From positions 7,347,001 to 7,411,000 of the forward strand of contig NZ_CP121666.1 in NCBI RefSeq assembly GCF_029714325.1: a stretch of DNA of 64,000 nt, written 5' to 3'. The notes below the pieces were generated by a model that was not told where the DNA came from, did not search any database, and was given only the letters and a program-made list of their open reading frames with translations. Origin of the DNA: Bradyrhizobium sp. CB1717 (GTDB taxonomy: Bacteria > Pseudomonadota > Alphaproteobacteria > Rhizobiales > Xanthobacteraceae). This document shows positions 1 through 64,000 of the stretch, piece by piece (position 1 is the stretch's first letter; each line of letters starts with the position of its first letter). The position numbers were made by a program, and so were the translations under genes.

Positions 1-71
1 GCCGCGATGGCCGCAAGCGCGGCTATGCCGATCAGCACGTATCGCGGCAGGGCTGGACGGGGGCGTTGCAT
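1..71 (-). CDS. N-terminus of an unknown membrane or secreted protein (partial)
   Basis: The minus strand has an ATG at 71 with GGAG placed about six bases upstream. The protein begins MQRPRPALPRYVLIGIAALA and continues alanine-rich. A basic start followed by a hydrophobic stretch fits a membrane anchor or signal peptide. Only 23 codons lie in the window, so the family cannot be named. It points out of the window, away from the island material. Confidence 0.5.
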   Translation of the reverse strand, partial: MQRPRPALPRYVLIGIAALAAIA

Positions 72-338
72 CGGGGCTCCGGATCGGGGCGATATCGCTA
101 GGTAGCACAGGCAGGACCCGTGGCGCGGCTGCGAAACGAGCGAACAAGGGGGACCCCTCCGGGCCGACCGCTCCGCGGCCGTGCGCCTGATCGCCAGGCG
201 GAGCCATGCCGCATCGGCAAGCGGCCCTGCCGACCTAAATCGGCCGTGGACCCGTCCCGAAAATCGTTGCAAAAAGGCGCTCCGAGGCGCCGGCGGCCGG
301 TCCGCCAAGTCTCTGGAAAACGTCGACTTTTGGAAGAA

Positions 339-388
339 TGGTCGGAGTGGCAGGATTCGAACCTGCGACCCCTGCGTCCCGAACGCAG
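339..388 (-). pseudogene. 3' half of a tRNA-Pro (CGG)
   Basis: Read on the minus strand, this holds the anticodon arm with loop TTCGGGA (anticodon CGG), the variable region, the T arm GGTTCGAATCC and the acceptor end CTCCGACCA. The 5' half (acceptor, D arm) is absent; the sequence beyond 389 does not pair. A tRNA 3' half standing alone is the usual footprint of a tRNA-targeting integrase, so this is probably a relic attachment site of another island. Confidence 0.7.
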
Positions 389-538
389 TGAACATCTTCT
401 AAGTCATTGACTTTCTTGACACCGCAAGCCCGCCGATCGCGTTCTGTTCACGATCGTTTCGTCCAATTCGTTGCGAAATCATTGCGGCATTCCTCCAGGA
501 GAATGAGAGCTGACGACGAAATGAGATCAAAGCCATCG

Positions 539-728
539 CTAACAGTGCGCTGATCGGGGGCGCCACGACCGAGTTGGGCGTCGGCGCCGCCGATCGCTAC
601 CGGACGGCGGTGACGTCGGACGGAGGCGGACTGCGGCTCGATGGCACGAAGTATTACGAACTGGCACGCTATACGCCGATAACTTGATCGTAGCGGCTGA
701 CCAGAGCGACACGACAATACAGCAGCTA
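539..728 (+). pseudogene. Fragment of a DszC/SfnB-like acyl-CoA dehydrogenase-fold monooxygenase
   Basis: One frame gives ALIGGATTELGVGA and LRLDGTKYY; after a one-base shift near 659 the other frame continues TGTLYADNLIVAADQSD. Together these match the middle of flavin-dependent monooxygenases of the DszC/SfnB branch of the acyl-CoA dehydrogenase fold, where GTKYYCTGTLYAD is typical. Both ends are missing and there is a frameshift, so it is dead. Confidence 0.5.
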
Positions 729-1048
729 ACCACTGGCTTTTCGGCGGCTTCATGCTTTGCCAGGCGAGGCCGCTCGGACCCCCGTGGATGCGATTGCCGC
801 GGACATCGACCTCACCATCTGCGACGGGAGCAAAGGACGCGGTGAGCGGCCGTGCTCACCGTGTCTCGGCGACACTGCCGGCGCTCCTGCTGTAGGAAGG
901 CGAGATGCTCGCCTGGCCGATCTGCCTGTTCTGGTCCGCGGTGAGACTTAGCCTCGCACTTGTTCTAATTGGCATTGCAAGGATGCCAGCCACCCGATAA
1001 ACGATCCCCTGCAACCTCGCTGGCTGCTTTTCGGTGGTCGCCAGGACT
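729..1048. other. No gene seen between the monooxygenase fragment and the tRNA
   Basis: Only short open frames without recognisable motifs occur here. It looks like decayed coding sequence ahead of the tRNA insertion site. Confidence 0.4.
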
Positions 1049-1124
1049 GGGCCTGTAGCTCAATGGTTAGAGCCGGCCGCTCATAACGGTCTGGTTGCAG
1101 GTTCGAGTCCTGCCGGGCCCACCA
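1049..1124 (+). tRNA. tRNA with CAU anticodon (tRNA-Ile2 or tRNA-Met)
   Basis: A full cloverleaf of 76 nt including CCA can be folded. The acceptor stem GGGCCTG pairs with CGGGCCC, the D arm is GCTC/GAGC, the anticodon stem is GGCCG/CGGTC, and the loop CTCATAA gives anticodon CAU. The short D loop (AATGGTTA) resembles the lysidine-modified tRNA-Ile2 more than elongator tRNA-Met, but this is not settled. The gene is the integration target of the phage-like element that follows; its 3' part is rebuilt by the element's end. Confidence 0.9.
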
Positions 1125-2350
1125 ATATTTTCAAGGGCTTGGCCCGGCTTCTCCCGCTTCGCCTTCTCGTGGACCAACGAAACAACCAACCCTACGTTCT
1201 TGCTCGGTGCCGAATGTGTTCCAATCGCGTTCGCGGCGACTCGCAGATGGTCAGGATGGTGATGGCCGTAGGTTTCCCGAAGCGTCTTTTCGCTCATACC
1301 TAGGAAACCCGCCGCTTCCCACATGGGCGCGGCTCGCTGCATCAGCCACGTTGCAGCGGTATGACGCAGCGTATGCGGCGTCACGTTGCCGATAGAGACG
1401 TCAAGCTCAGCCAGTCGAACGGCTGAAGCGAATCCCGTCTTTACCGAAGCGACGGGCTGACCGTTCCACTCCACGAAATGACTCTTAGAGATTCCCAGCC
1501 GCGACCACCGCCGCAAATGGGTCAAGAGTCGCTTCGGTAGTGGGACCGGTGTTTGACGCTTCGTGGTCGCGCGTTTGCCGATGGCCAGCCGATAGAAGAT
1601 GCCGCTATCCAAGTCGACGAAAGACTTCCCCGGCGCGCGGAATGGCGAGGCACTGGCAATGGCTCCGGCACGGGTCCCCGTGTAAAGACCAAGAAGGATA
1701 AACCGCGCCACATGGCGTAGCGGCCTCTTGTCTGTTTCAATCTTCTGGCCCTTGAGCTTGCCAACGTGGACCGTCTGCGTCTCGCGATATCGCCAGCACG
1801 TCCACAGCAGCTTTGCCGCCTCCTGACGCGTCAGCCAACGTTCACGCGGCAAGCCCTTCTCAGGCAGCACGACACGGACAACGCCGCGATGAAAGCCCTC
1901 CTTGGCGTGATGATTGATCGCGGCTCGAAGGTCTTCTAGATCGCGCCGGGCTCCGCCGTTGCTGCCGCGGGACTTGGTGTAGGCTCGGCAGTTCGCACCA
2001 TTCACCTCGGCAAGCATCTTGCCGCCCCACCATTTGTTGAGGCGCGCTATCCGTTCGTCAAATTTGGCTTTGTTCGCCTGCTTATCGCGCCGGTCTTCGT
2101 AAAAGATCGACAGCACGTCCGCGACATCGATTTCTTCGATGTCCTTCAGCCGACTGACCGGCGCATACTTCTCCGCGAGATATGAGGCTAAGCGCTTTTG
2201 CGCTTGTCTATCTTCGCCTGCAAAGCATCCCGTGGCGATATGCTCGCGACCGTCGACAATAAGCCACGTTCCTCGCGCGACAACCTTGCCGGCCTTGTCG
2301 CGCCTCTCTTTGCGATACCATAAGCGCGGCCCTCGACTTCTACGCGGCAT
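1067..2350 (-). CDS. int: Tyrosine-type site-specific integrase
   Basis: The 427-residue protein has the catalytic layout of phage integrases: Arg227 in LYTGTRAG, the HTLRH box at residues 326-330, and the likely nucleophile Tyr361 in ETYGHHHPDH. The basic N-terminus (MPRRSRGPRLWYRKERRDK) fits arm-site binding, followed by a core-binding domain. It should catalyse insertion into and excision from the adjacent tRNA, and its last codons run into the tRNA itself, which fixes the attachment site. The start overlaps the end of the directionality factor gene. It looks intact. A decayed paralogue lies at 29.7-30.9 kb. Confidence 0.92.
   Translation of the reverse strand: MPRRSRGPRLWYRKERRDKAGKVVARGTWLIVDGREHIATGCFAGEDRQAQKRLASYLAEKYAPVSRLKDIEEIDVADVLSIFYEDRRDKQANKAKFDERIARLNKWWGGKMLAEVNGANCRAYTKSRGSNGGARRDLEDLRAAINHHAKEGFHRGVVRVVLPEKGLPRERWLTRQEAAKLLWTCWRYRETQTVHVGKLKGQKIETDKRPLRHVARFILLGLYTGTRAGAIASASPFRAPGKSFVDLDSGIFYRLAIGKRATTKRQTPVPLPKRLLTHLRRWSRLGISKSHFVEWNGQPVASVKTGFASAVRLAELDVSIGNVTPHTLRHTAATWLMQRAAPMWEAAGFLGMSEKTLRETYGHHHPDHLRVAANAIGTHSAPSKNVGLVVSLVHEKAKREKPGQALENIGGPGRTRTCNQTVMSGRL
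1077..1126 (+). repeat. Left attachment repeat of the phage-like element
   Basis: Fifty bases here, from the anticodon stem to two bases past CCA, recur exactly at 19133-19182. The pair brackets the integrase and phage genes, as expected for attL/attR of a tRNA-targeting tyrosine integrase. Confidence 0.9.
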
Positions 2351-2559
2351 AACTTCCTCATTTCCTCAACGGCGCGCGGCGTGGTGAAGTCTTTGTTTGC
2401 GACCCGCTCAATCATCAAGCGCCCCGCCCTTGCCTCGCGACGAAGGCCGCTTACGGTCATGCCACCGAACGGGAAGCAATGTTTCACAGCATCAACTAAT
2501 CGCATTGGAGTGTCCGGGCGAACATTGTCGTTAGCGGACTCCGGCAACTGTCCCATCAA
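2188..2559 (-). CDS. Excisionase-like recombination directionality factor
   Basis: This 123-residue protein has a compact N-terminal core (LVDAVKHCFPFGGMTVSGLR, then IERVANKDFTT and VEEMRKLCRV) that looks like a winged-helix excisionase fold. It sits directly before the integrase and overlaps it by 163 bp in another frame; the same arrangement recurs at 30.7-31.0 kb. Two other paralogues share the FPxGGxTVxGLR and ANKxFTT motifs. The role is inferred from position and size: it would steer the integrase toward excision. The C-terminal third is basic and less conserved. Confidence 0.6.
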   Translation of the reverse strand: MMGQLPESANDNVRPDTPMRLVDAVKHCFPFGGMTVSGLRREARAGRLMIERVANKDFTTPRAVEEMRKLCRVEVEGRAYGIAKRGATRPARLSREERGLLSTVASISPRDALQAKIDKRKSA

Positions 2560-2609
2560 AAATCCATCAAAACGTTGATGGGACTAGTATCCACACTCGC
2601 GCCGGAATC

Positions 2610-2626
2610 TCCACTGTTTCTAGAAA
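2610..2626 (+). repeat. 17-bp repeat with TTTCTAGAAA palindrome, copy 1
   Basis: TCCACTGTTTCTAGAAA here recurs exactly at 18669-18685, near the other end of the element and in the same orientation. It contains the 10-bp palindrome TTTCTAGAAA. It could be a repressor operator or a recombinase arm site. Confidence 0.45.
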
Positions 2627-2645
2627 TACTTCGAAACCGAACAGC

Positions 2646-2930
2646 CTACGCGGCTCTTAGTCGGAACAACTCGCTCTTGAACGAGTCCAAGAAAATTGGT
2701 TGGTCGTTCGGGTCGAGTAAGATTTCGTCGATTGCATCTTGCTCTTCCGGACGGATTTGCTCGCCGTTTGCTCGCGCATCGACAATCGCTCCACAAAGTT
2801 GAGCTTCCAGCGCCGACGCGACTTCGAAATGTCCCCATGCCACGCTGTCCGGCACGGCGATGTCATTAATGATGTTGTTCGCCGCCTTGAGAGCGGCAAT
2901 CAGATTCATGATGCTTTGCTGGTTCGGCAC
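2646..2930 (-). CDS. Unknown small acidic phage-element protein
   Basis: The 94-residue protein is mostly predicted helical and acidic (for example GEQIRPEEQDAIDEILLDPN). It ends 86 bp from the start of the excisionase-like gene and shares a divergent regulatory region with the XRE regulator at 3035. No domain was recognised. Its place among early genes suggests a regulatory or excision role, but that is only position-based. A shorter start at the internal Met8 is possible. Confidence 0.5.
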   Translation of the reverse strand: MPNQQSIMNLIAALKAANNIINDIAVPDSVAWGHFEVASALEAQLCGAIVDARANGEQIRPEEQDAIDEILLDPNDQPIFLDSFKSELFRLRAA

Positions 2931-2943
2931 GGCAAATTCTCCA

Positions 2944-2997
2944 TCAACGCTTTTCGTGTACCGTCAACGTAAAGCGCGACTCAACGATTTGTCAACG
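2944..2997. promoter_or_regulatory. Cluster of four TCAACG repeats in a divergent promoter region
   Basis: TCAACG occurs at 2944, 2964, 2981 and 2992 on the same strand, between the divergent genes at 2930 (minus) and 3035 (plus). Repeated short sites between divergent early genes next to an XRE regulator are a likely operator array. Confidence 0.45.
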
Positions 2998-3034
2998 GAA
3001 AACGTTTATGATACGCGGTAATCGTGGAGAGGAG

Positions 3035-3280
3035 ATGAGACCGGTGATTACGCCCGCACAATCTAGAGCCGCACGCGGTCTTGTCGACTGGTCGCAGTCG
3101 GAGTTAGGCGCCCAATCCAATCTGAGCGAAAGCACGGTGCGAGATTTTGAGAAGGGCCGCCGAATTCCTGGCCCCAACAACCTTGCTGCCATGCGTGCTG
3201 CGCTGGAGGGCGCAGGCGTGCTCTTTATTGAGGAGAACGGCGAAGGAGCCGGTGTGCGGCTGAAGAAGGCGAAGCGCTAG
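3035..3280 (+). CDS. XRE-family helix-turn-helix regulator
   Basis: The 81-residue protein has one Cro/CI-type helix-turn-helix: SRAARGLVDWSQSELGAQS, then LSESTVRDFEKGRRIPGP. That spans nearly the whole protein, so there is no separate dimerisation domain. The start at 3035 was preferred over the upstream ATG at 3008 because GGAGAGGAG precedes it. It probably binds the TCAACG array just upstream. Its end overlaps by four bases the end of the convergent AlpA-like gene. Confidence 0.75.
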   Translation: MRPVITPAQSRAARGLVDWSQSELGAQSNLSESTVRDFEKGRRIPGPNNLAAMRAALEGAGVLFIEENGEGAGVRLKKAKR

Positions 3281-3921
3281 TCTTCAAACTGGCTGACCGC
3301 CTGAAAGCCAGCTTCTGTAATCCGAAAAGTAGGTTTCCCTTCGGAGTTGTCTTCCCCTATCTCGGCGTAACCGCGCAACACCAATCGCTCTGAAAAAGAG
3401 ACGCGGCTTTTCTTTCCGATTGGGCTGACGGTTATGAACTCGCCTCGATGCAACGCCAGTTCGCATAGAGCAATTCGCTCTGTTGGCGCCATCGGCCGGC
3501 GCAGCATTTCTTCCGTCCGCTGTCGCTTACATTCCTCCCACCACGTTGCCGCTTCTTCATCAGTGAGCCACGTTGATGGGTCTGTCGGCGAAATTCCAAA
3601 ATCCGGCAGATAGCTGCGCTCCTCCATAGTGAGGCGCTTGTTGGCCGACGGTCCGAGACTTTTTGCCCGTGCGGCCGAAGAATTGTAGTCCGTTTCCTCC
3701 GCTGCGTTGAAATGCTCGCCAAATATCTCGTCTAGATGGCGATCCACGCTGAGCTTGTCCCAGCGGTTGGCTCCGCCGATCTTGGCGGGCTTTGGCATGG
3801 TCCCGGCCTTCACCATCCGGTCAAATTCGTTGGGCGCCGTGCCGATGTACGAAGCGGCCCGGAGCCGTGACAGTCCACGCGGCCAATGCGGGGTGGTGTG
3901 CCAGTGAGGACCGTTTGACAT
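3277..3921 (-). CDS. AlpA-like DNA-binding phage regulator with extra C-terminal domain
   Basis: The N-terminal 60 residues resemble AlpA/MerR-type winged-helix proteins: LSRLRAASYIGTAPNEFDRM, then KAGTMPKPAKIGGANRWDK. A C-terminal part (about 150-214) with FSERLVLRGYAEIGE and FRITEAGFQAV looks like a second winged helix. The total of 214 residues is about three times a simple AlpA. A conserved 24-bp site lies 47 bp upstream of its start. A frameshifted relative is at 20059-20244. It likely controls element genes; the target is unknown. Confidence 0.6.
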   Translation of the reverse strand: MSNGPHWHTTPHWPRGLSRLRAASYIGTAPNEFDRMVKAGTMPKPAKIGGANRWDKLSVDRHLDEIFGEHFNAAEETDYNSSAARAKSLGPSANKRLTMEERSYLPDFGISPTDPSTWLTDEEAATWWEECKRQRTEEMLRRPMAPTERIALCELALHRGEFITVSPIGKKSRVSFSERLVLRGYAEIGEDNSEGKPTFRITEAGFQAVSQFED

Positions 3922-3967
3922 GGCCGCCGTTTAGACGCGCCAGATTCGAACGTCAAGATAGATTCGG

Positions 3968-3991
3968 TTGTACCGAAATTAGCTACACTGA
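3968..3991. promoter_or_regulatory. Shared 24-bp site upstream of the AlpA-like gene, element 1 copy
   Basis: TTGTACCGAAATT followed by AGCTACACTGA is repeated with one mismatch at 20662-20685 in the second element, at the matching place between the AlpA-like gene and the cargo genes. Read toward the AlpA-like gene it offers a TACAA box. It is probably a promoter or operator conserved between the two elements. Confidence 0.45.
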
Positions 3992-4027
3992 AGCGGTTAT
4001 GAGCGGCTTTCGCGCCTGATAGGCACG

Positions 4028-4807
4028 CTACCGCTTCGTCCGTGAACGGGCCGCTCGTGGTGCCCGCCAACTTCCCGGGTGGAGGACCATTATTGCACCT
4101 AGTTTAGCGGCACGCTCTTTTGCTCGCTCCTGCGATTCAGGGTCGTCATCAATCAAATCAGACTTTGCAAATGACCGAAGAACATTATCAATCTCAACCG
4201 CCATGCTCTCGGCGACTGTTTGCGCACGCGCAATAGAGCGGTTGATGCTCCCTTTTAGATGCTGGGGCAACCTGTCGAGGTGCGCACCACGCAAAGCCAT
4301 AATTCCCTTGGCTACAGCATCTTCACACTCAAGCAGGCGCTTACGCAATTCGCGCAAGCGACGGAGTGCCATTCGGTTCAGATCTAAGGCTTCGATTGTA
4401 TATTCGCCAATTTTAGACTTAGAGTTTACCCGAAGCCCTGAAAGGTCGAAGTGGTCGGAGTGCTCGTCCGTATCCGGGCGGAAAAACCGATAACCGTCCT
4501 CTCTGGCTGAGGCGGGCGGAGACCGGTCGCCTTTTCTGAGATTGCACTCATCACAACAATACATCAGGTTGCCGTAGTGGTGCACTAAATCAGGCCGCGC
4601 GTTTCTCGGTTCATAGTGATCGATCGCAAACCGAATTGCCTGCGCTTCCGCTTCGGACATCGTGCAGTAGGCACAGGAATGAAAGAAATCGCGCCTAAGG
4701 AACGGACGATACTCAGAATAATCGCTCAGAGCCGGCACAACAGATCGAACAACCAGCGTACTAATGCTGGTCGACGCAAGCTGCTGCCCCTTGCTGGAAT
4801 CGCTCAT
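4028..4807 (-). CDS. HNH endonuclease, last gene of a three-gene cargo operon
   Basis: The 259-residue protein has an HNH nuclease core: CAYC (45-48), the catalytic-type DHYEP (63-67), Asn80 in YGNL, and CCDECN (84-89) completing the zinc site. A following arginine-rich helical tail (LNRMALRRLRELRKRL) and a basic C-terminus could bind nucleic acid. The layout resembles HNH subunits of anti-phage systems such as Septu PtuB, but no ATPase partner is present. Its ATG overlaps the stop of the upstream gene (ATGA), so the two are translationally coupled. A DNA-targeting defence or exclusion role is inferred, not shown. Confidence 0.75.
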   Translation of the reverse strand: MSDSSKGQQLASTSISTLVVRSVVPALSDYSEYRPFLRRDFFHSCAYCTMSEAEAQAIRFAIDHYEPRNARPDLVHHYGNLMYCCDECNLRKGDRSPPASAREDGYRFFRPDTDEHSDHFDLSGLRVNSKSKIGEYTIEALDLNRMALRRLRELRKRLLECEDAVAKGIMALRGAHLDRLPQHLKGSINRSIARAQTVAESMAVEIDNVLRSFAKSDLIDDDPESQERAKERAAKLGAIMVLHPGSWRAPRAARSRTKR

Positions 4808-5238
4808 TTCTTCTTTTGAAGATTATCCAGTTGATCAATCAGCGACTTCAAATCGCTCGATAGCTGCTCATAGCCCGATACAGAATGTTCTAAAACATCC
4901 ATTGCCCATCCATGGTTTGCATCCTCAATTCTATCGAGAGACCACCGGACATATTCAAGGCGGTTAGATTCCTTACGCGTGATCGTCTCTGCAAATTTCT
5001 TGTCAAGCAGCAGCTGCCTCTCCAACAAGAGCGACTGGTGCTCTTCGTCGGAGACGCTAGACGCATTTATGCGACCTGCCCTACGTGCTGCCGCTGCATA
5101 GACTTCACCATACCCGTCGAATGACGGGATTCTGACATCATCAATTGCGAGACTCGGCGTCGAAGTCGTCGTTCGAGTGCTCGACGCTGGTTCTGACTCA
5201 GAAAAATCAAGTGCGAGCTGCGTCGTCGATTTCGCCAT
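4804..5238 (-). CDS. Unknown middle gene of the HNH cargo operon
   Basis: A 144-residue protein with a Ser/Thr-rich N-terminal tail (about 1-35) and a charged, mostly helical remainder ending DLKSLIDQLDNLQKKK, probably a short coiled coil. The start at 5238 was chosen because AAGGA lies about ten bases upstream; an upstream start at 5268 is possible. It begins inside the end of the upstream gene and its stop overlaps the HNH start, so all three genes form one coupled unit. No family was recognised; it may be an adaptor between the other two. Confidence 0.6.
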   Translation of the reverse strand: MAKSTTQLALDFSESEPASSTRTTTSTPSLAIDDVRIPSFDGYGEVYAAAARRAGRINASSVSDEEHQSLLLERQLLLDKKFAETITRKESNRLEYVRWSLDRIEDANHGWAMDVLEHSVSGYEQLSSDLKSLIDQLDNLQKKK

Positions 5239-5968
5239 CGAAGCGATTTCCTTCCGCGAGTTCCTCAAAATACTTCAACGCGGCTCTTTCCGTGCCTTCA
5301 GCGGCGTCCTTTAGCGCTGCTTGAGATATGGGTTGGCCGTTCGTGAACGTCCGCTGATAATCAAACCCTATAGTCATGAGTTCGTTGGGGTCCTCACTCC
5401 TTGCCAGCGTATGAATACAACGATCGTAGTAGCTGCTCGTTTTGGTAAGGCTGGCGCAGGTTCGAATTCCAAACGAGTCAGATAGTCCACCCCACGGCTT
5501 ACCAAAGTGCGCAATGAGCTTCTTTATACCGGGTGGCAGTTCATCTTCATCGACCGGTGTCGTGGTCACCACTCCATACCGCGTGAAGCTTCTGCCTTTT
5601 GGTCCGGGCAGAGCAACTGCCATTTCGATCAATCGGTCAGATACAGCTGGTAGAAGCTCTGTGAATGGCAATGGCTTTGACAGCATTTCCATGGTTGGCG
5701 CACCGCCGCTTACTGCCTTGGGTCGCATGCGGTGATTGAAGGCAACTGACGCCTTTGATGGTTCAACGGCGTACTTGAAGCCTTCGTGGGTATTGATGGT
5801 GACCGCAAAAACTTCCAGTTTCTCTATTTCAAAAGTTGGTTTGTTGTTTAAGACCAGCTTATCGAGAATGGGCGTCATCGAACTCAACAGTTCGTCGGTC
5901 GACGCGAAATGAAAATCGAACGTCAGACCGACTGTTGGCACCGACGCCAATTTGTCGCACCAACTCAT
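5207..5968 (-). CDS. Unknown first gene of the HNH cargo operon
   Basis: This 253-residue protein has an alternating beta-strand pattern and no membrane segments. Phrases such as LPFTELLPAVSDRLIEMAVA and RSFTRYGVVTTTPV recall the sporadically distributed TIGR04255 proteins of accessory operons, but the match is too weak to assert. It is the promoter-proximal gene, with TTGACA and TAACGT boxes 50-80 bp upstream, and overlaps the next gene by 32 bp. It sits between the tape-measure gene and the AlpA-like regulator, a slot holding different cargo in the neighbouring element. It may be the sensor of the putative HNH system. Confidence 0.6.
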   Translation of the reverse strand: MSWCDKLASVPTVGLTFDFHFASTDELLSSMTPILDKLVLNNKPTFEIEKLEVFAVTINTHEGFKYAVEPSKASVAFNHRMRPKAVSGGAPTMEMLSKPLPFTELLPAVSDRLIEMAVALPGPKGRSFTRYGVVTTTPVDEDELPPGIKKLIAHFGKPWGGLSDSFGIRTCASLTKTSSYYDRCIHTLARSEDPNELMTIGFDYQRTFTNGQPISQAALKDAAEGTERAALKYFEELAEGNRFDGEIDDAART

Positions 5969-6021
5969 CAGGTAGCCCCCTAGCCGACTGCAGCAGCGTA
6001 ATCCGCGAGCGCAAGCCTAGA

Positions 6022-6049
6022 ACGTTACGCGAACATTGGAAAATGTCAA
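6022..6049 (-). promoter_or_regulatory. Sigma70-type promoter for the HNH cargo operon
   Basis: On the minus strand TTGACA (6049-6044) is followed after 16 bp by TAACGT (6027-6022). It lies 54 bp upstream of the first cargo gene and downstream of the tape-measure stop, so the cargo can be expressed apart from the phage late genes. Confidence 0.5.
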
Positions 6050-6054
6050 CCGAT

Positions 6055-6097
6055 GGCCGGGAGGCGTTCCCCAGCTTTGGGAAGCGCCTCCCCGGCC
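6055..6097 (-). terminator. Long GC-rich hairpin after the tape-measure gene
   Basis: Arms GGCCGGGAGGCG and GCGCCTCCCCGGCC nearly pair over 12 bp with an inner TTCCC/GGGAA stem. It starts 11 bp beyond the tape-measure stop. There is no clear T tract, so termination is likely but not certain. Confidence 0.5.
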
Positions 6098-7820
6098 GCC
6101 TTGGTGTCTACAAGTGCCTCGTCCGCTGCGCGTCACGGACGATCTTGACCACGCTTGTCGGCAACGTCTGTTTCAAGTCCGCAATCTGCGCCTGAACCCG
6201 CGCAAGTCCGGCTTCATCGGCGCCGCGTGCGTCAATGGTAATCGGCACCGAAACGTGGGTTGAGCCGGTGTCCGGCATCACGCCGTTTGGCAGAATCTTC
6301 GCGCCCTTCTCAATGTATTTGAGTTCGGGGCCTTTCTCGCCAACGATAGACCAGCCGCCCGGTGCGCTGTCCGTGCCGTCAGCGAACATTGGGAACGACA
6401 GGCCGCCAGTTCCGGCGCCAAGGCCGCTGGACATAACCGGTGTACTGCCGGAGCCTCCGCCAAACAACCCAGCCAGACTGAATCCGCCAGACGAACCGCC
6501 GCCAAACGCCTTCGACCAAAGACCGTCGACAGCCATTTGCATAAGCTTGTCGCTGATCTTGTTCAGCGCGTTAGCCCCGGCATCCCTGAACGACTGCCAG
6601 AAGCTTTCGCCCTGCCGTCGTGCGTTCATCATGTCGGACAGGAATCCCTTCGTCCAATCGCGCGACGTGTCGCTGATATCCTTCAGCGCCGCATTCATGC
6701 GCAGCGCTGCAGCTTCAGAACTGTTCAACGCCTGCGTCACGTCCGGATAGATCGAACGCAACTGATTAGCGATTTGAACATCTTGCGGAGTCAGGAACGC
6801 TGTCTGACGACCGAAGTTGATATCAGATGCAACCTTTGCCTTGTTGAAGGCTTGCGTTGCCGCCTCTACCCGCTCCCGAAGATTGTAGAACTCTTCAGCG
6901 TAGTCTTCGGTATTTTTGATACCGGCCTTCTCAGCCGCCGCGTACAGCTCAGCTTCAGCCTTCAGGCCAGCTTGGGCCGCTGCAGTCTCGCCCACGGCGC
7001 CGGCTTCGGCGTTCAGGGCGGCAATGCGGCGGCTGTAGTTCTCTTCGGCCCGGTCGACGGCGTCCCGGCTGTTTAGGTCCGGCAATTGGGTTGTGCCGGC
7101 CTCAGGCGTAACGCGAAGGCGTGCCGATTGCTTGTCGTACAGCGCCGCTAGCTTGTCTAGCATCCGGTCGATTTCGCTGACCGAAGCGCCGTCCGGCAAT
7201 CCAACGAGGCGTTCCAGAATCGAGATATTTTCTCCGCCCGGGCCGATGCTTGCATCAGACCCAACTTGAGCGACCATCTCACGAATTCGGTAGACCGTAT
7301 TGAGTTGGTCGTTTAACTGCTGGGAGTTCATATCCTCTGGCGCCGTGAACAAACGACTGACGCCGCTTGTGATGGTACCGACGCCATTCAGCGCGCTAGT
7401 GGCATACCCTGCAAGCTGACTCATCAGCGGCATGAGGTTTGACAAGGACGCCTTGAACTGCAAGTCCCAAGCAGCCGTAGCGGTATGCCATTCGGAGTTG
7501 AACTCCTTCGCCTTCTTGATGGTTGAGTCATCAATGACGATTCCCAAATCCGCTGCGGCCCTTTTCTGCGCTTCGAACTGGTCGACGCCTTCCCGCAAGA
7601 AGGGAAGCCAGGACTTCGACACACCAACAATTTCGACGATACGTTGCTGCACTGCCGGGGATGCGTTCTGCATCATCGACATGATGTCGGTCAGCGCCTT
7701 ACCGGTCGTGATGATATCGCCGTTCGCGTCCTTGATCTTCAGTCCGTTGGCTTCGAAAAGCTTTCCGAATTCGGTAGCTTGTTGCGATGCCTTGGCCAGA
7801 TCACTCGCAATCCTGTCTAA

Positions 7821-8752
7821 GTGTCCGACCGAAAAATAAGTTGAGTGATATCAGCGAGTTCTGATTCCATCGGTGTTGCGAAGCATCAAAGGGATCGAGA
7901 ATGTGGACTGATATCACCCGGGCACAGTTTGCCCGAGAGGAGCTGCGTTTGCCAAGCGACTTGACGGATGCGGAATGGGGCGTGCTGGAGAGGTTGCTTC
8001 CTGTGCGGGCCAAGCGCGGGCGGCGCCCGAAATGGAGCTATCGTGACATCGTCGAGGCGGTGCTCTATCTGCTGCGCGGCGGGTTGCCGTGGCGCATGCT
8101 GCCGCCCACTCTGTTTCCACCAATGACCACGGTGCAGTACTATTTCTACCAGTGGCGCGACAACGGATTGTGGCAATCGATCAACCACGCACTCCTGATG
8201 CTGGCGCGCGAGGCGATCGGCCGGGAGGCCTCGCCGACGGCCGGCGTGATCGACAGCCAATCGGTCAAGACCACGGAAAGTGGCGGCCCTCGCGGCTACG
8301 ACGCGGGAAAGAAGATCAAGGGTCGAAAGCGCCACATCGTCACCGACACCCAAGGGCTCCTGGTCGGAGCGATCGTTCACGCTGCCGACGTCCAGGATCG
8401 CGACGGCGCGCCAGATGTCCTGTGCAGCATTCGCTACCGCTTCCCCTGGCTGCGCCATATCTTCGCCGATGGCGGCTATGCCGGCGAAAAGCTCAAGGCG
8501 GTGCTGGAACAGATCGGCCGGTGGACTGTCGAGATCATCAAGCGCTCCGATGCCGCACAGGGCTTCGAGGTGCTTCCGCGCCGCTGGGCGGTCGAACGAA
8601 CCTTCGCCTGGCTCGGCCGCAACCGCAGATTGGCCAAGGACTTCGAGCGAACCATCGAAAGCGCAACTGCCTGGCTCTTCCTCGCCTCTGTCCAACTCAT
8701 GACAAGGCGCATCGCAGCGATAAAAACAGCAATGCAATTTTGAGTCAGGCTC
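7821..8752 (+). mobile_element. IS5-family insertion sequence in the tape-measure gene
   Basis: The 932-bp element has imperfect terminal inverted repeats (GTGTCCGACCGAAAAA at the left, GAGCCTGACTCAAAAT read inward from the right). It is flanked by the target duplication TAA at 7818-7820 and 8753-8755. It contains one transposase gene on the plus strand, opposite to the tape measure. The host frame is otherwise undamaged. Confidence 0.9.
7901..8743 (+). CDS. IS5-family DDE transposase
   Basis: The 280-residue transposase has the DDE residues of the IS5 family: Asp in GVIDSQSVKT, Asp in FADGGYAGEK, and Glu in the VERTFAWLGRNRRLAKDFE block. The N-terminus (LTDAEWGVLERLLP, then RDIVEAVLYLLRGGLPWRML) is the family's usual DNA-binding start. 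Length and motifs are complete, so it is probably active. Its stop lies nine bases before the right end of the element. Confidence 0.93.
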   Translation: MWTDITRAQFAREELRLPSDLTDAEWGVLERLLPVRAKRGRRPKWSYRDIVEAVLYLLRGGLPWRMLPPTLFPPMTTVQYYFYQWRDNGLWQSINHALLMLAREAIGREASPTAGVIDSQSVKTTESGGPRGYDAGKKIKGRKRHIVTDTQGLLVGAIVHAADVQDRDGAPDVLCSIRYRFPWLRHIFADGGYAGEKLKAVLEQIGRWTVEIIKRSDAAQGFEVLPRRWAVERTFAWLGRNRRLAKDFERTIESATAWLFLASVQLMTRRIAAIKTAMQF

Positions 8753-9113
8753 TAAGCCGGCCGAGAAATCCGCCTCCTTAACCCCACTCGCCATCGCGGC
8801 GTAAAGAGATTCTTGGAATTCCTTAGTCGACATAGTCGCAAGCTGAGCGTGCTCCGCGATGTCGACGAGCGCCTGAGACTGGCCACCAGCAAAGTCCACA
8901 AACGCCCTCATACTGGTGACAGCGGCAACCGTAGCGAGACTAACGCCGCCGATCGTCATCGTATATGAATTGAATAGAGAGTCGGCCTCAGTAGCCTTGC
9001 GCGACGTTTCGTCTACCGCGTTGCCCAGGTTCGATACGGAGTCTGTCGTCGAATCGATTCCGTCTCCGGTGGCGCTAATGGTAATGCGCCGTACCAAGTC
9101 ACCGTCAGCCATT

Positions 9114-10943
9114 TTACCCCTTCACAGACGTGATGAGCGCAGACCGGAAGCCGTTCGCAGCCGAGAAAAAGAACAGGTTGAAGGACGCGGACGAGCTATC
9201 GCTTGCACCTAGAACGGTTGCGTAATGGCGCCCCTCAGTGAGGGTGCGCGAAGCCGCCGCCGCTACCGGGCGCAAGGCGCCTGAGGTTCCGTCAGAGATT
9301 GCAGCCATGCCGTCTTCTGGCGTATTTCCATCGAACCCAATGGCCGCAAATACGGCGTGGCTAGGCGCTCCGGGGTAGCCGGAGCCGGCAAGGACTGCGT
9401 CGACAATCTCATCTGACCAAGTCAGAAACTCCACACGCATTTCGCTGTGAAGCTCAACGAACGTCGTGCTGGTGGTGCTGCGAGTTGCCGTATTGTGACT
9501 GCTGAAGCTCTTCTTCGTGCGGTTGAACCACGACAGAACGAGGTTATCCGCCCAAACCGGGCCGGTATTTGGCGATGCAATGCCGACCAACGTTCGCGTG
9601 TCGTCACCGCTCTTAACCTCGTTGCCCTTGTTGCCGGCAGTTGTCGACGTTCCATGCGCAGTTGTCGACGCTTCCAGCGCGTTGATTACGCCTGCAGATG
9701 CCGTCGCGTAGATCATGTAAACAGTTCCAGCGGTCAGGCCGGTTGCTGCGAGTGATACGCCGGCATCTGGCACCGTGCACGGAATGCCGTTGACCGTCAG
9801 AAGATTGCCATTGTACGGCATCAGAACAATGTTCGATCCGGACTTAATCAGCCTGCATTGCCCGTAGACCTGAGGAACGCCAAGGTTGGCGCGAGCGGTC
9901 GACTTGTTCGCCAAGTCAGACAAGTTGTTTGCGCTCGAAAGGTCGCCAGCTCCGGGCTCGCCCGCAACATTAAGGTTCCAAGCCGTTCCCGTGCCGCTAC
10001 CGCTGGTCTTGTCGCTGGTAATCGTGAGAGTCGTACCGCTGTAGGTAACGACACCCTCAACCCATCCTGTTGCGCCTGCAGTCGCGGTAGCTCGCACGCG
10101 AGCCCCGTTCGTGTAGGCAAGGCCGGCTTGCGTAGTGAATGCCTTTGCGCCAGTACCGATCGTAATGGACGTGGTCGACGTGCCGCCATATCCGGCGCCC
10201 GTCGCTCCGGTTGCGCCGGTTGCTCCAATGCTGGCGATCAACTGCCAATACGTCGTGTTAGGCGCAGTATGACCAGACCCCGGAGTCGGGTTGATCCATA
10301 CGTAAGACGAACCGGAGTCCGTCATAACGTCGCCAACCGAATACGTCGTAGCGCCGTTATAAGCCCCGGTGAAGTTGAACCCCTTGTAGATGCCAAGATA
10401 GGTCCAAACGCCGGATGACTTTACCCAAAGCTTGCCGGTGTTTGGCTGAAGCGCATACTGACCGTCTGAGCCGTACGATGGGTCAGGCGCGCTAGCGGAG
10501 GAGCCAACGAAGAAAAAGAATCCAGTTGTATCGAGCGCGGCAATCATGGCGTTCACAGACGCCATGGCCGAACCGCCAACGTAACGAAGCGGAGAGCGCC
10601 AAACGATTTTGTAAGCCGTTCCCGCTGATACCGCAGTGTATGGCCAAGCATCGATTGTGATAGTCGTGGCGTCGACCACGTCCAGAACAATGACCGTGTG
10701 CCCAGCTACTACGATATCGTCACCCGGCTTCGCGTTAACGCCCGTCCAATTCGTGCCGCTGCCGACAATAGAAGTTGCTCCGGCGCCGATGGATACGGTG
10801 CCCGTCGAATAGGTATTGAATGCTGTCAATGAATAGATTCCGTTTTCAAAAATGGATGGTTCGCGCAGCAATGCCCCGTGCACGAGTCGGGTTCGTTTAT
10901 GACGATTGCCAATCGCGCCTGCCGTGTTAAAAGCGCGGCGCAA
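9114..10943 (-). CDS. Phage tail fibre or receptor-binding structural protein
   Basis: A long protein rich in Gly, Thr, Ser and Ala with beta-strand character. It contains a short collagen-like stretch (GATGATGATGAG) and the phrase SSANNLSDLANKSTARANLG, often seen in tail fibres just before the distal domain. It ends one base before the tape-measure ATG, so the two are one late operon. The first 25 codons look non-coding and overlap a divergent promoter; a GTG about 25 codons in (VHGALLREPSIF) is a likelier start, or the 5' end is truncated. It likely contacts the host surface. Confidence 0.65.
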   Translation of the reverse strand: MRRAFNTAGAIGNRHKRTRLVHGALLREPSIFENGIYSLTAFNTYSTGTVSIGAGATSIVGSGTNWTGVNAKPGDDIVVAGHTVIVLDVVDATTITIDAWPYTAVSAGTAYKIVWRSPLRYVGGSAMASVNAMIAALDTTGFFFFVGSSASAPDPSYGSDGQYALQPNTGKLWVKSSGVWTYLGIYKGFNFTGAYNGATTYSVGDVMTDSGSSYVWINPTPGSGHTAPNTTYWQLIASIGATGATGATGAGYGGTSTTSITIGTGAKAFTTQAGLAYTNGARVRATATAGATGWVEGVVTYSGTTLTITSDKTSGSGTGTAWNLNVAGEPGAGDLSSANNLSDLANKSTARANLGVPQVYGQCRLIKSGSNIVLMPYNGNLLTVNGIPCTVPDAGVSLAATGLTAGTVYMIYATASAGVINALEASTTAHGTSTTAGNKGNEVKSGDDTRTLVGIASPNTGPVWADNLVLSWFNRTKKSFSSHNTATRSTTSTTFVELHSEMRVEFLTWSDEIVDAVLAGSGYPGAPSHAVFAAIGFDGNTPEDGMAAISDGTSGALRPVAAAASRTLTEGRHYATVLGASDSSSASFNLFFFSAANGFRSALITSVKG

Positions 10944-10957
10944 TATCAGAGGTGCAA

Positions 10958-11140
10958 ATGGCTAAGAAATCGAAGAAGCTTGTCCGTCGGGAATACACGG
11001 CAGCGGACGTCAAAGAGTTGCGCGCGCATTCGAAATCAAAAACGCCGGTTACGAAGATCGCGAAACAAATGAAGCGAACTGAAGCATCTCTGCGCCAAAA
11101 GGCGATGGCGCTAGGGATACCGCTGGGGCACAGGCGGTAG
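10958..11140 (+). CDS. Small basic protein with helix-turn-helix character
   Basis: The 60-residue protein is strongly basic (MAKKSKKLVRREYTAADVKE at the start) and contains a homeodomain-like pattern: TPVTKIAKQMKRTEASLRQK. AGAGG precedes the ATG at 10958, which is preferred over the upstream in-frame ATG at 10952. It stands alone, divergent from the tail fibre gene. It could be a DNA-binding regulator; the target is unknown. Confidence 0.65.
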   Translation: MAKKSKKLVRREYTAADVKELRAHSKSKTPVTKIAKQMKRTEASLRQKAMALGIPLGHRR

Positions 11141-11161
11141 GCCGAGCTGAATAGGTAGAAG

Positions 11162-12193
11162 CTACGAGTCGATGCGCCTCAAGACGGAGCGGCTTTGGAT
11201 CACGTATCGACGCCCTTTCTCGGTCGGACGCCACGCCACAAAGCGCCGTTCGGAGCGCAACAGTCCAGACATTGTTGTGCCACCGGTTGTCTGAATGAGG
11301 CCCAAAGCTTCAAACTGATAGCGGAGCTTTATCAGTTCTTGGTCTGATATTGCGTATCTGGCCGATTCCTCTTCGATCGCCGTTCTTGCCCCAAGAAAGG
11401 CGCCGATGCTCTGACGAATTAAATATTCTTCGGGCTCCGTAAGAAGAAGATCGTAGAGACTGACGAACACCTCTCCGAGACTTGCGGAGGCTACTCGCGT
11501 GCCAGCGCGGTCGGCTCCCCCCGCGCCGTTTTCAATATAAACCTCGATATCAAAATCTAAGGCGTCGTTTGGCCCGATTAGGCTCGGATCGAATGTCACG
11601 TCGCTTCCCTGTAGATCCTCCAGCTTCTGCCTTAAATCGGAATTTTCGATCCGAAGACGCTCTGCTTCTTGAAGCACCCGCGGGTCAATCGCTTGGTCAC
11701 CCCGAATCCACCCCTTTCTGGGAGTCAGGTTGGTGGCTTGAGAAACCGCAATAAGCACGCTTCTACAGAGGTCATTGGCATCAGTCCACATCTCGACCAA
11801 TCGCTTGTCCCGCAGTTTTGCACGGAATGCTTCAAGGCGCGCCACTTGGTCGGGGTCGCGATCTGTGTAACGAGCTTCGATCCGGTCCGGATGCTTATGC
11901 AAAAAGGCCAATACCGGGATGCCCTTCAGCTTCGCGTATTCGAATTCGTGTTCCGTAAAGCTCAGGTTGTCCTCAGCTAGCGACCCGTAACGACCACCAA
12001 CAATCACGACGTAATAGTCGGTTCGATCGATGACGCGTTTGATAAAATCAAGTTGCTGTTGATCTGTTGCGGGGAACAATTCCATCCCAGCCACAAGATA
12101 ACCAGCCTTGGCAAGGGCATTGCTTACTTGCCGTCTCTCGTCTTCTAAATCGACAAAGGTGGAGCTTACGAAAACCTGATAAACTCTGTCCAT
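11162..12193 (-). CDS. DUF4062-domain protein, possible phage-carried defence gene
   Basis: The N-terminus has the DUF4062 signature VFVSSTFVDLEDERRQV, with YYVVIVGGRYGSL and FTEHEFEYAKLKGIPVLAFL (about residues 1-130), a TIR-like Rossmann fold often found at the front of NTPase or immune-type proteins. A coiled-coil segment (QEAERLRIENSDLRQKLEDL) follows, then a C-terminal region ending in a winged-helix-like part (LIQTTGGTTMSGLL). No NTPase domain is present. It is a stand-alone gene without structural phage features, which suggests a moron. Function is unproven. Confidence 0.7.
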   Translation of the reverse strand: MDRVYQVFVSSTFVDLEDERRQVSNALAKAGYLVAGMELFPATDQQQLDFIKRVIDRTDYYVVIVGGRYGSLAEDNLSFTEHEFEYAKLKGIPVLAFLHKHPDRIEARYTDRDPDQVARLEAFRAKLRDKRLVEMWTDANDLCRSVLIAVSQATNLTPRKGWIRGDQAIDPRVLQEAERLRIENSDLRQKLEDLQGSDVTFDPSLIGPNDALDFDIEVYIENGAGGADRAGTRVASASLGEVFVSLYDLLLTEPEEYLIRQSIGAFLGARTAIEEESARYAISDQELIKLRYQFEALGLIQTTGGTTMSGLLRSERRFVAWRPTEKGRRYVIQSRSVLRRIDS

Positions 12194-12386
12194 GGATTCC
12201 CGATGCGCAGTTGCATTCCCCAGTTACAGGTTAATCTGACTGGGAAATCGGTTCAATTGGGCGAGCGGAGCGGGAATCCCCATTTTGTGGATACGTAACT
12301 TTTGGGCCCCATCGGTCTAAGGTCCATCAACCCCAAGGATTCATGCCCCCCTACCCGGTCGACAAGATCAGTGATCGCGCGATCCT

Positions 12387-12821
12387 TCACACGCGCCGGC
12401 CACGCTGGCCATGTTGCCTGTTGTGGCATCGCATGCAGAGCGTGCGCAGGTTGGCCAGCGTATCCGTTGAACCGGGCGTGCCACGCTCTATGACGTGGTG
12501 TGCTGTCAGCCTGTCAGTTGGCGTGGTGCAGAACTGCTCAGTGCACCGATTGCCGTCACGCTCTAGGCACGCAGCACGTAGAGCACGCCAGCCGCTGGAC
12601 TTGTAAAAGGCATCGCCGCTGAAGGTCGGTCGCCTATACGGCCGCCACTGGGCTGGCCTGAATTGTTTTGGTCGTATTGGTATGGTTCTCTCCGTTATGG
12701 CAACCACGGCCCGCAGCCGCGCCCGCCCATGCGTTATTTCGAGGCGCCCGGCGAAGCCGCACGGGTCTAAATACAGGCCGCTCAGTGGCCTTCCTATTGG
12801 GTCACAAACCAAATCATCCAA
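12387..12821 (-). CDS. HNH endonuclease of phage type
   Basis: The 144-residue protein ends in an HNH core: LRAACLERDGNRCTE, then LTAHHVIERG with the HH pair, NLRTLCMRCHNRQHG. This is the compact form common near phage packaging genes, where it helps terminase cut DNA, and also in homing nucleases. No terminase is adjacent here. It lies downstream of the helicase and iteron-like array. The first 60 residues have no clear domain. Confidence 0.75.
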   Translation of the reverse strand: MDDLVCDPIGRPLSGLYLDPCGFAGRLEITHGRARLRAVVAITERTIPIRPKQFRPAQWRPYRRPTFSGDAFYKSSGWRALRAACLERDGNRCTEQFCTTPTDRLTAHHVIERGTPGSTDTLANLRTLCMRCHNRQHGQRGRRV

Positions 12822-13075
12822 TTCGTCGGTAGAATTTCTAAGAGACTCCCGAAAACACCCCCAAAAACGGGGTAAGAGCGATGGCTACCGACAAATTGGA
12901 TGAATTCAATAGTTTGATAGATAATACCTATTTTTATAGGGGTTTTCTGACTTCCAAATCGTCGGTAGAGCCTACCGACGATTTACCGACGAAACCGACG
13001 AATTGGGGTCCCAACACCCAATTCCCTACCGACGATACCGACGATTTGCCGACGATTTAACCGACGAAATGGAGC
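12819..13075. repeat. Iteron-like array of CCGACGA repeats, candidate replication origin
   Basis: CCGACGA occurs seven times on the plus strand between 12973 and 13074, mostly as ACCGACGAWTT. Inverted copies (TCGTCGGTAG) occur near 12826 and 12959. A 13-bp perfect inverted repeat spans 12956-12984, with an AT-rich stretch (12905-12950) beside it. The array runs into the end of the helicase gene. Repeats plus an AT-rich block next to a replication gene suggest an origin. Confidence 0.55.
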
Positions 13076-14471
13076 CGGATACGAGACCTGGCCCCGGTCT
13101 TAGTTTCCCGCCGCGCGATGCGCTCCGCCTCCAGCAAATCCTTCAGGATGTCCGTCCGTCGATTACGTTCGATGCCGCCGCAGCGATCGGCCAGCTTTCC
13201 TTCGGTGATGCCCTCCGGCCCCGCCTTCTTGATGTGCTCCAGAATGCGGTTTCGGTCGGCTTCTCGTTGGTTGTCTGCGATCTTGTCACGCGTCTCTTCC
13301 ATCATGACTGACGTCGAATGCCACGCCAGCTTGGTAGCCCAGACCATAGCCTCCCCCGCAATGACCGGCTCCGTCCAGTTCGCCCCCACGGAGACAGTCA
13401 GCGCCAGCTTTATGGCGTGCTCCACGGCTCGGTTTAGGATCGGCAGGCTTTGGTGCGGCACGACGCCCTCCCGCTCGTCTACGAACGCCTCGAAGCGTTG
13501 TAGTTCGGTCTTGGCCTCCGGCGAGTACGCTACGGCCACTGGCTTGCAGCGCTGCGCCCCTGTCTCGACACCTGAAAGGTTGCCCGCACCTCGCCCCGCC
13601 AAGACTAAAGCCTGACAGGCGTCGATAAGAGACCGTGGAACGTCGGTGACGCTGCGCTCCGCGATAACTCTCGGTGGCTTTGGGCCCGCAACGTTGAACA
13701 ACAGGAAGCGTGGCAACAGGCCGTCACTGGTATTCAGCGCGCTCACCGACGCCCAGAAGTCTTCTGGCGTTGACGTTCCGTAGAGGCAAAAGTTTGGATT
13801 ATGTATTCGCTCCGGCATTGGACTGCCGGCATATGCAGCTCCCTCAAAAGCGGTACTGGCACTGGTGAACATCTCAAGCAGGTCGCTGGGATCAGCTGGT
13901 TATGAATTCCGGCCTTCCTGTCGTTGATCTGTCGCATCATTCCGCCGAACTCATCGACCATGCAAAGACACGACGGCTTGGCCATGACGACACCCCGCAA
14001 GGCCGAAGCCGACATGAAGCGATTTGGCCCCATGAAACGCTCCAGACCCGCTTCTGTGGCCAGTCTCTTCAGTTGCGAGCGGGCATGATCCTTGCCGAAA
14101 CCCGAACCGGCAAGACCAATTGAGTAGAAGTTTGTTCGCAGATCGGACGGGCTAGCAAAGCGACGTCCCAACAGCGCGCCAACGAAAGGTAGCGTGGCTG
14201 CCAGAGCCAGCTCACGTGACGGCCGGCTGGACGACGACACAATCCAGTCAACCAACTCACTAATTAACCCGCCCGGATTCGTCAGGTCGGCTAGAGTGAT
14301 CTTCTCCGCAGCGCGCTCTTCACCGGCCAAGCGTGACCGTTTGAGACGTTCAGATTCGGCTAGTACTTCGGGCGCGATGTCGGCAATGAACGCCTGCCGC
14401 AGTTCGTGAACCTGTTCTAAGCTTCGCGTCAACGACCCTCCAATTCCACTGCAATATTTCGGGCCAGCCAT
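13057..14471 (-). pseudogene. Phage primase-helicase (DUF3987-like), frameshifted
   Basis: The 5' part has a Walker A-like GLAGSGFGKDHA and the block LCMVDEFGGMMRQINDRKAG, typical of DUF3987 helicases of mobile elements. Near 13890 the frame shifts and continues DLLEMFTSASTAFEG to the end at 13057. Together the two parts would give about 470 residues, near the family length. The C-terminal part ends in a winged-helix-like segment (GITEGKLADRCGG). It would unwind DNA for element replication, but the frameshift probably inactivates it. The start overlaps the end of the preceding gene. Confidence 0.7.
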
Positions 14472-15061
14472 CGCGCTTCGTCTTCAAAGAAGCGAACTAC
14501 TGCTGCCTCAGTGTCATCAATCACAAATCGCGACAATTCTGTTTCATCGCAGCCGAAGCCCCACTCCCACGCCTCGAACGCAGTAGCAATATCGTTACAC
14601 TCGATAACGTCTATTGCGCGCAGTTCCTTCAGCGAATGGCGGTCCTTCAGCGCGATATGGCAGCAACCTTCACAACCCGCCTCTATCCAATCAATGGGGT
14701 GCCAGTACAAGCGCACCATCGAACGCTTAAGATTATCACGCCCAAGCCACGGCGCCTTGCAACACACCGTTTCGTAGGACAGATCATCACCGATTACCAA
14801 CAAGTCGACGAACCGGCCGTTCTCGACAACAGGTACGGCCAGCGCGGTTCGTTTCGGTCCCACATGATCGGGCGGATAGATCCTGAAGTCGTACCGGCCG
14901 CCATTCCAGATGTAAACATAGTCAATCAGAACCGCCTTGCCGCACTGCTCCGGATTTACTCCGTGCTCCTGTAGCCACGCGGCAGCGGTCAGGCCATCTC
15001 CGGCCCGTTCTAGAAACTCCCGCTCAACGTCGGCAGGTAACGGTAAGGTATCGTCTTCCAT
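14429..15061 (-). CDS. Unknown protein upstream of the helicase, possibly Toprim-like
   Basis: A 210-residue acidic protein. The segment GRYDFRIYPPDHVGPKRTAL and VVENGRFVDLLVIGDD resembles the central part of phage primase proteins that precede DUF3987 helicases, but no metal-binding motif is clear. A cysteine-rich spot (AGCEGCCHIA) stands out. The start at 15061 follows a GAGAGAG/GAAGAG purine-rich region. It overlaps the helicase by 43 bp, so it probably belongs to the replication unit. Confidence 0.5.
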   Translation of the reverse strand: MEDDTLPLPADVEREFLERAGDGLTAAAWLQEHGVNPEQCGKAVLIDYVYIWNGGRYDFRIYPPDHVGPKRTALAVPVVENGRFVDLLVIGDDLSYETVCCKAPWLGRDNLKRSMVRLYWHPIDWIEAGCEGCCHIALKDRHSLKELRAIDVIECNDIATAFEAWEWGFGCDETELSRFVIDDTEAAVVRFFEDEARWLARNIAVELEGR

Positions 15062-15125
15062 CTCTTCATTCTCTCTCCTCCGCAGAGTGCTTGCGGCGCC
15101 CAACAATCAGGACGCGCAATTCACG

Positions 15126-15446
15126 TCACGCAGCAATCCAAGCGACGTATTCGCCGCCAGAGCGAAGACCGAAGACGTCAATAGGCGTGTTGGCCTGCAG
15201 GAAACGCCGCGGGCCGTTGGTTGCGTCCGGCGCAGTGCCGATCGCGAAATAGATATCGACCGTGGAGATAATGGAGAAGATCGGGGCGCCCGCCACCGTC
15301 GACTCAATCGGACTCGCGTTGGTCGTAGTGCCGCCTGCCGACATGGTCTGAGACCACTTGCATTCAGCGAGAAGAGCAACGTTGTGGTTCTTGTCGTGAA
15401 CCGGGCCGGAGTAGCCGCATGAAATATGAGTGCCTGAGAAGGCCAT
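15126..15446 (-). CDS. Unknown phage structural-type protein
   Basis: The 106-residue protein is rich in Ala, Thr, Ser and Gly with a beta pattern, ending FGLRSGGEYVAWIAA. It follows the prohead protease gene by 18 bp in the same direction, the place where head-decoration or capsid genes often sit, but it is far too short to be a major capsid protein. No family was recognised. Confidence 0.5.
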   Translation of the reverse strand: MAFSGTHISCGYSGPVHDKNHNVALLAECKWSQTMSAGGTTTNASPIESTVAGAPIFSIISTVDIYFAIGTAPDATNGPRRFLQANTPIDVFGLRSGGEYVAWIAA

Positions 15447-15463
15447 TGAAATTCCTTGTAAAG

Positions 15464-15979
15464 TTATGAGCGCAGCGACGCTGCGAGGTTGGACAGAGCG
15501 CGCAAATCGCCTTCCGCCTTAACACTATGGATGCGCGCTAGATCGTTGCTGGGGTAGTGAACCACGCTGATTTCACGAAGGTCGATCGCGTGCAGCCTGC
15601 GCCGCACGTCCCCGCCCTTGGGTAACATCGTGAAGCGCTTGGCAACGAACCCGATTGAAAGACCGTTTAAGGCGCCGGCTCTGATTAGGGCGTGCACGTC
15701 GTCGGCACGGCGATTGCCCAACGCCAGTCGACCCTTAACGTACAGGCCGCTGCCGTCTTCCGTCATGTCGGCCCACGTGCCCAGCGGCAGGCTATCTTCG
15801 ATCTGACTGCCCATTGCGTGCTGAAGAAGAAGCGCCGGCATCCGGCCGGTTCGCTTTGCTTTGGCGATCGTATCGGCAAAGGCCCCTCTATCGATTGAGT
15901 CTGAATGACTATCGACGTTCCCAAAGTATGCACCGTAACCTTCGATGCTCCCGTCAGAGTCGACGCCGAAATTAGCCAT
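15464..15979 (-). CDS. HK97-type prohead protease
   Basis: The 171-residue protein has the family landmarks: GYGAYFGNVDSHSDSIDRGA at the start, LLLQHAMGSQIEDSLPLGTW with the catalytic-type His, then ALNGLSIGFVAKRF with the Ser, and LREISVVHYPSND. These serine proteases cleave scaffold and capsid precursors during head maturation. The length is normal for the family. It overlaps the preceding small gene by eight bases. No matching capsid gene is in the element, so it is either a remnant or redirects a helper phage's capsid. Confidence 0.85.
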   Translation of the reverse strand: MANFGVDSDGSIEGYGAYFGNVDSHSDSIDRGAFADTIAKAKRTGRMPALLLQHAMGSQIEDSLPLGTWADMTEDGSGLYVKGRLALGNRRADDVHALIRAGALNGLSIGFVAKRFTMLPKGGDVRRRLHAIDLREISVVHYPSNDLARIHSVKAEGDLRALSNLAASLRS

Positions 15980-16154
15980 GCATCAACTGCCTCAGCGCGC
16001 GCTCAAACCGATCCGCCGCGGCATCGAATGCTGACTTGGTGTCATTCTCAACCAAATACAGCTTGCCGTCGCGCGTCTCGTACAGGCCGGGCGCAAGGTC
16101 GCTTTTGAGTTCAACCTTCGTCGCGCCGTCCGAGGAATACTCCATAGCCATCAC
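15972..16154 (-). CDS. Small unknown protein in the protease operon
   Basis: Sixty residues, with SDLAPGLYETRDGKLYLVEN and FDAAADRFERALRQLMHG, a beta hairpin then an amphipathic helix. It overlaps both neighbours by a few bases (ATGA at 16151), so it is translated as part of the 17304-15464 operon. No function can be named. Confidence 0.55.
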   Translation of the reverse strand: MMAMEYSSDGATKVELKSDLAPGLYETRDGKLYLVENDTKSAFDAAADRFERALRQLMHG

Positions 16155-16720
16155 GCCAGCTCCTTGGGCAACTTTATGTAGTTCAACGCCGATGCTTGTC
16201 TCACCACTTGCGCAAGTTCACTGGCTCGATGCGTCGACTCATCCTTAAACACCCGATCAGTTTCGAGCTTGCAGGGCATTCCCCAAAATCCAAAGTCCCG
16301 GGAAACCAGTCTTCCCTTCACTTGCTCGATTACGCGGAAGGGTTCATAAATCTGCAGCAGGCTGGCAGCAATTTTGCGCTCTTCCGCTTCGACGGCAGGC
16401 CGCAACGCTTCACGTACGCGCTGCTCTTCTTTCGCTTTCAGAACACCCAGAATTCCTTTGCGGATATCACGCACTTCGTAGGCATCAGCCAATTCCGCTG
16501 CAGCTTCCGCAATCCGCGTTTCGCCCGCCTTACGCGGTTCGCTTGGCATCTCGCCGCGCTCAATTGCAGCGGCCCGCTTCAGGTCGTCCGCATCGACGTA
16601 ACCCGGCGAGGAAACGCGCTGCAGCTTCGCCGCGGCCTCTGAAACAAGCCTATTGGCCTCTTGAAGGCTACGACTCGCAGCGATGTAGTCCGCAGACTCG
16701 GGCGGCATAGTGATGTTCAT
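16151..16720 (-). CDS. Unknown helical protein in the protease operon
   Basis: The 189-residue protein is largely alpha-helical and charged, with a likely coiled coil (SRSLQEANRLVSEAAAKLQR and AEERKIAASLLQIY). This resembles scaffold or head-assembly accessory proteins only in a general way. It overlaps its neighbours by four bases on each side, which supports translational coupling. No family was recognised. Confidence 0.55.
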   Translation of the reverse strand: MNITMPPESADYIAASRSLQEANRLVSEAAAKLQRVSSPGYVDADDLKRAAAIERGEMPSEPRKAGETRIAEAAAELADAYEVRDIRKGILGVLKAKEEQRVREALRPAVEAEERKIAASLLQIYEPFRVIEQVKGRLVSRDFGFWGMPCKLETDRVFKDESTHRASELAQVVRQASALNYIKLPKELA

Positions 16721-17304
16721 GAAAATTGCTCCTTTGTAGAATCTTGCTGGGAGGCCGCTTGCAACGCGTGAGCGTCCCAGCGGTCCTTGAATATGATCGC
16801 AGCGAGGTCGAACAACCTCTTGCCGCTAATCGATTGCGAACGGCGAACGCGAACGTCTTGCCATGCAGGACTTGGCCCACCGAAAACGGCATCGAAAGAG
16901 CCGCCATTCGACTGATATGTGATCGTTGCACGCTGTACATTCGTATCGATCGTGACGACGGCCTTGTACGCAAGCACCGCAAACGGCAAGTCTTGGAGAT
17001 TGGGATGGAAGGAATTGACTGCCCTCACGAGCACGTCACCAAGCTTCTGCCCGTGCGCGTCTCTGAGTCCCCAGTATCGCCGCGCCGCCGCGACGCAGTC
17101 GCGAAACTCTGCACCCGACAATAGCGCGAGCAGGATCAACACCAGGTCGTCGACGTCTAGCTTCGGAACATGCGCACCACGGCTGGACGGCCAAGCGCGT
17201 GTTTCAACCAAGCGTCTCTTGAGTTGCTGTACGGTCGCGAGCGGAGTGTTAGTGGCGCGCGCGACGCCTTCATAGATTTCTTTTGCCGTCGCTTTCGCTT
17301 TCAC
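16717..17304 (-). CDS. Unknown first gene of the protease operon
   Basis: A 195-residue protein with an N-terminal helix-turn-helix-like region (AKEIYEGVARATNTPLATVQ, then LKRRLVETRAWP). The middle is hydrophobic but not membrane-like (DVDDLVLILLALLSGAEFRD). The GTG start at 17304 is chosen because AAAGGA lies ten bases upstream. It may bind DNA and lead the small head operon; this is inference from position. Confidence 0.5.
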   Translation of the reverse strand: MKAKATAKEIYEGVARATNTPLATVQQLKRRLVETRAWPSSRGAHVPKLDVDDLVLILLALLSGAEFRDCVAAARRYWGLRDAHGQKLGDVLVRAVNSFHPNLQDLPFAVLAYKAVVTIDTNVQRATITYQSNGGSFDAVFGGPSPAWQDVRVRRSQSISGKRLFDLAAIIFKDRWDAHALQAASQQDSTKEQFS

Positions 17305-17615
17305 GGCGGAAGTCCTTTCTATTTGAAATGAGCGGCTTGCGTTCGCCGCAATCACTAAGTCGGCAGGCAGGGAGCACAATGCGCGCCGCGATGCCGCGCA
17401 CTGGCTCAACCCACCGCAATCGCCAGAAGTGGAAGCAAATGGCGATTACAGCGCACGAGGCTACAAACCCGCGCGAAGGTGTTTCGAAAAAGGCCGGCCG
17501 CGAGGTATGAACGGCCGGCTAAGTCTCGAAAGAACGGAGGCTGAAACTCAACCTCTATTCTTATGATACCCTGCGCCTATTGCGTGGTGTCGACACCGCA
17601 GAAACAGCAGCAATT

Positions 17616-18506
17616 TCAGGCCGCTTTCTTGATAACCGGCCCGCGAGCTTGATTGAGATAACTCGTCCAGCGGGGCGCTTCTGGATACTTCGCGATTGGC
17701 CAGTTCAGAGTTCCCACCAAACGCCAGCGGTCGTGCGGTCGCTCCCCTCGCTCCTCCAGTCGGTCTAGGCCCGCAAGGAAACGGGACAAGTTTCGTAGGG
17801 CGGCTCGCAGCATTCCCTTCCCGCAAGCGCTGGCAGTCGTCCTGTCCGTGAATCCTTCCGTCTCGCCAATCATCCTTGCCGTCCAATTGTCTGCGATCAT
17901 TGTCCGAAGCAATTGGAAGTCGCGGCCAAGCACGTCTGCGGCTAGGTCGACTACCTGCCGCGCGTGCAAAATGCGTATTGCTGTAGGCGTGTGGTCTTCG
18001 TTGTCGACAACCGTGCAGTCCGCGGGAACGCTTGTGTCTTCGAATTCAAGGTCATCATTGAGCTGCAAGCCGTTATCGCTATCCAACGAAGACATGCCAT
18101 CGTCAAAATAGGGCAGCATTAGTTCGCGCCACTCGTTGGACTCTATAGGGTCACAAGCTGCGGTAGCTAGAAGCTCCTTCAACCTTTCAGCATCGAACCA
18201 ATGCCGTCTGTTTTCAATCTCGTTGATTCCAAGTTCGCCGCGCTCGTAGATTTCCTTCAAGTGGTAGCGTTGAGGCTTCGCGAGGTTATCGTTAGCTGGC
18301 TTCTGCGGACCATTATCCAACGTCGTAACAATCGCTCCGGCTTTCGCAGCATCGTCAGGCCGCAGCGCGTAGTCCCGCCAAACGCGGGAGCCGTTCAAAC
18401 TGATGGTGTGCGCTTCACGGTCTACGCTGGCAGCCTCTCGCTGCCCGTCTTCTGTAGCAATGATCGGCGCTGATGCGCCGACGTCGTCGGTAATCGTTCT
18501 TGTCAT
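17616..18506 (-). CDS. Unknown protein with a sigma-like C-terminal helix-turn-helix
   Basis: In this 296-residue protein the C-terminal part reads LLRTMIADNWTARMIGETEG then FTDRTTASACGKGMLRAALR, which resembles a sigma-4-like recognition fold. The middle is very acidic (SSLDSDNGLQLNDDLEFEDT). It is the gene nearest the right attachment site and transcribed toward the head operon, so it could be a late activator. No firm family match. Confidence 0.5.
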   Translation of the reverse strand: MTRTITDDVGASAPIIATEDGQREAASVDREAHTISLNGSRVWRDYALRPDDAAKAGAIVTTLDNGPQKPANDNLAKPQRYHLKEIYERGELGINEIENRRHWFDAERLKELLATAACDPIESNEWRELMLPYFDDGMSSLDSDNGLQLNDDLEFEDTSVPADCTVVDNEDHTPTAIRILHARQVVDLAADVLGRDFQLLRTMIADNWTARMIGETEGFTDRTTASACGKGMLRAALRNLSRFLAGLDRLEERGERPHDRWRLVGTLNWPIAKYPEAPRWTSYLNQARGPVIKKAA

Positions 18507-18668
18507 CCAATTCTTTCGAGCAATGTTGCGCCGGCCTCTTCAGGGTCGGTCGTTGATTTCGATAGGGTTTCATGCCCTATCTTTGCCTTCAAAACGCAGT
18601 CGCCCCCGCGGCCGAATTGGCGACGGGGGCGAATTGCGTTGCAGGGGTAGCAAAATTCTGAGTAGAAT

Positions 18669-18685
18669 TCCACTGTTTCTAGAAA
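18669..18685 (+). repeat. 17-bp repeat with TTTCTAGAAA palindrome, copy 2
   Basis: Exact second copy of the repeat at 2610-2626. It lies 15 bp upstream of the gene at 18700, a plausible operator position. Confidence 0.45.
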
Positions 18686-18699
18686 AACGGCCGCGATCC

Positions 18700-19026
18700 A
18701 TGAATCGTCTCGCACGACGAGAGCTTGTAGACTGCTACGACTGCGGAACTCCCGTGTCCTTTTCGGCCGTGGCCTGCCCGTCTTGCGGCTCGCGCGAGCC
18801 GACTGGACCGTACGTTCAAAGCCGGGCTGAGCGGCGCCGCCACCGCATTGAAGAGAGAAACGACCAGACACTGTTGGCAATGACAGTGTTGTGCTGTGGC
18901 ATCGGATTCTTCTACGGATCGGTGATGGTCGGGCCTTGGGGTGCTTTTGGTTATGCCCTAGTCGGCGCCATCATCGGCGTACCGGCCGGCTTTATCATCA
19001 ACCTCAGCAGGCGCCTATTTGGCTAA
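18700..19026 (+). CDS. Small zinc-ribbon membrane protein
   Basis: The 108-residue protein starts with a zinc ribbon (CYDCG and CPSCGSREP, residues about 12-34), then a basic linker (RAERRRHRIEERN). Two hydrophobic segments follow (TLLAMTVLCCGIGFFYGSV and GYALVGAIIGVPAGFIINL). It is a monocistronic gene at the right edge of the element, opposite in direction to the head operon, as lysogenic-conversion genes often are. Role unknown. Confidence 0.6.
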   Translation: MNRLARRELVDCYDCGTPVSFSAVACPSCGSREPTGPYVQSRAERRRHRIEERNDQTLLAMTVLCCGIGFFYGSVMVGPWGAFGYALVGAIIGVPAGFIINLSRRLFG

Positions 19027-19132
19027 GCCCAACCAATCAATAGCCAATACTACGGCACAACCAAACGAGAACAAACGCATCTAGTCATAGTCCGATTCCG
19101 CTGAATTTTCAGTGTCGTCCGGCTTCCCCTTC

Positions 19133-19182
19133 CCGCTCATAACGGTCTGGTTGCAGGTTCGAGTCCTGCCGGGCCCACCAAT
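19133..19182 (+). repeat. Right attachment repeat of the phage-like element
   Basis: Exact 50-bp copy of the tRNA 3' part at 1077-1126, ending two bases after CCA. It marks the junction with the next, more decayed element. Confidence 0.9.
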
Positions 19183-19211
19183 GAGATCAATGACTTACAA
19201 CAGGTTTATTT

Positions 19212-19255
19212 CCTTAAAAATTTGGGGCACAGTTTGGGGCACAGCTTTTGTTCAT
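19212..19255 (-). pseudogene. Possible C-terminal tail of a lost integrase
   Basis: The minus strand reads NKSCAPNCAPNF then stop, a repeat-rich tail seen at the end of some tRNA-targeting integrases. It lies between the attachment repeat and the directionality factor, exactly where the integrase of a second element would end. The evidence is short and positional. Confidence 0.3.
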
Positions 19256-19271
19256 GAATTGTGCAGCTCGC

Positions 19272-19646
19272 TCAGGTAGTATTTTTTCTCTTTTGCTCCC
19301 TTTTCTCTCGTCGTATTGCGTCGCTCTTTTCTCGTCTTCTCCTTATCAGTCGTTCCAAGTCGGACTCCCCCTCGTGATCTTCGCGGTCCGGCAAGACATC
19401 ACGCTGAGAGCGAACCTCATCGGTCCGAAAGTTCTTCGGTGCGACCTTGCACAGCTCGCGCATCCGCTCGATCGCAGCAAGGGTCGTGAAGTGCTTGTTG
19501 GCAATCAGTTCGACCTCCAAGCGCCCCTTCTCGATTTCCTTTCGGAGTCCCTTGACCGTCAATCCCCCGGCGGGAAAGGCCAACTTCAGAGCGACGTCCA
19601 ATCTTAAAGGGGTGTCGCGAGAGATCTTTGCCGTCTTCTCATCCAT
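19272..19646 (-). CDS. Excisionase-like directionality factor, second copy
   Basis: The 124-residue protein shares with the factor at 2188 the order DVALKLAFPAGGLTVKGLRK, IANKHFTTLAAIERMRELCK. The C-terminus is highly basic (RRRREKSDAIRREKREQKRK). The start at 19646 is preferred to a GTG four codons earlier. No integrase gene follows it, unlike the other two copies, so its partner appears to be deleted. Confidence 0.6.
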   Translation of the reverse strand: MDEKTAKISRDTPLRLDVALKLAFPAGGLTVKGLRKEIEKGRLEVELIANKHFTTLAAIERMRELCKVAPKNFRTDEVRSQRDVLPDREDHEGESDLERLIRRRREKSDAIRREKREQKRKNTT

Positions 19647-19720
19647 TGCAGCTCTCACCCGCGGAAGACCTGAATACTATAGTCTGTAGCTCTTTAGTCT
19701 TCGAGGCAAGACTATGGGGC

Positions 19721-19954
19721 GTGAAAAAGCTGAACGCGCCCTTCGGAAAAATCATTGCAAACTTAAGAAACGCTGCCGGGCTCTCTCAGGAGGAGCTGGC
19801 TGAGCGGGCAAAAATTCACCGGACATACGTGAGCCAGATCGAGCGCGGACTAAAGTCCCCAACCCTCGTGATGCTCTTTCGGTTAGCGCAAGCCCTCAAT
19901 ACGACTCCGAGCAAAATCGTAAAGCAAGTCGAGAGCGATATTGGAGTGAGTTAG
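19721..19954 (+). CDS. XRE-family helix-turn-helix regulator
   Basis: The 77-residue protein is a canonical Cro/CI-type domain: FGKIIANLRNAAGLSQEELA, then AKIHRTYVSQIERGLKSPTL and LAQALNTTPSKIVKQ. The GTG at 19721 gives the usual N-terminus. It diverges from the directionality factor, as in element 1. Partially palindromic AGTCTT/AAGACT sequence lies just upstream and may be its own operator. Confidence 0.8.
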   Translation: MKKLNAPFGKIIANLRNAAGLSQEELAERAKIHRTYVSQIERGLKSPTLVMLFRLAQALNTTPSKIVKQVESDIGVS

Positions 19955-20058
19955 CTTCGTCGGCTCGCGCGCCGCTCTGCGTGAACGACAGAAACTTCTA
20001 CATGTCTCGTGATCAAATCAAATTAGTTGGGTCAAGCGAGTGGGAGAGGACCGTGGCT

Positions 20059-20244
20059 CTACCGCCTAACAGTGAAACGGAACGAGGCGTGTATCCCAGC
20101 GGTCGGCCCCGCCGATCGGCTTCGGCTTCGGCATGTGCCGGCCTTCACCATGTCGGCAAAGACCTTCGGTGTCGCGCCGATGTAAGCAGCGGCCCGCAGC
20201 TTCGACAGGCCACGGGGCCAATGGGGTAGCGATCGTTCAACCAC
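20059..20244 (-). pseudogene. Frameshifted AlpA-like regulator
   Basis: The start (HWPRGLSKLRAAAYIGATPK) nearly matches the AlpA-like gene at 3277-3921. A one-base deletion after the MVKAGT motif shifts the frame; the other frame continues MPKPKPIGGADRWD and then stops. The C-terminal domain of the element 1 version is missing. It is a dead copy. Confidence 0.7.
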
Positions 20245-20389
20245 CGATCAAGAACCCGCTGAGTTCGATCCGAAGTCGCTTCTTCTTGGGTTGCTCGCGT
20301 CGCATGTCGGCTCGCAGCTCATACACAACATCGGCGGCAGCCAATCGCTCGCCTATCCTAATGTGTTCATCTGCGGTCTTTTGATCCAT
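20237..20389 (-). CDS. Small basic protein before the AlpA-like remnant
   Basis: A 50-residue frame (MDQKTADEHIRIGERLAAAD, then basic KKKRLRIEL) overlaps the start of the AlpA-like remnant. Another short frame of 36 codons (20353-20463) overlaps its own start. The coupling suggests a small regulatory operon. There is no equivalent in element 1, and no family is recognised. Confidence 0.35.
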   Translation of the reverse strand: MDQKTADEHIRIGERLAAADVVYELRADMRREQPKKKRLRIELSGFLIGG

Positions 20390-20544
20390 TCGGCCGACCC
20401 GAACAAGTCAGACAAAAGTCGCTCGTTTGCCTCTAACCGCTCCTTGATAACCATTTGGCGCATTGCCCCATCGCTCCATAATTGAATGTCGGAATCGACA
20501 CGCAGAAATCATGAAGGGGCATTTGTCTCCTACAAAGCGTTAAA

Positions 20545-20567
20545 GTTGTATCTGAAATCGATACAAC
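20545..20567. promoter_or_regulatory. Inverted repeat GTTGTATC-N7-GATACAAC
   Basis: A perfect 8-bp inverted repeat with a 7-base spacer in the intergenic region upstream of the AlpA-like operon. Size and position fit a repressor operator. Confidence 0.4.
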
Positions 20568-20661
20568 CTACAGGATTCGCGTCGCGATTTTGGCTACAGA
20601 TCAGCGCTTTTGTCCGCCAAGCGCGGAGCTTTCGACGTTTGGGCCACTAGACACCGGTCGA

Positions 20662-20685
20662 TTGTACCGAAATTGGCTACACTGA
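20662..20685. promoter_or_regulatory. Shared 24-bp site, element 2 copy
   Basis: TTGTACCGAAATT followed by GGCTACACTGA; one mismatch to 3968-3991. It lies between the regulator side and the cargo side, as in element 1. Confidence 0.45.
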
Positions 20686-20720
20686 GTTGCCTTGCCGTCG
20701 CTCTTTGCTAGTCTTCACCC

Positions 20721-20879
20721 ATGAGCGAAAGCATCGGCTGCGATCATTGCGAAGAAGAGTACCCGCCGAATGAGTTAGTCATTCTTGATCCGCCAGCCGG
20801 CAAAGGTGAGTGGATTTGCGCTAGGTGCATAGAAATCAATTTGCGCAAGGCAATAGCGGAGCTGCCGCGGGAGAATTGA
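20721..20879 (+). CDS. Small zinc-binding protein (52 residues)
   Basis: The frame starts MSESIGCDHCEEEYPPNE and continues to GEWICARCIEINLRKA. Two CxxC pairs (CDHC and CARC) about 27 residues apart make a zinc ribbon. It begins at an ATG 36 bp after the shared 24-bp site, and ends 37 bp before the convergent RelA/SpoT gene. Such proteins are common in phage early regions. Function unknown. Confidence 0.6.
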   Translation: MSESIGCDHCEEEYPPNELVILDPPAGKGEWICARCIEINLRKAIAELPREN

Positions 20880-20915
20880 ATCACGCTGTACCAACGCCTC
20901 TGTTTCCGCGCCGGA

Positions 20916-21902
20916 TTAGTAGTTGTCGAATGCCTTTCCGAGGTCCACGTATATTGGCCTCAGTTCTTCAGGGGTAAGCGGCCAATTCGATTTGGTGGCC
21001 GTGGGCTTTTCATTCGCAAGCAGATAGACCAACAGTATCGAAGGTTGCCTGAAGAGCAGCTTGCGGCTCGCTCTCTCTCTCAGCTGCGCAACAATCTGAG
21101 GCTTGCTCGTCAGGAAACGGTCGATCCTCTCCGCAACATCCTCCCCGGCCACTTGTTCAAACGTGTCAACTATCAGCCCCTCTGCTCTCGTCGGCTGCGG
21201 CTCCAACTGGATATGCTTCCGATAAAGTCGCGAGGTGTTTTCGCTTAGGCTCCTGCTTGGCGCTATGGACTCGCTAACCTGATCGACGACCTGCTGAAAG
21301 TAATCGTTGGTCGCTTCGATCAAAGCCATGCTCTTGGCCGCTGCCCGCTTCATCCTAGCGGTCGCTTCCACAGTCGGCTTATAGATCGTGTCGTGAGTCA
21401 GTTCACTGTACGCATGTTGAAGAATCGTTTTTATCTGAACCTCGCATGGAGTCCCAGCAGGCACGACATGCCCGCTCACACTCAATTCGGAGTGGCACCG
21501 AACAACGTAGTGCACTGCTGCATAGTCAAATTGAATCGGGTTCTGCTGCTGCTCATACTCAAAGTCTCTATCTTTAGATGCATCCCAGTCGGGACATTTC
21601 GTGATGGCATCACTTACAACACGAATATGGTCAGTCAGCAGGACAACAAACCGTACCCCCACCTTGTCGGTGATGTCGCCGTAAGGATCGGAATAGGATT
21701 TGTTTCGGTAAAACGCCTTTTCGAGAAAAGATGCATCAGCCTTGACGCGCGGCTTTGGCGGAAGCCTGAGAAACAAATCAACCGCCAGCGGAGCGATTTG
21801 GGAGCGGACCTGATCAATCACACGCGCAACAACGTAATCGCCCCATGCCTCATACATCGGACGTTCGGCAGACCACTTCTCTATTAGCTCGTCTTCCGTC
21901 AT
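20916..21902 (-). CDS. RelA/SpoT-domain nucleotide synthetase-like protein
   Basis: The first 175 of 328 residues have the (p)ppGpp-synthetase fold: PRVK and EKAFYRNKSY (51-70), DKVGVRFVVLLTD (79-91), FDYAAVH (125-131), CEVQIKT (153-159) with the catalytic-type Glu, and QHAYSELTHD (162-171). There is no hydrolase, TGS or ACT domain. The C-terminal 150 residues are helical and of unknown function. It overlaps the end of the upstream gene by four bases. It could make an alarmone or modify RNA like toxic small alarmone synthetases. A phage-defence role is inferred from its cargo position. Confidence 0.75.
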   Translation of the reverse strand: MTEDELIEKWSAERPMYEAWGDYVVARVIDQVRSQIAPLAVDLFLRLPPKPRVKADASFLEKAFYRNKSYSDPYGDITDKVGVRFVVLLTDHIRVVSDAITKCPDWDASKDRDFEYEQQQNPIQFDYAAVHYVVRCHSELSVSGHVVPAGTPCEVQIKTILQHAYSELTHDTIYKPTVEATARMKRAAAKSMALIEATNDYFQQVVDQVSESIAPSRSLSENTSRLYRKHIQLEPQPTRAEGLIVDTFEQVAGEDVAERIDRFLTSKPQIVAQLRERASRKLLFRQPSILLVYLLANEKPTATKSNWPLTPEELRPIYVDLGKAFDNY

Positions 21903-22969
21903 TCTTGATCACGTACGCGGTCACGTATGGTGATCTGAGTCCACGTCTGCCCCACCCCCGAAGCATCCACGTTTATCGATCGGACCTCAATCAGTTCAGC
22001 AAATGCGTCTGGCGGAGCTGAAAGCTGAATGTCTCGCGAAAACTTGAGACGACGCTTCTTGAGATATCCCTGTATGTCCGATGTATCCTTAGCAACCGCG
22101 TTGCTAGGGAACGATTTCGCAAGCATGAAGGTTTCATAATCATCCTTCATATCAGCATCCAAATAATGCGACGAGAACGTTGCAAGCTCTAAGGTCGGCG
22201 ATTGGTCGACTTTCAAGTAAGTATACAGTCCGGTCAGTAAGTCCGCCTTGCGCTCGTCCGAAACGTCTGTCGCGTTGATAAACTCGCGCGTCCCCTCAAA
22301 GAACCTACGTGTCAACTGTGCGCTGTTGACCGGAATTGCACAGCCAAGAAACGACTCGTAGAAATAATTGGCCGCGCCCTCTCTGTTCTTCGGAGACATT
22401 TGCTTGTCGTAGATGACAGCTTGCCATCCGGCTGGCATAGTCGAGCGTGGCGCGCTCCCGTCGTACAAGAAAGCACCTATCTTAAACAGCTTGGTTTGCG
22501 GTCCAAGGAACAAGTCTTTCAAATATTGAACTTGCAGGGTCTGCGTGTGTCGAAAGCCGCTGTGCGTCTCTGCTTTGATAACGCCGACCACGCGTCTAGC
22601 GGGATTCCCTGCGGACCCGGTGAAGACAACAACGACTCCACCGGGAATATTGCGTGCTGACTGCGCAGAGGTCAGCTTGTCCGCGTATCGGCACGACAGC
22701 GCAATGAAATTCGCATCATCGGCGACAAGCAAGTCCGCGGCAATTTCGAGAGCGCATCCCGCGACAAGAGGCGATATTGCCATCTGCATGCTTTGAGAGT
22801 TGCTTCCCAAGGCGGCCACCACGCGCTCGCGGAAGAAGTCCATAGCTTCCGCGCTCAAGGAAAGGATTTGATTGCCGTATGTGGGCGGAACAATCTGCCG
22901 GTCGTCTAGTCGCCGATGAACCTCGTGAATAATAAGCCTGTCGACTGTTAAATTTTCGAAAAACATCAC
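21899..22969 (-). CDS. Nucleoid-associated protein-like (NA37/NdpA family) cargo protein
   Basis: The 356-residue protein resembles the 37-kDa nucleoid-associated family: a start NLTVDRLIIHEVHRRLDDRQ, GGVVVVFTGSAG, RVVGVIKAETHSGF, and AANYFYESFLGC followed by TRRFFEGTREFINAT. In that family these parts form a DNA-associated dimer. It is the first gene of a two-gene unit and its stop overlaps the RelA/SpoT start (ATGA). It has its own promoter. Pairing a nucleoid-binding protein with a nucleotide synthetase suggests a sensor and effector pair; this is inference. Confidence 0.6.
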   Translation of the reverse strand: MMFFENLTVDRLIIHEVHRRLDDRQIVPPTYGNQILSLSAEAMDFFRERVVAALGSNSQSMQMAISPLVAGCALEIAADLLVADDANFIALSCRYADKLTSAQSARNIPGGVVVVFTGSAGNPARRVVGVIKAETHSGFRHTQTLQVQYLKDLFLGPQTKLFKIGAFLYDGSAPRSTMPAGWQAVIYDKQMSPKNREGAANYFYESFLGCAIPVNSAQLTRRFFEGTREFINATDVSDERKADLLTGLYTYLKVDQSPTLELATFSSHYLDADMKDDYETFMLAKSFPSNAVAKDTSDIQGYLKKRRLKFSRDIQLSAPPDAFAELIEVRSINVDASGVGQTWTQITIRDRVRDQE

Positions 22970-23051
22970 TCCCCCAACGCCGTTTTGCTGAAAGCAATAG
23001 CGCGGTTGCTGAGCGACTGCCAGTTATGGTTGTGGCGTTGACCACAGGAAC

Positions 23052-23080
23052 AAAATAGGAACACTTCATCCTTAGGTCAA
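23052..23080 (-). promoter_or_regulatory. Promoter of the RelA/SpoT cargo operon
   Basis: On the minus strand TTGACC (23080-23075) and TATTTT (23057-23052) are 17 bp apart. Two GTTCC repeats flank the second box and could be an operator. It is the counterpart of the promoter at 6022-6049. Confidence 0.5.
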
Positions 23081-23100
23081 GGCATTTTTGGGCCGATGAA

Positions 23101-23120
23101 GGGCGGCCTATGGGCCGCCC
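23101..23120 (-). terminator. Perfect GC hairpin after the tape-measure remnant
   Basis: GGGCGGCC-TATG-GGCCGCCC forms a perfect 8-bp stem just past the tape-measure stop. No T run follows. Position matches the hairpin at 6055-6097. Confidence 0.45.
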
Positions 23121-23128
23121 GCGACCTG

Positions 23129-23568
23129 TTACAAGTGCCTCGTCTGCTGCGCGTTGCGAACGATTTTGACCACTCTTGTCGGCAACGTCTGCTCCAACTC
23201 CGCAATCTGAGCCTGAACCCTTGCAAGCCCGGCTTCGTCGGCGCCGCGAGCGTCAATAGTCACATTGACAGGCGCGCTTCCTTCGTCGACATACTCGCAA
23301 GCTCGGCATGCTCCGCAATGTCGACAAGCGCCTGAGATTGCCCACCAGCAAAATCAACGAAAGCTCGCATGCTGGTAACGGCTGCCACTGTGGCGAGACT
23401 TACGCCGCCGATTGTCATTGTATAGGAGTTGAATAGCGAGTCGGCCTCGCTTGCTTTCCTGGCAGTTTCGTCTACGGCGTTTCCAAGCTCGTTTACCGAG
23501 TTGGTCGTACTGTCGATTCCGTCTCCGGTAGTGCTGGTAATGCGCCGTACCAAGTCACCTTCAGCCAT
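23129..23568 (-). pseudogene. Tape-measure gene with large internal deletion
   Basis: The N-terminal 97 residues (GVSLATVAAVTSMRAFVDFA, ending near MSTKE) nearly match the tape-measure gene of element 1. The sequence then jumps, out of frame, to the C-terminal end ARGADEAGLARVQAQIAEL and RNAQQTRHL. The corresponding intact gene has about 1.6 kb between these points. It is a clean internal deletion that leaves both ends. Confidence 0.85.
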
Positions 23569-23808
23569 GCGTATTGCTATCAGCCACGGCCAGCAGGGCC
23601 GCGTCTTTCGTAGAGTCTGTCATATGTTTCCTAGTTAGTGCCGCCCGAAGAAAACAACGTGCGCTGCTTTCGGGTCGAGATAGCGCCGTCTTCGAGCTAA
23701 GCTTGATGTACGTATCGACGTCGCCGAGCGGAGAATCAAAGCGAACCGCGGCGTGCGAGTCCCCGCTGATGCAAGCGAAAACCTTCTTCGGATAACAGAA
23801 AAATTTCG
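23561..23808 (-). pseudogene. 3' remnant of an unknown gene before the tape-measure remnant
   Basis: A minus-strand frame reads VFACISGDSHAAVRFDSPLG, DVDTYIKLSSK and ends LAVADSNTHG; its stop overlaps the tape-measure ATG. No start codon is available before KHM near its end, so it is probably the truncated end of a tail-operon gene. An overlapping frame is also open, so the call is weak. Confidence 0.3.
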
Positions 23809-23974
23809 CCCGCTAATGCTAGGTGCAAAGGCGATGCGCTTATATTTTTTGGCTCTGAGTGTGGTGATTCTTGCGAATCGGCGCAATGGCCTGCCCCTTC
23901 AAAGAGAGGGTTTGGGCGTCCGCGGCGCCCAAGGGGCGGCGGCCTAATCCGCCATTCGCAAGGAGAAAACATCC

Positions 23975-24100
23975 ATGAGCGACAAAGCGCGCCTTGTATG
24001 CCCACTCCATGCACCGGTTCACGTTATCCAGTACCTGAGATTCAGGTTCGGGAAATGGGAATCTGTGTGTGAACACTGCCGAGGAAAGCGCCGCCGTTAG
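23975..24100 (+). CDS. Very small cysteine-containing protein (41 residues)
   Basis: The frame MSDKARLVCPLHAPVH then WESVCEHCRGKRRR has a CEHC pair plus an upstream Cys and His residues, a possible zinc site, and a basic end. AAGGAGA lies ideally upstream and a strong terminator follows 30 bp after the stop, which supports a real short transcription unit. Confidence 0.55.
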   Translation: MSDKARLVCPLHAPVHVIQYLRFRFGKWESVCEHCRGKRRR

Positions 24101-24130
24101 GCGGACGCTTCCTCAAACATGAGCAACTTG

Positions 24131-24156
24131 GGGGACCTTCGGGTCCCCTCTTTTTT
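24131..24156 (+). terminator. Rho-independent terminator
   Basis: GGGGACC-TTCG-GGTCCCC is a 7-bp stem with a UUCG tetraloop, followed by TCTTTTTT. It ends the short unit at 23975-24100. Confidence 0.85.
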
Positions 24157-24594
24157 CCTGCCTTAGGAGCAGGATCAACAACGCAAGCACCAAACGGTTC
24201 ACTCGCGAATTTCGGTGTTCGGAAATGCTAAGTGACGTCTCAAACTAAGGTGGTCGACCTTAGTAAACGTCGAGTTAACCGCTGCCACACGGCGCTTCAC
24301 TCCCGGCTGTCGCGATCTACGGACCGGCTTGTTTTTCGTTGACCGATTGGTATGACGAGATTCGGCGCGAATCAAGGCTTACGTATTTCGCAAGCTTACT
24401 TTTTGCGTGTGATTCCAAGAGGGTCTAGCTACCAGTACCCGCTGTTCACAGAGGGTTGAGTCACGTTCCCCACAGGAATGGTTGGTTTTCGACGTTAAAC
24501 CCGATCGGTACGCGCGACCGGTAGGCTGTATCTGGTTTCCCAAAACATGTTTTCGTGGTCGCCGTGCTCCGCCCAAAGAGCGGCTAGTGGCTCG
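24157..24594. other. Intergenic stretch without a supported gene
   Basis: No convincing frame was found. A palindrome ACTAAGGT-N5-ACCTTAGT lies at 24244-24264. The IS630 left end is probably close to 24594 but its terminal repeat was not identified. Confidence 0.4.
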
Positions 24595-25725
24595 TCACTG
24601 TGATTTCGACTCTTTGGGCGCATCTGGATAAGCGCGCCCCAATTTGTCGCGAGCTTTGTCTGTCGTGAACATCCAGTTGATGCGAGCGCGCGCTTTGTTT
24701 CGCTGCCGCTCCCATGCTGCGATCTCATTTCTGAGACGTTTTGGATCGTCGATTCGGCGGCTGAGACACTGCCCTTGGAGGACGCCGATCTCGATCTCAA
24801 CCATGTTAAGCCAACTGGCATGTTCCGGGGTGTAGTGGAACTCGAGGCGACGCAAGATACGGCGGGCCTCAGCGGGCGCAAAGGCCTGGTAGAGGGCGCC
24901 GGGGGCATGGATCGACAGGTTCTCTTGCACGACACGGATGCAGGCGGCCTTTGGGTAATGGACGTCGACGAGTTCGCGCATGCAGTGAGCATAGTCCACG
25001 GCTGTGCGCCGTTCAGTGACCTTGACCTTGCGCCAGGCCCGATGCGGGTCGAAGGTGACGAAGAGATTGACAGTGCCATTGCGACGGTACTCGTAATCGT
25101 AGCGTTCGCGCTGACCCGGCGCGGGTGGGATCGGCTGGCGCACCTCGCCGATGAGTTGGACGGGGGTCTCATCGAAGCAGACCAGCGGTCGCTCGGGATC
25201 AGGCGCTTCAGCGTAGAGATCGAGCACATCTTCCATGCGGGCGACGTATTCGCCATCGACATGGGGAATGCACCACATGTCCCTGCGCCACGGCTTGAGG
25301 TCATTCTCGGCCAGCCAGCGACGCACGGTCTCGCCCGATAGGCTATCGTGATCGGTGAGCTTGACCATCGCGTCGGCCAGCAGCGCCAGCGTCCAGCGCC
25401 TCCGACCGGCAGGCGGTTTGGCGCATGCAGTCGCCACCAGCAGGGCCTCTTCCTTGCCGTTGAGTTTGCGCTGCGCGCCGGGACGTGGCTCCTCGCTCAA
25501 GGCCCGCTCCAGATTGCCTTCCACGAAGCGGCCCTTGGTCCGATAGACGGTAGAACCGCTCACGCGGACGGTGCGGGCAATCTCCTCGTCGTCGCCGCCG
25601 GCGTCGGCCGCCAGCAAAATCTGCGCCCGTTTGAGTTTGCGGGCGGCATGTTTGCCGCCGCTCAGCATCGCAATCAGTTCGTCGCGCTCGGCTTGGCTCA
25701 ACTCGACCCGATAACGTACATTCAT
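24595..25725 (-). mobile_element. IS630-family transposase gene
   Basis: The 376-residue protein has the IS630 layout: an N-terminal helix-turn-helix (EEIARTVRVSGSTVYRTKGR), Asp in LVCFDETPVQL, and Glu in the ASWLNMVEIEIG block. The usual second Asp of the VVQDN motif is Glu here (VVQENLSIH), so the triad reads D-E-E, and activity is doubtful. Length is full. The element's ends were not found. Confidence 0.88.
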
Positions 25726-25763
25726 CGTCGCCTCCCTGTCGGAGGCCCGGGACGAATCGATCG

Positions 25764-26048
25764 ATGAGTCAAAAATCAGGCGCCGCGCACTTTACTGAAA
25801 AACAGGGCCACTACTTGGCCTTCATCTATACCTACTCGTACATGTTCGGACGGCCGCCTGCCGAAACCGATATGCAGCGCCACTTCGGCGTCAGCCCGCC
25901 CTCAGTCCATCAGATGATCGTCACGCTCGAGCGTAACGGCCTTATTCGCCGTCAAGCCGGTGCCCCCAGAAGCATCGAAATCCTCGTGCCACCGGAAAAC
26001 TTGCCGATCCTAGACTGGCTCGGTATCAAACCGTCAAAACCACTGTGA
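25764..26048 (+). CDS. LexA/MarR-like winged-helix DNA-binding protein
   Basis: The 94-residue protein reads TEKQGHYLAFIYTYSYMFGR, then ETDMQRHFGVSPPSVHQMIV and LERNGLIRRQAGAPRSIEIL, a clear winged helix like the N-terminal domain of LexA. The protease domain is absent. It starts 39 bp from the IS630 gene in the opposite direction and may travel with that element or regulate its neighbour. Confidence 0.75.
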   Translation: MSQKSGAAHFTEKQGHYLAFIYTYSYMFGRPPAETDMQRHFGVSPPSVHQMIVTLERNGLIRRQAGAPRSIEILVPPENLPILDWLGIKPSKPL

Positions 26049-26167
26049 CGAGCCACTATCCTGCGGCTTGAACTTGAAGAAGCCGCAAGACGGGTCGCCG
26101 CGGAGCCACGCTTGCGCGGCGCTATTGAGGGCAGCGCGGCGGGATAGGTTGCGCTTGCGGACCGGCA

Positions 26168-26491
26168 TCAGCGATTACCCGGCAGTGCTGGGGGCGCGGT
26201 CTTGCCGTCGCCGGCAAGGTCCAGTCCCAGTTCACGAAAGAGGCGGGCCACGGCGAGGCGGTTAGCTCGCTCAATGGCCACTTCCGGCCTTGCCCGGGGC
26301 GTGCCGAAGCGATCGGTATAGGTCAGGCCGTGGGTCTTAATAGCCGCACGGGCCTCTTCAACACGGTCGAGAGCTTCACATGCCTTCGTGAGCAAGATGA
26401 CGTGGTGTTCGTCCAGGCTGTATTCCTGCATCACATGCTTGAAGAACTCCGTGGAGTCTTTCCGGAGGTGTTTCGGTGTCGATTTCGTCAC
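26168..26491 (-). CDS. P27-type phage terminase small subunit
   Basis: The 107-residue protein matches the P27 small-terminase pattern: SLDEHHVILLTKACEALDRV, EEARAAIKTHGLTYTDRFG, and PEVAIERANRLAVARLFREL followed by LGLD. These proteins recognise phage DNA ends for packaging. No large subunit follows, as the downstream gene is a winged-helix protein in the other direction. It is likely a leftover of the second phage. Confidence 0.85.
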   Translation of the reverse strand: MTKSTPKHLRKDSTEFFKHVMQEYSLDEHHVILLTKACEALDRVEEARAAIKTHGLTYTDRFGTPRARPEVAIERANRLAVARLFRELGLDLAGDGKTAPPALPGNR

Positions 26492-26684
26492 TCAATTCCT
26501 TTCGTTCAAAAAAATCTTAATTCAACGCGGGACCCCCGCGTGCAAATTTTCCCATTGGCCGGCTAGAGCTCTTCATTTCGTAAAGAACGAAGCCCCCCTA
26601 CCTGCCGGGGTCTGTTGTCTGCAGACCCCGCAGTTTCAGCGCTTCGGTTCAAGTAACTCTACCAGTTACTATCCTCGGCCCTCA

Positions 26685-27350
26685 CTATCCGCTCCAAGGC
26701 CCAACGACGCCGTTACCCTTTAAGATCGGCGCCGTATCTGCGACCCCGGCCGCTACGAACGCCTTTTGGCGGTTTATGCAACCATTGCACTCCCCACAGT
26801 GTGCTACGCCTCCCGAGTAGCACGCCCAAGTCTCCGCAAAATTTGCTCCCAACTTTTGCCCGCGCGCTATGACGTCGGATTTAGTCATATCGATAAAGGG
26901 CGTAACGATGTTGAATTTTGTTCGATGCAGCGTCGACATCGCATCTGCCATCTTGGGCAGGTAGTCTTTGATCCCGGGATGGTATGTCAGATCGTCTTTG
27001 ATCGTTCCAAGCAGCAGAGTGTCGATCCCTCTCAAGATCGAATACGTAATGACTAGGGCGTGAGAGATAGCTTGGTCCGGGCACTTGCATTCGGCCATCA
27101 TGGGGTGATAGTCGCTGGGTATAACGCCGTAGAAGAGATACTTTAATCCGCTGATGTTGACGGGCTCGAATGCAAAACCGGTTGCCAACGTTGTCCTTCG
27201 TGCGCAGTGCAGTTCACGGGCAGCAGATTCTTGCCCATAGTCTAGAAATACCGCGGAGGCGACGCCCACCCCAGTCTTCTTCGACTCCAGAGCAAGCACA
27301 GTTGAATCAACACCTCCGGAGAGCATCAGAATGCATGTCGCGTTGCTCAT
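26685..27350 (-). CDS. queC: QueC-like 7-cyano-7-deazaguanine synthase
   Basis: The 221-residue protein has the ATP-binding PP-loop SGGVDST (11-17) and the zinc site CYSGGVAHCGECNGC (177-191), followed by RQKAF, all as in QueC. The enzyme converts 7-carboxy-7-deazaguanine to preQ0 with ATP and ammonia. GGAGG is placed seven bases before the ATG. No queD, queE, queF, tgt or dpd gene is nearby, so it is an orphan in phage debris. It may supply preQ0 for DNA modification or supplement tRNA queuosine. Confidence 0.85.
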   Translation of the reverse strand: MSNATCILMLSGGVDSTVLALESKKTGVGVASAVFLDYGQESAARELHCARRTTLATGFAFEPVNISGLKYLFYGVIPSDYHPMMAECKCPDQAISHALVITYSILRGIDTLLLGTIKDDLTYHPGIKDYLPKMADAMSTLHRTKFNIVTPFIDMTKSDVIARGQKLGANFAETWACYSGGVAHCGECNGCINRQKAFVAAGVADTAPILKGNGVVGPWSG

Positions 27351-27720
27351 TCCTCAACCTCCTTAAAAATTTTGAAGATACCGGCTAGCGGATATGTAAG
27401 GTGTTCTGTCATTATCTGACAATTTTTAGTTGTTCACTCTAAAGCTGCATCGAATGAACGCCAAGGTCGGCCGCGGAAATGTGCGTCACTTGGCCGCGCG
27501 CGAGAGCCTGCTTTGGTTGAAGGGCGCTGCTGCTGCCTCTGGCAACCGCACGCAGTAGAAGAAAGACTCCAGCAGCACAGATACAGGCAATAGGCGGGAA
27601 GGTTGGAGCACGTATCGGCAGTGTCGGGCCAAACCTCAAGACCGCTCCACGGCCTCGCCAGCGCCTCCTAGCGGCATGACCACCGCCCTGCGGTATTCTT
27701 TTATTCTCTCAATCTCCCCA
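27351..27720. other. Intergenic stretch between queC and the GGGACA repeats
   Basis: No supported gene. The first 80 bp upstream of queC are AT-rich and should hold its promoter; no box stood out with confidence. Confidence 0.4.
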
Positions 27721-27836
27721 GAGCGGGACATCGGGACAGGTAATAGATACCTGTCCCGTCCCGTCCCGCTGCGATGGGCCGGGACATGTCCTGGGTGTCC
27801 CGGGACATGTCCCGATGTCCCGGTATCAGGACAGCC
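27721..27836. repeat. GGGACA/TGTCCC repeat cluster, candidate replication origin
   Basis: GGGACA occurs at 27725, 27733, 27781 and 27803, and TGTCC(C) at 27752, 27787, 27796, 27809 and 27816. The cluster begins at the 3' end of the RepA-like helicase remnant, the same arrangement as the CCGACGA array of element 1. It probably was an origin. Confidence 0.5.
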
Positions 27837-28880
27837 AGACCCGGTCGCCAAGTGCCCCAACGTGGCCGGCTTCGATCAGTTTGCCGGACGTCCGCTGAAA
27901 GCGTTTCTTGCGCGCCTCAGCATCAAGGCTCGGCTCCTTGGCCATAAGATCGGCGTAGAACCTGTTGCGCCATGCGTCGCGGCTGACGGTTAGGACGCCG
28001 TCAGAAAAGCCAGCATCGACCGGCCCCGCTTCTCCACCCTCGTCCAAGACGGCCCGCAATGACTCGAACGCCTTTGCGCTCTCGCCCTTTAACGTCCCAT
28101 CAGCCAGACTGGCTGGAGTCACTTTGAACGGCATGACAACCGGAGCTGATGTCTCCCTTCCGTCTTTATCTACGCCAACCGGCACAGACTCAAGCCTGAA
28201 GCCAGCGACCACACCTTCCTCACCGTCGTTCGCTCCGTGCACTCCAACGTGAAAGATTTGCCCTCGCCCTTCCCGGTGACACTCACCCCAAACGACACGT
28301 CAATGGCGCCGTCCGGATCGATTGCGCCCTTACCGCGGTCCCCTTCCCAGCCAGAGTGATGGATAGCAGCCACATGCGCGCCGGTCGCCCGGTTCAGCTC
28401 ATCTACCGATGCAATGTACCTCTACATATCTTTCGACGCGTTCTGATCACCGCCACCGAAGGTAAGTGTGACCGTATCGACGACAATTAGATTGCACTGA
28501 TGACCGCATTTGGCTTCCAATGCCTTGATAGACCCAGCGAGCGCCTTGGCATCAACTAGGCCACTGGTAAGGTCTAGCTTTCCCCCGACAACAACAAACG
28601 GGATACCGGCGACGCCGTGCTTCTTGCGCCAAGCGGCAATACGCCGCTCAGTCAGACTCTTACGCTCGGCGGCGAAGAACACGACTAGACCCTGCTTCAC
28701 TTTTCGACCGTGCCAATCCCGGCCCGCGGCGATATGACAGCCGATGTCTACAAAGTAGAACGCTCTTTGCCGTACCCGGCTTAGCTACGAACAGCGAGAA
28801 CTCGCCGGCTCCAAGGAAGCCATCAACAATCTCCTCCTTCGTTACAGACTCGTTGACATCATCAAACCACGTAACCTGAT
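27826..28880 (-). pseudogene. RepA-like hexameric helicase (AAA_25 type), decayed
   Basis: Pieces in several frames line up as one gene: WFDDVNESVTKEEIVDG and EFSLFVAKPGTAKSVL (Walker A-like), then KQGLVVFFAAERKSLTERR, NLIVVDTVTLTFGGGDQN (Walker B), VAAIHHSGWEGDRGKG, and a C-terminal winged-helix part ending at 27826. At least three frameshifts and a stop (after NASKDM) break it. The start is replaced by an unrelated beta-repeat fragment. Such helicases act with iteron origins. Confidence 0.75.
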
Positions 28881-29690
28881 AGACGCTGCCGGCGCGCACG
28901 TGAATGATGTCGTTGTCGCCTTGAATCTGCGTGTTGAGGGCATCGGCATTGAGGTAGATTGTGCTGCCTGAGCCATAGATCGTATCGCCCGAACCACTGA
29001 CATTGAGATTGTCGCCTGTCCCGGTGTAGATCGCATTCCCGTCACCGACGATGCTCGTGTTGATGACGTTATCGCCGATCAAAATTCCGGCGCCGGAGGC
29101 ATCGATCACGTTGCCATAGCCGGTCTGAACCCAGGTAAGCCCATTGCTTCCGAATTGCAGGGTGTTGTGGTTGCCATTGACCGTGACCAGGTCCGTTTGG
29201 TCCGCATGGACGATGTTGTTGTTACCCGTAATCGCGGCATCCGCATCATGCGCGAGGTTAAGGGCGCCATTCGAGAGGTAAACAAGGTTCGCCGAACCCC
29301 GCTGGCCGTTGCCAGCCACGTTCACCGTGTCACCGTCGAGCGCTCCGACCGTGTTGCCGCTGCCGTTGATGGTAACGTTCACGCCGTCATAGGCATACAC
29401 ATAGCCCCACGACATGTTGAGCGTCGATCCAGTCGTATGCGTGAGCCACGCCGTAGCGTTGTTGCCGAGGTTAAACGTCTCGTTGTTGCCATCGGTAACC
29501 CCGATCAGGGCGCTCTGGCCGAGGATGGCGCTGTTGCCGCTGCTGTGACTTATGGAAACGCCGCTGTTATCGCCAAGCACGACGGTGTTGCTGTTCTCCT
29601 GATTGATGTAGATGAGATCGGTGGCGCCATGAATGATACTGCCGCCGCCGTTAAGCTCCACCAGCGAGATCAAGAGGTTGAGAGGCTATA
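28881..29690 (-). pseudogene. Fragment of a large beta-repeat (haemolysin or adhesin-like) protein
   Basis: About 265 residues with a repeating pattern rich in Asn, Gly and Asp (for example ITGNNNIVHADQTDLVTVNG and VNGNHNTLQFGSNG), as in right-handed beta-helix or calcium-binding secreted proteins. It has no start (a stop precedes it at about 29690) and runs in frame straight into the RepA-like sequence near 28880. This is a recombination product, not a real fusion. Confidence 0.6.
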
Positions 29691-30864
29691 TCCCGCCTCG
29701 CTCTTTCCTCAGCCAAAGGAATAACCAAAGCAACGTTCTTCTTTGGTCTCACACGCGTCCCGATAGCGTTTGCCGCGCCCTACAAATGGTCGGGATGATG
29801 ATGGCCATAGACTTCGCGAAGCGTCTTCTCGCTCATGCCCAAGAAAGCAGCCGCCTCCCAAAGTGGGGCGCCAGATTGCATCAGCCGAGCCGCTGCGATG
29901 TCCGCAGCGTGTGCGGAGTAACGTTGCCAATCGTCAGGTCCAGCTTGGCATGGCGCACCGCTGACGCGAAACCGGTCTTGACCGACGCCACGGGCTTTCC
30001 GTTCCATTCCACGAAATGGCTCTTCGCGATCCCAAAGGCGCGACCACCGCCGCAAGTGCGTCAGTAGGCACTTTGGAATTGGAACAGGCGTCTGCCGTTT
30101 CGTTGTCGCGCGCTTTCTAATCGCCAGCCGGAAGAAGATTCCCGAATCTAGATCGACGAAAGATTTTTCCGGCTCGCGGTATGGTGAAGCACTAGCGATC
30201 GCCCCTGCGCGAGTGCCGGTATAAAGGCCGATCAGAATAACCTTGCAACGTGGCGCAGTGGCCGTTTGTCGGTTTCGACCTTCGCGCCCTTAGACTTGCC
30301 GATGTGGACCGTCTGTGTTTCTCGATAACGCAACACGACCACAGAAGCTTTGCCGCTTCGGCGCGGGTAAGCCATCGTTCGCGGGGAAGACCCTTTTCGG
30401 GTAGAACGACTCGGACCCGGCCGCGATGATAACCCTCCTTCTCATGGTGATTGACCGCGGCTCGTAAGTCTTCAAGGTCGCGGCGTGCGCCTCCGTCGCT
30501 GCCGCGCCAGGCTGCGTAAGATCGACAAGCTTCGCCTTCACATCGGCAAGCACCTTCCCACCCCACCAGCTTGCAAGGCGCTGTATCCGCTCGCCCAATT
30601 TCGACTTGTTGGATTGACGCTCTCGGGTATCGTCGTGTTAGACGGTCAGCACGTCAGCGACATCGATATGCTCGATCAGCCGCTGGCGGCGAACCGGCTT
30701 ATATTTTTGCGTGATGCATTCTTGTGCCTTTGACCAGCAAAGCATCCCGTGGCAATGTGCTTGCTGCCATCAATGATGATCCAGGTTGCTCGGGCAATGA
30801 CTTTTGCGCCCTTGCGGCGCTCGCTTCGCCAGTAAAGGTAAGATCCCCGGCCACGACGCGGCAT
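29691..30864 (-). pseudogene. Second tyrosine integrase, multiply frameshifted
   Basis: Fragments match the integrase at 1067-2350 in order: MPRRGRGSYLYWRSERRKG and [51 protein letters not shown], and LGMSEKTLREVYGHHHPDHL. At least four frame changes and a stop near the end make it inactive. It begins within the third directionality factor copy, just as in element 1. No tRNA end is found next to its 3' end. Confidence 0.85.
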
Positions 30865-31033
30865 GAATTCCCCATATCTTGGATACTGCGGAGGGGACTG
30901 AAATCCTTGTTGGCTATTCTGATGATCGCAAGGTGTCCGCAACTAGCCTCCCGCCGCAGGCCGCTGACAGTCATTCCACCAAGTGGAAACGCGATCTTGC
31001 ACGCTTCCCTCAAGGGTTTCACTGCGTCCGTGA
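30699..31033 (-). pseudogene. Third directionality factor copy, truncated
   Basis: LTDAVKPLREACKIAFPLGG and MTVSGLRREASCGHLAIIRI then ANKDFSPLRSIQDMGN match the other two copies. The N-terminus is replaced by IS110 sequence. It overlaps the start of the integrase pseudogene by about 165 bp, as the intact pair does. Confidence 0.65.
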
Positions 31034-31909
31034 GACGGCGGCCGCGGGAGTCGGCGGGTCGGGACGTCGGTACGTCCCGCCCTTGTTCATAAGCGCCCAG
31101 ATGATCCGCGCCGTCTTGTTGGCCTGCGCGACCGCGGCAACCTTGAACCCGTCTGGCGAGAAGTGCCTTCAGCCAAGGCCGCGCCCGAGCGTCGTTTCGG
31201 ACAACCCGCAAGACGGCCGTCGCCCCGACAACGAGCAGAGAGCGGAGTTCCGGATTTCCCATCTTCGATATTCCTCCCAGTCGCTCTTTGCCTCCGCTTG
31301 AATGAGGCCGATGGTCGCCGCCGTGATGGCGCCGACGCCAGGTATCGTGGTCAACGGACGCATGTCCCTCGTCGTGCTTGGTCTCCCCAACAATCGCGCG
31401 CTCGAGTCTCTCGATTTGGTCGGCTGAAGCTTCAATCTCGTCGGCAATAGCCCTCAGCGCGAAGCGCGCTGCTACGGGCAGGCAGGCATCTGTCTCCATC
31501 CCGCACGATTGCGACCAGCGCCTCAACCTTTGCCAGGCCAGCGGTGGCGATAATGCCCAATTCGGCCAGATGCGCGCGCAACGCGTTGACCGCCTGCGTT
31601 CGCTGCCGCACTAGAAGGGGCGCGGGTCTTCAGCACCATCGCGGCAGCCTGTTGCTCGGCCGTCTTGATCGGGACGAAGCGCATGGTCTTGCGGGTCACC
31701 GCCTCGCTGATGGCCTCTGCGTCCGCCGCATCCGTTTTGCCTCGCTTTACGAAGGGTTTGACATAAGCCGGCGGAATGAGCCGCACCTCATGACCGAGAG
31801 CTGCGATCTCGCGCGCCCAATAGTGGGCGCTACCGCAGGCTTCCATCCCCACCAGGCATAGTGGCAGTTTCTCGAAGAAGGTTAGCACCATCGGGTTAGA
31901 TTTGGCCAA
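31034..31909 (-). pseudogene. IS110-family transposase remnant
   Basis: The N-terminal DEDD part (LPLCLVGMEACGSAHYWARE, KRGKTDAADAEAISEAVTRK) and the C-terminal part (LTTIPGVGAITAATIG, MGNPELRSLLVVGATAVL) are in different frames. The first 40 or so residues of the family are missing. IS110 elements insert without target duplication, and none was seen. Confidence 0.8.
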
Positions 31910-32079
31910 GCACGTTTTCCAGGTTCACGGCGCGGATGCGGAAGGCTCGCCCGTGTTCAACACGGAACGGTCCCTCCTTTGTGGCGTTCGAACAACGACC
32001 ACGTTCTAGCACCCGCCAAAGCGATCTGACCGGCGCAAGCCGGCAGAGCGGCCTCCTTTTGTCGGATGCCAACCGGTAC

Positions 32080-32178
32080 GTAGGGTTTAAGCGGCCAAGC
32101 CCGCTCAAATGGACCAAGTCCCCCGACGACATCCTCGCTTCAGTCGAACGCTTCTGCCGATACAATACTCAAGCCTAG
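32080..32178 (+). pseudogene. C-terminal fragment of an IS630-type transposase
   Basis: WTKSPDDILASVERFCRYN followed by TQA and stop is the usual C-terminal end of one IS630 branch. Nothing convincing precedes it except degraded sequence. It is a different subfamily from the copy at 24595. Confidence 0.5.
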
Positions 32179-32479
32179 GCATCGCAATGTCGCGAATTTC
32201 TGGTTCAGGACACTAAAGCAGAATGAGGTGGGCGTGCTGGCATCTGCTCCTTTTTTGATCTTTGCCATGCGTCCGCTGCCGGCGAGCCCGGCTGGATGGT
32301 CTCGTTGCTCGATGAGTTGGCCCGACACTCCTCGAGATTACCGCCTACGAAGAAAACGGCCAACGAAGCCCTCCTCACCCAGTGAACCCGGAAAGATCCC
32401 GAGCCATTTTGATGGCGAGGACACAATGACGCTCGCGCCTGCCATAGGCAATCCGCTCCTCCCGCCCGGGCGGCAGTCG
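32179..32479. other. Degenerate stretch without a supported gene
   Basis: Short frames on both strands have no recognisable motifs; it is probably decayed IS or island sequence. Confidence 0.35.
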
Positions 32480-32512
32480 AAAACCCCGGCTGGAACCTGG
32501 GGTTTTCTTTTG
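32480..32512 (+). terminator. Strong hairpin terminator
   Basis: AAAACCCC and GGGGTTTT arms (32480-32487 and 32499-32506) are followed by CTTTT. It could also act on the opposite strand, downstream of the effector gene. Confidence 0.65.
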
Positions 32513-32686
32513 TACTATTATAGGCACCAACTCTCGTAAACCGCCGCGGTGCGATCAGTACAGTGCACCTCACGGATTGAGCCGAGTTAGCTTCGGCTTC
32601 ATTCCGTCCAGGGCTCGATCGTAAGCCGCAGGTGTCGGTTGGTCTGCGCTCCTGCTCCACCTCAATGGATTGGTGGAGATCTCAGG

Positions 32687-33505
32687 TCACATAAAGTCTC
32701 CATCCGAGTCGGAGTCTGATGAAGGTTCATCATCGCTCCGCGTTTTGACTTTGGAGAGATACGCCGGAGAATTGGTTGCGCGCTGCCATTCACCATCCCT
32801 ATATCTCCACTGTCTGGACTGGGTGGGATCAAGTACCATATCATTGCCATCTACATCAACGAAGCCCATTTGTTCTGCACGGGCTCTCGCTTCGTCATTA
32901 GCAGGACGCCAGTTCACCAGCGGCCGTTCGCCGTCTCGCCGTAGTTGGTGCTCGAGCAGAATATCGCCGGCGTTGCCGACGAGCGGATGAGCAACTTGAA
33001 AATCCACGATTGATGTGACGTGAGTTCGTCCGGGGAACTGCTCTCGCCACCCTTGGCTGGTGAACTCAGTCGCCATAGGAAATCCGGCTTCCGTTCTTTG
33101 GAGGCCGACGCTCCTATTCCCTAGTTGGTAGCTGTAATATCGGGCGGCATCAGAATCCCTTCGGATCCCGAAATTTGTAGCGACATCCGCGGTGCGCCTA
33201 GCTCTTTCGGACACAAATTCTGAGTATTCCTGCGGATTGTTGGCGATATGATTGATTTCGTCACCATGAAAGCTCCTCACCCGTTCCCGGAATTGGGCTT
33301 GGTTGATCTCAATAACGGGAGGTCTTGAAGTGAGGTAATAACTCGGCTGCGAGGATGAGCTGGCACCCGAATCCTGCAATCCCATTCTACCGAGCGCGTC
33401 CGCGAAATCGTCGGCATTCCTGTGCTCCGAGGAGCTTGCGTAACGATACTCATCATCGGATGGAACATCCGACCAATTGTTAATTCGACCGTCCATGACG
33501 ACCAC
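32687..33505 (-). CDS. nopP: NopP-like type III secreted effector
   Basis: The 272-residue protein starts RINNWSDVPSDDEYRYASSS, Ser-rich and unstructured as expected for a type III secretion signal. The body (ERVRSFHGDEINHIANNPQE, VSERARRTADVATNFGI) and the acidic Ser/Asp tail (SSDSDSDGDFM) fit what I recall of rhizobial NopP, which is about 270 residues. NopP is delivered into legume cells, phosphorylated there, and can decide host compatibility. A tts-box about 50 bp upstream supports control by TtsI. No secretion apparatus genes are in the window. An ATG three codons downstream is an alternative start. Confidence 0.7.
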   Translation of the reverse strand: MVVMDGRINNWSDVPSDDEYRYASSSEHRNADDFADALGRMGLQDSGASSSSQPSYYLTSRPPVIEINQAQFRERVRSFHGDEINHIANNPQEYSEFVSERARRTADVATNFGIRRDSDAARYYSYQLGNRSVGLQRTEAGFPMATEFTSQGWREQFPGRTHVTSIVDFQVAHPLVGNAGDILLEHQLRRDGERPLVNWRPANDEARARAEQMGFVDVDGNDMVLDPTQSRQWRYRDGEWQRATNSPAYLSKVKTRSDDEPSSDSDSDGDFM

Positions 33506-33554
33506 ACTCCTATGGCTGTTGCATTGTGTTCAGGTCATTAGACCTGACTCCGCA

Positions 33555-33586
33555 GATAAGCAGCTTGGCTGTCCGTAAGCTGACGG
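33555..33586 (-). promoter_or_regulatory. tts-box (TtsI binding site) for the effector gene
   Basis: Reading toward the gene, GTCAGCTTACGGACAGCCAA then GCTGCTTA matches the tts-box core (GTCAGCTT, a partly variable centre, AGCT-like half, then a CTTA-type end). It ends about 50 bp before the start codon. Confidence 0.7.
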
Positions 33587-33760
33587 CAAATCAAACGGAA
33601 AACTAAATTCGCTGAAACGATAGGGCGAGCCGGCGAGAGCGCGCAGTTCGGCGCCGCGCTCTCCGGTGCGCCTTCATAAACTCGGCCGAACTTGAGATCA
33701 GCGGTACGCGTCCGGTGACGGCCCCTGGTCAGGTCGTCTTGAGCGGGTGGCTGACCGCGC

Positions 33761-33900
33761 TTATGCGGCGTGAGCGACGTTCTGAGGTCGCCAATTCCAG
33801 GGCATGACTTCGTGAATGCGCTTGGCAGGATGATCCGGCAGGCGGGCCAGCACGTCGGCGAGCCAAGCCTGTGGATCGATGTCGTTGAGCTTGGCGGTTT
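33761..33900 (-). pseudogene. C-terminal tail of an IS66 tnpC, cut by a RIT element
   Basis: The frame TAKLNDIDPQAWLADVLARL then PDHPAKRIHEVMPWNWRP ends at the stop at 33761. This is the conserved IS66 transposase tail. It breaks at 33900 where the end of the older RIT element begins. Confidence 0.8.
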
Positions 33901-34011
33901 ATGCCGCCCGCCGAACTATGCCGAACGGATTTGGTGTGGCACGCCGTTGTCACGCTGGCACCCTCGATCGCGTGCTGGGCAGCCCCATTCCATTCGGCAT
34001 AGTCTGGTCGT

Positions 34012-34997
34012 TCAGAACGCCTCGAGGAAGGCGAGCAGGCGGTCGTTCGGCTGGAAGCGGGCTGGCTTGCCGCGCTCGTACGGCTTGAGCTTCGCCAGGG
34101 CAGCTTCCTTCAGGGCGAGGTGGGCGTGCAGGTACGTCTGCGTCGTCTCGACCGATTCATGACCGAGCCACAGCGCGATCACGGACAGTCGACGCCGGCC
34201 TGTTCGCAGCGCTGTGCCTCAGCACGTGCGGTGACACGCTCTTGGCCTTCAAAGACGGGCAACTCTTGCGAGCGACACGAACATGCTTTCCCAGCAGGGA
34301 CTGGACGCTGTCGGCACTGAGCCGGCCCCCGTGCACGTTGGGGAACAACGCCGTTGCTCCCTTTCCGCAACGGTTCCTTGAGCCATGCCTGGAGCGCACA
34401 CCGAGCCAGTGTGGTCAGCGGAGTGGTTCGCTCCTTCCGCCCTTTACCGACGCATCGTACGTGTGCACCAGACCCGAGGTGGACGGCATCCCGGTCAAGG
34501 CCAGCTCCGAGAGGCGCAAGCCCGTCTGAGCCGCGACCGCAGCAAGGTGTGATCGCGGCGACCAAGCCACGTCGTTCGATCGGGCACGGCGAGAACCGCC
34601 TCGATCTCGGGGCGCCTCAGGAAGTGCACCTGTCGCTTGTTGTGGCGTTTGCTCGGTATGGCAAGCACGTGCTGGATCAGCGCACTGTGTGCCGGTTCCT
34701 CGAAGGACACGAACCTGAAGAAGGATCTGATGGCCGTCAGACGCAGGTTAGGCGTCTTCGCGCTGGCGCCGCGCTTACCTCGAGATCGGTGAGGAACGCG
34801 CCGATGAACGTTGCATCCAGATCGGCGAGCGTCAGGGCCGATGGGGACTTCCGCAGCCGCTCCTGTGCGAACATGAACAGCAGCCGGAACGTGTCCCTGT
34901 AGGAGCCGATCGTGTGGGCGCTAACATTGCGCTGGCGCATGAGGTGATCGGTGAAGAAGCGCTCGATCAACGTGGCGACGTTGCGGGCGGGCTTCAT
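34012..34997 (-). pseudogene. Older ritC recombinase, frameshifted
   Basis: Starts MKPARNVATLIERFFTDHLM and continues RNVSAHTIGSYRDTFRLL; later frames give HVLAIPSKRHNKRQVHFL, HVRCVGKGRKERTTPLTT, and the end ERGKPARFQPNDRLLAFLEA. At least three frame changes are needed. The start overlaps the ritB stop, typical of RIT operons. Confidence 0.75.
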
Positions 34998-35189
34998 GGC
35001 GTCACCTCCCATCGCCGATCGAGACGCCGCGCCGCTTCTTCCATCAACTCGGGACAGGCCGAGAGATACCAGTAGGTATCGCGGACGCAGGCGTGGCCGA
35101 GGTAAGTGGAGAGAGCTGGGAGTTGCTGCTCGACGTCCTTGCCTTCGCGATACCAGTCGAGCAGCGTCCGGATGGCGAAGCGATGACGG
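34994..35189 (-). pseudogene. Older ritB recombinase, 3' part
   Basis: The segment reads RFAIRTLLDWYREGKDVEQQ, LPALSTYLGHACVRDTYWYL, containing the catalytic His of LGH and the nucleophile Tyr. It is the continuation of the 5' part at 38623-39335 on the far side of the inserted younger element. Confidence 0.8.
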
Positions 35190-35216
35190 TAATTCCGCTG
35201 GCGGAATTACCGTCAT
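35183..35216. repeat. 34-bp perfect palindrome at the left end of the inner RIT element
   Basis: ATGACGGTAATTCCGC, two bases, then GCGGAATTACCGTCAT: 16-bp arms that pair perfectly. It joins the target sequence ATGACGG to the start of the left inverted repeat (CCGTCAT). The right end has no such insert. Confidence 0.8.
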
Positions 35217-35315
35217 AGTTCCGGCACCCCGATTATTCCGGCAACTGGCGGCGAGCTGCTGCATTTTCCGGGGGATCACGCGAGCGTGGGCGCATCGTTG
35301 GCGGAATAATCAGAG
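35210..35315 (+). repeat. Left terminal inverted repeat of the RIT element
   Basis: Pairs with 38517-38622 over 106 bp with only a few mismatches. Each repeat contains two inverted copies of GATTATTCCGSCAAC about 60 bp apart, likely recombinase core sites. Confidence 0.9.
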
Positions 35316-35362
35316 CAGTCTCCCATTTGGGGATCGTTCCCCCAGTTTTGAGGAGACGGACG

Positions 35363-36595
35363 ATGACGATTACTCACAACGGTGCTGCAAACACATCAGA
35401 TCAACGTGTCTGCGGCGGGCCGCTAGCTTGTTACATCGACAGATTCGCGGAGTTCCTGGTTTGCGAGGGTTACACCTCGCGGACAGTAAAGGTGAAGCGG
35501 ACTCTGGTGGCGGATCTCAGCCGCTGGCTCGCACGACGTGGACTGCCGCTGGCAAGATTTGATGAGGAGAGGCTCAAGCAGTTTCACGCCTACCATCGCC
35601 ACTCGCTGCGGCGCGGCGATGTGTTTACCGGCCATCAGTTGCTGGAGTTTTTACGCCGCCTCGGAGTCATCTCTTCGTTATCACAAAAGATGGACCGAAC
35701 CGCTCTCGATCGGATTATTCGAGACTACGACAGATTCCTGAGTTCGGAGCGCGGCCTAGCACGCGCGACGGTGGTTTGCTATCTGCCGATCGTGAGGAAA
35801 CTTCTGACCGAGCGCTTCGGGACCCAGGCGCTGCGCCTTGAGGACCTGCGCTCAGGGGACCTGACTCGCTTCATTCTTCGTCAAGGACGGCGCGTCAGTC
35901 GCGTTCATGCCCGGACAACAGTCACGGCGCTGCGCTCGTTTCTGCGTTTCCTGCTCCAGCGTGGGGCTATAAAGATTGACTTGGCCGCCGCGCTGCCCGG
36001 GGTCGCTCACTGGCGATTGTCTCACATCCCCAAGTCGCTACCGCCGGAACAGGTCGAGCGACTGCTCCGCAGCTGTGATCGCAACACGCCGTCCGGCCAA
36101 CGTGACTACGCCATCTTGCTGCTGTTGGCTCGACTGGGCTTGCGCGGCGGAGAAGTCCTGGCGATGACCTTGGACGACCTGGACTGGGAGAACGGCGAGA
36201 TGATTGTGCGCGGCAAGGGTCAGCGGTTGGAACGATTGCCATTGCCCAGAGATGTCGGGACGGCCCTGGTTCACTATCTGCGTCACGTCCGTCCCGCGTG
36301 TTCGTCGCGTAATGTCTTTATCCGATTGAAAGCTCCGCTGCGCGGCCTTCGCCTCACCGCTATTTGCTGCGTGGTTCGCCGCGCCCTCGAGCGCGCGGGA
36401 TTAGACTCGGATTTCAAAGGGGCGCACTTGTTGAGGCATTCCCTGGCGACCACGATGTTGGGCAGAGGCGCATCCTTGGGCGAGATCGGTCAACTCCTCC
36501 GTCACAAGCAGCCGACGACCACGCAAATCTACGCCAAGGTCGATGTCAAGGCGCTGCGCGGCATTGCCCTTCCCTGGATGGGAGGTGCGTCATGA
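35363..36595 (+). CDS. RIT element recombinase A (tyrosine recombinase)
   Basis: The 410-residue tyrosine recombinase has Arg in LLARLGLRGGEVLAM, the box HLLRHSLATTML, and the nucleophile Tyr in LRHKQPTTTQIYAKV. An N-terminal SAM-like domain (FAEFLVCEGYTSRTVKVKRT) and a core-binding domain (DYDRFLSSERGLARATV) come first. RIT recombinases act together to move the element. AGGAGA is eight bases before the ATG. Its stop overlaps the next start (ATGA). Confidence 0.9.
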   Translation: MTITHNGAANTSDQRVCGGPLACYIDRFAEFLVCEGYTSRTVKVKRTLVADLSRWLARRGLPLARFDEERLKQFHAYHRHSLRRGDVFTGHQLLEFLRRLGVISSLSQKMDRTALDRIIRDYDRFLSSERGLARATVVCYLPIVRKLLTERFGTQALRLEDLRSGDLTRFILRQGRRVSRVHARTTVTALRSFLRFLLQRGAIKIDLAAALPGVAHWRLSHIPKSLPPEQVERLLRSCDRNTPSGQRDYAILLLLARLGLRGGEVLAMTLDDLDWENGEMIVRGKGQRLERLPLPRDVGTALVHYLRHVRPACSSRNVFIRLKAPLRGLRLTAICCVVRRALERAGLDSDFKGAHLLRHSLATTMLGRGASLGEIGQLLRHKQPTTTQIYAKVDVKALRGIALPWMGGAS

Positions 36596-37527
36596 GCTCG
36601 TTGCGAACCGCGCTCGATGATTATCTCGGCGCCCGTCGCGCCTTGGGACACAAGCTCATTCTGACAGGACGTCTGTTGCGGCGATTTGTCGACTTTTCCG
36701 AACACGTGCACGCCGATTACATCACGACTGAACTGGCTTTGAAGTGGGCAACCCAGCCGGCCCATGCACAGCCTTCTCAGTGGGCCAACCGTTTGGGGAT
36801 GGTGCGCCGTTTCGCCCGGTACTGCTACGCCAACGATCCGCGCACCATGGTGCCGCCTCCCGACTTGCTTCCCCATCGGTACCGTCGGGTCGCGCCCTAT
36901 ATCTATAGCGACGAGCAGATCATCCGTCTATTGAAGGCGGCTCGGCGGTTGCCGTCCACGATCGGCCTGCGACCGCACACCTATGCCACGCTATTCGGGC
37001 TGTATGTTGCCACCGGTCTGCGAGCCAACGAGGCATTGTGTCTTCGTCGTGAGGACGTGGACCTCGCTAACGGCGTGCTGACGATCCGGGATAGTAAGTT
37101 TGGCAAGACGAGAATCGTGCCGGTGCATTTGTCCACGCGGCGGGCGTTGGAGCGCTACGCGAAGCTTCGGGATCATTTGTGCCGCACGCCCGCCAGTCCC
37201 CACTTCTTCCTCTCCGACCGCGGAACCCGCGTGACGTATGACATGCTGCGATGGACGTTCGTTAAAGTCTCCCATGAGATCGGCCTGCGCGCTCCCGGCG
37301 ACTCGCACGGACCTCGTCTGCATGGATTCCGTCACCGGCTGGCCATCAATACGCTTCTCAAATGGTATCGCGGCGGGATCGATGTCGAGCGCCGTCTGCC
37401 CACGCTCGCCACCTACTTGGGGCACGCACATATCACGGACACCCAGTGGTACTTGACGGCAACCCCGCAGTTGTTGCGCCACGCGCTAAGACGAGTGGAG
37501 CGATCCGAGCGGAGGGCCCGTCCATGA
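36592..37527 (+). CDS. RIT element recombinase B (tyrosine recombinase)
   Basis: The 311-residue protein starts MSSLRTALDDYLGARRALGH and has Arg in YVATGLRANEALCLRR, the box HGFRHRLAINTL, and Tyr in YLGHAHITDTQWYLTAT. It is the middle gene of the trio, coupled at both ends by four-base overlaps. Its homologue in the older element is the gene this element inserted into, at the FRHR codons. Confidence 0.9.
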   Translation: MSSLRTALDDYLGARRALGHKLILTGRLLRRFVDFSEHVHADYITTELALKWATQPAHAQPSQWANRLGMVRRFARYCYANDPRTMVPPPDLLPHRYRRVAPYIYSDEQIIRLLKAARRLPSTIGLRPHTYATLFGLYVATGLRANEALCLRREDVDLANGVLTIRDSKFGKTRIVPVHLSTRRALERYAKLRDHLCRTPASPHFFLSDRGTRVTYDMLRWTFVKVSHEIGLRAPGDSHGPRLHGFRHRLAINTLLKWYRGGIDVERRLPTLATYLGHAHITDTQWYLTATPQLLRHALRRVERSERRARP

Positions 37528-38522
37528 AGGGTGCCAGCCAGTTCCCCGCTCTGTTGGAGTCATTCTTCATGGACCGCCTGATGCGACAGCGGCAGGCAAG
37601 TCCCCATACGATCGCAAGCTACCGCGACACCTTTCGCTTGCTGATGCAGTATGCACAGCCACGGCTCCGCAAAACCCCTTCGCAGTTGGTTTTGCCGGAC
37701 CTGGACACGGCATTCCTCGGCACGTTCCTCGATCATCTTGAGAGAAAACGCGACAACAGCGCCCGTAGTCGCAATGTACGTTTGGCCGCAATTCATTCGT
37801 TCTTTCGCTACGTCGCATTGCATGCGCCCGAGTACAGCGCCTTGGCGCAGCGTGTGCTTGCCATACCCAGCAAACGCTACGCGCGACGACCTATATGCTT
37901 TCTCACCGCGGTCGAAATTGACGTTCTGCTCGCCGCGCCGAACCTCAACACTTGGAGCGGACGACGCGATCGAGCCCTGTTGCTGCTCGCTGTGCAGACC
38001 GGCTTACGCGCATCGGAAGTGATCGGCTTGCGCTGCGAGAACATCGTGCTGGGTACGGGCGCGCACGTGCAGTGCTTGGGTAAAGGACGGAAGACAAGAT
38101 GTACTCCGCTTCGCAGAGAGACCGTTACGGTTTTGCGCGCGTGGTTGCGAGAACGCCAGGGGCGGCCGTCTGATCCGGTCTTTCCCACTACGCGAGGACG
38201 AGCGTTAGGCTCCGACGGCCTGGAGTACTTGCTCAACAAACATCTCGCCGTTGCGCGTCGTCAGTGCCCGACGTTAACCAAAAAACGCGTAACGTTCCAT
38301 TCCTTGAGGCATTCGCTTGCGATGAACCTTCTTCACCACGGCGTCGATCGCTCCGTGATCGCGCTCTGGCTGGGGCATGAGAATGTCGAGACGACATCCA
38401 TTTACCTGCACGCCGACATGCAGCTGAAGGAACAGGCATTGGCAATGACTACAGCAACACGAGTTCCCGCATCCCGCTATCGACCGAGCGATCGCGTCCT
38501 GGCATTCCTGCAAGCACTCTGA
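37524..38522 (+). CDS. RIT element recombinase C (tyrosine recombinase)
   Basis: The 332-residue protein has an N-terminal domain (FFMDRLMRQRQASPHTIASY), Arg in LAVQTGLRASEVIGLRCE, the box HSLRHSLAMNLLHHG, and Tyr in LGHENVETTSIYLHAD. All four catalytic positions are present. The gene ends inside the right inverted repeat, whose first bases overlap the stop codon. Complete and probably functional. Confidence 0.9.
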   Translation: MKGASQFPALLESFFMDRLMRQRQASPHTIASYRDTFRLLMQYAQPRLRKTPSQLVLPDLDTAFLGTFLDHLERKRDNSARSRNVRLAAIHSFFRYVALHAPEYSALAQRVLAIPSKRYARRPICFLTAVEIDVLLAAPNLNTWSGRRDRALLLLAVQTGLRASEVIGLRCENIVLGTGAHVQCLGKGRKTRCTPLRRETVTVLRAWLRERQGRPSDPVFPTTRGRALGSDGLEYLLNKHLAVARRQCPTLTKKRVTFHSLRHSLAMNLLHHGVDRSVIALWLGHENVETTSIYLHADMQLKEQALAMTTATRVPASRYRPSDRVLAFLQAL

Positions 38523-38622
38523 TTATTCCGCCAACGATGCGCCCACGCTCGCGTAATCCCCCGGAAGCTGCAGCAGCTCGCCGCCAGTTGCCGGAATAAT
38601 CGGGGTGCCGGAACTATGACGG
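38517..38622 (-). repeat. Right terminal inverted repeat of the RIT element
   Basis: Reverse complement of 35210-35315 with few mismatches. It ends CTATGACGG, directly followed by the interrupted recombinase codons. Confidence 0.9.
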
Positions 38623-39335
38623 AAGTCGTGCACGCGTGGCCCGCTACGATCACCTGGGTGCCGCAGCCCGATCTCCCTAGACAATCGCCAGAAGACGCGA
38701 TGAACGTACTGGTGCAGCAAGCGGCCTCCCTGTTCGGCAACGAAGAAGGTCGAGCCGCAGCGTGATCCGAGCAGCGCATCGCGCCGATCGGCGTAGTCGC
38801 GCAGCGCGGTTCTCGTCGTCGGATGCAATGGCACGAGCCGCGACTTGCCGAACTTGGTCAGCCGGACCGTCAGCACGCCGGCGTCGAGGTCGACGTCATC
38901 ACGCTCATATGCGCATGCTGTCACCGCGATCAGTCCGAACAGGGTATGGTAGGTCCATCGGCGCAGCCCGTCCGCTGGCGGCAGAGCCAGCGCCGCCATC
39001 AGCAACGCATCGATCTCCGCGTCGCTGTAGACATAGGGCTTGGCGTGCTTCCATCCAGGCAGCATGCCGACGGGCGGCACCTCCGTTCTCGGATCGAAGT
39101 TGGCGACATGGCGCGCGAACCCGCGCACGTCGCTCAATCGCAACGACCAGGATGCATGACGATCGGGCGGCAGCGTTGCCCATTCCATTGCCAGCTTCGT
39201 CGTGATGATGCTGGCTTTGCGCTTCTCTATGAAGGCGACGAAGTCGGCGAGCCGACGGGTCTGGTGCTCGTACTTGTATCCCAACCCCTTGCGCATGCTC
39301 AGGTACTTATAGAGTGCGGAGCGCAGATCGGTCAT
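38623..39335 (-). pseudogene. Older ritB recombinase, 5' part
   Basis: Starts MTDLRSALYKYLSMRKGLGY and runs to GPRVHDFRH, where the younger element begins. The region normally reading TGLRxxEALxLRRDDVDL has a deletion (LIAVTACAYERDDVDL), so the catalytic Arg is gone. The gene was therefore defective by more than the insertion. Confidence 0.8.
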
Positions 39336-39337
39336 TG

Positions 39338-39660
39338 CACGCCTCCCGGCCCGGGCAGGCTCAATGTTCTCAGCGCATCGATGTCGACCTCGCGTAAATC
39401 CGGGTGGTGTCGTGGTTCTCGTGCCGCAGCAACTGTCCGATTTCCGACAAGGTCGCCCCAGATCGGAGAAGCTCTGTAGCGAGGCTGGCGGAAGATATGG
39501 GCGCCGCGGTGGGCGCAACCTTCGATTCCAACGCGATCGAGAGCGGCCTTGGCGATCATGGTGATCGCGCATCCGGAAGCAAACCCGACGTGTGGCGGGA
39601 GTGTGCGGACGAACAGCCGTCGGCACGACGACTTTGAAGGCCATCCTGCATGCCAACCTC
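39338..39660 (-). pseudogene. Older ritA recombinase, C-terminal remnant
   Basis: Frame-shifted pieces give GCAHRGAHIFR and VDIDALRTLSLPGPGG, matching the C-terminal end of a ritA product (HxxRHS to IYAKVDxxALR). The upstream two thirds are missing. Confidence 0.55.
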
Positions 39661-40243
39661 ATTGCGACTGCTTCGTTAACACGAACGCTGTCGTCGTCCC
39701 TGGTCGGCGCAACGCCGCTGGTGGGGAAAACTGGCCGATCCCGCTCCGAGGGGCCCTCTTGGAGTCTGGTTCGGCATTCGCGCGAGCGACCCTCGCTCTC
39801 GTTCCTTCTAGGCTTTTAGATGAGCGACTTCGGCCTTGGCTGCACGCCTCCTAATCGCGCTTTTCCATCGCTACCGTCTTCTTATCGGTGCGCTTGAATG
39901 AAAGATGTTTCAGCGGGGCAGCACAGGCTGCGCGCGACACTTGAGCGATCAGGCAGGTCTGGCACGATGTCGCTGTCCCCTGCGGCCACATCTGACGCTG
40001 ATTGCTCCTCAGCGCGGCGTGAAGTTCCAGGTAGGGGTCTTCAAGATCCTGGCCAGCCGTCCGGATGAACCAAATGAGCGGATGTCTCATGCGCCTGGCT
40101 TGTTTATGCCTCGTCCCGCGCAAGGTGTCAGGCGCTAAGCACGCGGCCCTGCAGGCTGGCTTTAGCTTTTCATACCTTCGCGACGACTTGCCATGGTAGT
40201 GCAGGCGCAACGTTCGGGGCATCGAGGCTCACGACAGCAGAGC
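39661..40243. other. Stretch without a supported gene between RIT and cspA
   Basis: A minus-strand frame of 123 codons (39851-40222) is open but has no recognisable domain, no good ribosome site and an arginine-rich composition typical of shadow frames. I see nothing firm here. Confidence 0.35.
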
Positions 40244-40444
40244 TTAACCAATGCGCAGGTTTTCTGCCGATGTTTTGCCAGGGCGCCCGGTCCCTAGTTC
40301 GTAGCTGATCTTGCCTCCCTCTGGCAGTTCGCTCAGCCCCGCTTTCTTGACCGCAGATATGTGCACGAACACGTTAGAACCGCCTTCATCTGGCTTGATG
40401 AATCCATAGCCTTTGATTGCATTGAACCACTTCACAGTCCCCAT
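40244..40444 (-). CDS. CspA-family cold-shock protein
   Basis: The 66-residue protein contains the RNA-binding signatures TVKWFNAIKGYGFIKPDEG and NVFVHISAVKKAGL, the whole length of a single cold-shock domain. It binds single-stranded RNA or DNA and prevents secondary structure. GYGFI replaces the usual GFGFI. The start at 40444 gives the normal N-terminus; a longer frame to 40510 adds an unlikely extension. It stands alone between decayed sequence. Confidence 0.88.
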   Translation of the reverse strand: MGTVKWFNAIKGYGFIKPDEGGSNVFVHISAVKKAGLSELPEGGKISYELGTGRPGKTSAENLRIG

Positions 40445-40510
40445 CGCCAATTTTGTATCGCTCCTTGATAAAAAACGCTCGCGCACTGGGTATAGCTGCA
40501 TTCGCTCCAC

Positions 40511-41312
40511 CGCAACGGAAATCGCAACAGGATCGGAATCAAGGGATCACAACGACCCTTCTCGCCCATTTGTACGCATCGTATCCGATGCACGTCGCCG
40601 GCGTTGACAACCGGCAATGGATGTAACGAGTCCATCGGTCGTACAGTCAAGATCGGCTTGCGGCACCCGTGCCATAGGCAGGAAGACGAAAGGTGGATCA
40701 ATCGGCTGTTCAAGAATTCATGACGGGCGGCATCATCCTTTTCGGAAGATCGCCGCGGCCAGCACAACAAGCTCTTACACGTGAGCGATCGGTCTGTCGT
40801 GTAAACCGCGGAGCATTGCTCGACGACAGCTTGGCTTGATTTCGTCACGGCTGGCTAACAGTGTTGCAAAGTCCCGTGTCTTGCCTTCCAAAGAGGAGAC
40901 GTGGATGACACACTGGCACCAAGGAGCTTGATTGTCGACCGCACACCTGCAGAGCCCCGAAACCTCGTGACCGCAGGACCGCTTCAGCACGACGCCGCCA
41001 GTGTTGGCCGTCGCAGAACATTGCCTTCACGTTCATGCAGACGAACAGCATCTAATGGAAGAAGACAATGCGACACGTGTCCTGTGTAAGAGCCCGTAGG
41101 CCGCGCTCCACATTGCCCATTTGTCGCCGTCTGTCGATCACTTTCGATGATAGCTTGGTATTCGGTGAGCCGCGCAAAGCATTCAAGCGCAGCGAACACG
41201 CTTCTTCAGATCTCCGCACCGCTCGACTTGGGCCACTCAGCGGCCACCGATGACGCTTTCTGTCGTTCTATCCACCCTGTCGTTGGTGGAATGTACCGAT
41301 CTCGACATAACG
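40511..41312. other. Long stretch without a supported gene
   Basis: Only short frames with no motifs. It probably includes the promoter of the cold-shock gene and decayed island sequence. Confidence 0.35.
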
Positions 41313-41340
41313 CTTGAACCGCACGTGGCGTCAGATTGTA
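41313..41340 (+). promoter_or_regulatory. 28-bp conserved element upstream of the carboxylase operon (copy A)
   Basis: CTTGAA-C-CG-C-ACGTGGCGTCA-GA-TTGTA. It matches copies at 55057-55084 (25 of 28 bases) and 46703-46730 (25 of 28). The stretch GTCAGATTGTAGGATCTTAA at its right part faintly resembles a tts-box. It lies 0.66 kb before the carboxylase genes. Confidence 0.6.
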
Positions 41341-41404
41341 GGATCTTAACGCAGGCGCGACCGTGTCTGGCCACCCAACGGCTTTCGGCTAATGAGAATC
41401 GCGA

Positions 41405-41821
41405 ATGTCTCACTATCTTTTGCGCACTTTCCGCCCCAGCCTGTCCCGGAGAACTTCCACGAAAGGTCCGTCGCACCTTCAATGCCCACCGGTTTCCTGG
41501 CTTGATGCGCTGGGGATTAGAGACTTTCGTCAAATACATCAGCCAGCGGACGGACGCGGCTCTTCGCCTGCAGCGCCTACCGGTGAGATTTCACGCCGCG
41601 CTTGTCGGATCTTTGGCTCCAACGAGAAGGAGCTTGCGCATGTGGCGCTCGGTTTCAGCGAAGAAGCGAGAGGAGACCATCCTTCCGCGATCATCGTGCT
41701 GATCGCCAAGGAGGCCGATGACCATGCCAACGAACAGGAGCGCGCGCAGTTGATCAACAGTTCCATAAGTAAGCAGGCCGGGCCGTCTGTAATCAAGCAT
41801 CAATGGCGACCTGCGGCTTGA
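41405..41821 (+). CDS. Unknown protein between the 28-bp element and the carboxylase genes
   Basis: A 138-codon frame whose second half looks like coding sequence (KELAHVALGFSEEARGDHPS, AIIVLIAKEADDHANEQERA). The first 50 residues look non-coding, so the real start may be internal or lost. The opposite strand is open too, which lowers confidence. It begins 65 bp after the 28-bp element. Confidence 0.3.
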   Translation: MSHYLLRTFRPSLSRRTSTKGPSHLQCPPVSWLDALGIRDFRQIHQPADGRGSSPAAPTGEISRRACRIFGSNEKELAHVALGFSEEARGDHPSAIIVLIAKEADDHANEQERAQLINSSISKQAGPSVIKHQWRPAA

Positions 41822-42003
41822 GAGAGCTGCGCGTTACGACCTTTTGCAGCTCGAATTCGACCATCGGAACTCCCCGAGTCCCTCGGCCCGCAGGCTCCGA
41901 AGCAATTCAACTCTTCCAAGCCGGCACCCCATGGGCAGGCCGCCGTCGCACCTGACGACAGCGCCGTTAAACGAGGGCTAAGTCGGCTTGGCTTTTGACG
42001 AAG

Positions 42004-43488
42004 ATGTGGAAAATGAAGCAATTGCCCTTTGATACAGTTTTGATCGCTAATAGAGGTGAGATTGCTGTACGTATCATCAAGACCCTACGCAAGCTCGGGC
42101 TTCGCTCTGCAATCGTGTACCACGAGATCGATGCGGACACTCCCGCGGTCTCGATGGCCGACGCCGCTATACCAATCAGCGGGCGTACACCCATTGCGGC
42201 ATATCTCGATATCGCCCAGATCATCGCTGCTACTCACAAAGCGCGGGCCGGCGCCCTTCACCCTGGCTATGGCTTTCTATCAGAGAATGTCGAGTGCGCC
42301 CGCGCGGTTATAAAGGCTGGCATCACCTTCATCGGTCCGGCTCCCGAAAGCATAGAACTCATGGGCGATAAAATTCGCGCTCGCGACTTCGTCCAGCGGA
42401 ACGGATTTCCGGTCGCACCTTGCGCAGTTGAAGAAGACGATCCAGGGACATTCTTATCTCGCGCGCGAGCAGTCGGGGCCCCTTTGCTCGTCAAACCTTC
42501 GGCGGGCGGCGGTGGTAAGGGAATGCGGATTGTGCGCGATCTCGGATCGCTGGAGGACGCGATTGCGCAAGCTCGCAGTGAGGCTCAGCGATACTTCGGA
42601 TGCAGTCGGCTTTATGTCGAACGATACATCGAACATCCGCGGCATCTCGAAGTTCAGGTGCTCGGCGACACGTTCGGACACGTTTTGCATCTTTTCGAGC
42701 GGGAGTGCTCGGTCCAACGACGATTCCAAAAGATCATCGAGGAAACGCCCTCGCCAGCGTTAACCTCCGATATGCGTCAACGATTATGCGACGCCGCCGT
42801 CGGAATCACGCGTGCAGCCAACTATCATAATGCCGGAACTGTTGAGTTCATTTTTGACGGAACAGAGTTCTATTTTCTTGAGATGAACACGCGCTTACAG
42901 GTCGAGCATCCAGTGACCGAGATGATCACCGGCATCGATCTTGTTGCCGAACAAATCTATGCCGCCGCCGGCTGTAAACTCGGATTTTCGCAATCCGACA
43001 TCTTGCAAAGTGGTCATGCGGTCGAAGTCCGGTTGTGTGCAGAAGCGCCGGAACGAGGGTACGCACCCACAACCGGCAAGATACTTATGCTCGAGTATCC
43101 GGAGGGCGACGACATACGGATCGACAGTGGCATCTCGGAAGGTCAGAGAATTACGACCGCATTCGATCCCTTGCTCGCGAAGATTATCGTGCATTCGCCC
43201 ACACGCTTGGAAGCTGTGCAGAAGGCAGGTCGCGCTATCCGGGAATTGGTACTTCTCGGCTGTGAAACAAACGCGAGCTCCCTGGCGCGCATCCTCGCGG
43301 ATGAGGGATTTCTACGCGGCCAAGTTCATACGGGATATCTCGACGCGAATCCGTTGCTTGCAGAGAGTGGCTCGGGGGGCGCACTGCCGCCCTTCTTGGC
43401 AGCAGCCGCTCTGCTGACAAGACAGGTCCGAGACTCCGCGGATGCTGTACCCAAGCTTCACGCGGCGCTAGGAAGCTGGAGAAATTGA
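42004..43488 (+). CDS. accC: Acyl-CoA carboxylase, biotin carboxylase subunit
   Basis: This is a complete ATP-grasp biotin carboxylase: FDTVLIANRGEIAVRII at the start, the ATP loop KPSAGGGGKGMRIVRD, the HLEVQVLGD block, ECSVQRRFQKIIEETPS with the catalytic Glu, and EMNTRLQVEHPVTEM. It carboxylates biotin with ATP and bicarbonate. The next gene, two bases on, is its biotin carrier. The start at 42004 is uncertain; 42013 is equally plausible. A second chromosomal set is expected elsewhere, so this is a dedicated island copy. Confidence 0.93.
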   Translation: MWKMKQLPFDTVLIANRGEIAVRIIKTLRKLGLRSAIVYHEIDADTPAVSMADAAIPISGRTPIAAYLDIAQIIAATHKARAGALHPGYGFLSENVECARAVIKAGITFIGPAPESIELMGDKIRARDFVQRNGFPVAPCAVEEDDPGTFLSRARAVGAPLLVKPSAGGGGKGMRIVRDLGSLEDAIAQARSEAQRYFGCSRLYVERYIEHPRHLEVQVLGDTFGHVLHLFERECSVQRRFQKIIEETPSPALTSDMRQRLCDAAVGITRAANYHNAGTVEFIFDGTEFYFLEMNTRLQVEHPVTEMITGIDLVAEQIYAAAGCKLGFSQSDILQSGHAVEVRLCAEAPERGYAPTTGKILMLEYPEGDDIRIDSGISEGQRITTAFDPLLAKIIVHSPTRLEAVQKAGRAIRELVLLGCETNASSLARILADEGFLRGQVHTGYLDANPLLAESGSGGALPPFLAAAALLTRQVRDSADAVPKLHAALGSWRN

Positions 43489-43489
43489 G

Positions 43490-43993
43490 GTGAAACACTG
43501 CTTTGAAGTCAATGGCGTAGAATATCCGGTATGGCTTGTACGCCACGAAGACGGATATCGCCTTCGCTTGGAGAATGAGGTGATTGCCTCACTGAGGTTC
43601 TCCCGCCAAACTGAGCGTCGCGGTACCCTCACTATAGCAGGTGAGTCCGAGCCAGTTAGATTCGTTGTTGATGGTGAGACTGTCCATTTGCATATGCGGG
43701 GCCTGGCGCGCAGTTTGCGTTATCGCGATCCCATGCGGGCCCCTGCTTCGGCTAGCCAGGAAACAAATCAGCTGATGGCCCGTGCGCCAATTCCTGGGAT
43801 GGTGTTAACCATCAACATTGTGCCGGGACAGTCCGTGGCCGGCGGCGCAGCCTTGATGACTATCGAGAGCATGAAGTTGGAAACCATCATACGCGCTCCA
43901 AAGCATGGCGTCGTCAGCCGCATTCATTTCAAAGAAGGCGAAAGCTTCGAGCGTGACGCTGTACTTGTTAGCCTTGTAGAGGAAGGAATTTAG
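43490..43993 (+). CDS. Biotin carboxyl carrier protein
   Basis: The 167-residue protein ends in a biotinyl domain with the acceptor Lys129 in TIESMKLET; the usual AMKM is SMKL here, which is allowed. The motif RAPIPGMVLTI at residues 98-108 is the usual first strand. The N-terminal 90 residues resemble the linking domain of propionyl-CoA carboxylase-type subunits. The GTG start lies two bases after the previous stop. It shuttles carboxybiotin between its two neighbours. Confidence 0.88.
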   Translation: MKHCFEVNGVEYPVWLVRHEDGYRLRLENEVIASLRFSRQTERRGTLTIAGESEPVRFVVDGETVHLHMRGLARSLRYRDPMRAPASASQETNQLMARAPIPGMVLTINIVPGQSVAGGAALMTIESMKLETIIRAPKHGVVSRIHFKEGESFERDAVLVSLVEEGI

Positions 43994-43994
43994 A

Positions 43995-45602
43995 ATGCAG
44001 CGGATCGCCTCTCTGGTAGACCCGAGATCGGAAGGGTTTCGCGCCAACGAACTTCACAATAAGCGGCTTGCCACCGAGTTGAAGGCGCTCCAGCATGCCA
44101 TCCGCTTCGACCGGCCAGCGCGAGAAATCGAGCGGCTGCAGCAACAGAACAAGATGTTCGTTCGTGATCGGATCGAGGCATTACTCGATCCTGATACGCC
44201 GTTCCTGGAGCTCTCGACGCTGGCTGGCAACAGGGCGTACGACGGTGAGGTGCCGAGTGCGGCCCAAGTCGTTGGCCTAGGAATCGTTGCTGGTCGCGAG
44301 GTTATCGTTCACGCGGATGATCCCAGCGTGAAAGGGGGGGCCTGGTATCCGCATTCGGTCAAGAAGATCGTGCGAGCTTTGGACATAGCGATCGAGAATC
44401 ACCTGCCTGTGATTCATTTGTGTGATTGCGCTGGCGGTTTCCTACCGATGCAAGCCGAGTTTTTTGCGGATAAATACCATGCTGGACGAATCTTTCGGAA
44501 CCAGTCCATACTCTCGAAGATGGGAGTGCCGCAGGTCGCTATCGCAATGGGTCATTGCACCGCGGGGGGCGCCTACGTTCCGGCACTCAGTGACTACAAC
44601 ATTATCGTCGAGGGCACGGGAGCGATTTTTCTCGGCGGCCCCCCGGTTGTCAAGGCTGCCACCGGCGCGGTAGTTACTGCCGAAGAGCTTGGTGGCGGCC
44701 GCGTGCACACCAGCGTATCGGGGACGTGCGACTATCTCGCCAGGTCCGAGGCACATGCGATTGCGATCGCTCGTGACCTCATCGCTCGCTTCCATCAGCC
44801 CGCGAAGACCCTGATCAACCGGGCCGCCCCGGAGCCGCCGGCCTACGACGTGTCAGAACTGTATGGTATCCTTCCAAGGGATCCACGCGCGCAGCTCGAG
44901 ATGCGAGAGGTCATTGCCCGTCTGGTCGATGGCAGTCGCTTCCACGAATATCAGCCTTGCTACGGCGAGACTCTGGTGTGCGGCTTTGGACAGCTCCACG
45001 GCTATCAAATCGGTGTCCTGGCGAACAATGGTGTGCTCCTAAGCGAAAGCGCACTGAAAGGTGCTCATTTCATTCAGTTGTGCGACAAGAACCGAACACC
45101 CCTTCTCTTCCTGCAGAATACCACCGGTTTCATGGTTGGCCGAGACTACGAAAGGCGAGGCATAACCAAGGATGGCGCTAAGTTGATCATGGCGGTGGCT
45201 GGAGCGTCTGTGCCCAAATTCACGCTCATTTGCAGCAGCTCCCATGGAGCCGGCACCTACGCTATGGCAGGACGGGCATTTGACCCACGCTTTTTGTTTT
45301 CCTGGCCGAACTCTCAGATCTCAGCAATGGGCGCCGAACAAGCGGTGGGCGTGCTCACACATGTCAAGGCAAAGCAATTGGCGTGCCGGGGTAGGCGACT
45401 TTCGGAAGAGGAGCTGACGGCCATTCGTCAGCCCATTGTGGAAGAGTATCGGGAGCGGTCGAACGCCTACTATGCGACATCCGAAATATGGGACGACGGA
45501 ATTCTTGATCCGGTGGACACCAGGACCGCCCTTGCTATCGTTCTTAGCGCCTCGCTCAATGCGCCCATCGCGGCGCCCCATTACGGCGTCTTCAGAATGT
45601 AG
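43995..45602 (+). CDS. Acyl-CoA carboxylase, carboxyltransferase subunit (methylcrotonyl-CoA carboxylase beta-like)
   Basis: The 535-residue protein matches the MccB branch: RDRIEALLDPDTPFLELSTL, VKGGAWYPHSVKKIVRA, AMGHCTAGGAYVPALSDYN, FLGGPPVVKAATGAVV, and FLQNTTGFMVGRDYERRGI. It transfers the carboxyl group from biotin to an acyl-CoA. The methylcrotonyl or geranyl-CoA type is favoured over propionyl-CoA by the HCTAGGAYVPA and QNTTGFMVG blocks, but the real substrate is unknown. It starts at the codon after the carrier's stop and completes the enzyme. Confidence 0.9.
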   Translation: MQRIASLVDPRSEGFRANELHNKRLATELKALQHAIRFDRPAREIERLQQQNKMFVRDRIEALLDPDTPFLELSTLAGNRAYDGEVPSAAQVVGLGIVAGREVIVHADDPSVKGGAWYPHSVKKIVRALDIAIENHLPVIHLCDCAGGFLPMQAEFFADKYHAGRIFRNQSILSKMGVPQVAIAMGHCTAGGAYVPALSDYNIIVEGTGAIFLGGPPVVKAATGAVVTAEELGGGRVHTSVSGTCDYLARSEAHAIAIARDLIARFHQPAKTLINRAAPEPPAYDVSELYGILPRDPRAQLEMREVIARLVDGSRFHEYQPCYGETLVCGFGQLHGYQIGVLANNGVLLSESALKGAHFIQLCDKNRTPLLFLQNTTGFMVGRDYERRGITKDGAKLIMAVAGASVPKFTLICSSSHGAGTYAMAGRAFDPRFLFSWPNSQISAMGAEQAVGVLTHVKAKQLACRGRRLSEEELTAIRQPIVEEYRERSNAYYATSEIWDDGILDPVDTRTALAIVLSASLNAPIAAPHYGVFRM

Positions 45603-46082
45603 TGGCGGCACCGGAGATCGAGATCAGATGAAGGCAAGACACGATGTTCCTCCGCTACACCAGAGCCGGCGTGCCATTCGCATTCCCAGACGCGCGGCCA
45701 AAGCGCCGTGCTCGCTCCCACTCACGAAGGAGGCCCTGCGACGGAGAGCTCCACACACACCGTCGGCGTATAATCCGCAAGACTTGGGTCTGGGCGCACT
45801 TTAAGGGATTAGGTATGGCGTTGCGCCCGGCTCGACGGCAGAGCGAACACTCCCCAGGCTTAATCAGCCACAAACCTCGACTTGAGTCGGCTTCGCGCGG
45901 CCCAGTTTGAAACGGTTCCTCCCATATGTCGGGTTTCTACGGCGTACGCCTCGATCATGTTGCTCGTCTCTGGCGCGTGCAGGCTGGCTTGTGCCCGACC
46001 CTGATGCCGACGTAGAGCCCAAAGAAGTCGTGCAGCCGACTATGACATCGCGCGAAGCTCAATAGTCAAGGAATCTGCGTCT
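45603..46082. other. Stretch without a supported gene after the carboxylase operon
   Basis: Only short arginine-rich shadow frames; no terminator could be assigned with confidence. Confidence 0.35.
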
Positions 46083-46373
46083 ATGCTGTGCCCAAAATGT
46101 CACTCGAATAAATGGTACCAGAGCGCCTTGCACGATCCCTGGACTGGCCGACCGGTGAGGGCGTGTAGTGCTTGCGGCGAGTATGCCGATTACGACTGCC
46201 CGCGGCGCAACAAAGCGGTTGCGCTCATCGCCGGCGCGTTATCGGATGACCTCAACAAAGAACATCAGGGCAGTCCGCGGGTGGCTGCGGAGAACATCTT
46301 GGATGCTCTCGAGAAAGCTGGCCTGACAATCGCTCGCACTGAGACGATATGGACACGTCTTTGGCGGAGTTAA
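46083..46373 (+). CDS. Small zinc-ribbon protein
   Basis: The 96-residue protein begins with a zinc ribbon (LCPKCHSNKWYQS, then ACSACGEYADYDCP), followed by a helical part (VALIAGALSDDLNKEHQGSP). It is short, soluble and monocistronic. Zinc ribbons of this sort bind nucleic acid or protein partners. It lies 0.33 kb before the 28-bp element of the trp operon. No function is known. Confidence 0.6.
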   Translation: MLCPKCHSNKWYQSALHDPWTGRPVRACSACGEYADYDCPRRNKAVALIAGALSDDLNKEHQGSPRVAAENILDALEKAGLTIARTETIWTRLWRS

Positions 46374-46702
46374 GTTCCCTCCCGCCCGTCAGGGAGCTTG
46401 CTGCCCCGATTGACGTTGGCCTGCAGCCGTAGCGCTGATTGCTCTTGCCTTCAGACCTGGATCGTCATTAGGAGAGCTGCACTGCGCTCTAGTGATAAGT
46501 GAGTGCGACGGTGGAATTTCCGCGGCCCGATACAGCTTATTCGCGTCACCTCAAACGCGACGCCAATGCCTACTACGTCGAATTTGACTGCCAATTCGCG
46601 TGATCCTTCTACATGTCCATGGTTGGCGTCGGCAGATGATTGTCGCTTTGCGAGCGTGGACGACCGTCCGCCAGAATAAGCCGCTAGAACGCCGTCGCAG
46701 GG

Positions 46703-46730
46703 CTTGAAACGCACGTTGCGTCAGGTTGTA
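46703..46730 (+). promoter_or_regulatory. 28-bp conserved element upstream of trpDC (copy C)
   Basis: CTTGAA-A-CG-C-ACGTTGCGTCA-GG-TTGTA, 385 bp before trpD. Three differences from copy A. No gene was found between it and trpD (46374-47114 otherwise has no supported gene). Confidence 0.6.
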
Positions 46731-47114
46731 GCCTGTACGCTGATCGTGGCGCCAACCTCGATCTATTTGGCCCCGACGGTACTAGCGCGATTGGGCCTAT
46801 AAAGAGCAGCATAGAGGAAGGCCCCGTGTGCATCGACTTCTAACTTATGACGCGAGCGGCAGGACACTGTCATGGGCCACGGGCAGACGGTACGCCGCGC
46901 AAGAACGAAACGGCCGCAGCCGAAGGCACCGTCTTTCCCTGCGGCTGCGATGGCCTGGAACACGGCGAATAGATGTATTTGTCGTGAGTTCCTGAGGGAG
47001 GTTCGACTTTTTGTCGCGAGATGAAGGGCCGACGACACGCTTCGTCCACCCGACTACCAGATCACCCAGCTACTTCCGCGACCAGCAGCAACCAAGATTG
47101 GGCTCGCACTCACC

Positions 47115-48128
47115 ATGGACTCCCTCAAGTCTAGCATTGGGAAAGTCGCCACCGGCGCCGGATTGACCCACGAAGAAGCAGCATCAGCATTCCAAATAAT
47201 CATGTCTGGCGAGGCCACGCCTTCACAGCTTGGCGGGCTCCTGATGGCGCTGCGGGTGCGGGGCGAAACCGTCGAAGAGATCACGGGAGCGGTTTCGGCC
47301 ATGCGCAGCAAGATGCTCCGGGTGAGCGCGCCCGCCGAGGCAATCGACATTGTCGGCACCGGAGGGGATGGTTCTGGCACCGTGAACGTGTCCACATGTG
47401 CCGCTTTCATTGTCGCAGGCGCTGGCGTTCCAGTTGCAAAACATTGCAACGGAGCGGCCTCATCGCGCTCAGGCTCCGCCGACGTCCTCGCCTCGCTCGG
47501 CGTGAGGCTTGATCTGGATCCTGATCGCGTTGGCCGCTGTGTGCGCGAAGCTGGAATTGGATTTATGTATTCGCCCATCCATCATCCCGTGATGAAGCAC
47601 GTCCGCTCGACACGGACCGAGCTTGCGACTCGTACCATCTTCAATATGCTGGGCCCGCTAGCCAATCCGGCAGGGATCACGCGGCAGCTTGTGGGGGTTT
47701 TTTCGCGACGGTGGGTGCAGCCTTTCGCGGAAGTGCTGAAGACTCTTGGCGCTGAGTCGGCCTGGGTCGTGCATGGTTTGGATGGGCTCGACGAGCTCAC
47801 ACTTACCGGTCCTACTCTAGTCGCCGCACTTAGCGAGGGCAGTATCCGCACATTCGAGGTGACGCCGGAGGAAGCAGGCCTCACTCGTTGTGGCGGAGAA
47901 AGTCTAAAGGGCGGCGATGCCGACGCTGGCGCAGTGGCGCTACAACGCGTGCTGGAAGGCATACGAGGCCCGTATCGGGACATCGCGATTTTCAACGCCG
48001 CAGCAGGGCTGGTGGTCGCCGGCCACGTCAAGACCCTAAAGGAGGGCGTCGCCCTTGGAGAGCAATCACTCGATACGGGCGCCGCAGCGGCCCGACTGAA
48101 GCGTCTGATCGAAGTGTCAAACGCTTGA
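47115..48128 (+). CDS. trpD: Anthranilate phosphoribosyltransferase, island copy
   Basis: The 337-residue protein joins anthranilate to PRPP in tryptophan synthesis. It has [14 protein letters not shown] (81-94) for PRPP binding, the [10 protein letters not shown] loop, and [10 protein letters not shown]. The usual KHGNR stretch reads KHCNG (109-113), an odd substitution next to the active site. Length is normal. It precedes trpC by 14 bp. Because the core genome should have its own trpDC, this pair likely feeds a tryptophan-derived product or loosens feedback during symbiosis. Confidence 0.93.
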
Positions 48129-48142
48129 CGACGGGATAGCCA

Positions 48143-48961
48143 ATGTCGGACTTTCTGAGCAGGATCGAGGCCTATAAGCGCGAGGAGATCATCTACGCCA
48201 AGGGAGCAGTTCCGCTATCAGAGGTCGAGGCGCTCGCACGGCGTGCTCCGGCGCCACGTGGATTTGTCAGCGCGATCCGCAACAAGCATGTTGCGCGCGA
48301 GTACGCACTAATTGCCGAGATAAAGAGGGCATCCCCCTCTAGAGGGCTCATTCGCGCCGACTTCGATCCGTCCTTGCTGGCGAAAGCCTATGAAGCCGGC
48401 GGAGCAGCCTGCCTCTCGGTCCTGACGGATGGGAAGTCCTTTCAGGGACATCTCGATTTTATGATGGCGGCGCGAGCTGCAACAAGTCTGCCGATACTGC
48501 GAAAGGACTTCATCTTCGATACCTATCAGGTAATCGAAGCGCGCGCCTATGGATCTGATTGCATCCTGATCATCATGGCGGCTCTCGACGACGGCGCTGC
48601 CCGCGATATCGAAGCCGCCGCACATTCATATGGTATGGACGTCCTAATCGAGATCCATGATCGGGAGGAGCTCGAGCGCGCGCTAAGGCTTCATTCGCCC
48701 ATGATTGGCATTAACAACCGTAACCTGCGTACCTTTGTGACAACCCTAGCGATCACAGAAGCGCTGGCGCCGCTGGTTCCACGAGACCGTTTAACCGTCT
48801 GCGAAAGCGGCATCTTTGCGAATTCCGATCTGCAGCGGCTCTCACGGGTGGGCGTCTCAACTTTCCTCGTCGGCGAGAGCTTGATGCGACAGTCCGATGT
48901 CACGGCAGGAACCCTTGCGCTGCTATCGCACCGGCCTGCCGTTAGGCCCGGAACGCATTGA
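48143..48961 (+). CDS. trpC: Indole-3-glycerol phosphate synthase, island copy
   Basis: The 272-residue protein closes the indole ring of tryptophan. It has the full family signature: [15 protein letters not shown] with the catalytic Lys, [43 protein letters not shown], and [14 protein letters not shown]. Nothing is missing. It is co-transcribed with trpD. There is no trpF domain fusion. With the aminotransferase further on, it could supply indole precursors. Confidence 0.94.
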
Positions 48962-49090
48962 TGCACGCAGAATCCTCCGCTTCGACTCGATTAGCTCCCG
49001 TTCGGCAAGAAAGGCATCGGCCTATGCGCGTGGCAGCAATCGCCTCGACCTACATTGACGGTCCGGCCAACTCTTTCGAAACGTATCGCA

Positions 49091-49393
49091 ATGATCATCG
49101 AATACTCACGTAAACGTGGCCTACACCTGCACGATCCCTTCGATTTCCGTAAGCTTAAGCTCGTATTCAAGGCTGAAGCGCCTGTAGGATCGCCTGCTTT
49201 AAGAGGGATTGTCATCGCGGACAGGGACAATGCACTGGTACCTGTTGATCTTATTCCCGTTCTGCCAGGCACCCCGCATGACGATAACTCCTGGGCAACA
49301 GCTTACCGAAAGATGGTTGAATTGGCCCGCGAGCTAAACTGGATCGATGTCGACGCAAACGCAATTCGCGTGCACATCGAGAAAAACTTCTGA
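49091..49393 (+). CDS. Unknown 100-residue protein downstream of trpC
   Basis: The frame MIIEYSRKRGLHLHDPFDFR, KLKLVFKAEAPVGSPALRG, IVIADRDNALVPVDLIPVLP looks like real coding sequence with mixed strands and helices. The ATG at 49091 is preferred to an upstream TTG. It lies 130 bp after trpC in the same direction and may be the last gene of that operon. No family recognised. Confidence 0.55.
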   Translation: MIIEYSRKRGLHLHDPFDFRKLKLVFKAEAPVGSPALRGIVIADRDNALVPVDLIPVLPGTPHDDNSWATAYRKMVELARELNWIDVDANAIRVHIEKNF

Positions 49394-49679
49394 TTATGGA
49401 CGCCCCACTCCCGTAGCGAGGCGGCCTATTCAGTAGACGTTACCCCCCGGGTTGCCGCAGGTATCTGCCGCCGGCCGTCATCGGGGAGCAAGGGGATTGG
49501 TCTGGTGGCGGTCCAAATCGGATCTTGGATGGCTTGGCGTAGCGGGCCCGCGACCGCCTGGGAGCCGCTCCTCAATCAACCGATGACAACGCAATCGAAC
49601 TCCACGAACCACGATCTGACTTTCCATTTGGGCACGTCGGAACGACGACGATGTCAACGACGAAAACGGCGAGCGACTG
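49394..49679. other. Spacer before the AMP-forming ligase
   Basis: No gene. No copy of the 28-bp element was found here, so the ligase may be read from the trp promoter or its own. Confidence 0.4.
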
Positions 49680-51209
49680 ATGATAAATCTTAGCACTCTG
49701 GTTGAGCGCAACGCGGCGTTCGAGGCCGACAAAGCCGCAATCCATTTTGAGGGGACCACGTTGACCTATGGCGCTCTCGTCGGCCGTATCGAACAGGCCG
49801 CGCGAGCCTTGAAAGCCCGGCTCGGCGTCGAGAGAGGTGACCGCATTGCGATCCTTAGCCTCAATCGGCCTGACTATCTCGTTCTGCTGTATGCCTGCGC
49901 CCGGCTCGGCGCAATTCTCGTACCGTTAAATTGGCGGCTTGCGATCGCCGAGCAGCTCTTCATCCTGTCCGATGCTGGTATCAAAGTCCTTGTGCTTGAA
50001 CCGGCCTTTGAGAGACTCCTCCCGACGCTAGCGGAGCAGTTGCCCTCGGCAACCATTATAGGATTCGACTTTGACCCAGTCGGCGGAATCAAATGGTGTG
50101 AGCTGCTCGAGGAAGCGCGCGGTGATGACCGCAACGCGTATGTCGATCTGTCCTGCCCACTCCTGATCGTCTATACGTCGGGAACTACGGGACGACCCAA
50201 GGGCGCTGTGCTGCGCCAGGAAGCCTTGCTTTGGAATGGCGTCATGAGTCGGCACATGCATGGGCTCGACCCCAGCGATCATATCCTGTCCGTGTTGCCT
50301 TTGTTTCACGTCGGCGGCCTCAACATTCTGACCACGCCAGCGCTGCATTACGGCGCAACCGTGACGCTCCACGGGCGGTTTACGCCAGAGGCAACGCTTG
50401 CAGCGTTTGAGCGCGATCAACCCACGTTAACTGTATTGGTGCCAGCGACGATCCAAGCTCTGGCCGGTCATCCCGGGTGGCCGATGGTCAACGTATCCTC
50501 ACTGAAGGCCATCTCCACCGGCTCAACCATGGTGCCAAGGCACGTCATCAAACAATTGGCCGAACGCGGCGTAACGGTGCTGCAGGTTTATGGCTCGACG
50601 GAAACCAGTCCAATTGCTCTCTATACACGGCGAGGCGGCGATCTCACACGTGATGGTTCGACCGGACTGCCGGGCCTGTGCTGCGAAGTGGCAATCATGA
50701 ATGATGCCGGCGATAGGCTGCCGCCAGGCACTGCAGGCGAGATTGCAGTACGCGGGCCCAATCTCTTCTGCGAATATTGGAACAACCAACATGCAACCCG
50801 CGAGGTTTTGCGCAACGGCTGGTATTATACTGGCGATGTCGGTCGCCACGATGCGGATGGATATTTTTGGGTACTGGATCGCAAGAAGAATATGATCATT
50901 TCCGGCGGAGAAAACATTTATCCGGCGGAGGTAGAGCGGGTGCTTACGGGGCACCCCGATGTCGCGGAGTGCGCCGTTATCGGCCGGCCCGACCCTCGTT
51001 GGGACGAAGTGCCCGTCGCCTATGTAGTCAAGCAGCCCGGGGCCCGGATTGAGGCGGACCTGCTGATCGCCTTTGTGAAGGCGCAGCTCGCAGGCTTTAA
51101 GGCGCCACGCGAAATCATCTTTACAGATGGGTTGCCGAAGACGGAGTTGGGCAAAATCCAGCATTTCAAGTTGAAGGAGCTCGATGCCCGCACAAGCAGT
51201 CAAATCTAG
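49680..51209 (+). CDS. AMP-forming acyl-CoA synthetase (ANL family ligase)
   Basis: The 509-residue protein activates a carboxylic acid as an acyl-adenylate and then a CoA thioester. It has the phosphate loop YTSGTTGRPKGAV (165-177), LPLFHVGGLN, YGSTETSPIALY, the hinge YTGDVGRHDADGYFWVLDRK, and the C-terminal GLPKTELGKIQ with the catalytic Lys. These are standard for medium or long-chain acyl-CoA or aryl-CoA ligases; the substrate cannot be read from sequence. In this island it could feed the acyl-CoA carboxylase. Confidence 0.9.
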   Translation: MINLSTLVERNAAFEADKAAIHFEGTTLTYGALVGRIEQAARALKARLGVERGDRIAILSLNRPDYLVLLYACARLGAILVPLNWRLAIAEQLFILSDAGIKVLVLEPAFERLLPTLAEQLPSATIIGFDFDPVGGIKWCELLEEARGDDRNAYVDLSCPLLIVYTSGTTGRPKGAVLRQEALLWNGVMSRHMHGLDPSDHILSVLPLFHVGGLNILTTPALHYGATVTLHGRFTPEATLAAFERDQPTLTVLVPATIQALAGHPGWPMVNVSSLKAISTGSTMVPRHVIKQLAERGVTVLQVYGSTETSPIALYTRRGGDLTRDGSTGLPGLCCEVAIMNDAGDRLPPGTAGEIAVRGPNLFCEYWNNQHATREVLRNGWYYTGDVGRHDADGYFWVLDRKKNMIISGGENIYPAEVERVLTGHPDVAECAVIGRPDPRWDEVPVAYVVKQPGARIEADLLIAFVKAQLAGFKAPREIIFTDGLPKTELGKIQHFKLKELDARTSSQI

Positions 51210-51832
51210 GCAGATTGAATGTATGGGATTGGACACCAACGGTAGTATCTACCTTTCAAGCCCGACTTGGCTACTCAAGCCATCATCGCCTCCAATCTGC
51301 TTCGGGCCTTCTTGTGTCACACAAGATCGCAGTAATCGGTTCGGAGTTGTCGACTAAAACAGGTAGTCGTCCGTATGAATCAAGAACCTCGGACGAGCCG
51401 AGCCAGGAGAGAAACTTGGGCGCAACACAAGTTTCCCCCACGGCGAGGCCCGGAAGTGATAGCCAGCACTCGAGCACCGCGTCGATGGCGTCTCCTTCGC
51501 GATACCATCGTTAATTGCCCGTGCCGCACTCGATCTGATCTGGCGATGACCGGCTCGACAGTGGCCCCCCGCGGAGTGCGCTTGGTTTGGTGGTGTAAGC
51601 CGCCATTTCTGTCCCGAGATGAACGCCCTTAGCGTGTAATGCGGGGAAGTCGCGGCGACAGCCGGTCGAGCCCCGTGCGCTCGATGCTGTTTAATTGCCA
51701 CCTCCATCTGGAGGATGACGGTTACAAGTGTGTGATCGTTAAGCCGTTGCAGAGCATCGTCTTCACATGGGCCACGAATTGCCCGTCTTGGCGTGAACCA
51801 GCGTGTTGCCGACCTAAACTTCGGCGCCAAAC
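51210..51832. other. Stretch without a supported gene before the IS66 element
   Basis: Shadow frames only. It is the left flank of the IS66 insertion, which begins after the target duplication at 51833-51840. Confidence 0.4.
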
Positions 51833-51840
51833 GTAAGGTC
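51833..51840 (+). repeat. IS66 target duplication, left copy
   Basis: GTAAGGTC, identical to 54880-54887. Confidence 0.9.
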
Positions 51841-52465
51841 GTAACCGGTATGCGCTCCCACATCCGCAGTGATCCGCGGGCGCGTGCGTAGCGGATCGGC
51901 ATCCAGTATTGGCGCAGCGCCTCGACGGCCGCTCGAATATCGAGGTGGGCGTTGCGGAGAAAGTCCTCGGTTTCGCGGCCGCTTCGCGGCGGTCCGAGCA
52001 GCGGACGGCCCTGATCGTCGCGACAGTGCAGCAGGACGGGCAGCAGCAGGCCGTGATTGACGTTGCTGGTGTCCAGCAACGGCGCCCACGCCGACAGCCT
52101 GAGCCGCATCGCGACGCATCGATATCGCCGTTGGCTTCGCGCCGGTGCATCGGCGCGAACTGGCGAGGCGTGGTCGAAAGGGTCTGGCGGATCTCGTTAT
52201 GATGCAGCGCGACGGCGGAAATCGCCGCGAAGTCCGGGGTGCCGACGTGGTTGAAAGCATCGGCATCGATGGCGAGCAGCGGGCAGATCCAGTCGAGCGG
52301 GCTCATCGACACCGGTCCGGTCACGATCGCGGCGACGTAGCCATCGAGCGTGGGAATGCTGGTGGCGACAGGATGCCGATCAACGCGAGCCTGGAGCCAT
52401 CGCTCGAGCTTCTTAATGGCATCGCGGCTACCGCCATCGCCGACGCTGCTTTATGACGACACGGG
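51841..52465 (-). pseudogene. UPF0149 (YecA-like) passenger gene of the IS66, frameshifted
   Basis: Frames line up as KKLERWLQARVDRHPVATSI, PTLDGYVAAIVTGPVSMSPL, DWICPLLAIDADAFNHVG, then after a shift near 52105 SNVNHGLLLPVLLHCRDDQG and AVEALRQYWMPIRYAR. This is the UPF0149/YecA pattern. The start codon is also out of frame. Some rhizobial IS66 elements carry such a gene. Confidence 0.6.
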
Positions 52466-52466
52466 C

Positions 52467-53933
52467 TCATGCCGCGGCCTGTGCGGTGCGCTGGCGCGCC
52501 GCCTTCCAGTTCCAGGCGAGCAGCTCGTGCAGCTGATGGCTCTTGGTTTGCCCGGACAAGATGCGGTCGGCCAGGTAGGCCTGCGGGTCGAGTTCATGGA
52601 GCTTTGCCGTGTTCCCGAGCGACGCCAGGATCGCCCAGCTCTCGGCGCCGCCCTCGCTGCCGCTGAACAACGAGTTGCGTCTTCCCATGGCAATCGGGCG
52701 CATGGAACGCTCGACCGTGTTGGAATCGACCTCGACGCGGCCGTCGCGGAGAAACAGCGTCAGGCCATCCCAGTGATTGAGCGCATAGTTGATCGCCTCT
52801 GCCAGCTTCGACTGGGAGAAGGGCTGGCCCACGATCTCGGTCAGTCGCGCCTTGAGCGCCACCATCAACGCTGCGCTCCTGGTGCGGCGGGTGGCCAGCC
52901 GCTGCTCCGCACTGTTGCCGCGGATCGCGGCTTCGATCGCATAGACCGCCAGCAGGCGTTCGATCACCTCGCGCGCAAACGGCGATTGCGTCGTTTTGAA
53001 CACCTCGACGAATTTGTGTCTGGCATGGGCGAGACAAAAGGCGAGCTGGATCGCGCCGCCATGGTCGCGGGCCAGCGCCTTGTAGGCGGCATAACCGTCC
53101 ACCTGCAGAATGCCGGAAAAATCCGTCAATTGTCCGGCGATCTCCTCGGTGCCGCGGCCGTCGGCGAACACGTAGGCGACCGCCGGCGGCGAAGGGCCAC
53201 CCCATGGCCGGTCATCCATGGCATGCGCCCAGAACTGCAGATGCGAGTGCGATGTCGTCCGGGATCGAGCACCGGCATCGGAGTCTCGTCGCAGAACACG
53301 CGCGGCGAGGCCTGGATTGTGCGCAGCTGGAGCTCATAGAGGCTCTTGAGCCACCAGGCCGCAACGCTTCGCCCAGCCGGCAAGCGTCGATCGGTTAAGA
53401 TGGATGCCCTGGCCGGCCAGAATCTGCACCTGCCGGTACAGCAGCAAATACCAGGCGAACTTGGAGACCACCACGTGAGTCACGAGCGCGGTTGAGGCCA
53501 TGCCGCTCTCGATCAGGCGTGGCAACGCCTTCACCTGGACCACGCCATCGGTGCAGCCGCGGCAGGCGTATTTGGGACGGATCGTCCGCAACACGCGCAG
53601 GATCGCCGGGATCACGTCCAGCACCTCGCTGACGTCCTCGTCGATCTTGTGGAGCTGGCCCTGGCAGCACGGGCAGGCGGTCGCCTCCGGCTCCAGCACC
53701 TGCTCACAGCACAGCAGGTGCTTGGGCAGCGCGCCGATGTTGCGGCGCGCCTTCTTGCGTGTCAGACGGCTTCCCGCAGGCGGGGTGGCGCCGGTCTCAA
53801 GGTCGTCAAGCTCAAGCGCGAGTTGCTCGGCCACGAGCGTGGCAAGCCGCTCGTCGTTCTCGACGTCAAGCGCGAGCACCATCTCGGTCAGAGCCGCCGG
53901 ATCGGTCGGGAGAGCATCGGGGCGAATCGCCAT
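52467..53933 (-). pseudogene. IS66 transposase TnpC, two frameshifts
   Basis: The N-terminal part (MAIRPDALPTDPAALTEMVL and zinc-finger block CCEQVLEPEATACPCCQGQ) runs to STLAGWAKRCG. A frame change near 53360 leads to WLKSLYELQLRTIQASPRVF with CDETPMPVLDP, and another near 53250 to the rest (YVFADGRGTEEIAGQL, FCLAHARHKFVEVF, EVDSNTVERSMRP) up to 52467. The DDE positions can be found but not in one frame. Confidence 0.85.
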
Positions 53934-53976
53934 GATCGAACGATACATGCGCCCACTCCATGCTCCAGCGAAATCC

Positions 53977-54336
53977 TCACCTCTCAGCCAACAACGGCCG
54001 GCTGCTTCGCAGGCTTGGGAGAGACACGCGTCCACTCGAGTCCGTCGAGAGCATCGCGAGCTGCGTCGCACTTAGATGCACCACACCGTCGCGGATCGGC
54101 GGCCAGGTGAAACGCCCCTGGTGCAACCACTTCGTCACCAGCACCATGCCGCTGCCGTCCCACGCTAAAAGCTTCACTCTGTCCATGCGTTTGCTGCGGA
54201 ACACGAAGACGTCGCCACAATACGGGTTCGCACGCAGCGCTTCGCTCACCAGCGCCGACAGCGTGTGCACCGACGTGCGGAAATCGACCGGCTGTGTCGC
54301 CAGCACCACCTTGAGGCCAGACCGCAGCGCAATCAA
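53977..54336 (-). CDS. IS66 TnpB (Orf2) protein
   Basis: The 119-residue protein matches IS66 Orf2: VVLATQPVDFRTSVHTLSAL, NPYCGDVFVFRSKRMDRVKL, LAWDGSGMVLVTKWLHQGRF. It is required for IS66 transposition, role unclear. It looks intact and overlaps tnpA by four bases. Confidence 0.88.
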   Translation of the reverse strand: MIALRSGLKVVLATQPVDFRTSVHTLSALVSEALRANPYCGDVFVFRSKRMDRVKLLAWDGSGMVLVTKWLHQGRFTWPPIRDGVVHLSATQLAMLSTDSSGRVSLPSLRSSRPLLAER

Positions 54337-54794
54337 CGGATGCCCCGAAGCGCCGACAGCACCGTCAAAAGCGTCGCCAGCTCCACGCCCGGCTCAACCC
54401 GGATGCGCGCCCCACTCAGTTCGATTTCGATCACTCCGCAGGCCTTCGCCGGCGGCGCGGCGATCTCCAAAGGCCTCGTCTGTGCTGGCGAACTGCGCTC
54501 GGCCTCGCCGGCCGTCTCGCCGTCGCTCTCGGCCCCAATTTGGATCGGCACGAAGCTCGACGCCTTGCCGGCTACCACCGTCGCAACCTGGCGTCGCCAC
54601 ACCGTGAGCAGCCCGCGGAAAACGCCATTGCGTCGCGCCACCTCGGAGATGTTCGCACCTTCCTCAAAGCTCTCCGCCGCGATCCGGGCCTTCTCCTCGC
54701 CCGTCCATCATCGCCGCCGGCGCTCCCCGGTGATTACCTCGACGCGACGATAAGAATCGCCTTCCTGTCTGACATCAAGCATGGCATTTGCCAT
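54333..54794 (-). pseudogene. IS66 TnpA with an in-frame stop
   Basis: From the ATG at 54794 the frame reads MANAMLDVRQEGDSYRRVEV, ITGERRRR, then TGA, then WTGEEKARIAAESFEEGANI and SEVARRNGVFRGLLTVWRRQ. An extra TGA codon between CGA and TGG breaks an otherwise normal protein with a helix-turn-helix. A restart at the downstream MARRNG-like codon would lack half the domain. Confidence 0.75.
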
Positions 54795-54879
54795 CGTTCC
54801 ACCTCCAGCGAACCGCTCATGCCAGGCTGTATTGCGCGCAAACCGAAGGATGGCTAGGTGGGGGCGTCATGCCGCTTAC

Positions 54880-54887
54880 GTAAGGTC
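54880..54887 (+). repeat. IS66 target duplication, right copy
   Basis: GTAAGGTC, identical to 51833-51840. Confidence 0.9.
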
Positions 54888-55056
54888 GGTGTGTCCTGCT
54901 CTTTCAACAGATCCCACCTCCAGCCCGTGCAAAGTAGACTTTCGGTCCAAGTTGGTGCTGGTTCTGCTGAAGCAGGCGTCGCGCACGCGCCAGTATACAC
55001 TCCAACGCCTTCGATCCGGTTGAGTCCAGGAAATTGACTGCAAGGCGCACTAGGGG

Positions 55057-55084
55057 CTTGAATCGTACGTGGCGTCAAATTGTA
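55057..55084 (+). promoter_or_regulatory. 28-bp conserved element upstream of the aminotransferase operon (copy B)
   Basis: CTTGAA-T-CG-T-ACGTGGCGTCA-AA-TTGTA, 615 bp before the aminotransferase gene. Three differences from copy A. The remaining stretch 54888-55698 has no supported gene. Confidence 0.6.
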
Positions 55085-55698
55085 CGATCTAAGACAACGA
55101 GGCGGTGGTGCATCACCACACCAACTCCAGCTAGGCCGCGGCTTAGGGTTCAGAGGCTCACTTCTCGACGGAGTGCCGGGAGAACGGATGAGATTCGGCA
55201 CCACGAGGATGATTGGTCGGAAACTGCTTGAGCGAAGGATAGAGGATTGTACTGGACAGCGCGAGGATGATCGATACGGCCCCAGTCTTTGAACGAGAGA
55301 CTTCGCCCGACAAGACCTGCGGACCCATTCGTTCGTGGCTAACATACATCGATAGCGCCATCAAAGGGGTCCGCCAGCTTGGAACGTCGCTCGTTGAAGA
55401 ACTGGATCTCTGGATCCTTTTGCAACGGAGCTGTGTGATGCGGAAAATAATAGCTTCTGAGCTCAAGACGACGGACAGCAAACGCGTCTTGGTCGTTCAG
55501 ATCAGTTGAGTTTCGTCCTGCTCACAGCATCGAGATAGCCCACCCGCACGGGTGACTTCAGCTCACCTTTGCTGGCGCCTGACCCGATGCGCTCGACCCC
55601 ACTAAGACTGCTTAGTTCGAACATCCCAGCCCGCCAGCTTTCGGCGCCGTTGGCGCGCCACTCGCGCAAAACTCTTCACCGGAGAACGAAAGACAATC

Positions 55699-56796
55699 AT
55701 GACAGACGCAAAAATACCGAGCCTGCTGTCATCGCTTACTCCGATCGCTCGCGAATTGGACGCTCTCCCGGCGGGCCGGCCAGCGCCGGCTGCTTGTTTG
55801 ATGAGGCTAAATGCAAATGAGAATCCATTTCCGTTGCCAAGCATTGTGATGCGAAGTGCAATTGCAGCGCTAGAGCGGCAATACCTGTATCCAGAGCATG
55901 ACAATATCACCTTGAGGGAAGCAGCGGCCGCCGCCTATGGCATGTCCGCGGATCGCGTCATGGCTGGTAATGGATCATCTGAACTTCTTAGCCTGATTTA
56001 TAGAGCTTTTCTTGCTCCGGGTGACAGCATCGCAATGTTGTCGCCGGGGTTCTCGTTCAACCGTAAGCTAGCCTCGTTACAAGGGGCGCAGTTTATTGAA
56101 GTCCGCGGCAACGAACTTGACAGCCTGCCGATCGACAGCTTTCTCTTCGGACCTGCAAGACATGCCAAATTCATTCTGTTGGCAAATCCGAACAATCCGA
56201 CGGGCGCCTTCGTGCCAGTCGCTGAGATCGAGCGCCTCGTAGCGAAGTATGACCGATTGGTCGTGCTGGACGAGGCGTATATCGACTTCGCGCCTGAGAA
56301 CGGGCTGCACCTGGTGAACCGATATTCAAATCTTCTGATTCTGCGTACGTTCTCCAAGAGCTATGCAACCGCGGGCATTCGCATTGGCTTCGCGTTCGGA
56401 CATCCCGAGCTGATTGGGAGGCTTCGTAACATCCAGAATATGTTCAACATGAATGTGATTGGGCACGCCGTTGGCATGAGCGTCCTTTCCAATCGTCGCG
56501 CTTATGACGAGAACCACAACCACATCAAGCATGAACGGCAGCGAGTCTCGGGCGCGCTCTCCGAGTTCGGGTTCTCTGTAATACCCTCGCACGCGAATTT
56601 TCTCCTCGCCCGTGTGCCTGCGGGTCGGGACGGCAAATGGTGGCAGAGCGCTTTGGAGCGTCAGGGGATCCTTGTCGCCTTCTTTCCGGATGACGGTCTA
56701 GAAGATTGTATTCGCGTTAGCATCGGTACAAGGAACCAGATGGACCCATTTCTTGAGGCCGTCGACAAGATTCGTCGGGGAGCAGACAGCTCTTAA
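55699..56796 (+). CDS. HisC-like PLP aminotransferase (y4wE-type)
   Basis: The 365-residue fold-type I aminotransferase has LNANENPFPLP, LANPNNPTGAF (161-171), LDEAYIDFAPEN, and the PLP-binding Lys220 in TFSKSYATAGIRIG. This is the histidinol-phosphate aminotransferase subgroup, which also acts on aromatic amino acids. Its pairing with the following monooxygenase is like y4wE-y4wF of Rhizobium sp. NGR234, a locus linked to flavonoid-induced indole-3-acetic acid. It might turn tryptophan into indolepyruvate; this is inference. Confidence 0.88.
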   Translation: MTDAKIPSLLSSLTPIARELDALPAGRPAPAACLMRLNANENPFPLPSIVMRSAIAALERQYLYPEHDNITLREAAAAAYGMSADRVMAGNGSSELLSLIYRAFLAPGDSIAMLSPGFSFNRKLASLQGAQFIEVRGNELDSLPIDSFLFGPARHAKFILLANPNNPTGAFVPVAEIERLVAKYDRLVVLDEAYIDFAPENGLHLVNRYSNLLILRTFSKSYATAGIRIGFAFGHPELIGRLRNIQNMFNMNVIGHAVGMSVLSNRRAYDENHNHIKHERQRVSGALSEFGFSVIPSHANFLLARVPAGRDGKWWQSALERQGILVAFFPDDGLEDCIRVSIGTRNQMDPFLEAVDKIRRGADSS

Positions 56797-57028
56797 GTCC
56801 GTCATGTTCATCCAACCGTCGGGCACGTGAGCAAGAAGGTTTGGCGCGCCCGCCCGGCTCCTCGCCAGGCCGCCTCTTCGATCTGCTGTCGGACGTACGC
56901 TCTGGATCCGCAGAGCTATCGCCGCAGGCGGCATGAACTCGGCCCTGCATCAAAAGCAACGCATTCGCCCGGCCGCTTCAGCTTTCGACAGCCAGCGGTC
57001 CTCAACCTCACACACTGGAGATAGTCTA

Positions 57029-58057
57029 GTGACTAACATCCTTGGTTCAAATCTGACTTGCGGCATCTTCGATCATTTTGATGAAGATGGGCGCAGTATT
57101 GCCGATCAATATGCAGACCGTCTGGTCTTGGCCGAGACCTACGATCGCCTCGGATTCTATGCGTATCATCTCGCGGAGCATCACTGTACCCCCCATGGAC
57201 GAAGCCCCTCGCCCAACCTGTTTTTATCCAGCGTGATACAGCGCACCCGGCGGCTTCGCGTCGGCCAATTGGTCATGCTGCTCAACCTCTATCACCCGCT
57301 GCGTGCGTTCGAGGAGATCTGCATGTTGGATCACTTGAGTAATGGCAGACTTGAAGTGGGTATTGGGCGTGGCTCCCTCCCGATGGAACTAACTTATTTC
57401 GGGGTGGACGCGGATGTGGCTCCCAGTCGTTACGAAGAAGCTTCCCAAATCCTTCTTAATGCGATGAATGGCGGAGTTCTAAACTACCGGGGGCAGCATT
57501 TTGTCCTCGACGGTGTTCCTCTGACCCTTTCGCCCCACCAGCGTCCGCACCCTCCGACATGGGTCGCTACAAATCGGCTAGAGTCCGCCAGTTGGGCAGC
57601 AGCAAATGGCGCAAACCTTGCGTGCGTGGGGCCGTCTTCTGTTGTTCGCAAAGTCAGCGACGTGTTTCGCGCTCATGAGAAAACCAAGCGCCTGGCTGAA
57701 GGTAGGGACCGGTTTATTGCTTTGCTCCGCATGATCGTGATTGGTCGTTCTGAAGCAGAGGCCTATTCGCTCGCCGCACCAGCTTACGAACGCTGGCTCA
57801 CCAGCTTTAAGTTCTTATACGAGTTGAACGAGCTATCCCTGCCCGCCAATCTTCCTCCGACTTTCGAGGCCGCAATCGAAAGTGAACTGTGCGTCGTAGG
57901 AACGCAAGCTTCTGTGCGGCAGACCGTTCTTCATCATCTGGAAGAGGCCGGTGCTAACTATCTTCTTTGCCAGCCCGCATTTGGAAACCTGCCTGTCGAC
58001 GCAGCCGTTAACACGGCAGCTGCGATCCACTCTGAATTCATCGCCCCAGAGGGGTGA
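57029..58057 (+). CDS. Luciferase-like flavin monooxygenase (y4wF-type)
   Basis: The 342-residue protein has the luciferase-like pattern: LAETYDRLGFYAYHLAEHHC, HGRSPSPNLFLSSVIQRTRR, EEICMLDHLSNGRLEVGIGR, and PTWVATNRLESASWAAANGA. Such enzymes use FMNH2 and oxygen. The GTG at 57029 with GGAGA upstream is chosen over a longer frame from 56933. It follows the aminotransferase by 232 bp in the same direction. Its substrate may be the aminotransferase product. Confidence 0.85.
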   Translation: MTNILGSNLTCGIFDHFDEDGRSIADQYADRLVLAETYDRLGFYAYHLAEHHCTPHGRSPSPNLFLSSVIQRTRRLRVGQLVMLLNLYHPLRAFEEICMLDHLSNGRLEVGIGRGSLPMELTYFGVDADVAPSRYEEASQILLNAMNGGVLNYRGQHFVLDGVPLTLSPHQRPHPPTWVATNRLESASWAAANGANLACVGPSSVVRKVSDVFRAHEKTKRLAEGRDRFIALLRMIVIGRSEAEAYSLAAPAYERWLTSFKFLYELNELSLPANLPPTFEAAIESELCVVGTQASVRQTVLHHLEEAGANYLLCQPAFGNLPVDAAVNTAAAIHSEFIAPEG

Positions 58058-58336
58058 ATGGTTTCGAGATCCACTCAAAACAACTTTTTGCGTGAGATGC
58101 TCGATGAGCTCCAATGTGCTGCAGAGCACAGCACACCCCCAAACTCGGTCGGCGCGGCAGTGACAGACCGATCTCCTGGGTTCTCTGCGGCGCGTTCAAG
58201 AGGAGGCCGATATTCTAAGGCCTCTTCGTCATCCGTGTGGATTGGATTTCACGACTTCGAATGCCTATGACCTGCCACTGAATTTTCATCCAGCGGCAGT
58301 TAGAGTCTCGGGGTTTGTTGTAGCGAGACCGAACTT
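58058..58336 (+). other. Truncated sequence between the monooxygenase and the IS3 element
   Basis: A frame opens at an ATG directly after the monooxygenase stop (MVSRSTQNNFLREMLDELQ) but soon looks non-coding and is cut by the IS3. It could be the start of a third operon gene, as y4wG follows y4wF in NGR234. Confidence 0.3.
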
Positions 58337-58370
58337 TGGACCAGCCAGAACTAGAGTTTTGCGCTCTGAA

Positions 58371-59240
58371 TCACGTTGGCGGGCTGGTGGCGCCGGCGTG
58401 ATTTTGCAGCAAAATCGGCGGCCGATTGCCGATGGCTCCATGGGGCCGCTCTTCGTTGTAGTATCTGCGCCAAGTCTCCACCTTTTCCCGGGCGTCCGCA
58501 AGCGACAGGAACCAATGGGCATTGAGGCATTCGGCCCGGAAGCGGCCATTGAACGCTTCGATAAAAGCATTGTCGGTCGGTTTGCCCGGGCGTGAGAAGT
58601 CCAGCGTGACGCCGCGCTGGTAGGCCCAGAGGTCGACGTCACGCGACACGAACTCGCTGCCTTGGTCGACGCGGATCGTCGCCGGGATTCCCACTTCATT
58701 GCAAAGCCTTTCCAGAACATCCACGACATCGGTGCCGCGGAAAGTGAGCCGCGGTTCCAGCGCCGGCGAGAAGCGAGAGAAGATATCGATGATCGTGAGC
58801 ACCCGGAGCTTGCCGCCGGTTGCCAGCTGGTCATGGACAAAGTCCATCGCCCAGATCTCGTTGACCCGCGTCGCTGGCCGGCGGTCATCGCGCAGCTTGG
58901 CCTTGACCCGGCGCTTGGGCGATTTGTTACGCAATTGCAGGCCCAGTTCGCGATAGACGCGGCGGGTCTTGTTCTGGCCGTGACGCCATCCTTCGCGGCG
59001 CAACAGCACATGGACACGGCGATAGCCGTAGCGGACGCGAACATGGCAGATCTCCTTGATCCGAGCTTCGAGGGCCGCCTGGCCGGAGCGACGAGATTTG
59101 TAGTGATAGGTCGATCGATCGAACTCGAGGGCCTTACAAGCCTTGCGGATCGAGACCTGCCACTCACCGCAAAGCTCATCGACGAGCTTGCGCTTCCGAC
59201 CAGGCTTCACAGTTTTCGGCGGATCACGTCCTGCAGCATC
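58371..59240 (-). CDS. IS3-family transposase OrfB
   Basis: The catalytic part has Asp in EIWAMDFVHDQ, Asp in RVDQGSEFVSRDVD, and Glu in KPTDNAFIEAFNGRFRAEC, the IS3 DDE residues. The upstream part (RKLVDELCGEWQVSIRKACK, YGYRRVHVLLRREGW) is the usual HTH_21 region. It is made as an OrfAB fusion by frameshifting near 59230, so the start shown is approximate. It looks intact. Confidence 0.9.
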   Translation of the reverse strand, partial: DAAGRDPPKTVKPGRKRKLVDELCGEWQVSIRKACKALEFDRSTYHYKSRRSGQAALEARIKEICHVRVRYGYRRVHVLLRREGWRHGQNKTRRVYRELGLQLRNKSPKRRVKAKLRDDRRPATRVNEIWAMDFVHDQLATGGKLRVLTIIDIFSRFSPALEPRLTFRGTDVVDVLERLCNEVGIPATIRVDQGSEFVSRDVDLWAYQRGVTLDFSRPGKPTDNAFIEAFNGRFRAECLNAHWFLSLADAREKVETWRRYYNEERPHGAIGNRPPILLQNHAGATSPPT

Positions 59241-59473
59241 TCCTTGTCGAGCGACAAGTCCGCCACCAGTTTCTTCAGCTTGGCGTTCTCGTCCTCGAGC
59301 TGCTTCAACCGGCGCATCTCTGTCGGCAGCAGTCCGTCGTACTTTCTCTTCCAGTTGAAATAGGTCGCCTGGCTGATCCCGGCCTTGCGGCAGATCTCCG
59401 CAACCGCGCCCCCCTCGCTGCCCTGCTTCAGGATAAACGCCTTCTGGGCGTCCGAAAACTTCGAGGCCTTCAT
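59207..59473 (-). CDS. IS3-family OrfA
   Basis: The 88-residue protein has a helix-turn-helix (FSDAQKAFILKQGSEGGAVA, CRKAGISQATYFNWKRKY) and a leucine-zipper-like end (RRLKQLEDENAKLKKLVADL). It binds the IS ends. The ATG at 59473 gives the standard start MKASKFSD. Confidence 0.9.
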   Translation of the reverse strand: MKASKFSDAQKAFILKQGSEGGAVAEICRKAGISQATYFNWKRKYDGLLPTEMRRLKQLEDENAKLKKLVADLSLDKEMLQDVIRRKL

Positions 59474-59639
59474 CGTTGTCCGCTCCTCCCAGCCGAGGGG
59501 ATTTACGCAGCGCAACTCTAGCCAAAAATGGTCCAGTTTTCCGGCCTCAGATCATTTTTGCGTTTCGTGATTCTGGATGCTAACAGTGCCCGCACGCCCG
59601 ATGCGACCCCACTCCCGCGACTTCCTCCTCTTCTTGTTT

Positions 59640-59977
59640 TTCTATTGCCCTCAAGCTGCCTGTCGGTACCCTTGGCCCGCGCAGGTACGGTACAGCTTGT
59701 CGTCGAAGCCAGGCAGTTCAAGCCGACTTTGCAGGTGGCCTTCGTCATCAACCGCAAGATTTCCAACACCGCAATCGGACGGGACGTGGTGAAAGCCTTA
59801 GCCAGCTTCGACATTCCCGTTTGCGACCAGGCGCTAAGCCAACGGGTCGCTTATGCCGAAAGCGCGACGCGAGGGCTGTCCGTCGTAGAGGCAGACCCCA
59901 CAAGCGAAGCCGCTAAGGAGATTGCCAGGCTCGTTCGGAGCTTGACCACGATGAACCAAGCGAAAGCGGCTGCATGA
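59640..59977 (+). pseudogene. parA: C-terminal part of a ParA partition ATPase
   Basis: The frame TVQLVVEARQFKPTLQVAFV, INRKISNTAIGRDVVKALAS, and the end SEAAKEIARLVRSLTTMNQA matches the C-terminal third of plasmid ParA proteins. The Walker motifs are absent: the 5' part is lost at the IS3 side. The stop overlaps the next gene (ATGA). Confidence 0.75.
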
Positions 59978-60227
59978 GCAAGACTGTTAGCTTCAACATG
60001 CCGGTGAAATCGAAGTCGGCCGATAACTGGGTAAGCGAAGGCGTCGAGCCGCATCTGAAGCCGCTCGAATCGCTGCCGACAGCGCCGCCCAAGGTCAAGC
60101 GCGAGTGGAAACGCTTCACATTGGACGTGCCGCTCGAATTGCATGCGCGGGTCAAACTGGGGTGCCTTCAGTCATGCTCGACGAAATCATTCGCTTGCTG
60201 GAAGCTGAGTTTCCAGCCGAATCGTGA
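59974..60227 (+). pseudogene. ParB-like ribbon-helix-helix partition protein, frameshifted
   Basis: It starts MSKTVSFNMPVKSKSADNWV and reaches RFTLDVPLELHARVKLGC. A shift near 60175 moves the end (MLDEIIRLLEAEFPAES, stop at 60225) to another frame. As a result the first frame runs on into the replication gene. It would be the DNA-binding partner of ParA. Confidence 0.65.
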
Positions 60228-60260
60228 AATCGTGGACACGATTAATCGTGTGATCGTGGA

Positions 60261-61458
60261 GATGACCGAGCCAAGCCGATTGATTGCCAAACGCCTCAAG
60301 GCGGAGCTTGGCGATCAGACCTTCTCCGAATGGTTCCGCAACGCGACGTTCCAGTTGAACTCGGACCGGCTACTGGTCCTGGTCGGCACAAAGTTCACAG
60401 CCCAGTTCATCGCAGCACACTACCAGGACATCCTCAAGTCGATAGCCTCTGAGGTCACCGGCAAGCCGGTCACAGTGTCGGTGCTGGAGCACGGACAGTC
60501 AGCGCCCGTGGATGCCGTCGCGCCGATTGAAACAATCCTCCGCGCCGTCGCGCCCGACGACGCTCAACGCGACTTTTTCATTCCGGAACTGTCGGAGGTA
60601 GCCCTCAAGGACGATGTTCATCTCATGGAGATGACGCCCTTCACCCTCAATGCTCGCAACGAAAAGCGCCGAGAGCTGGTTTATACGTCTCCACAAGGCC
60701 TGACGTTGCGCGTCAAAGCGGCCGAAGGCGAGTAGCTTCCGACCTCGGAAGATTACGACCTGGTGCTCATGATGCAGAGCTGGCTTGCCGACATGGCCAA
60801 CCAGTACAAGGCCGCGGTCGAACGCTATGAGGCAGACCGCAGAGCCGGGCATGAAGTAAAACCGCCGGTCATGCCGCCTCGAACCTTCGAGGTCAGCATC
60901 AGCGAAGTCGTAAAGTTCAAGCGGGCCAAGTGGGGAGGCCATGCGAGCGCAGACGTGGTGGATGGCTTGCGGCGACTGGCGAGCACGACCGTGACCATCG
61001 ACTCCATCAAGAAGACCCGATATCGCGGCGGCGTGTTTCATCTGACGGGCCGCGTCGATGTGTTGGCGCAAACCGAGGACGGCAAGGCTAGCCGCCTAGC
61101 CATTGAAATCCCGGACTGGATTTACCAGGGCATCGTAGAGCGCGCGGTGCCGATGCTTCGCACGTTCAGCCGCGATTACTTGATCCTGGCCCAGCCGGTG
61201 CATCGCGCACTGTATCGGCTCCTCTCGCTCAAGTTGCCTAAGGACAGCAATGGCAAAGTGTCTACGGTCTCGTTAGTCGAACTGGCCCAGCGATTTCAGA
61301 CGCGCGCCGATCAAAAGTATTTCAACCGCAACTTCAAGAAAGCGGTCGAGGCCTGCGGCGGTCAATTGCTCGAATATCGTATCGAGCTGATTGGGAAGGC
61401 CGACGACCGGTCTTTGCGAGCCTGGCGCCCGCTGTTAGTCAGCGATTCAGTGCGCTGA
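60261..61458 (+). pseudogene. repA: Plasmid replication initiator RepA, one amber codon
   Basis: The N-terminal part (IAKRLKAELGDQTFSEWFRN, FTAQFIAAHYQDILKSIASE) resembles the DnaA-N-like domain of alphaproteobacterial plasmid initiators. The rest (FEVSISEVVKFKRAKWGGHA, LILAQPVHRALYRLLSLKLP) is an RPA-type initiator with winged helices. A TAG at 60733-60735 interrupts the same frame, where CAG would be expected. The six iterons start at its stop codon. Confidence 0.75.
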
Positions 61459-61594
61459 CATATACATCACCCAACGAGCATCAAGGCGCTGCCGTATAGA
61501 CCACCCACCACTGACACATACATCACCGCTCGCTGACGTATAGATCACCCACCGCTGACACATACATCACTGTTCGCTGACGCATACATCACCC
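61454..61594 (+). repeat. Iteron array of a plasmid origin (six copies)
   Basis: GCTGACRYATACATCACCC-type repeats start at 61454, 61488, 61510, 61532, 61554 and 61576. The last five are exactly 22 bp apart. The array directly follows repA, the classic layout of iteron-controlled plasmids. Confidence 0.88.
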
Positions 61595-62723
61595 GTTTTC
61601 AACCTAAGTGATTGAGCGAAAACTTCACCTCGACCCCTATCCTTCTTTCCTTAGAAATCCTTCTTTCCGCGCCAAGCGCTGCGCGTTGGCCAAACCGGCC
61701 CTAGAAGAAGGGGCCGGTTGTCCACCGCGCGAGACCCCAGCCAGCACCCAGTGCTGAGCTGAAGTTTGACAAACGATCTTGAAAATAACGGTCACTCACG
61801 CTACACTTTCAACGCTAAAGGGCGCTGCACAGAAGCGCGATAAAATCATTTTCGGCCACCCGGTGTTATCACCATTCATTCTAGGCCAGCAAAAGCTTCA
61901 AAAGAGCAACCTAGCCCATCTCAGCAGCAATCAATCGTCTGCCGCTAAACATTCGGCGACGTAATCATTCCCGAGCGGATGCCGCCCGCGAAAGCGGGAC
62001 GCGCATGCCACGGCCTCAAGAGGGGCCGCGGTCGGGGACACGTGAGCCGATGTTTGCCACCGGGGTTTCCGCACAGGATCTCTCGGTGCGCACGTCAACC
62101 TTTCCCGTGGCCTGCTGCAAGGAGTCGTACGCCAAGCATGGACCGTTCGGCACCCTGACCGGGTCCGCCCGGCGTGCGCGGGGCTCCGACATGAGGGCCT
62201 GCGTCGACAGGCTGGCGCGGCAGAAGGCGCTTCGCACTGCGTTCATAGGGCAATCGGACGGCGGTCGTTCCCGCTTGTCCGATTCAAACCGGGAGCTTCC
62301 GCTCCCCGGGGGCCTTCCCTTTTAGCTCATGCCCACCACCTTCCCATTGGAGCATCCCTTGAAATTCTTCCCGCTGCCGCTGTTGCGGCTTCCGTCGGTC
62401 TCCTCTGCGGCGCCGCCAACGCCGCCCAGAAGGATCTCAACGCCACCCCGTCCAGGGTTGACGCCGCCTGTACCGTCGAGCGCTGTATCCCCTACCAGTT
62501 GGCCCGTGGTTATACCCGCGAGCAAGCCAGGAACTGGTGCCCGACCCACCTCTACGGTAACCCGTATCCGCGAACTGCGGGCCGGATGTGGCTGCCAGCC
62601 CGCCAGATCAGATAGTTGAGACGGCGGGATCACGTCAGCAGACTCCGGCGAATCTGCCGTTCGCGCGGAGGGGAGCCATGAGGGCCGGTGATGAGTAAGG
62701 AAAGAGAAGGCGAAAAGGGAGCA
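61595..62723. other. Post-origin stretch with no firm gene
   Basis: The part after the iterons is AT-richer and could include the rest of the origin. At 62345-62630 one plus-strand frame without a start codon reads AAAVAASVGLLCGAANAAQK, then CTVERCIPYQLARGYTREQA, which looks like the remnant of a small exported protein. A GGGAGC-TTCC-GCTCCC hairpin is at 62291-62306. Confidence 0.4.
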
Positions 62724-63035
62724 ATGAAGGGCGGCGGACGGCACGAATTCTTCGTGGTAAATCTGACCAATGAAAAGCTGAAGGGCCACGTTTTGTGGAG
62801 GAGCGGCGGCAACGAGATCAAGCTCGACGTCAACGGGCTTGAGGCTGGCAGGGGTTCGCCGCGAAAGCAGTTTTTCCCGTCCAGCGGTAACCGGGATTAT
62901 TGGCGCTGGTCAGAACGATTCAGGGAGTACCAGTTGAACTGTTACGACGGGGACACCTATGCCGTTGTCACCATCAGCGGCTACGGAATCGGGGTGCTTG
63001 TTACCGCCACGAGCCCCGATACGTGGAAATGGTAG
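62724..63035 (+). CDS. Unknown 103-residue protein
   Basis: The frame MKGGGRHEFFVVNLTNEKLK, GHVLWRSGGNEIKLDVNGL, RDYWRWSERFREYQLNCYDG, DTYAVVTISGYGIGVLVTA has an even mix of strands, consistent with a small beta-sandwich. AGGGAG sits just before the ATG at 62724. No family recognised. It is one of few intact frames near the relic plasmid origin. Confidence 0.5.
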   Translation: MKGGGRHEFFVVNLTNEKLKGHVLWRSGGNEIKLDVNGLEAGRGSPRKQFFPSSGNRDYWRWSERFREYQLNCYDGDTYAVVTISGYGIGVLVTATSPDTWKW

Positions 63036-63124
63036 CATAGCGCACGCGCGGTGCCGCCCTTCGGCCTCGCCTATGGCCGCAGTCCAGGCCTCATCCGTTC
63101 AGCACCGCATGGCTTCCGGGCAAC

Positions 63125-63280
63125 TTGATCCTCCCCGGCATCAGCACCACTGGGACCATTAGTGCCTCGTCGTTGGCCGTCATCAACGGAGCCAACAGCA
63201 GTGGCGATTGCCAGCTGGAGCAAACGACACTTCGCTATCTCCCACCGACGCATGATAGCTATTCCTTCCTACGATGCGGA
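63125..63280 (+). pseudogene. Fragment of an unknown gene cut by the IS256 element
   Basis: A plus-strand frame reads LPGISTTGTISASSLAVING and ANSSGDCQLEQTTLRYLP before running into antisense IS256 sequence near 63280. The Ser/Thr/Gly composition suggests a surface or secreted protein. Both ends are missing. Confidence 0.35.
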
Positions 63281-64000
63281 CGGGGTGCGCAGGTGAACCC
63301 AATGCTCGGCAGGGAAGTCATAGAACGCCAGCAGAGCCGTGCGGTCCTTGATCAGGCAATCAACGGCGGGGCTGTATTTGGCGCGATATTTCTCGGCGAA
63401 GACGTTGATCGCCGCTTCGGCGGCCGCCCGGTTTGGCGCCAGGCAAATTTCCTGCAGATCTCTCTTCATGCCGACCTGCACGGACTTGGCAACCTTGTCG
63501 ATGACGTTACTCACCTTGTGGCACCAACAGCGCTGGTGCCGCGTGGAAGGAAAGATTTCGTCGAGCGCCTTCCGGAAGCCGAGCGCGCCGTCGCCGACGG
63601 CTATCTCCGGGGCGATCTGCAAGCCGCGCTTTCGGAGATCGATGAGCAGTTCGCGCCAGCTCTGGGCGCTCTCGCGCACGCCGACCTGGAAGCCGATCAG
63701 CTCCTTCTTGCCTTCGGGCGTGGCCCCGATCAGCACCAGCATGCACTCGCTGTGATCCTCCATGCGGGCCTGCAGGTAGACGCCGTCGGCCCAGACGTAG
63801 ACGTAGCGCCGCGCCGACAGATCGCGGCTCAGCCAGCGCTCGTATTCAGCCTGCCATTCGGCTGTCAGGCGCGAAATCACCGATGGTGACAGGTTCGGTG
63901 CCTCCTTGCCAAGCAGCGCCGACAGCGCGTCCTGGAAGTCGCCGGTCGAGATGCCGCGCAGATACAGCACCGGCAACAGCGCATCCAGGCTCTTCGTCCG
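63269..64000 (-). pseudogene. IS256-family transposase, truncated at its C-terminus and at the window edge
   Basis: The frame enters from beyond 64000 (RTKSLDALLPVLYLRGISTG) and shows the IS256 core: YVYVWADGVYLQARMED with the first Asp, AVGDGALGFRKALDEIFPS with the second, and RHQRCWCHKVSNVIDKV. It stops after FPAEHWVHLRT, where the usual NPIEST block should follow, so the C-terminal third is lost. Confidence 0.88.

Follow-up and report, generated by a model that had tools for sequence, protein, structure and literature searches.

A Predicted NolA Promoter-Operator Upstream of Metabolic Operons in the Symbiotic Region of Bradyrhizobium sp. CB1717

Three Metabolic Operons and Their Upstream Element

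The window analyzed here, i.e. the whole 64,000-nucleotide stretch of Bradyrhizobium sp. CB1717 (contig NZ_CP121666.1, positions 7,347,001 to 7,411,000), carries three metabolic operons on its + strand. The first encodes an acyl-CoA carboxylase and consists of the genes for a biotin carboxylase (41995-43488), a biotinyl (biotin/lipoyl) domain protein (43490-43993) and a carboxyltransferase (43995-45602). The open reading frame of the biotin carboxylase begins with the TTG codon at 41995 and its true start may be located further inside. The second operon contains trpD, encoding anthranilate phosphoribosyltransferase (47115-48128), and trpC, encoding indole-3-glycerol phosphate synthase (48143-48961), while the first gene of an annotated type in the third is a hisC-like aminotransferase (55699-56796), with a luciferase-like (LLM) flavin-dependent monooxygenase behind it (56933-58057). 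A search of the window for known RNA families returned one tRNA and nothing else.

A 28-bp element had been predicted upstream of each operon, and the three copies are present on the + strand: box A at 41313-41340, box B at 46703-46730 and box C at 55057-55084. When 100 dinucleotide-shuffled versions of the window were searched with up to three mismatches allowed, no copy was found in any of them (0.00 expected by chance). Boxes B and C each differ from box A at three positions, which is the 25 of 28 identity originally given, and from one another at five. The sequences flanking the three copies align poorly, in line with the claim that they are not part of a larger repeat, and the downstream genes lie on the same strand, so that all copies do point toward genes. 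The distance from the end of the box to the first codon, predicted to be 385-664 bp, was measured as 384-654 nt, close to the earlier figure.

Distribution of the Element in the Genome and in the Genus

Beyond the three copies of the window, 12 further copies were found elsewhere in the 9.23-Mb genome at three mismatches or fewer, giving 15 copies, 13 on the + strand and two on the - strand, and none for the reversed pattern. Random scatter through the genome, which would have spoken against the original prediction, was not observed: all 15 copies lie between positions 7,388,313 and 7,898,379, a 510-kb stretch that also contains nodA (7,668,068) and nolA (7,672,997). A scoring matrix built from 115 non-redundant copies of other genomes retrieved 16 copies above 32 bits and three weak ones (13-23 bits) within the 800 kb surrounding the nod region; in 20 stretches of 20 kb taken elsewhere, no site exceeded 8 bits and the best reached -8.5.

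Among 146 Bradyrhizobium genomes, the motif is present in 85 and its reversed version in none. These 85 genomes are exactly those with a strong nodA match, a set obtained from 94 matching genomes after exclusion of nine because only weak NodA matches (E above 1e-7) were found there. NolA was matched in 84 of the 146 genomes and 83 were counted, all within the motif and nodA set; the match in G035 (43% identity, E 2.8e-16, no motif) was not counted as NolA. The 83 NolA genomes carry from 3 to 26 motif copies each, with a median of 12. Since the motif follows nodA (85 of 85) no less closely than NolA (83), co-occurrence by itself does not point to NolA in particular. In an order-wide scan of 347 genomes from 134 genera, the motif was found in three genomes, all of them Bradyrhizobium.

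The genes behind the element were examined in the other genomes. The carboxylase was matched in 48 of the 146 genomes and, in the best 30 of these (this genome included), a box was present 618-1,324 bp upstream of the gene in every locus, which bears out the expected conservation in relatives as far as the carboxylase is concerned; among the other 18 carboxylase genomes, G031 and G051 have no motif anywhere. hisC was matched in 56 genomes, and 11 of the best 30 loci possess a box within 1.5 kb upstream, to which four of the remaining 19 (G050, G052, G128 and G133) add a box at 2.2-2.6 kb. trpD was the best match for none of 150 non-redundant boxes of other genomes, and a trpD paralogue was for one. 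For 114 of these 150 boxes, one of 15 query genes was located within 2.6 kb, the most common being the binding protein (39) and nodD2 (29). With a location restricted to the symbiotic region, a fixed internal spacing and the carboxylase orthologues preceded by a box in all fetched loci, the proposal of a common regulator for the three operons is supported.

Promoter Anatomy of the Element

Alignment of the 115 copies revealed that the conserved element is longer than 28 bp. It consists of AAA.GG followed by CTTGAATCGCACGTAGCGTCAGGTTGTAGGnT and spans approximately positions -5 to 34, numbered from the first base of the 28-bp element. Outside the search pattern, A is found at -5 and -4 in 76% of the copies each, G at 0 in 70% and T at 32 in 73%, whereas letters inside the 28 bp are favored because the copies were collected with this pattern.

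The element can be read as a promoter with a -35 hexamer TTGAAY at positions 2-7, a 19-bp spacer (8-26) and a -10 hexamer TASNNT at 27-32. From T27 (100%), A28 (97%) and T32 (73%), the last prominent although it lies outside the search pattern, we infer that positions 27-32 form the -10 element. The predicted -35 and -10 sequences are TTGAAC (41314-41319) and TAGGAT (41339-41344) in box A, TTGAAA (46704-46709) and TAGCCT (46729-46734) in box B, and TTGAAT (55058-55063) and TACGAT (55083-55088) in box C. A sigma-54 promoter was considered and rejected on inspection, its spacing being unsuitable.

Between the two hexamers lies an imperfect dyad (six of ten pairs in the consensus), the arms of which fall inside 41317-41337 in box A. 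Center 15.0 was the best of those tested, with a mean complementarity of 0.62 as compared with 0.44 for the next. The gap between the half-sites does not vary among the 245 distinct contexts of other genomes, and 15 of the 16 copies of this region share it. A covariation test across the dyad gave no support, with p values of 0.02 for pair 7-23 and 0.045 for pair 14-16, and the off-dyad pair 7-22 covaries more strongly (p 0.0005). The 19-bp spacer and the dyad within the spacer region agree with the promoters of MerR-family regulators, for which spacers of 19-20 bp with an internal palindrome have been described (PMC9909328).

One member of this class is the E. coli copA promoter, controlled by CueR. 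Its sequence was present in 5,363 of 5,426 genomes; in the one inspected, it lies upstream of copA. Both promoters have a TTGA-type -35, a 19-bp spacer, a dyad centered at 15.0 and a TA...T -10, while the letters of the dyad and the signal differ. CueR has few targets, near their genes; in contrast, the element described here would define about 16 promoters, most of them several hundred nucleotides away from the gene.

NolA as the Candidate Regulator

One box directly precedes the gene for a 240-residue protein of the MerR family, which scores above the cut-off for PF13411, PF00376 and PF09278, corresponding to the MerR winged helix-turn-helix DNA-binding domain. We identify this protein as NolA on the basis of its location next to nodD2 and of published work, no family model being involved. 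NolA resembles MerR-DNA structures; its single-sequence structure model has a mean pLDDT of 57 and is confident only for residues ~10-100, so that it is informative for the DNA-binding part alone. Among the six MerR_1 genes of the genome, nolA is the only one inside the 7.39-7.90 Mb region, two others being located at 8.02 and 8.07 Mb.

Descriptions of NolA and of its activation of nodD2 date from 1991 and 1996, respectively (cited in PMC5596368). In strain USDA110, it has been reported that NolA "activates itself and NodD2" (PMC9927474), and genistein is given for NolA in PMC9909328. The copy upstream of nolA has previously been taken for a sigma-70 promoter whose spacer measures 16 bp, and a 2017 survey of the 250 bp upstream of nodD2 reported no conserved NolA site (both in PMC5596368). 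In the main text of PMC4842269, a dRNA-seq study of B. diazoefficiens USDA 110, nolA occurs in the reference list only.

In the named loci, the box directly precedes nolA in 67 of 67 cases and starts 30-39 nt before the codon aligned with residue 1. Across 19 aligned NolA sequences, Met 4 and not Met 1 is invariant, which suggests that translation probably starts there, ~8 nt after the predicted transcription start. nodD genes were detected in 66 of these 67 loci and, in 56 of them, the nodD closest to nolA is preceded by a box at a distance of 190-396 bp. The 63 other nodD copies, i.e. the second nodD of 53 of these 56 loci and the sole nodD of 10 others, have no box on scanning (best score -19); the sole nodD of those 10 loci resembles NodD1 more. 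Both reported NolA targets, nolA and nodD2, carry the box and nodD1 is without it.

Collectively, these data lead us to propose, with a probability of roughly 0.85, that the element is a promoter-operator of NolA, a predicted "NolA box", and that NolA controls the three operons as part of a regulon of ~16 symbiotic-region promoters. MerR proteins activate transcription by kinking and untwisting the spacer. By analogy, a NolA dimer would bind the dyad between the -35 and -10 hexamers and, on a signal, would kink and untwist the over-long spacer, a distortion likely to let RNA polymerase containing the main sigma factor use both hexamers. Genistein or another signal might set the state of NolA. 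Transcription would begin ~7 nt downstream of the -10, and the predicted leader would measure ~8 nt for nolA and several hundred nucleotides for most other targets. The copy upstream of nolA would carry the reported autoactivation, and that upstream of nodD2 the reported activation of this gene.

Several observations were counted against NolA. In 10 genomes (G017, G040, G043, G047, G095, G096, G106, G136, G141 and G142), the nolA match contains a stop, yet each carries 8-22 boxes. Furthermore, 36 of the 150 boxes of other genomes matched none of the 15 query genes, and the 130-1,300 nt that separate most targets from the box are a long distance for a MerR target.

An outside check is provided by B. 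guangxiense CCBAU53363, the plasmid record of which agrees with contig 2 of G122 at each of the 8,000 bases compared. Of its three boxes, one lies upstream of nolA, one upstream of a hisC-LLM oxidoreductase operon and one upstream of a hypothetical gene. Under genistein, deletion of nolA in this strain has been reported to change 11 genes, 10 down and one up, among which nopP, virK, X268_RS35990 (a transposase) and X268_RS37710 (an LLM oxidoreductase) are named (PMC9927474). X268_RS37710 comes second behind the hisC-LLM box; with four of the 11 genes named, one of the two non-nolA box transcripts contains a changed gene. Box C of the window precedes the same kind of gene pair, the monooxygenase at 56933-58057 belonging to the pair homologous to that with X268_RS37710. 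Part of the nolA-mutant response is probably indirect, namely the changes of virK, for which no box was found in the 16 kb scanned, and of nopP, the promoter of which was reported not to be shifted by NolA (PMC9927474).

Alternative Explanations

The alternative which deserves most attention is that another regulator of the nod region, such as NodW/NwsB or one as yet unrecognized, or an alternative sigma factor, uses this promoter and that NolA is merely one of its targets. The identity of the motif and nodA sets would fit any regulator of the nod region, and the most conserved letters fall on the -35 and -10. Moreover, two genomes with nodA in which NolA was not detected, G037 and G073, retain one and two boxes, respectively, a finding that also counts against NolA. 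We nevertheless regard this explanation as improbable: the 19-bp spacer and the copA-like center of the dyad form the layout of a MerR promoter, NolA is encoded by the sole MerR_1 gene of the stretch, and the box is found at both of its reported targets and not at nodD1.

Two further readings are much less probable. The original prediction had pointed to a weak resemblance to the tts box, and a tts box, or a related site, under the control of TtsI would account for the shared letters GTCAG-TTGT and for the occurrence of both kinds of sites in the same region. This suggestion was not supported: a genome-wide search with a tts consensus (three mismatches or fewer) returned 10 tts-box-like sites, and not one of the 15 motif copies overlaps with them. 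In addition, the element lacks the second half of this consensus, and the letters in common belong to its right dyad arm and -10 region. Control by TtsI is very unlikely. A search for the type III secretin, intended to show whether the motif survives in genomes lacking a type III system, gave matches in 146 of 146 genomes, none of them over the cut-off. The nod box recognized by NodD, an ATC-N9-GAT palindrome (PMC5596368), also controls genes of the same region, but on inspection this palindrome is missing from the consensus of the element. Least credible of all is a dispersed mobile or neutral repeat devoid of regulatory function, for which the number of copies and the abundance of mobile genes in the region could be invoked. 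Its copies would have to share a constant spacing in differing flanks and to be lacking from the control stretches, and the reading was rejected because of the orthologous conservation of the box before nolA, nodD2 and the carboxylase across the genus.

A Wider NolA Regulon and a Second Leader Element

If the box is indeed the operator of NolA, it seems to represent the control switch that has long been sought for this regulator, with which Bradyrhizobium tunes nodulation. Lying just beyond the 250-bp range of the 2017 survey, it would make the direct targets of NolA predictable in nodulating Bradyrhizobium. As reported so far, these targets are nolA and nodD2, both of which carry the box, whereas many further targets are predicted here; attention would then shift away from the repression of nod genes and toward a group of metabolic operons. 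With 3 to 26 predicted promoters per genome, many of which have very long leaders, NolA would be an unusual regulator for the MerR family. Among the open-access papers searched, none with a defined NolA binding site was found. Promoters of the MerR type are known; the box, the NolA regulon and its connection with these operons seem to be new.

A more speculative extension, which we consider doubtful, is that NolA might be the master of a symbiosis-wide regulon running the hisC-LLM monooxygenase, trpD/trpC, acyl-CoA carboxylase and branched-chain-type binding protein operons to produce or take up a small molecule, possibly the density signal of NolA itself, part of this regulon being gated by a second leader element. 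Such an element, close to GAATTGCGAATGTCTCA, is located 75-88 nt behind the box start in four of the 15 copies; behind box A, it occupies 41396-41412 on the + strand with one mismatch. These four elements are the only sites of the genome at two mismatches or fewer, and seven more sites appear at three mismatches, as compared with one for the reversed control. At two mismatches or fewer, GAATTGCGAATGTCTCA was found in nine of 134 non-redundant boxes, the copies of this genome included, and the reversed control in none of them. No consensus RNA fold was predicted for the carboxylase leaders. In these leaders, GAATTGCGAATGTCTCA lies 81-92 nt behind the box start, with two mismatches or fewer in 20 of 30 and four or fewer in 27 of 30.

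The leader downstream of the boxes

In Bradyrhizobium sp. CB1717, a second leader element, GAATTGCGAATGTCTCA, which forms an imperfect dyad (GAGA-N10-TCTC), lies at a near-constant distance 3' of four copies of the box, the putative NolA promoter element. One copy is located behind box A of the window (window 41396-41412) and further copies at G000:C1:7640971, 7646989 and 7863290 (G000:C1 being the contig of this genome). Among the fetched acyl-CoA carboxylase loci, it is also found 3' of most carboxylase boxes.

The leader of box L005 (G000:C1:7640884) is similar to leaders that stand ~1.1-1.3 kb ahead of the carboxylase in several relatives. In CB1717, a small ORF follows L005, as does a second trpD-like gene, and the carboxylase, with its own box copy ahead, is ~250 kb away. 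Downstream of box L010 (G000:C1:7646914), the AMP-ligase-like ORF encodes only 126 aa and is probably a remnant. The matrix scan of the 800 kb around the nod region also returned three weak box-like sites of 13-23 bits (G000:C1:7680605, 7489763 and 7894793), possibly decayed box copies; one has a stronger box ~160 bp away on the opposite strand.

NolA length and start codon

Ten genomes (G017, G040, G043, G047, G095, G096, G106, G136, G141 and G142) carry a stop within the nolA match, yet retain 8-22 boxes, and the NolA of B. guangxiense is naturally short; the C-terminal part of NolA may be dispensable for its predicted DNA binding. Across the nolA loci (L012, L080-L142), the first ATG is variable while methionine 4, whose codon lies ~8 nt past the predicted transcription start, is conserved.

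The symbiotic region also encodes a 253-aa protein matching the DnaA N-terminal domain (PF11638; window 59974-60735).
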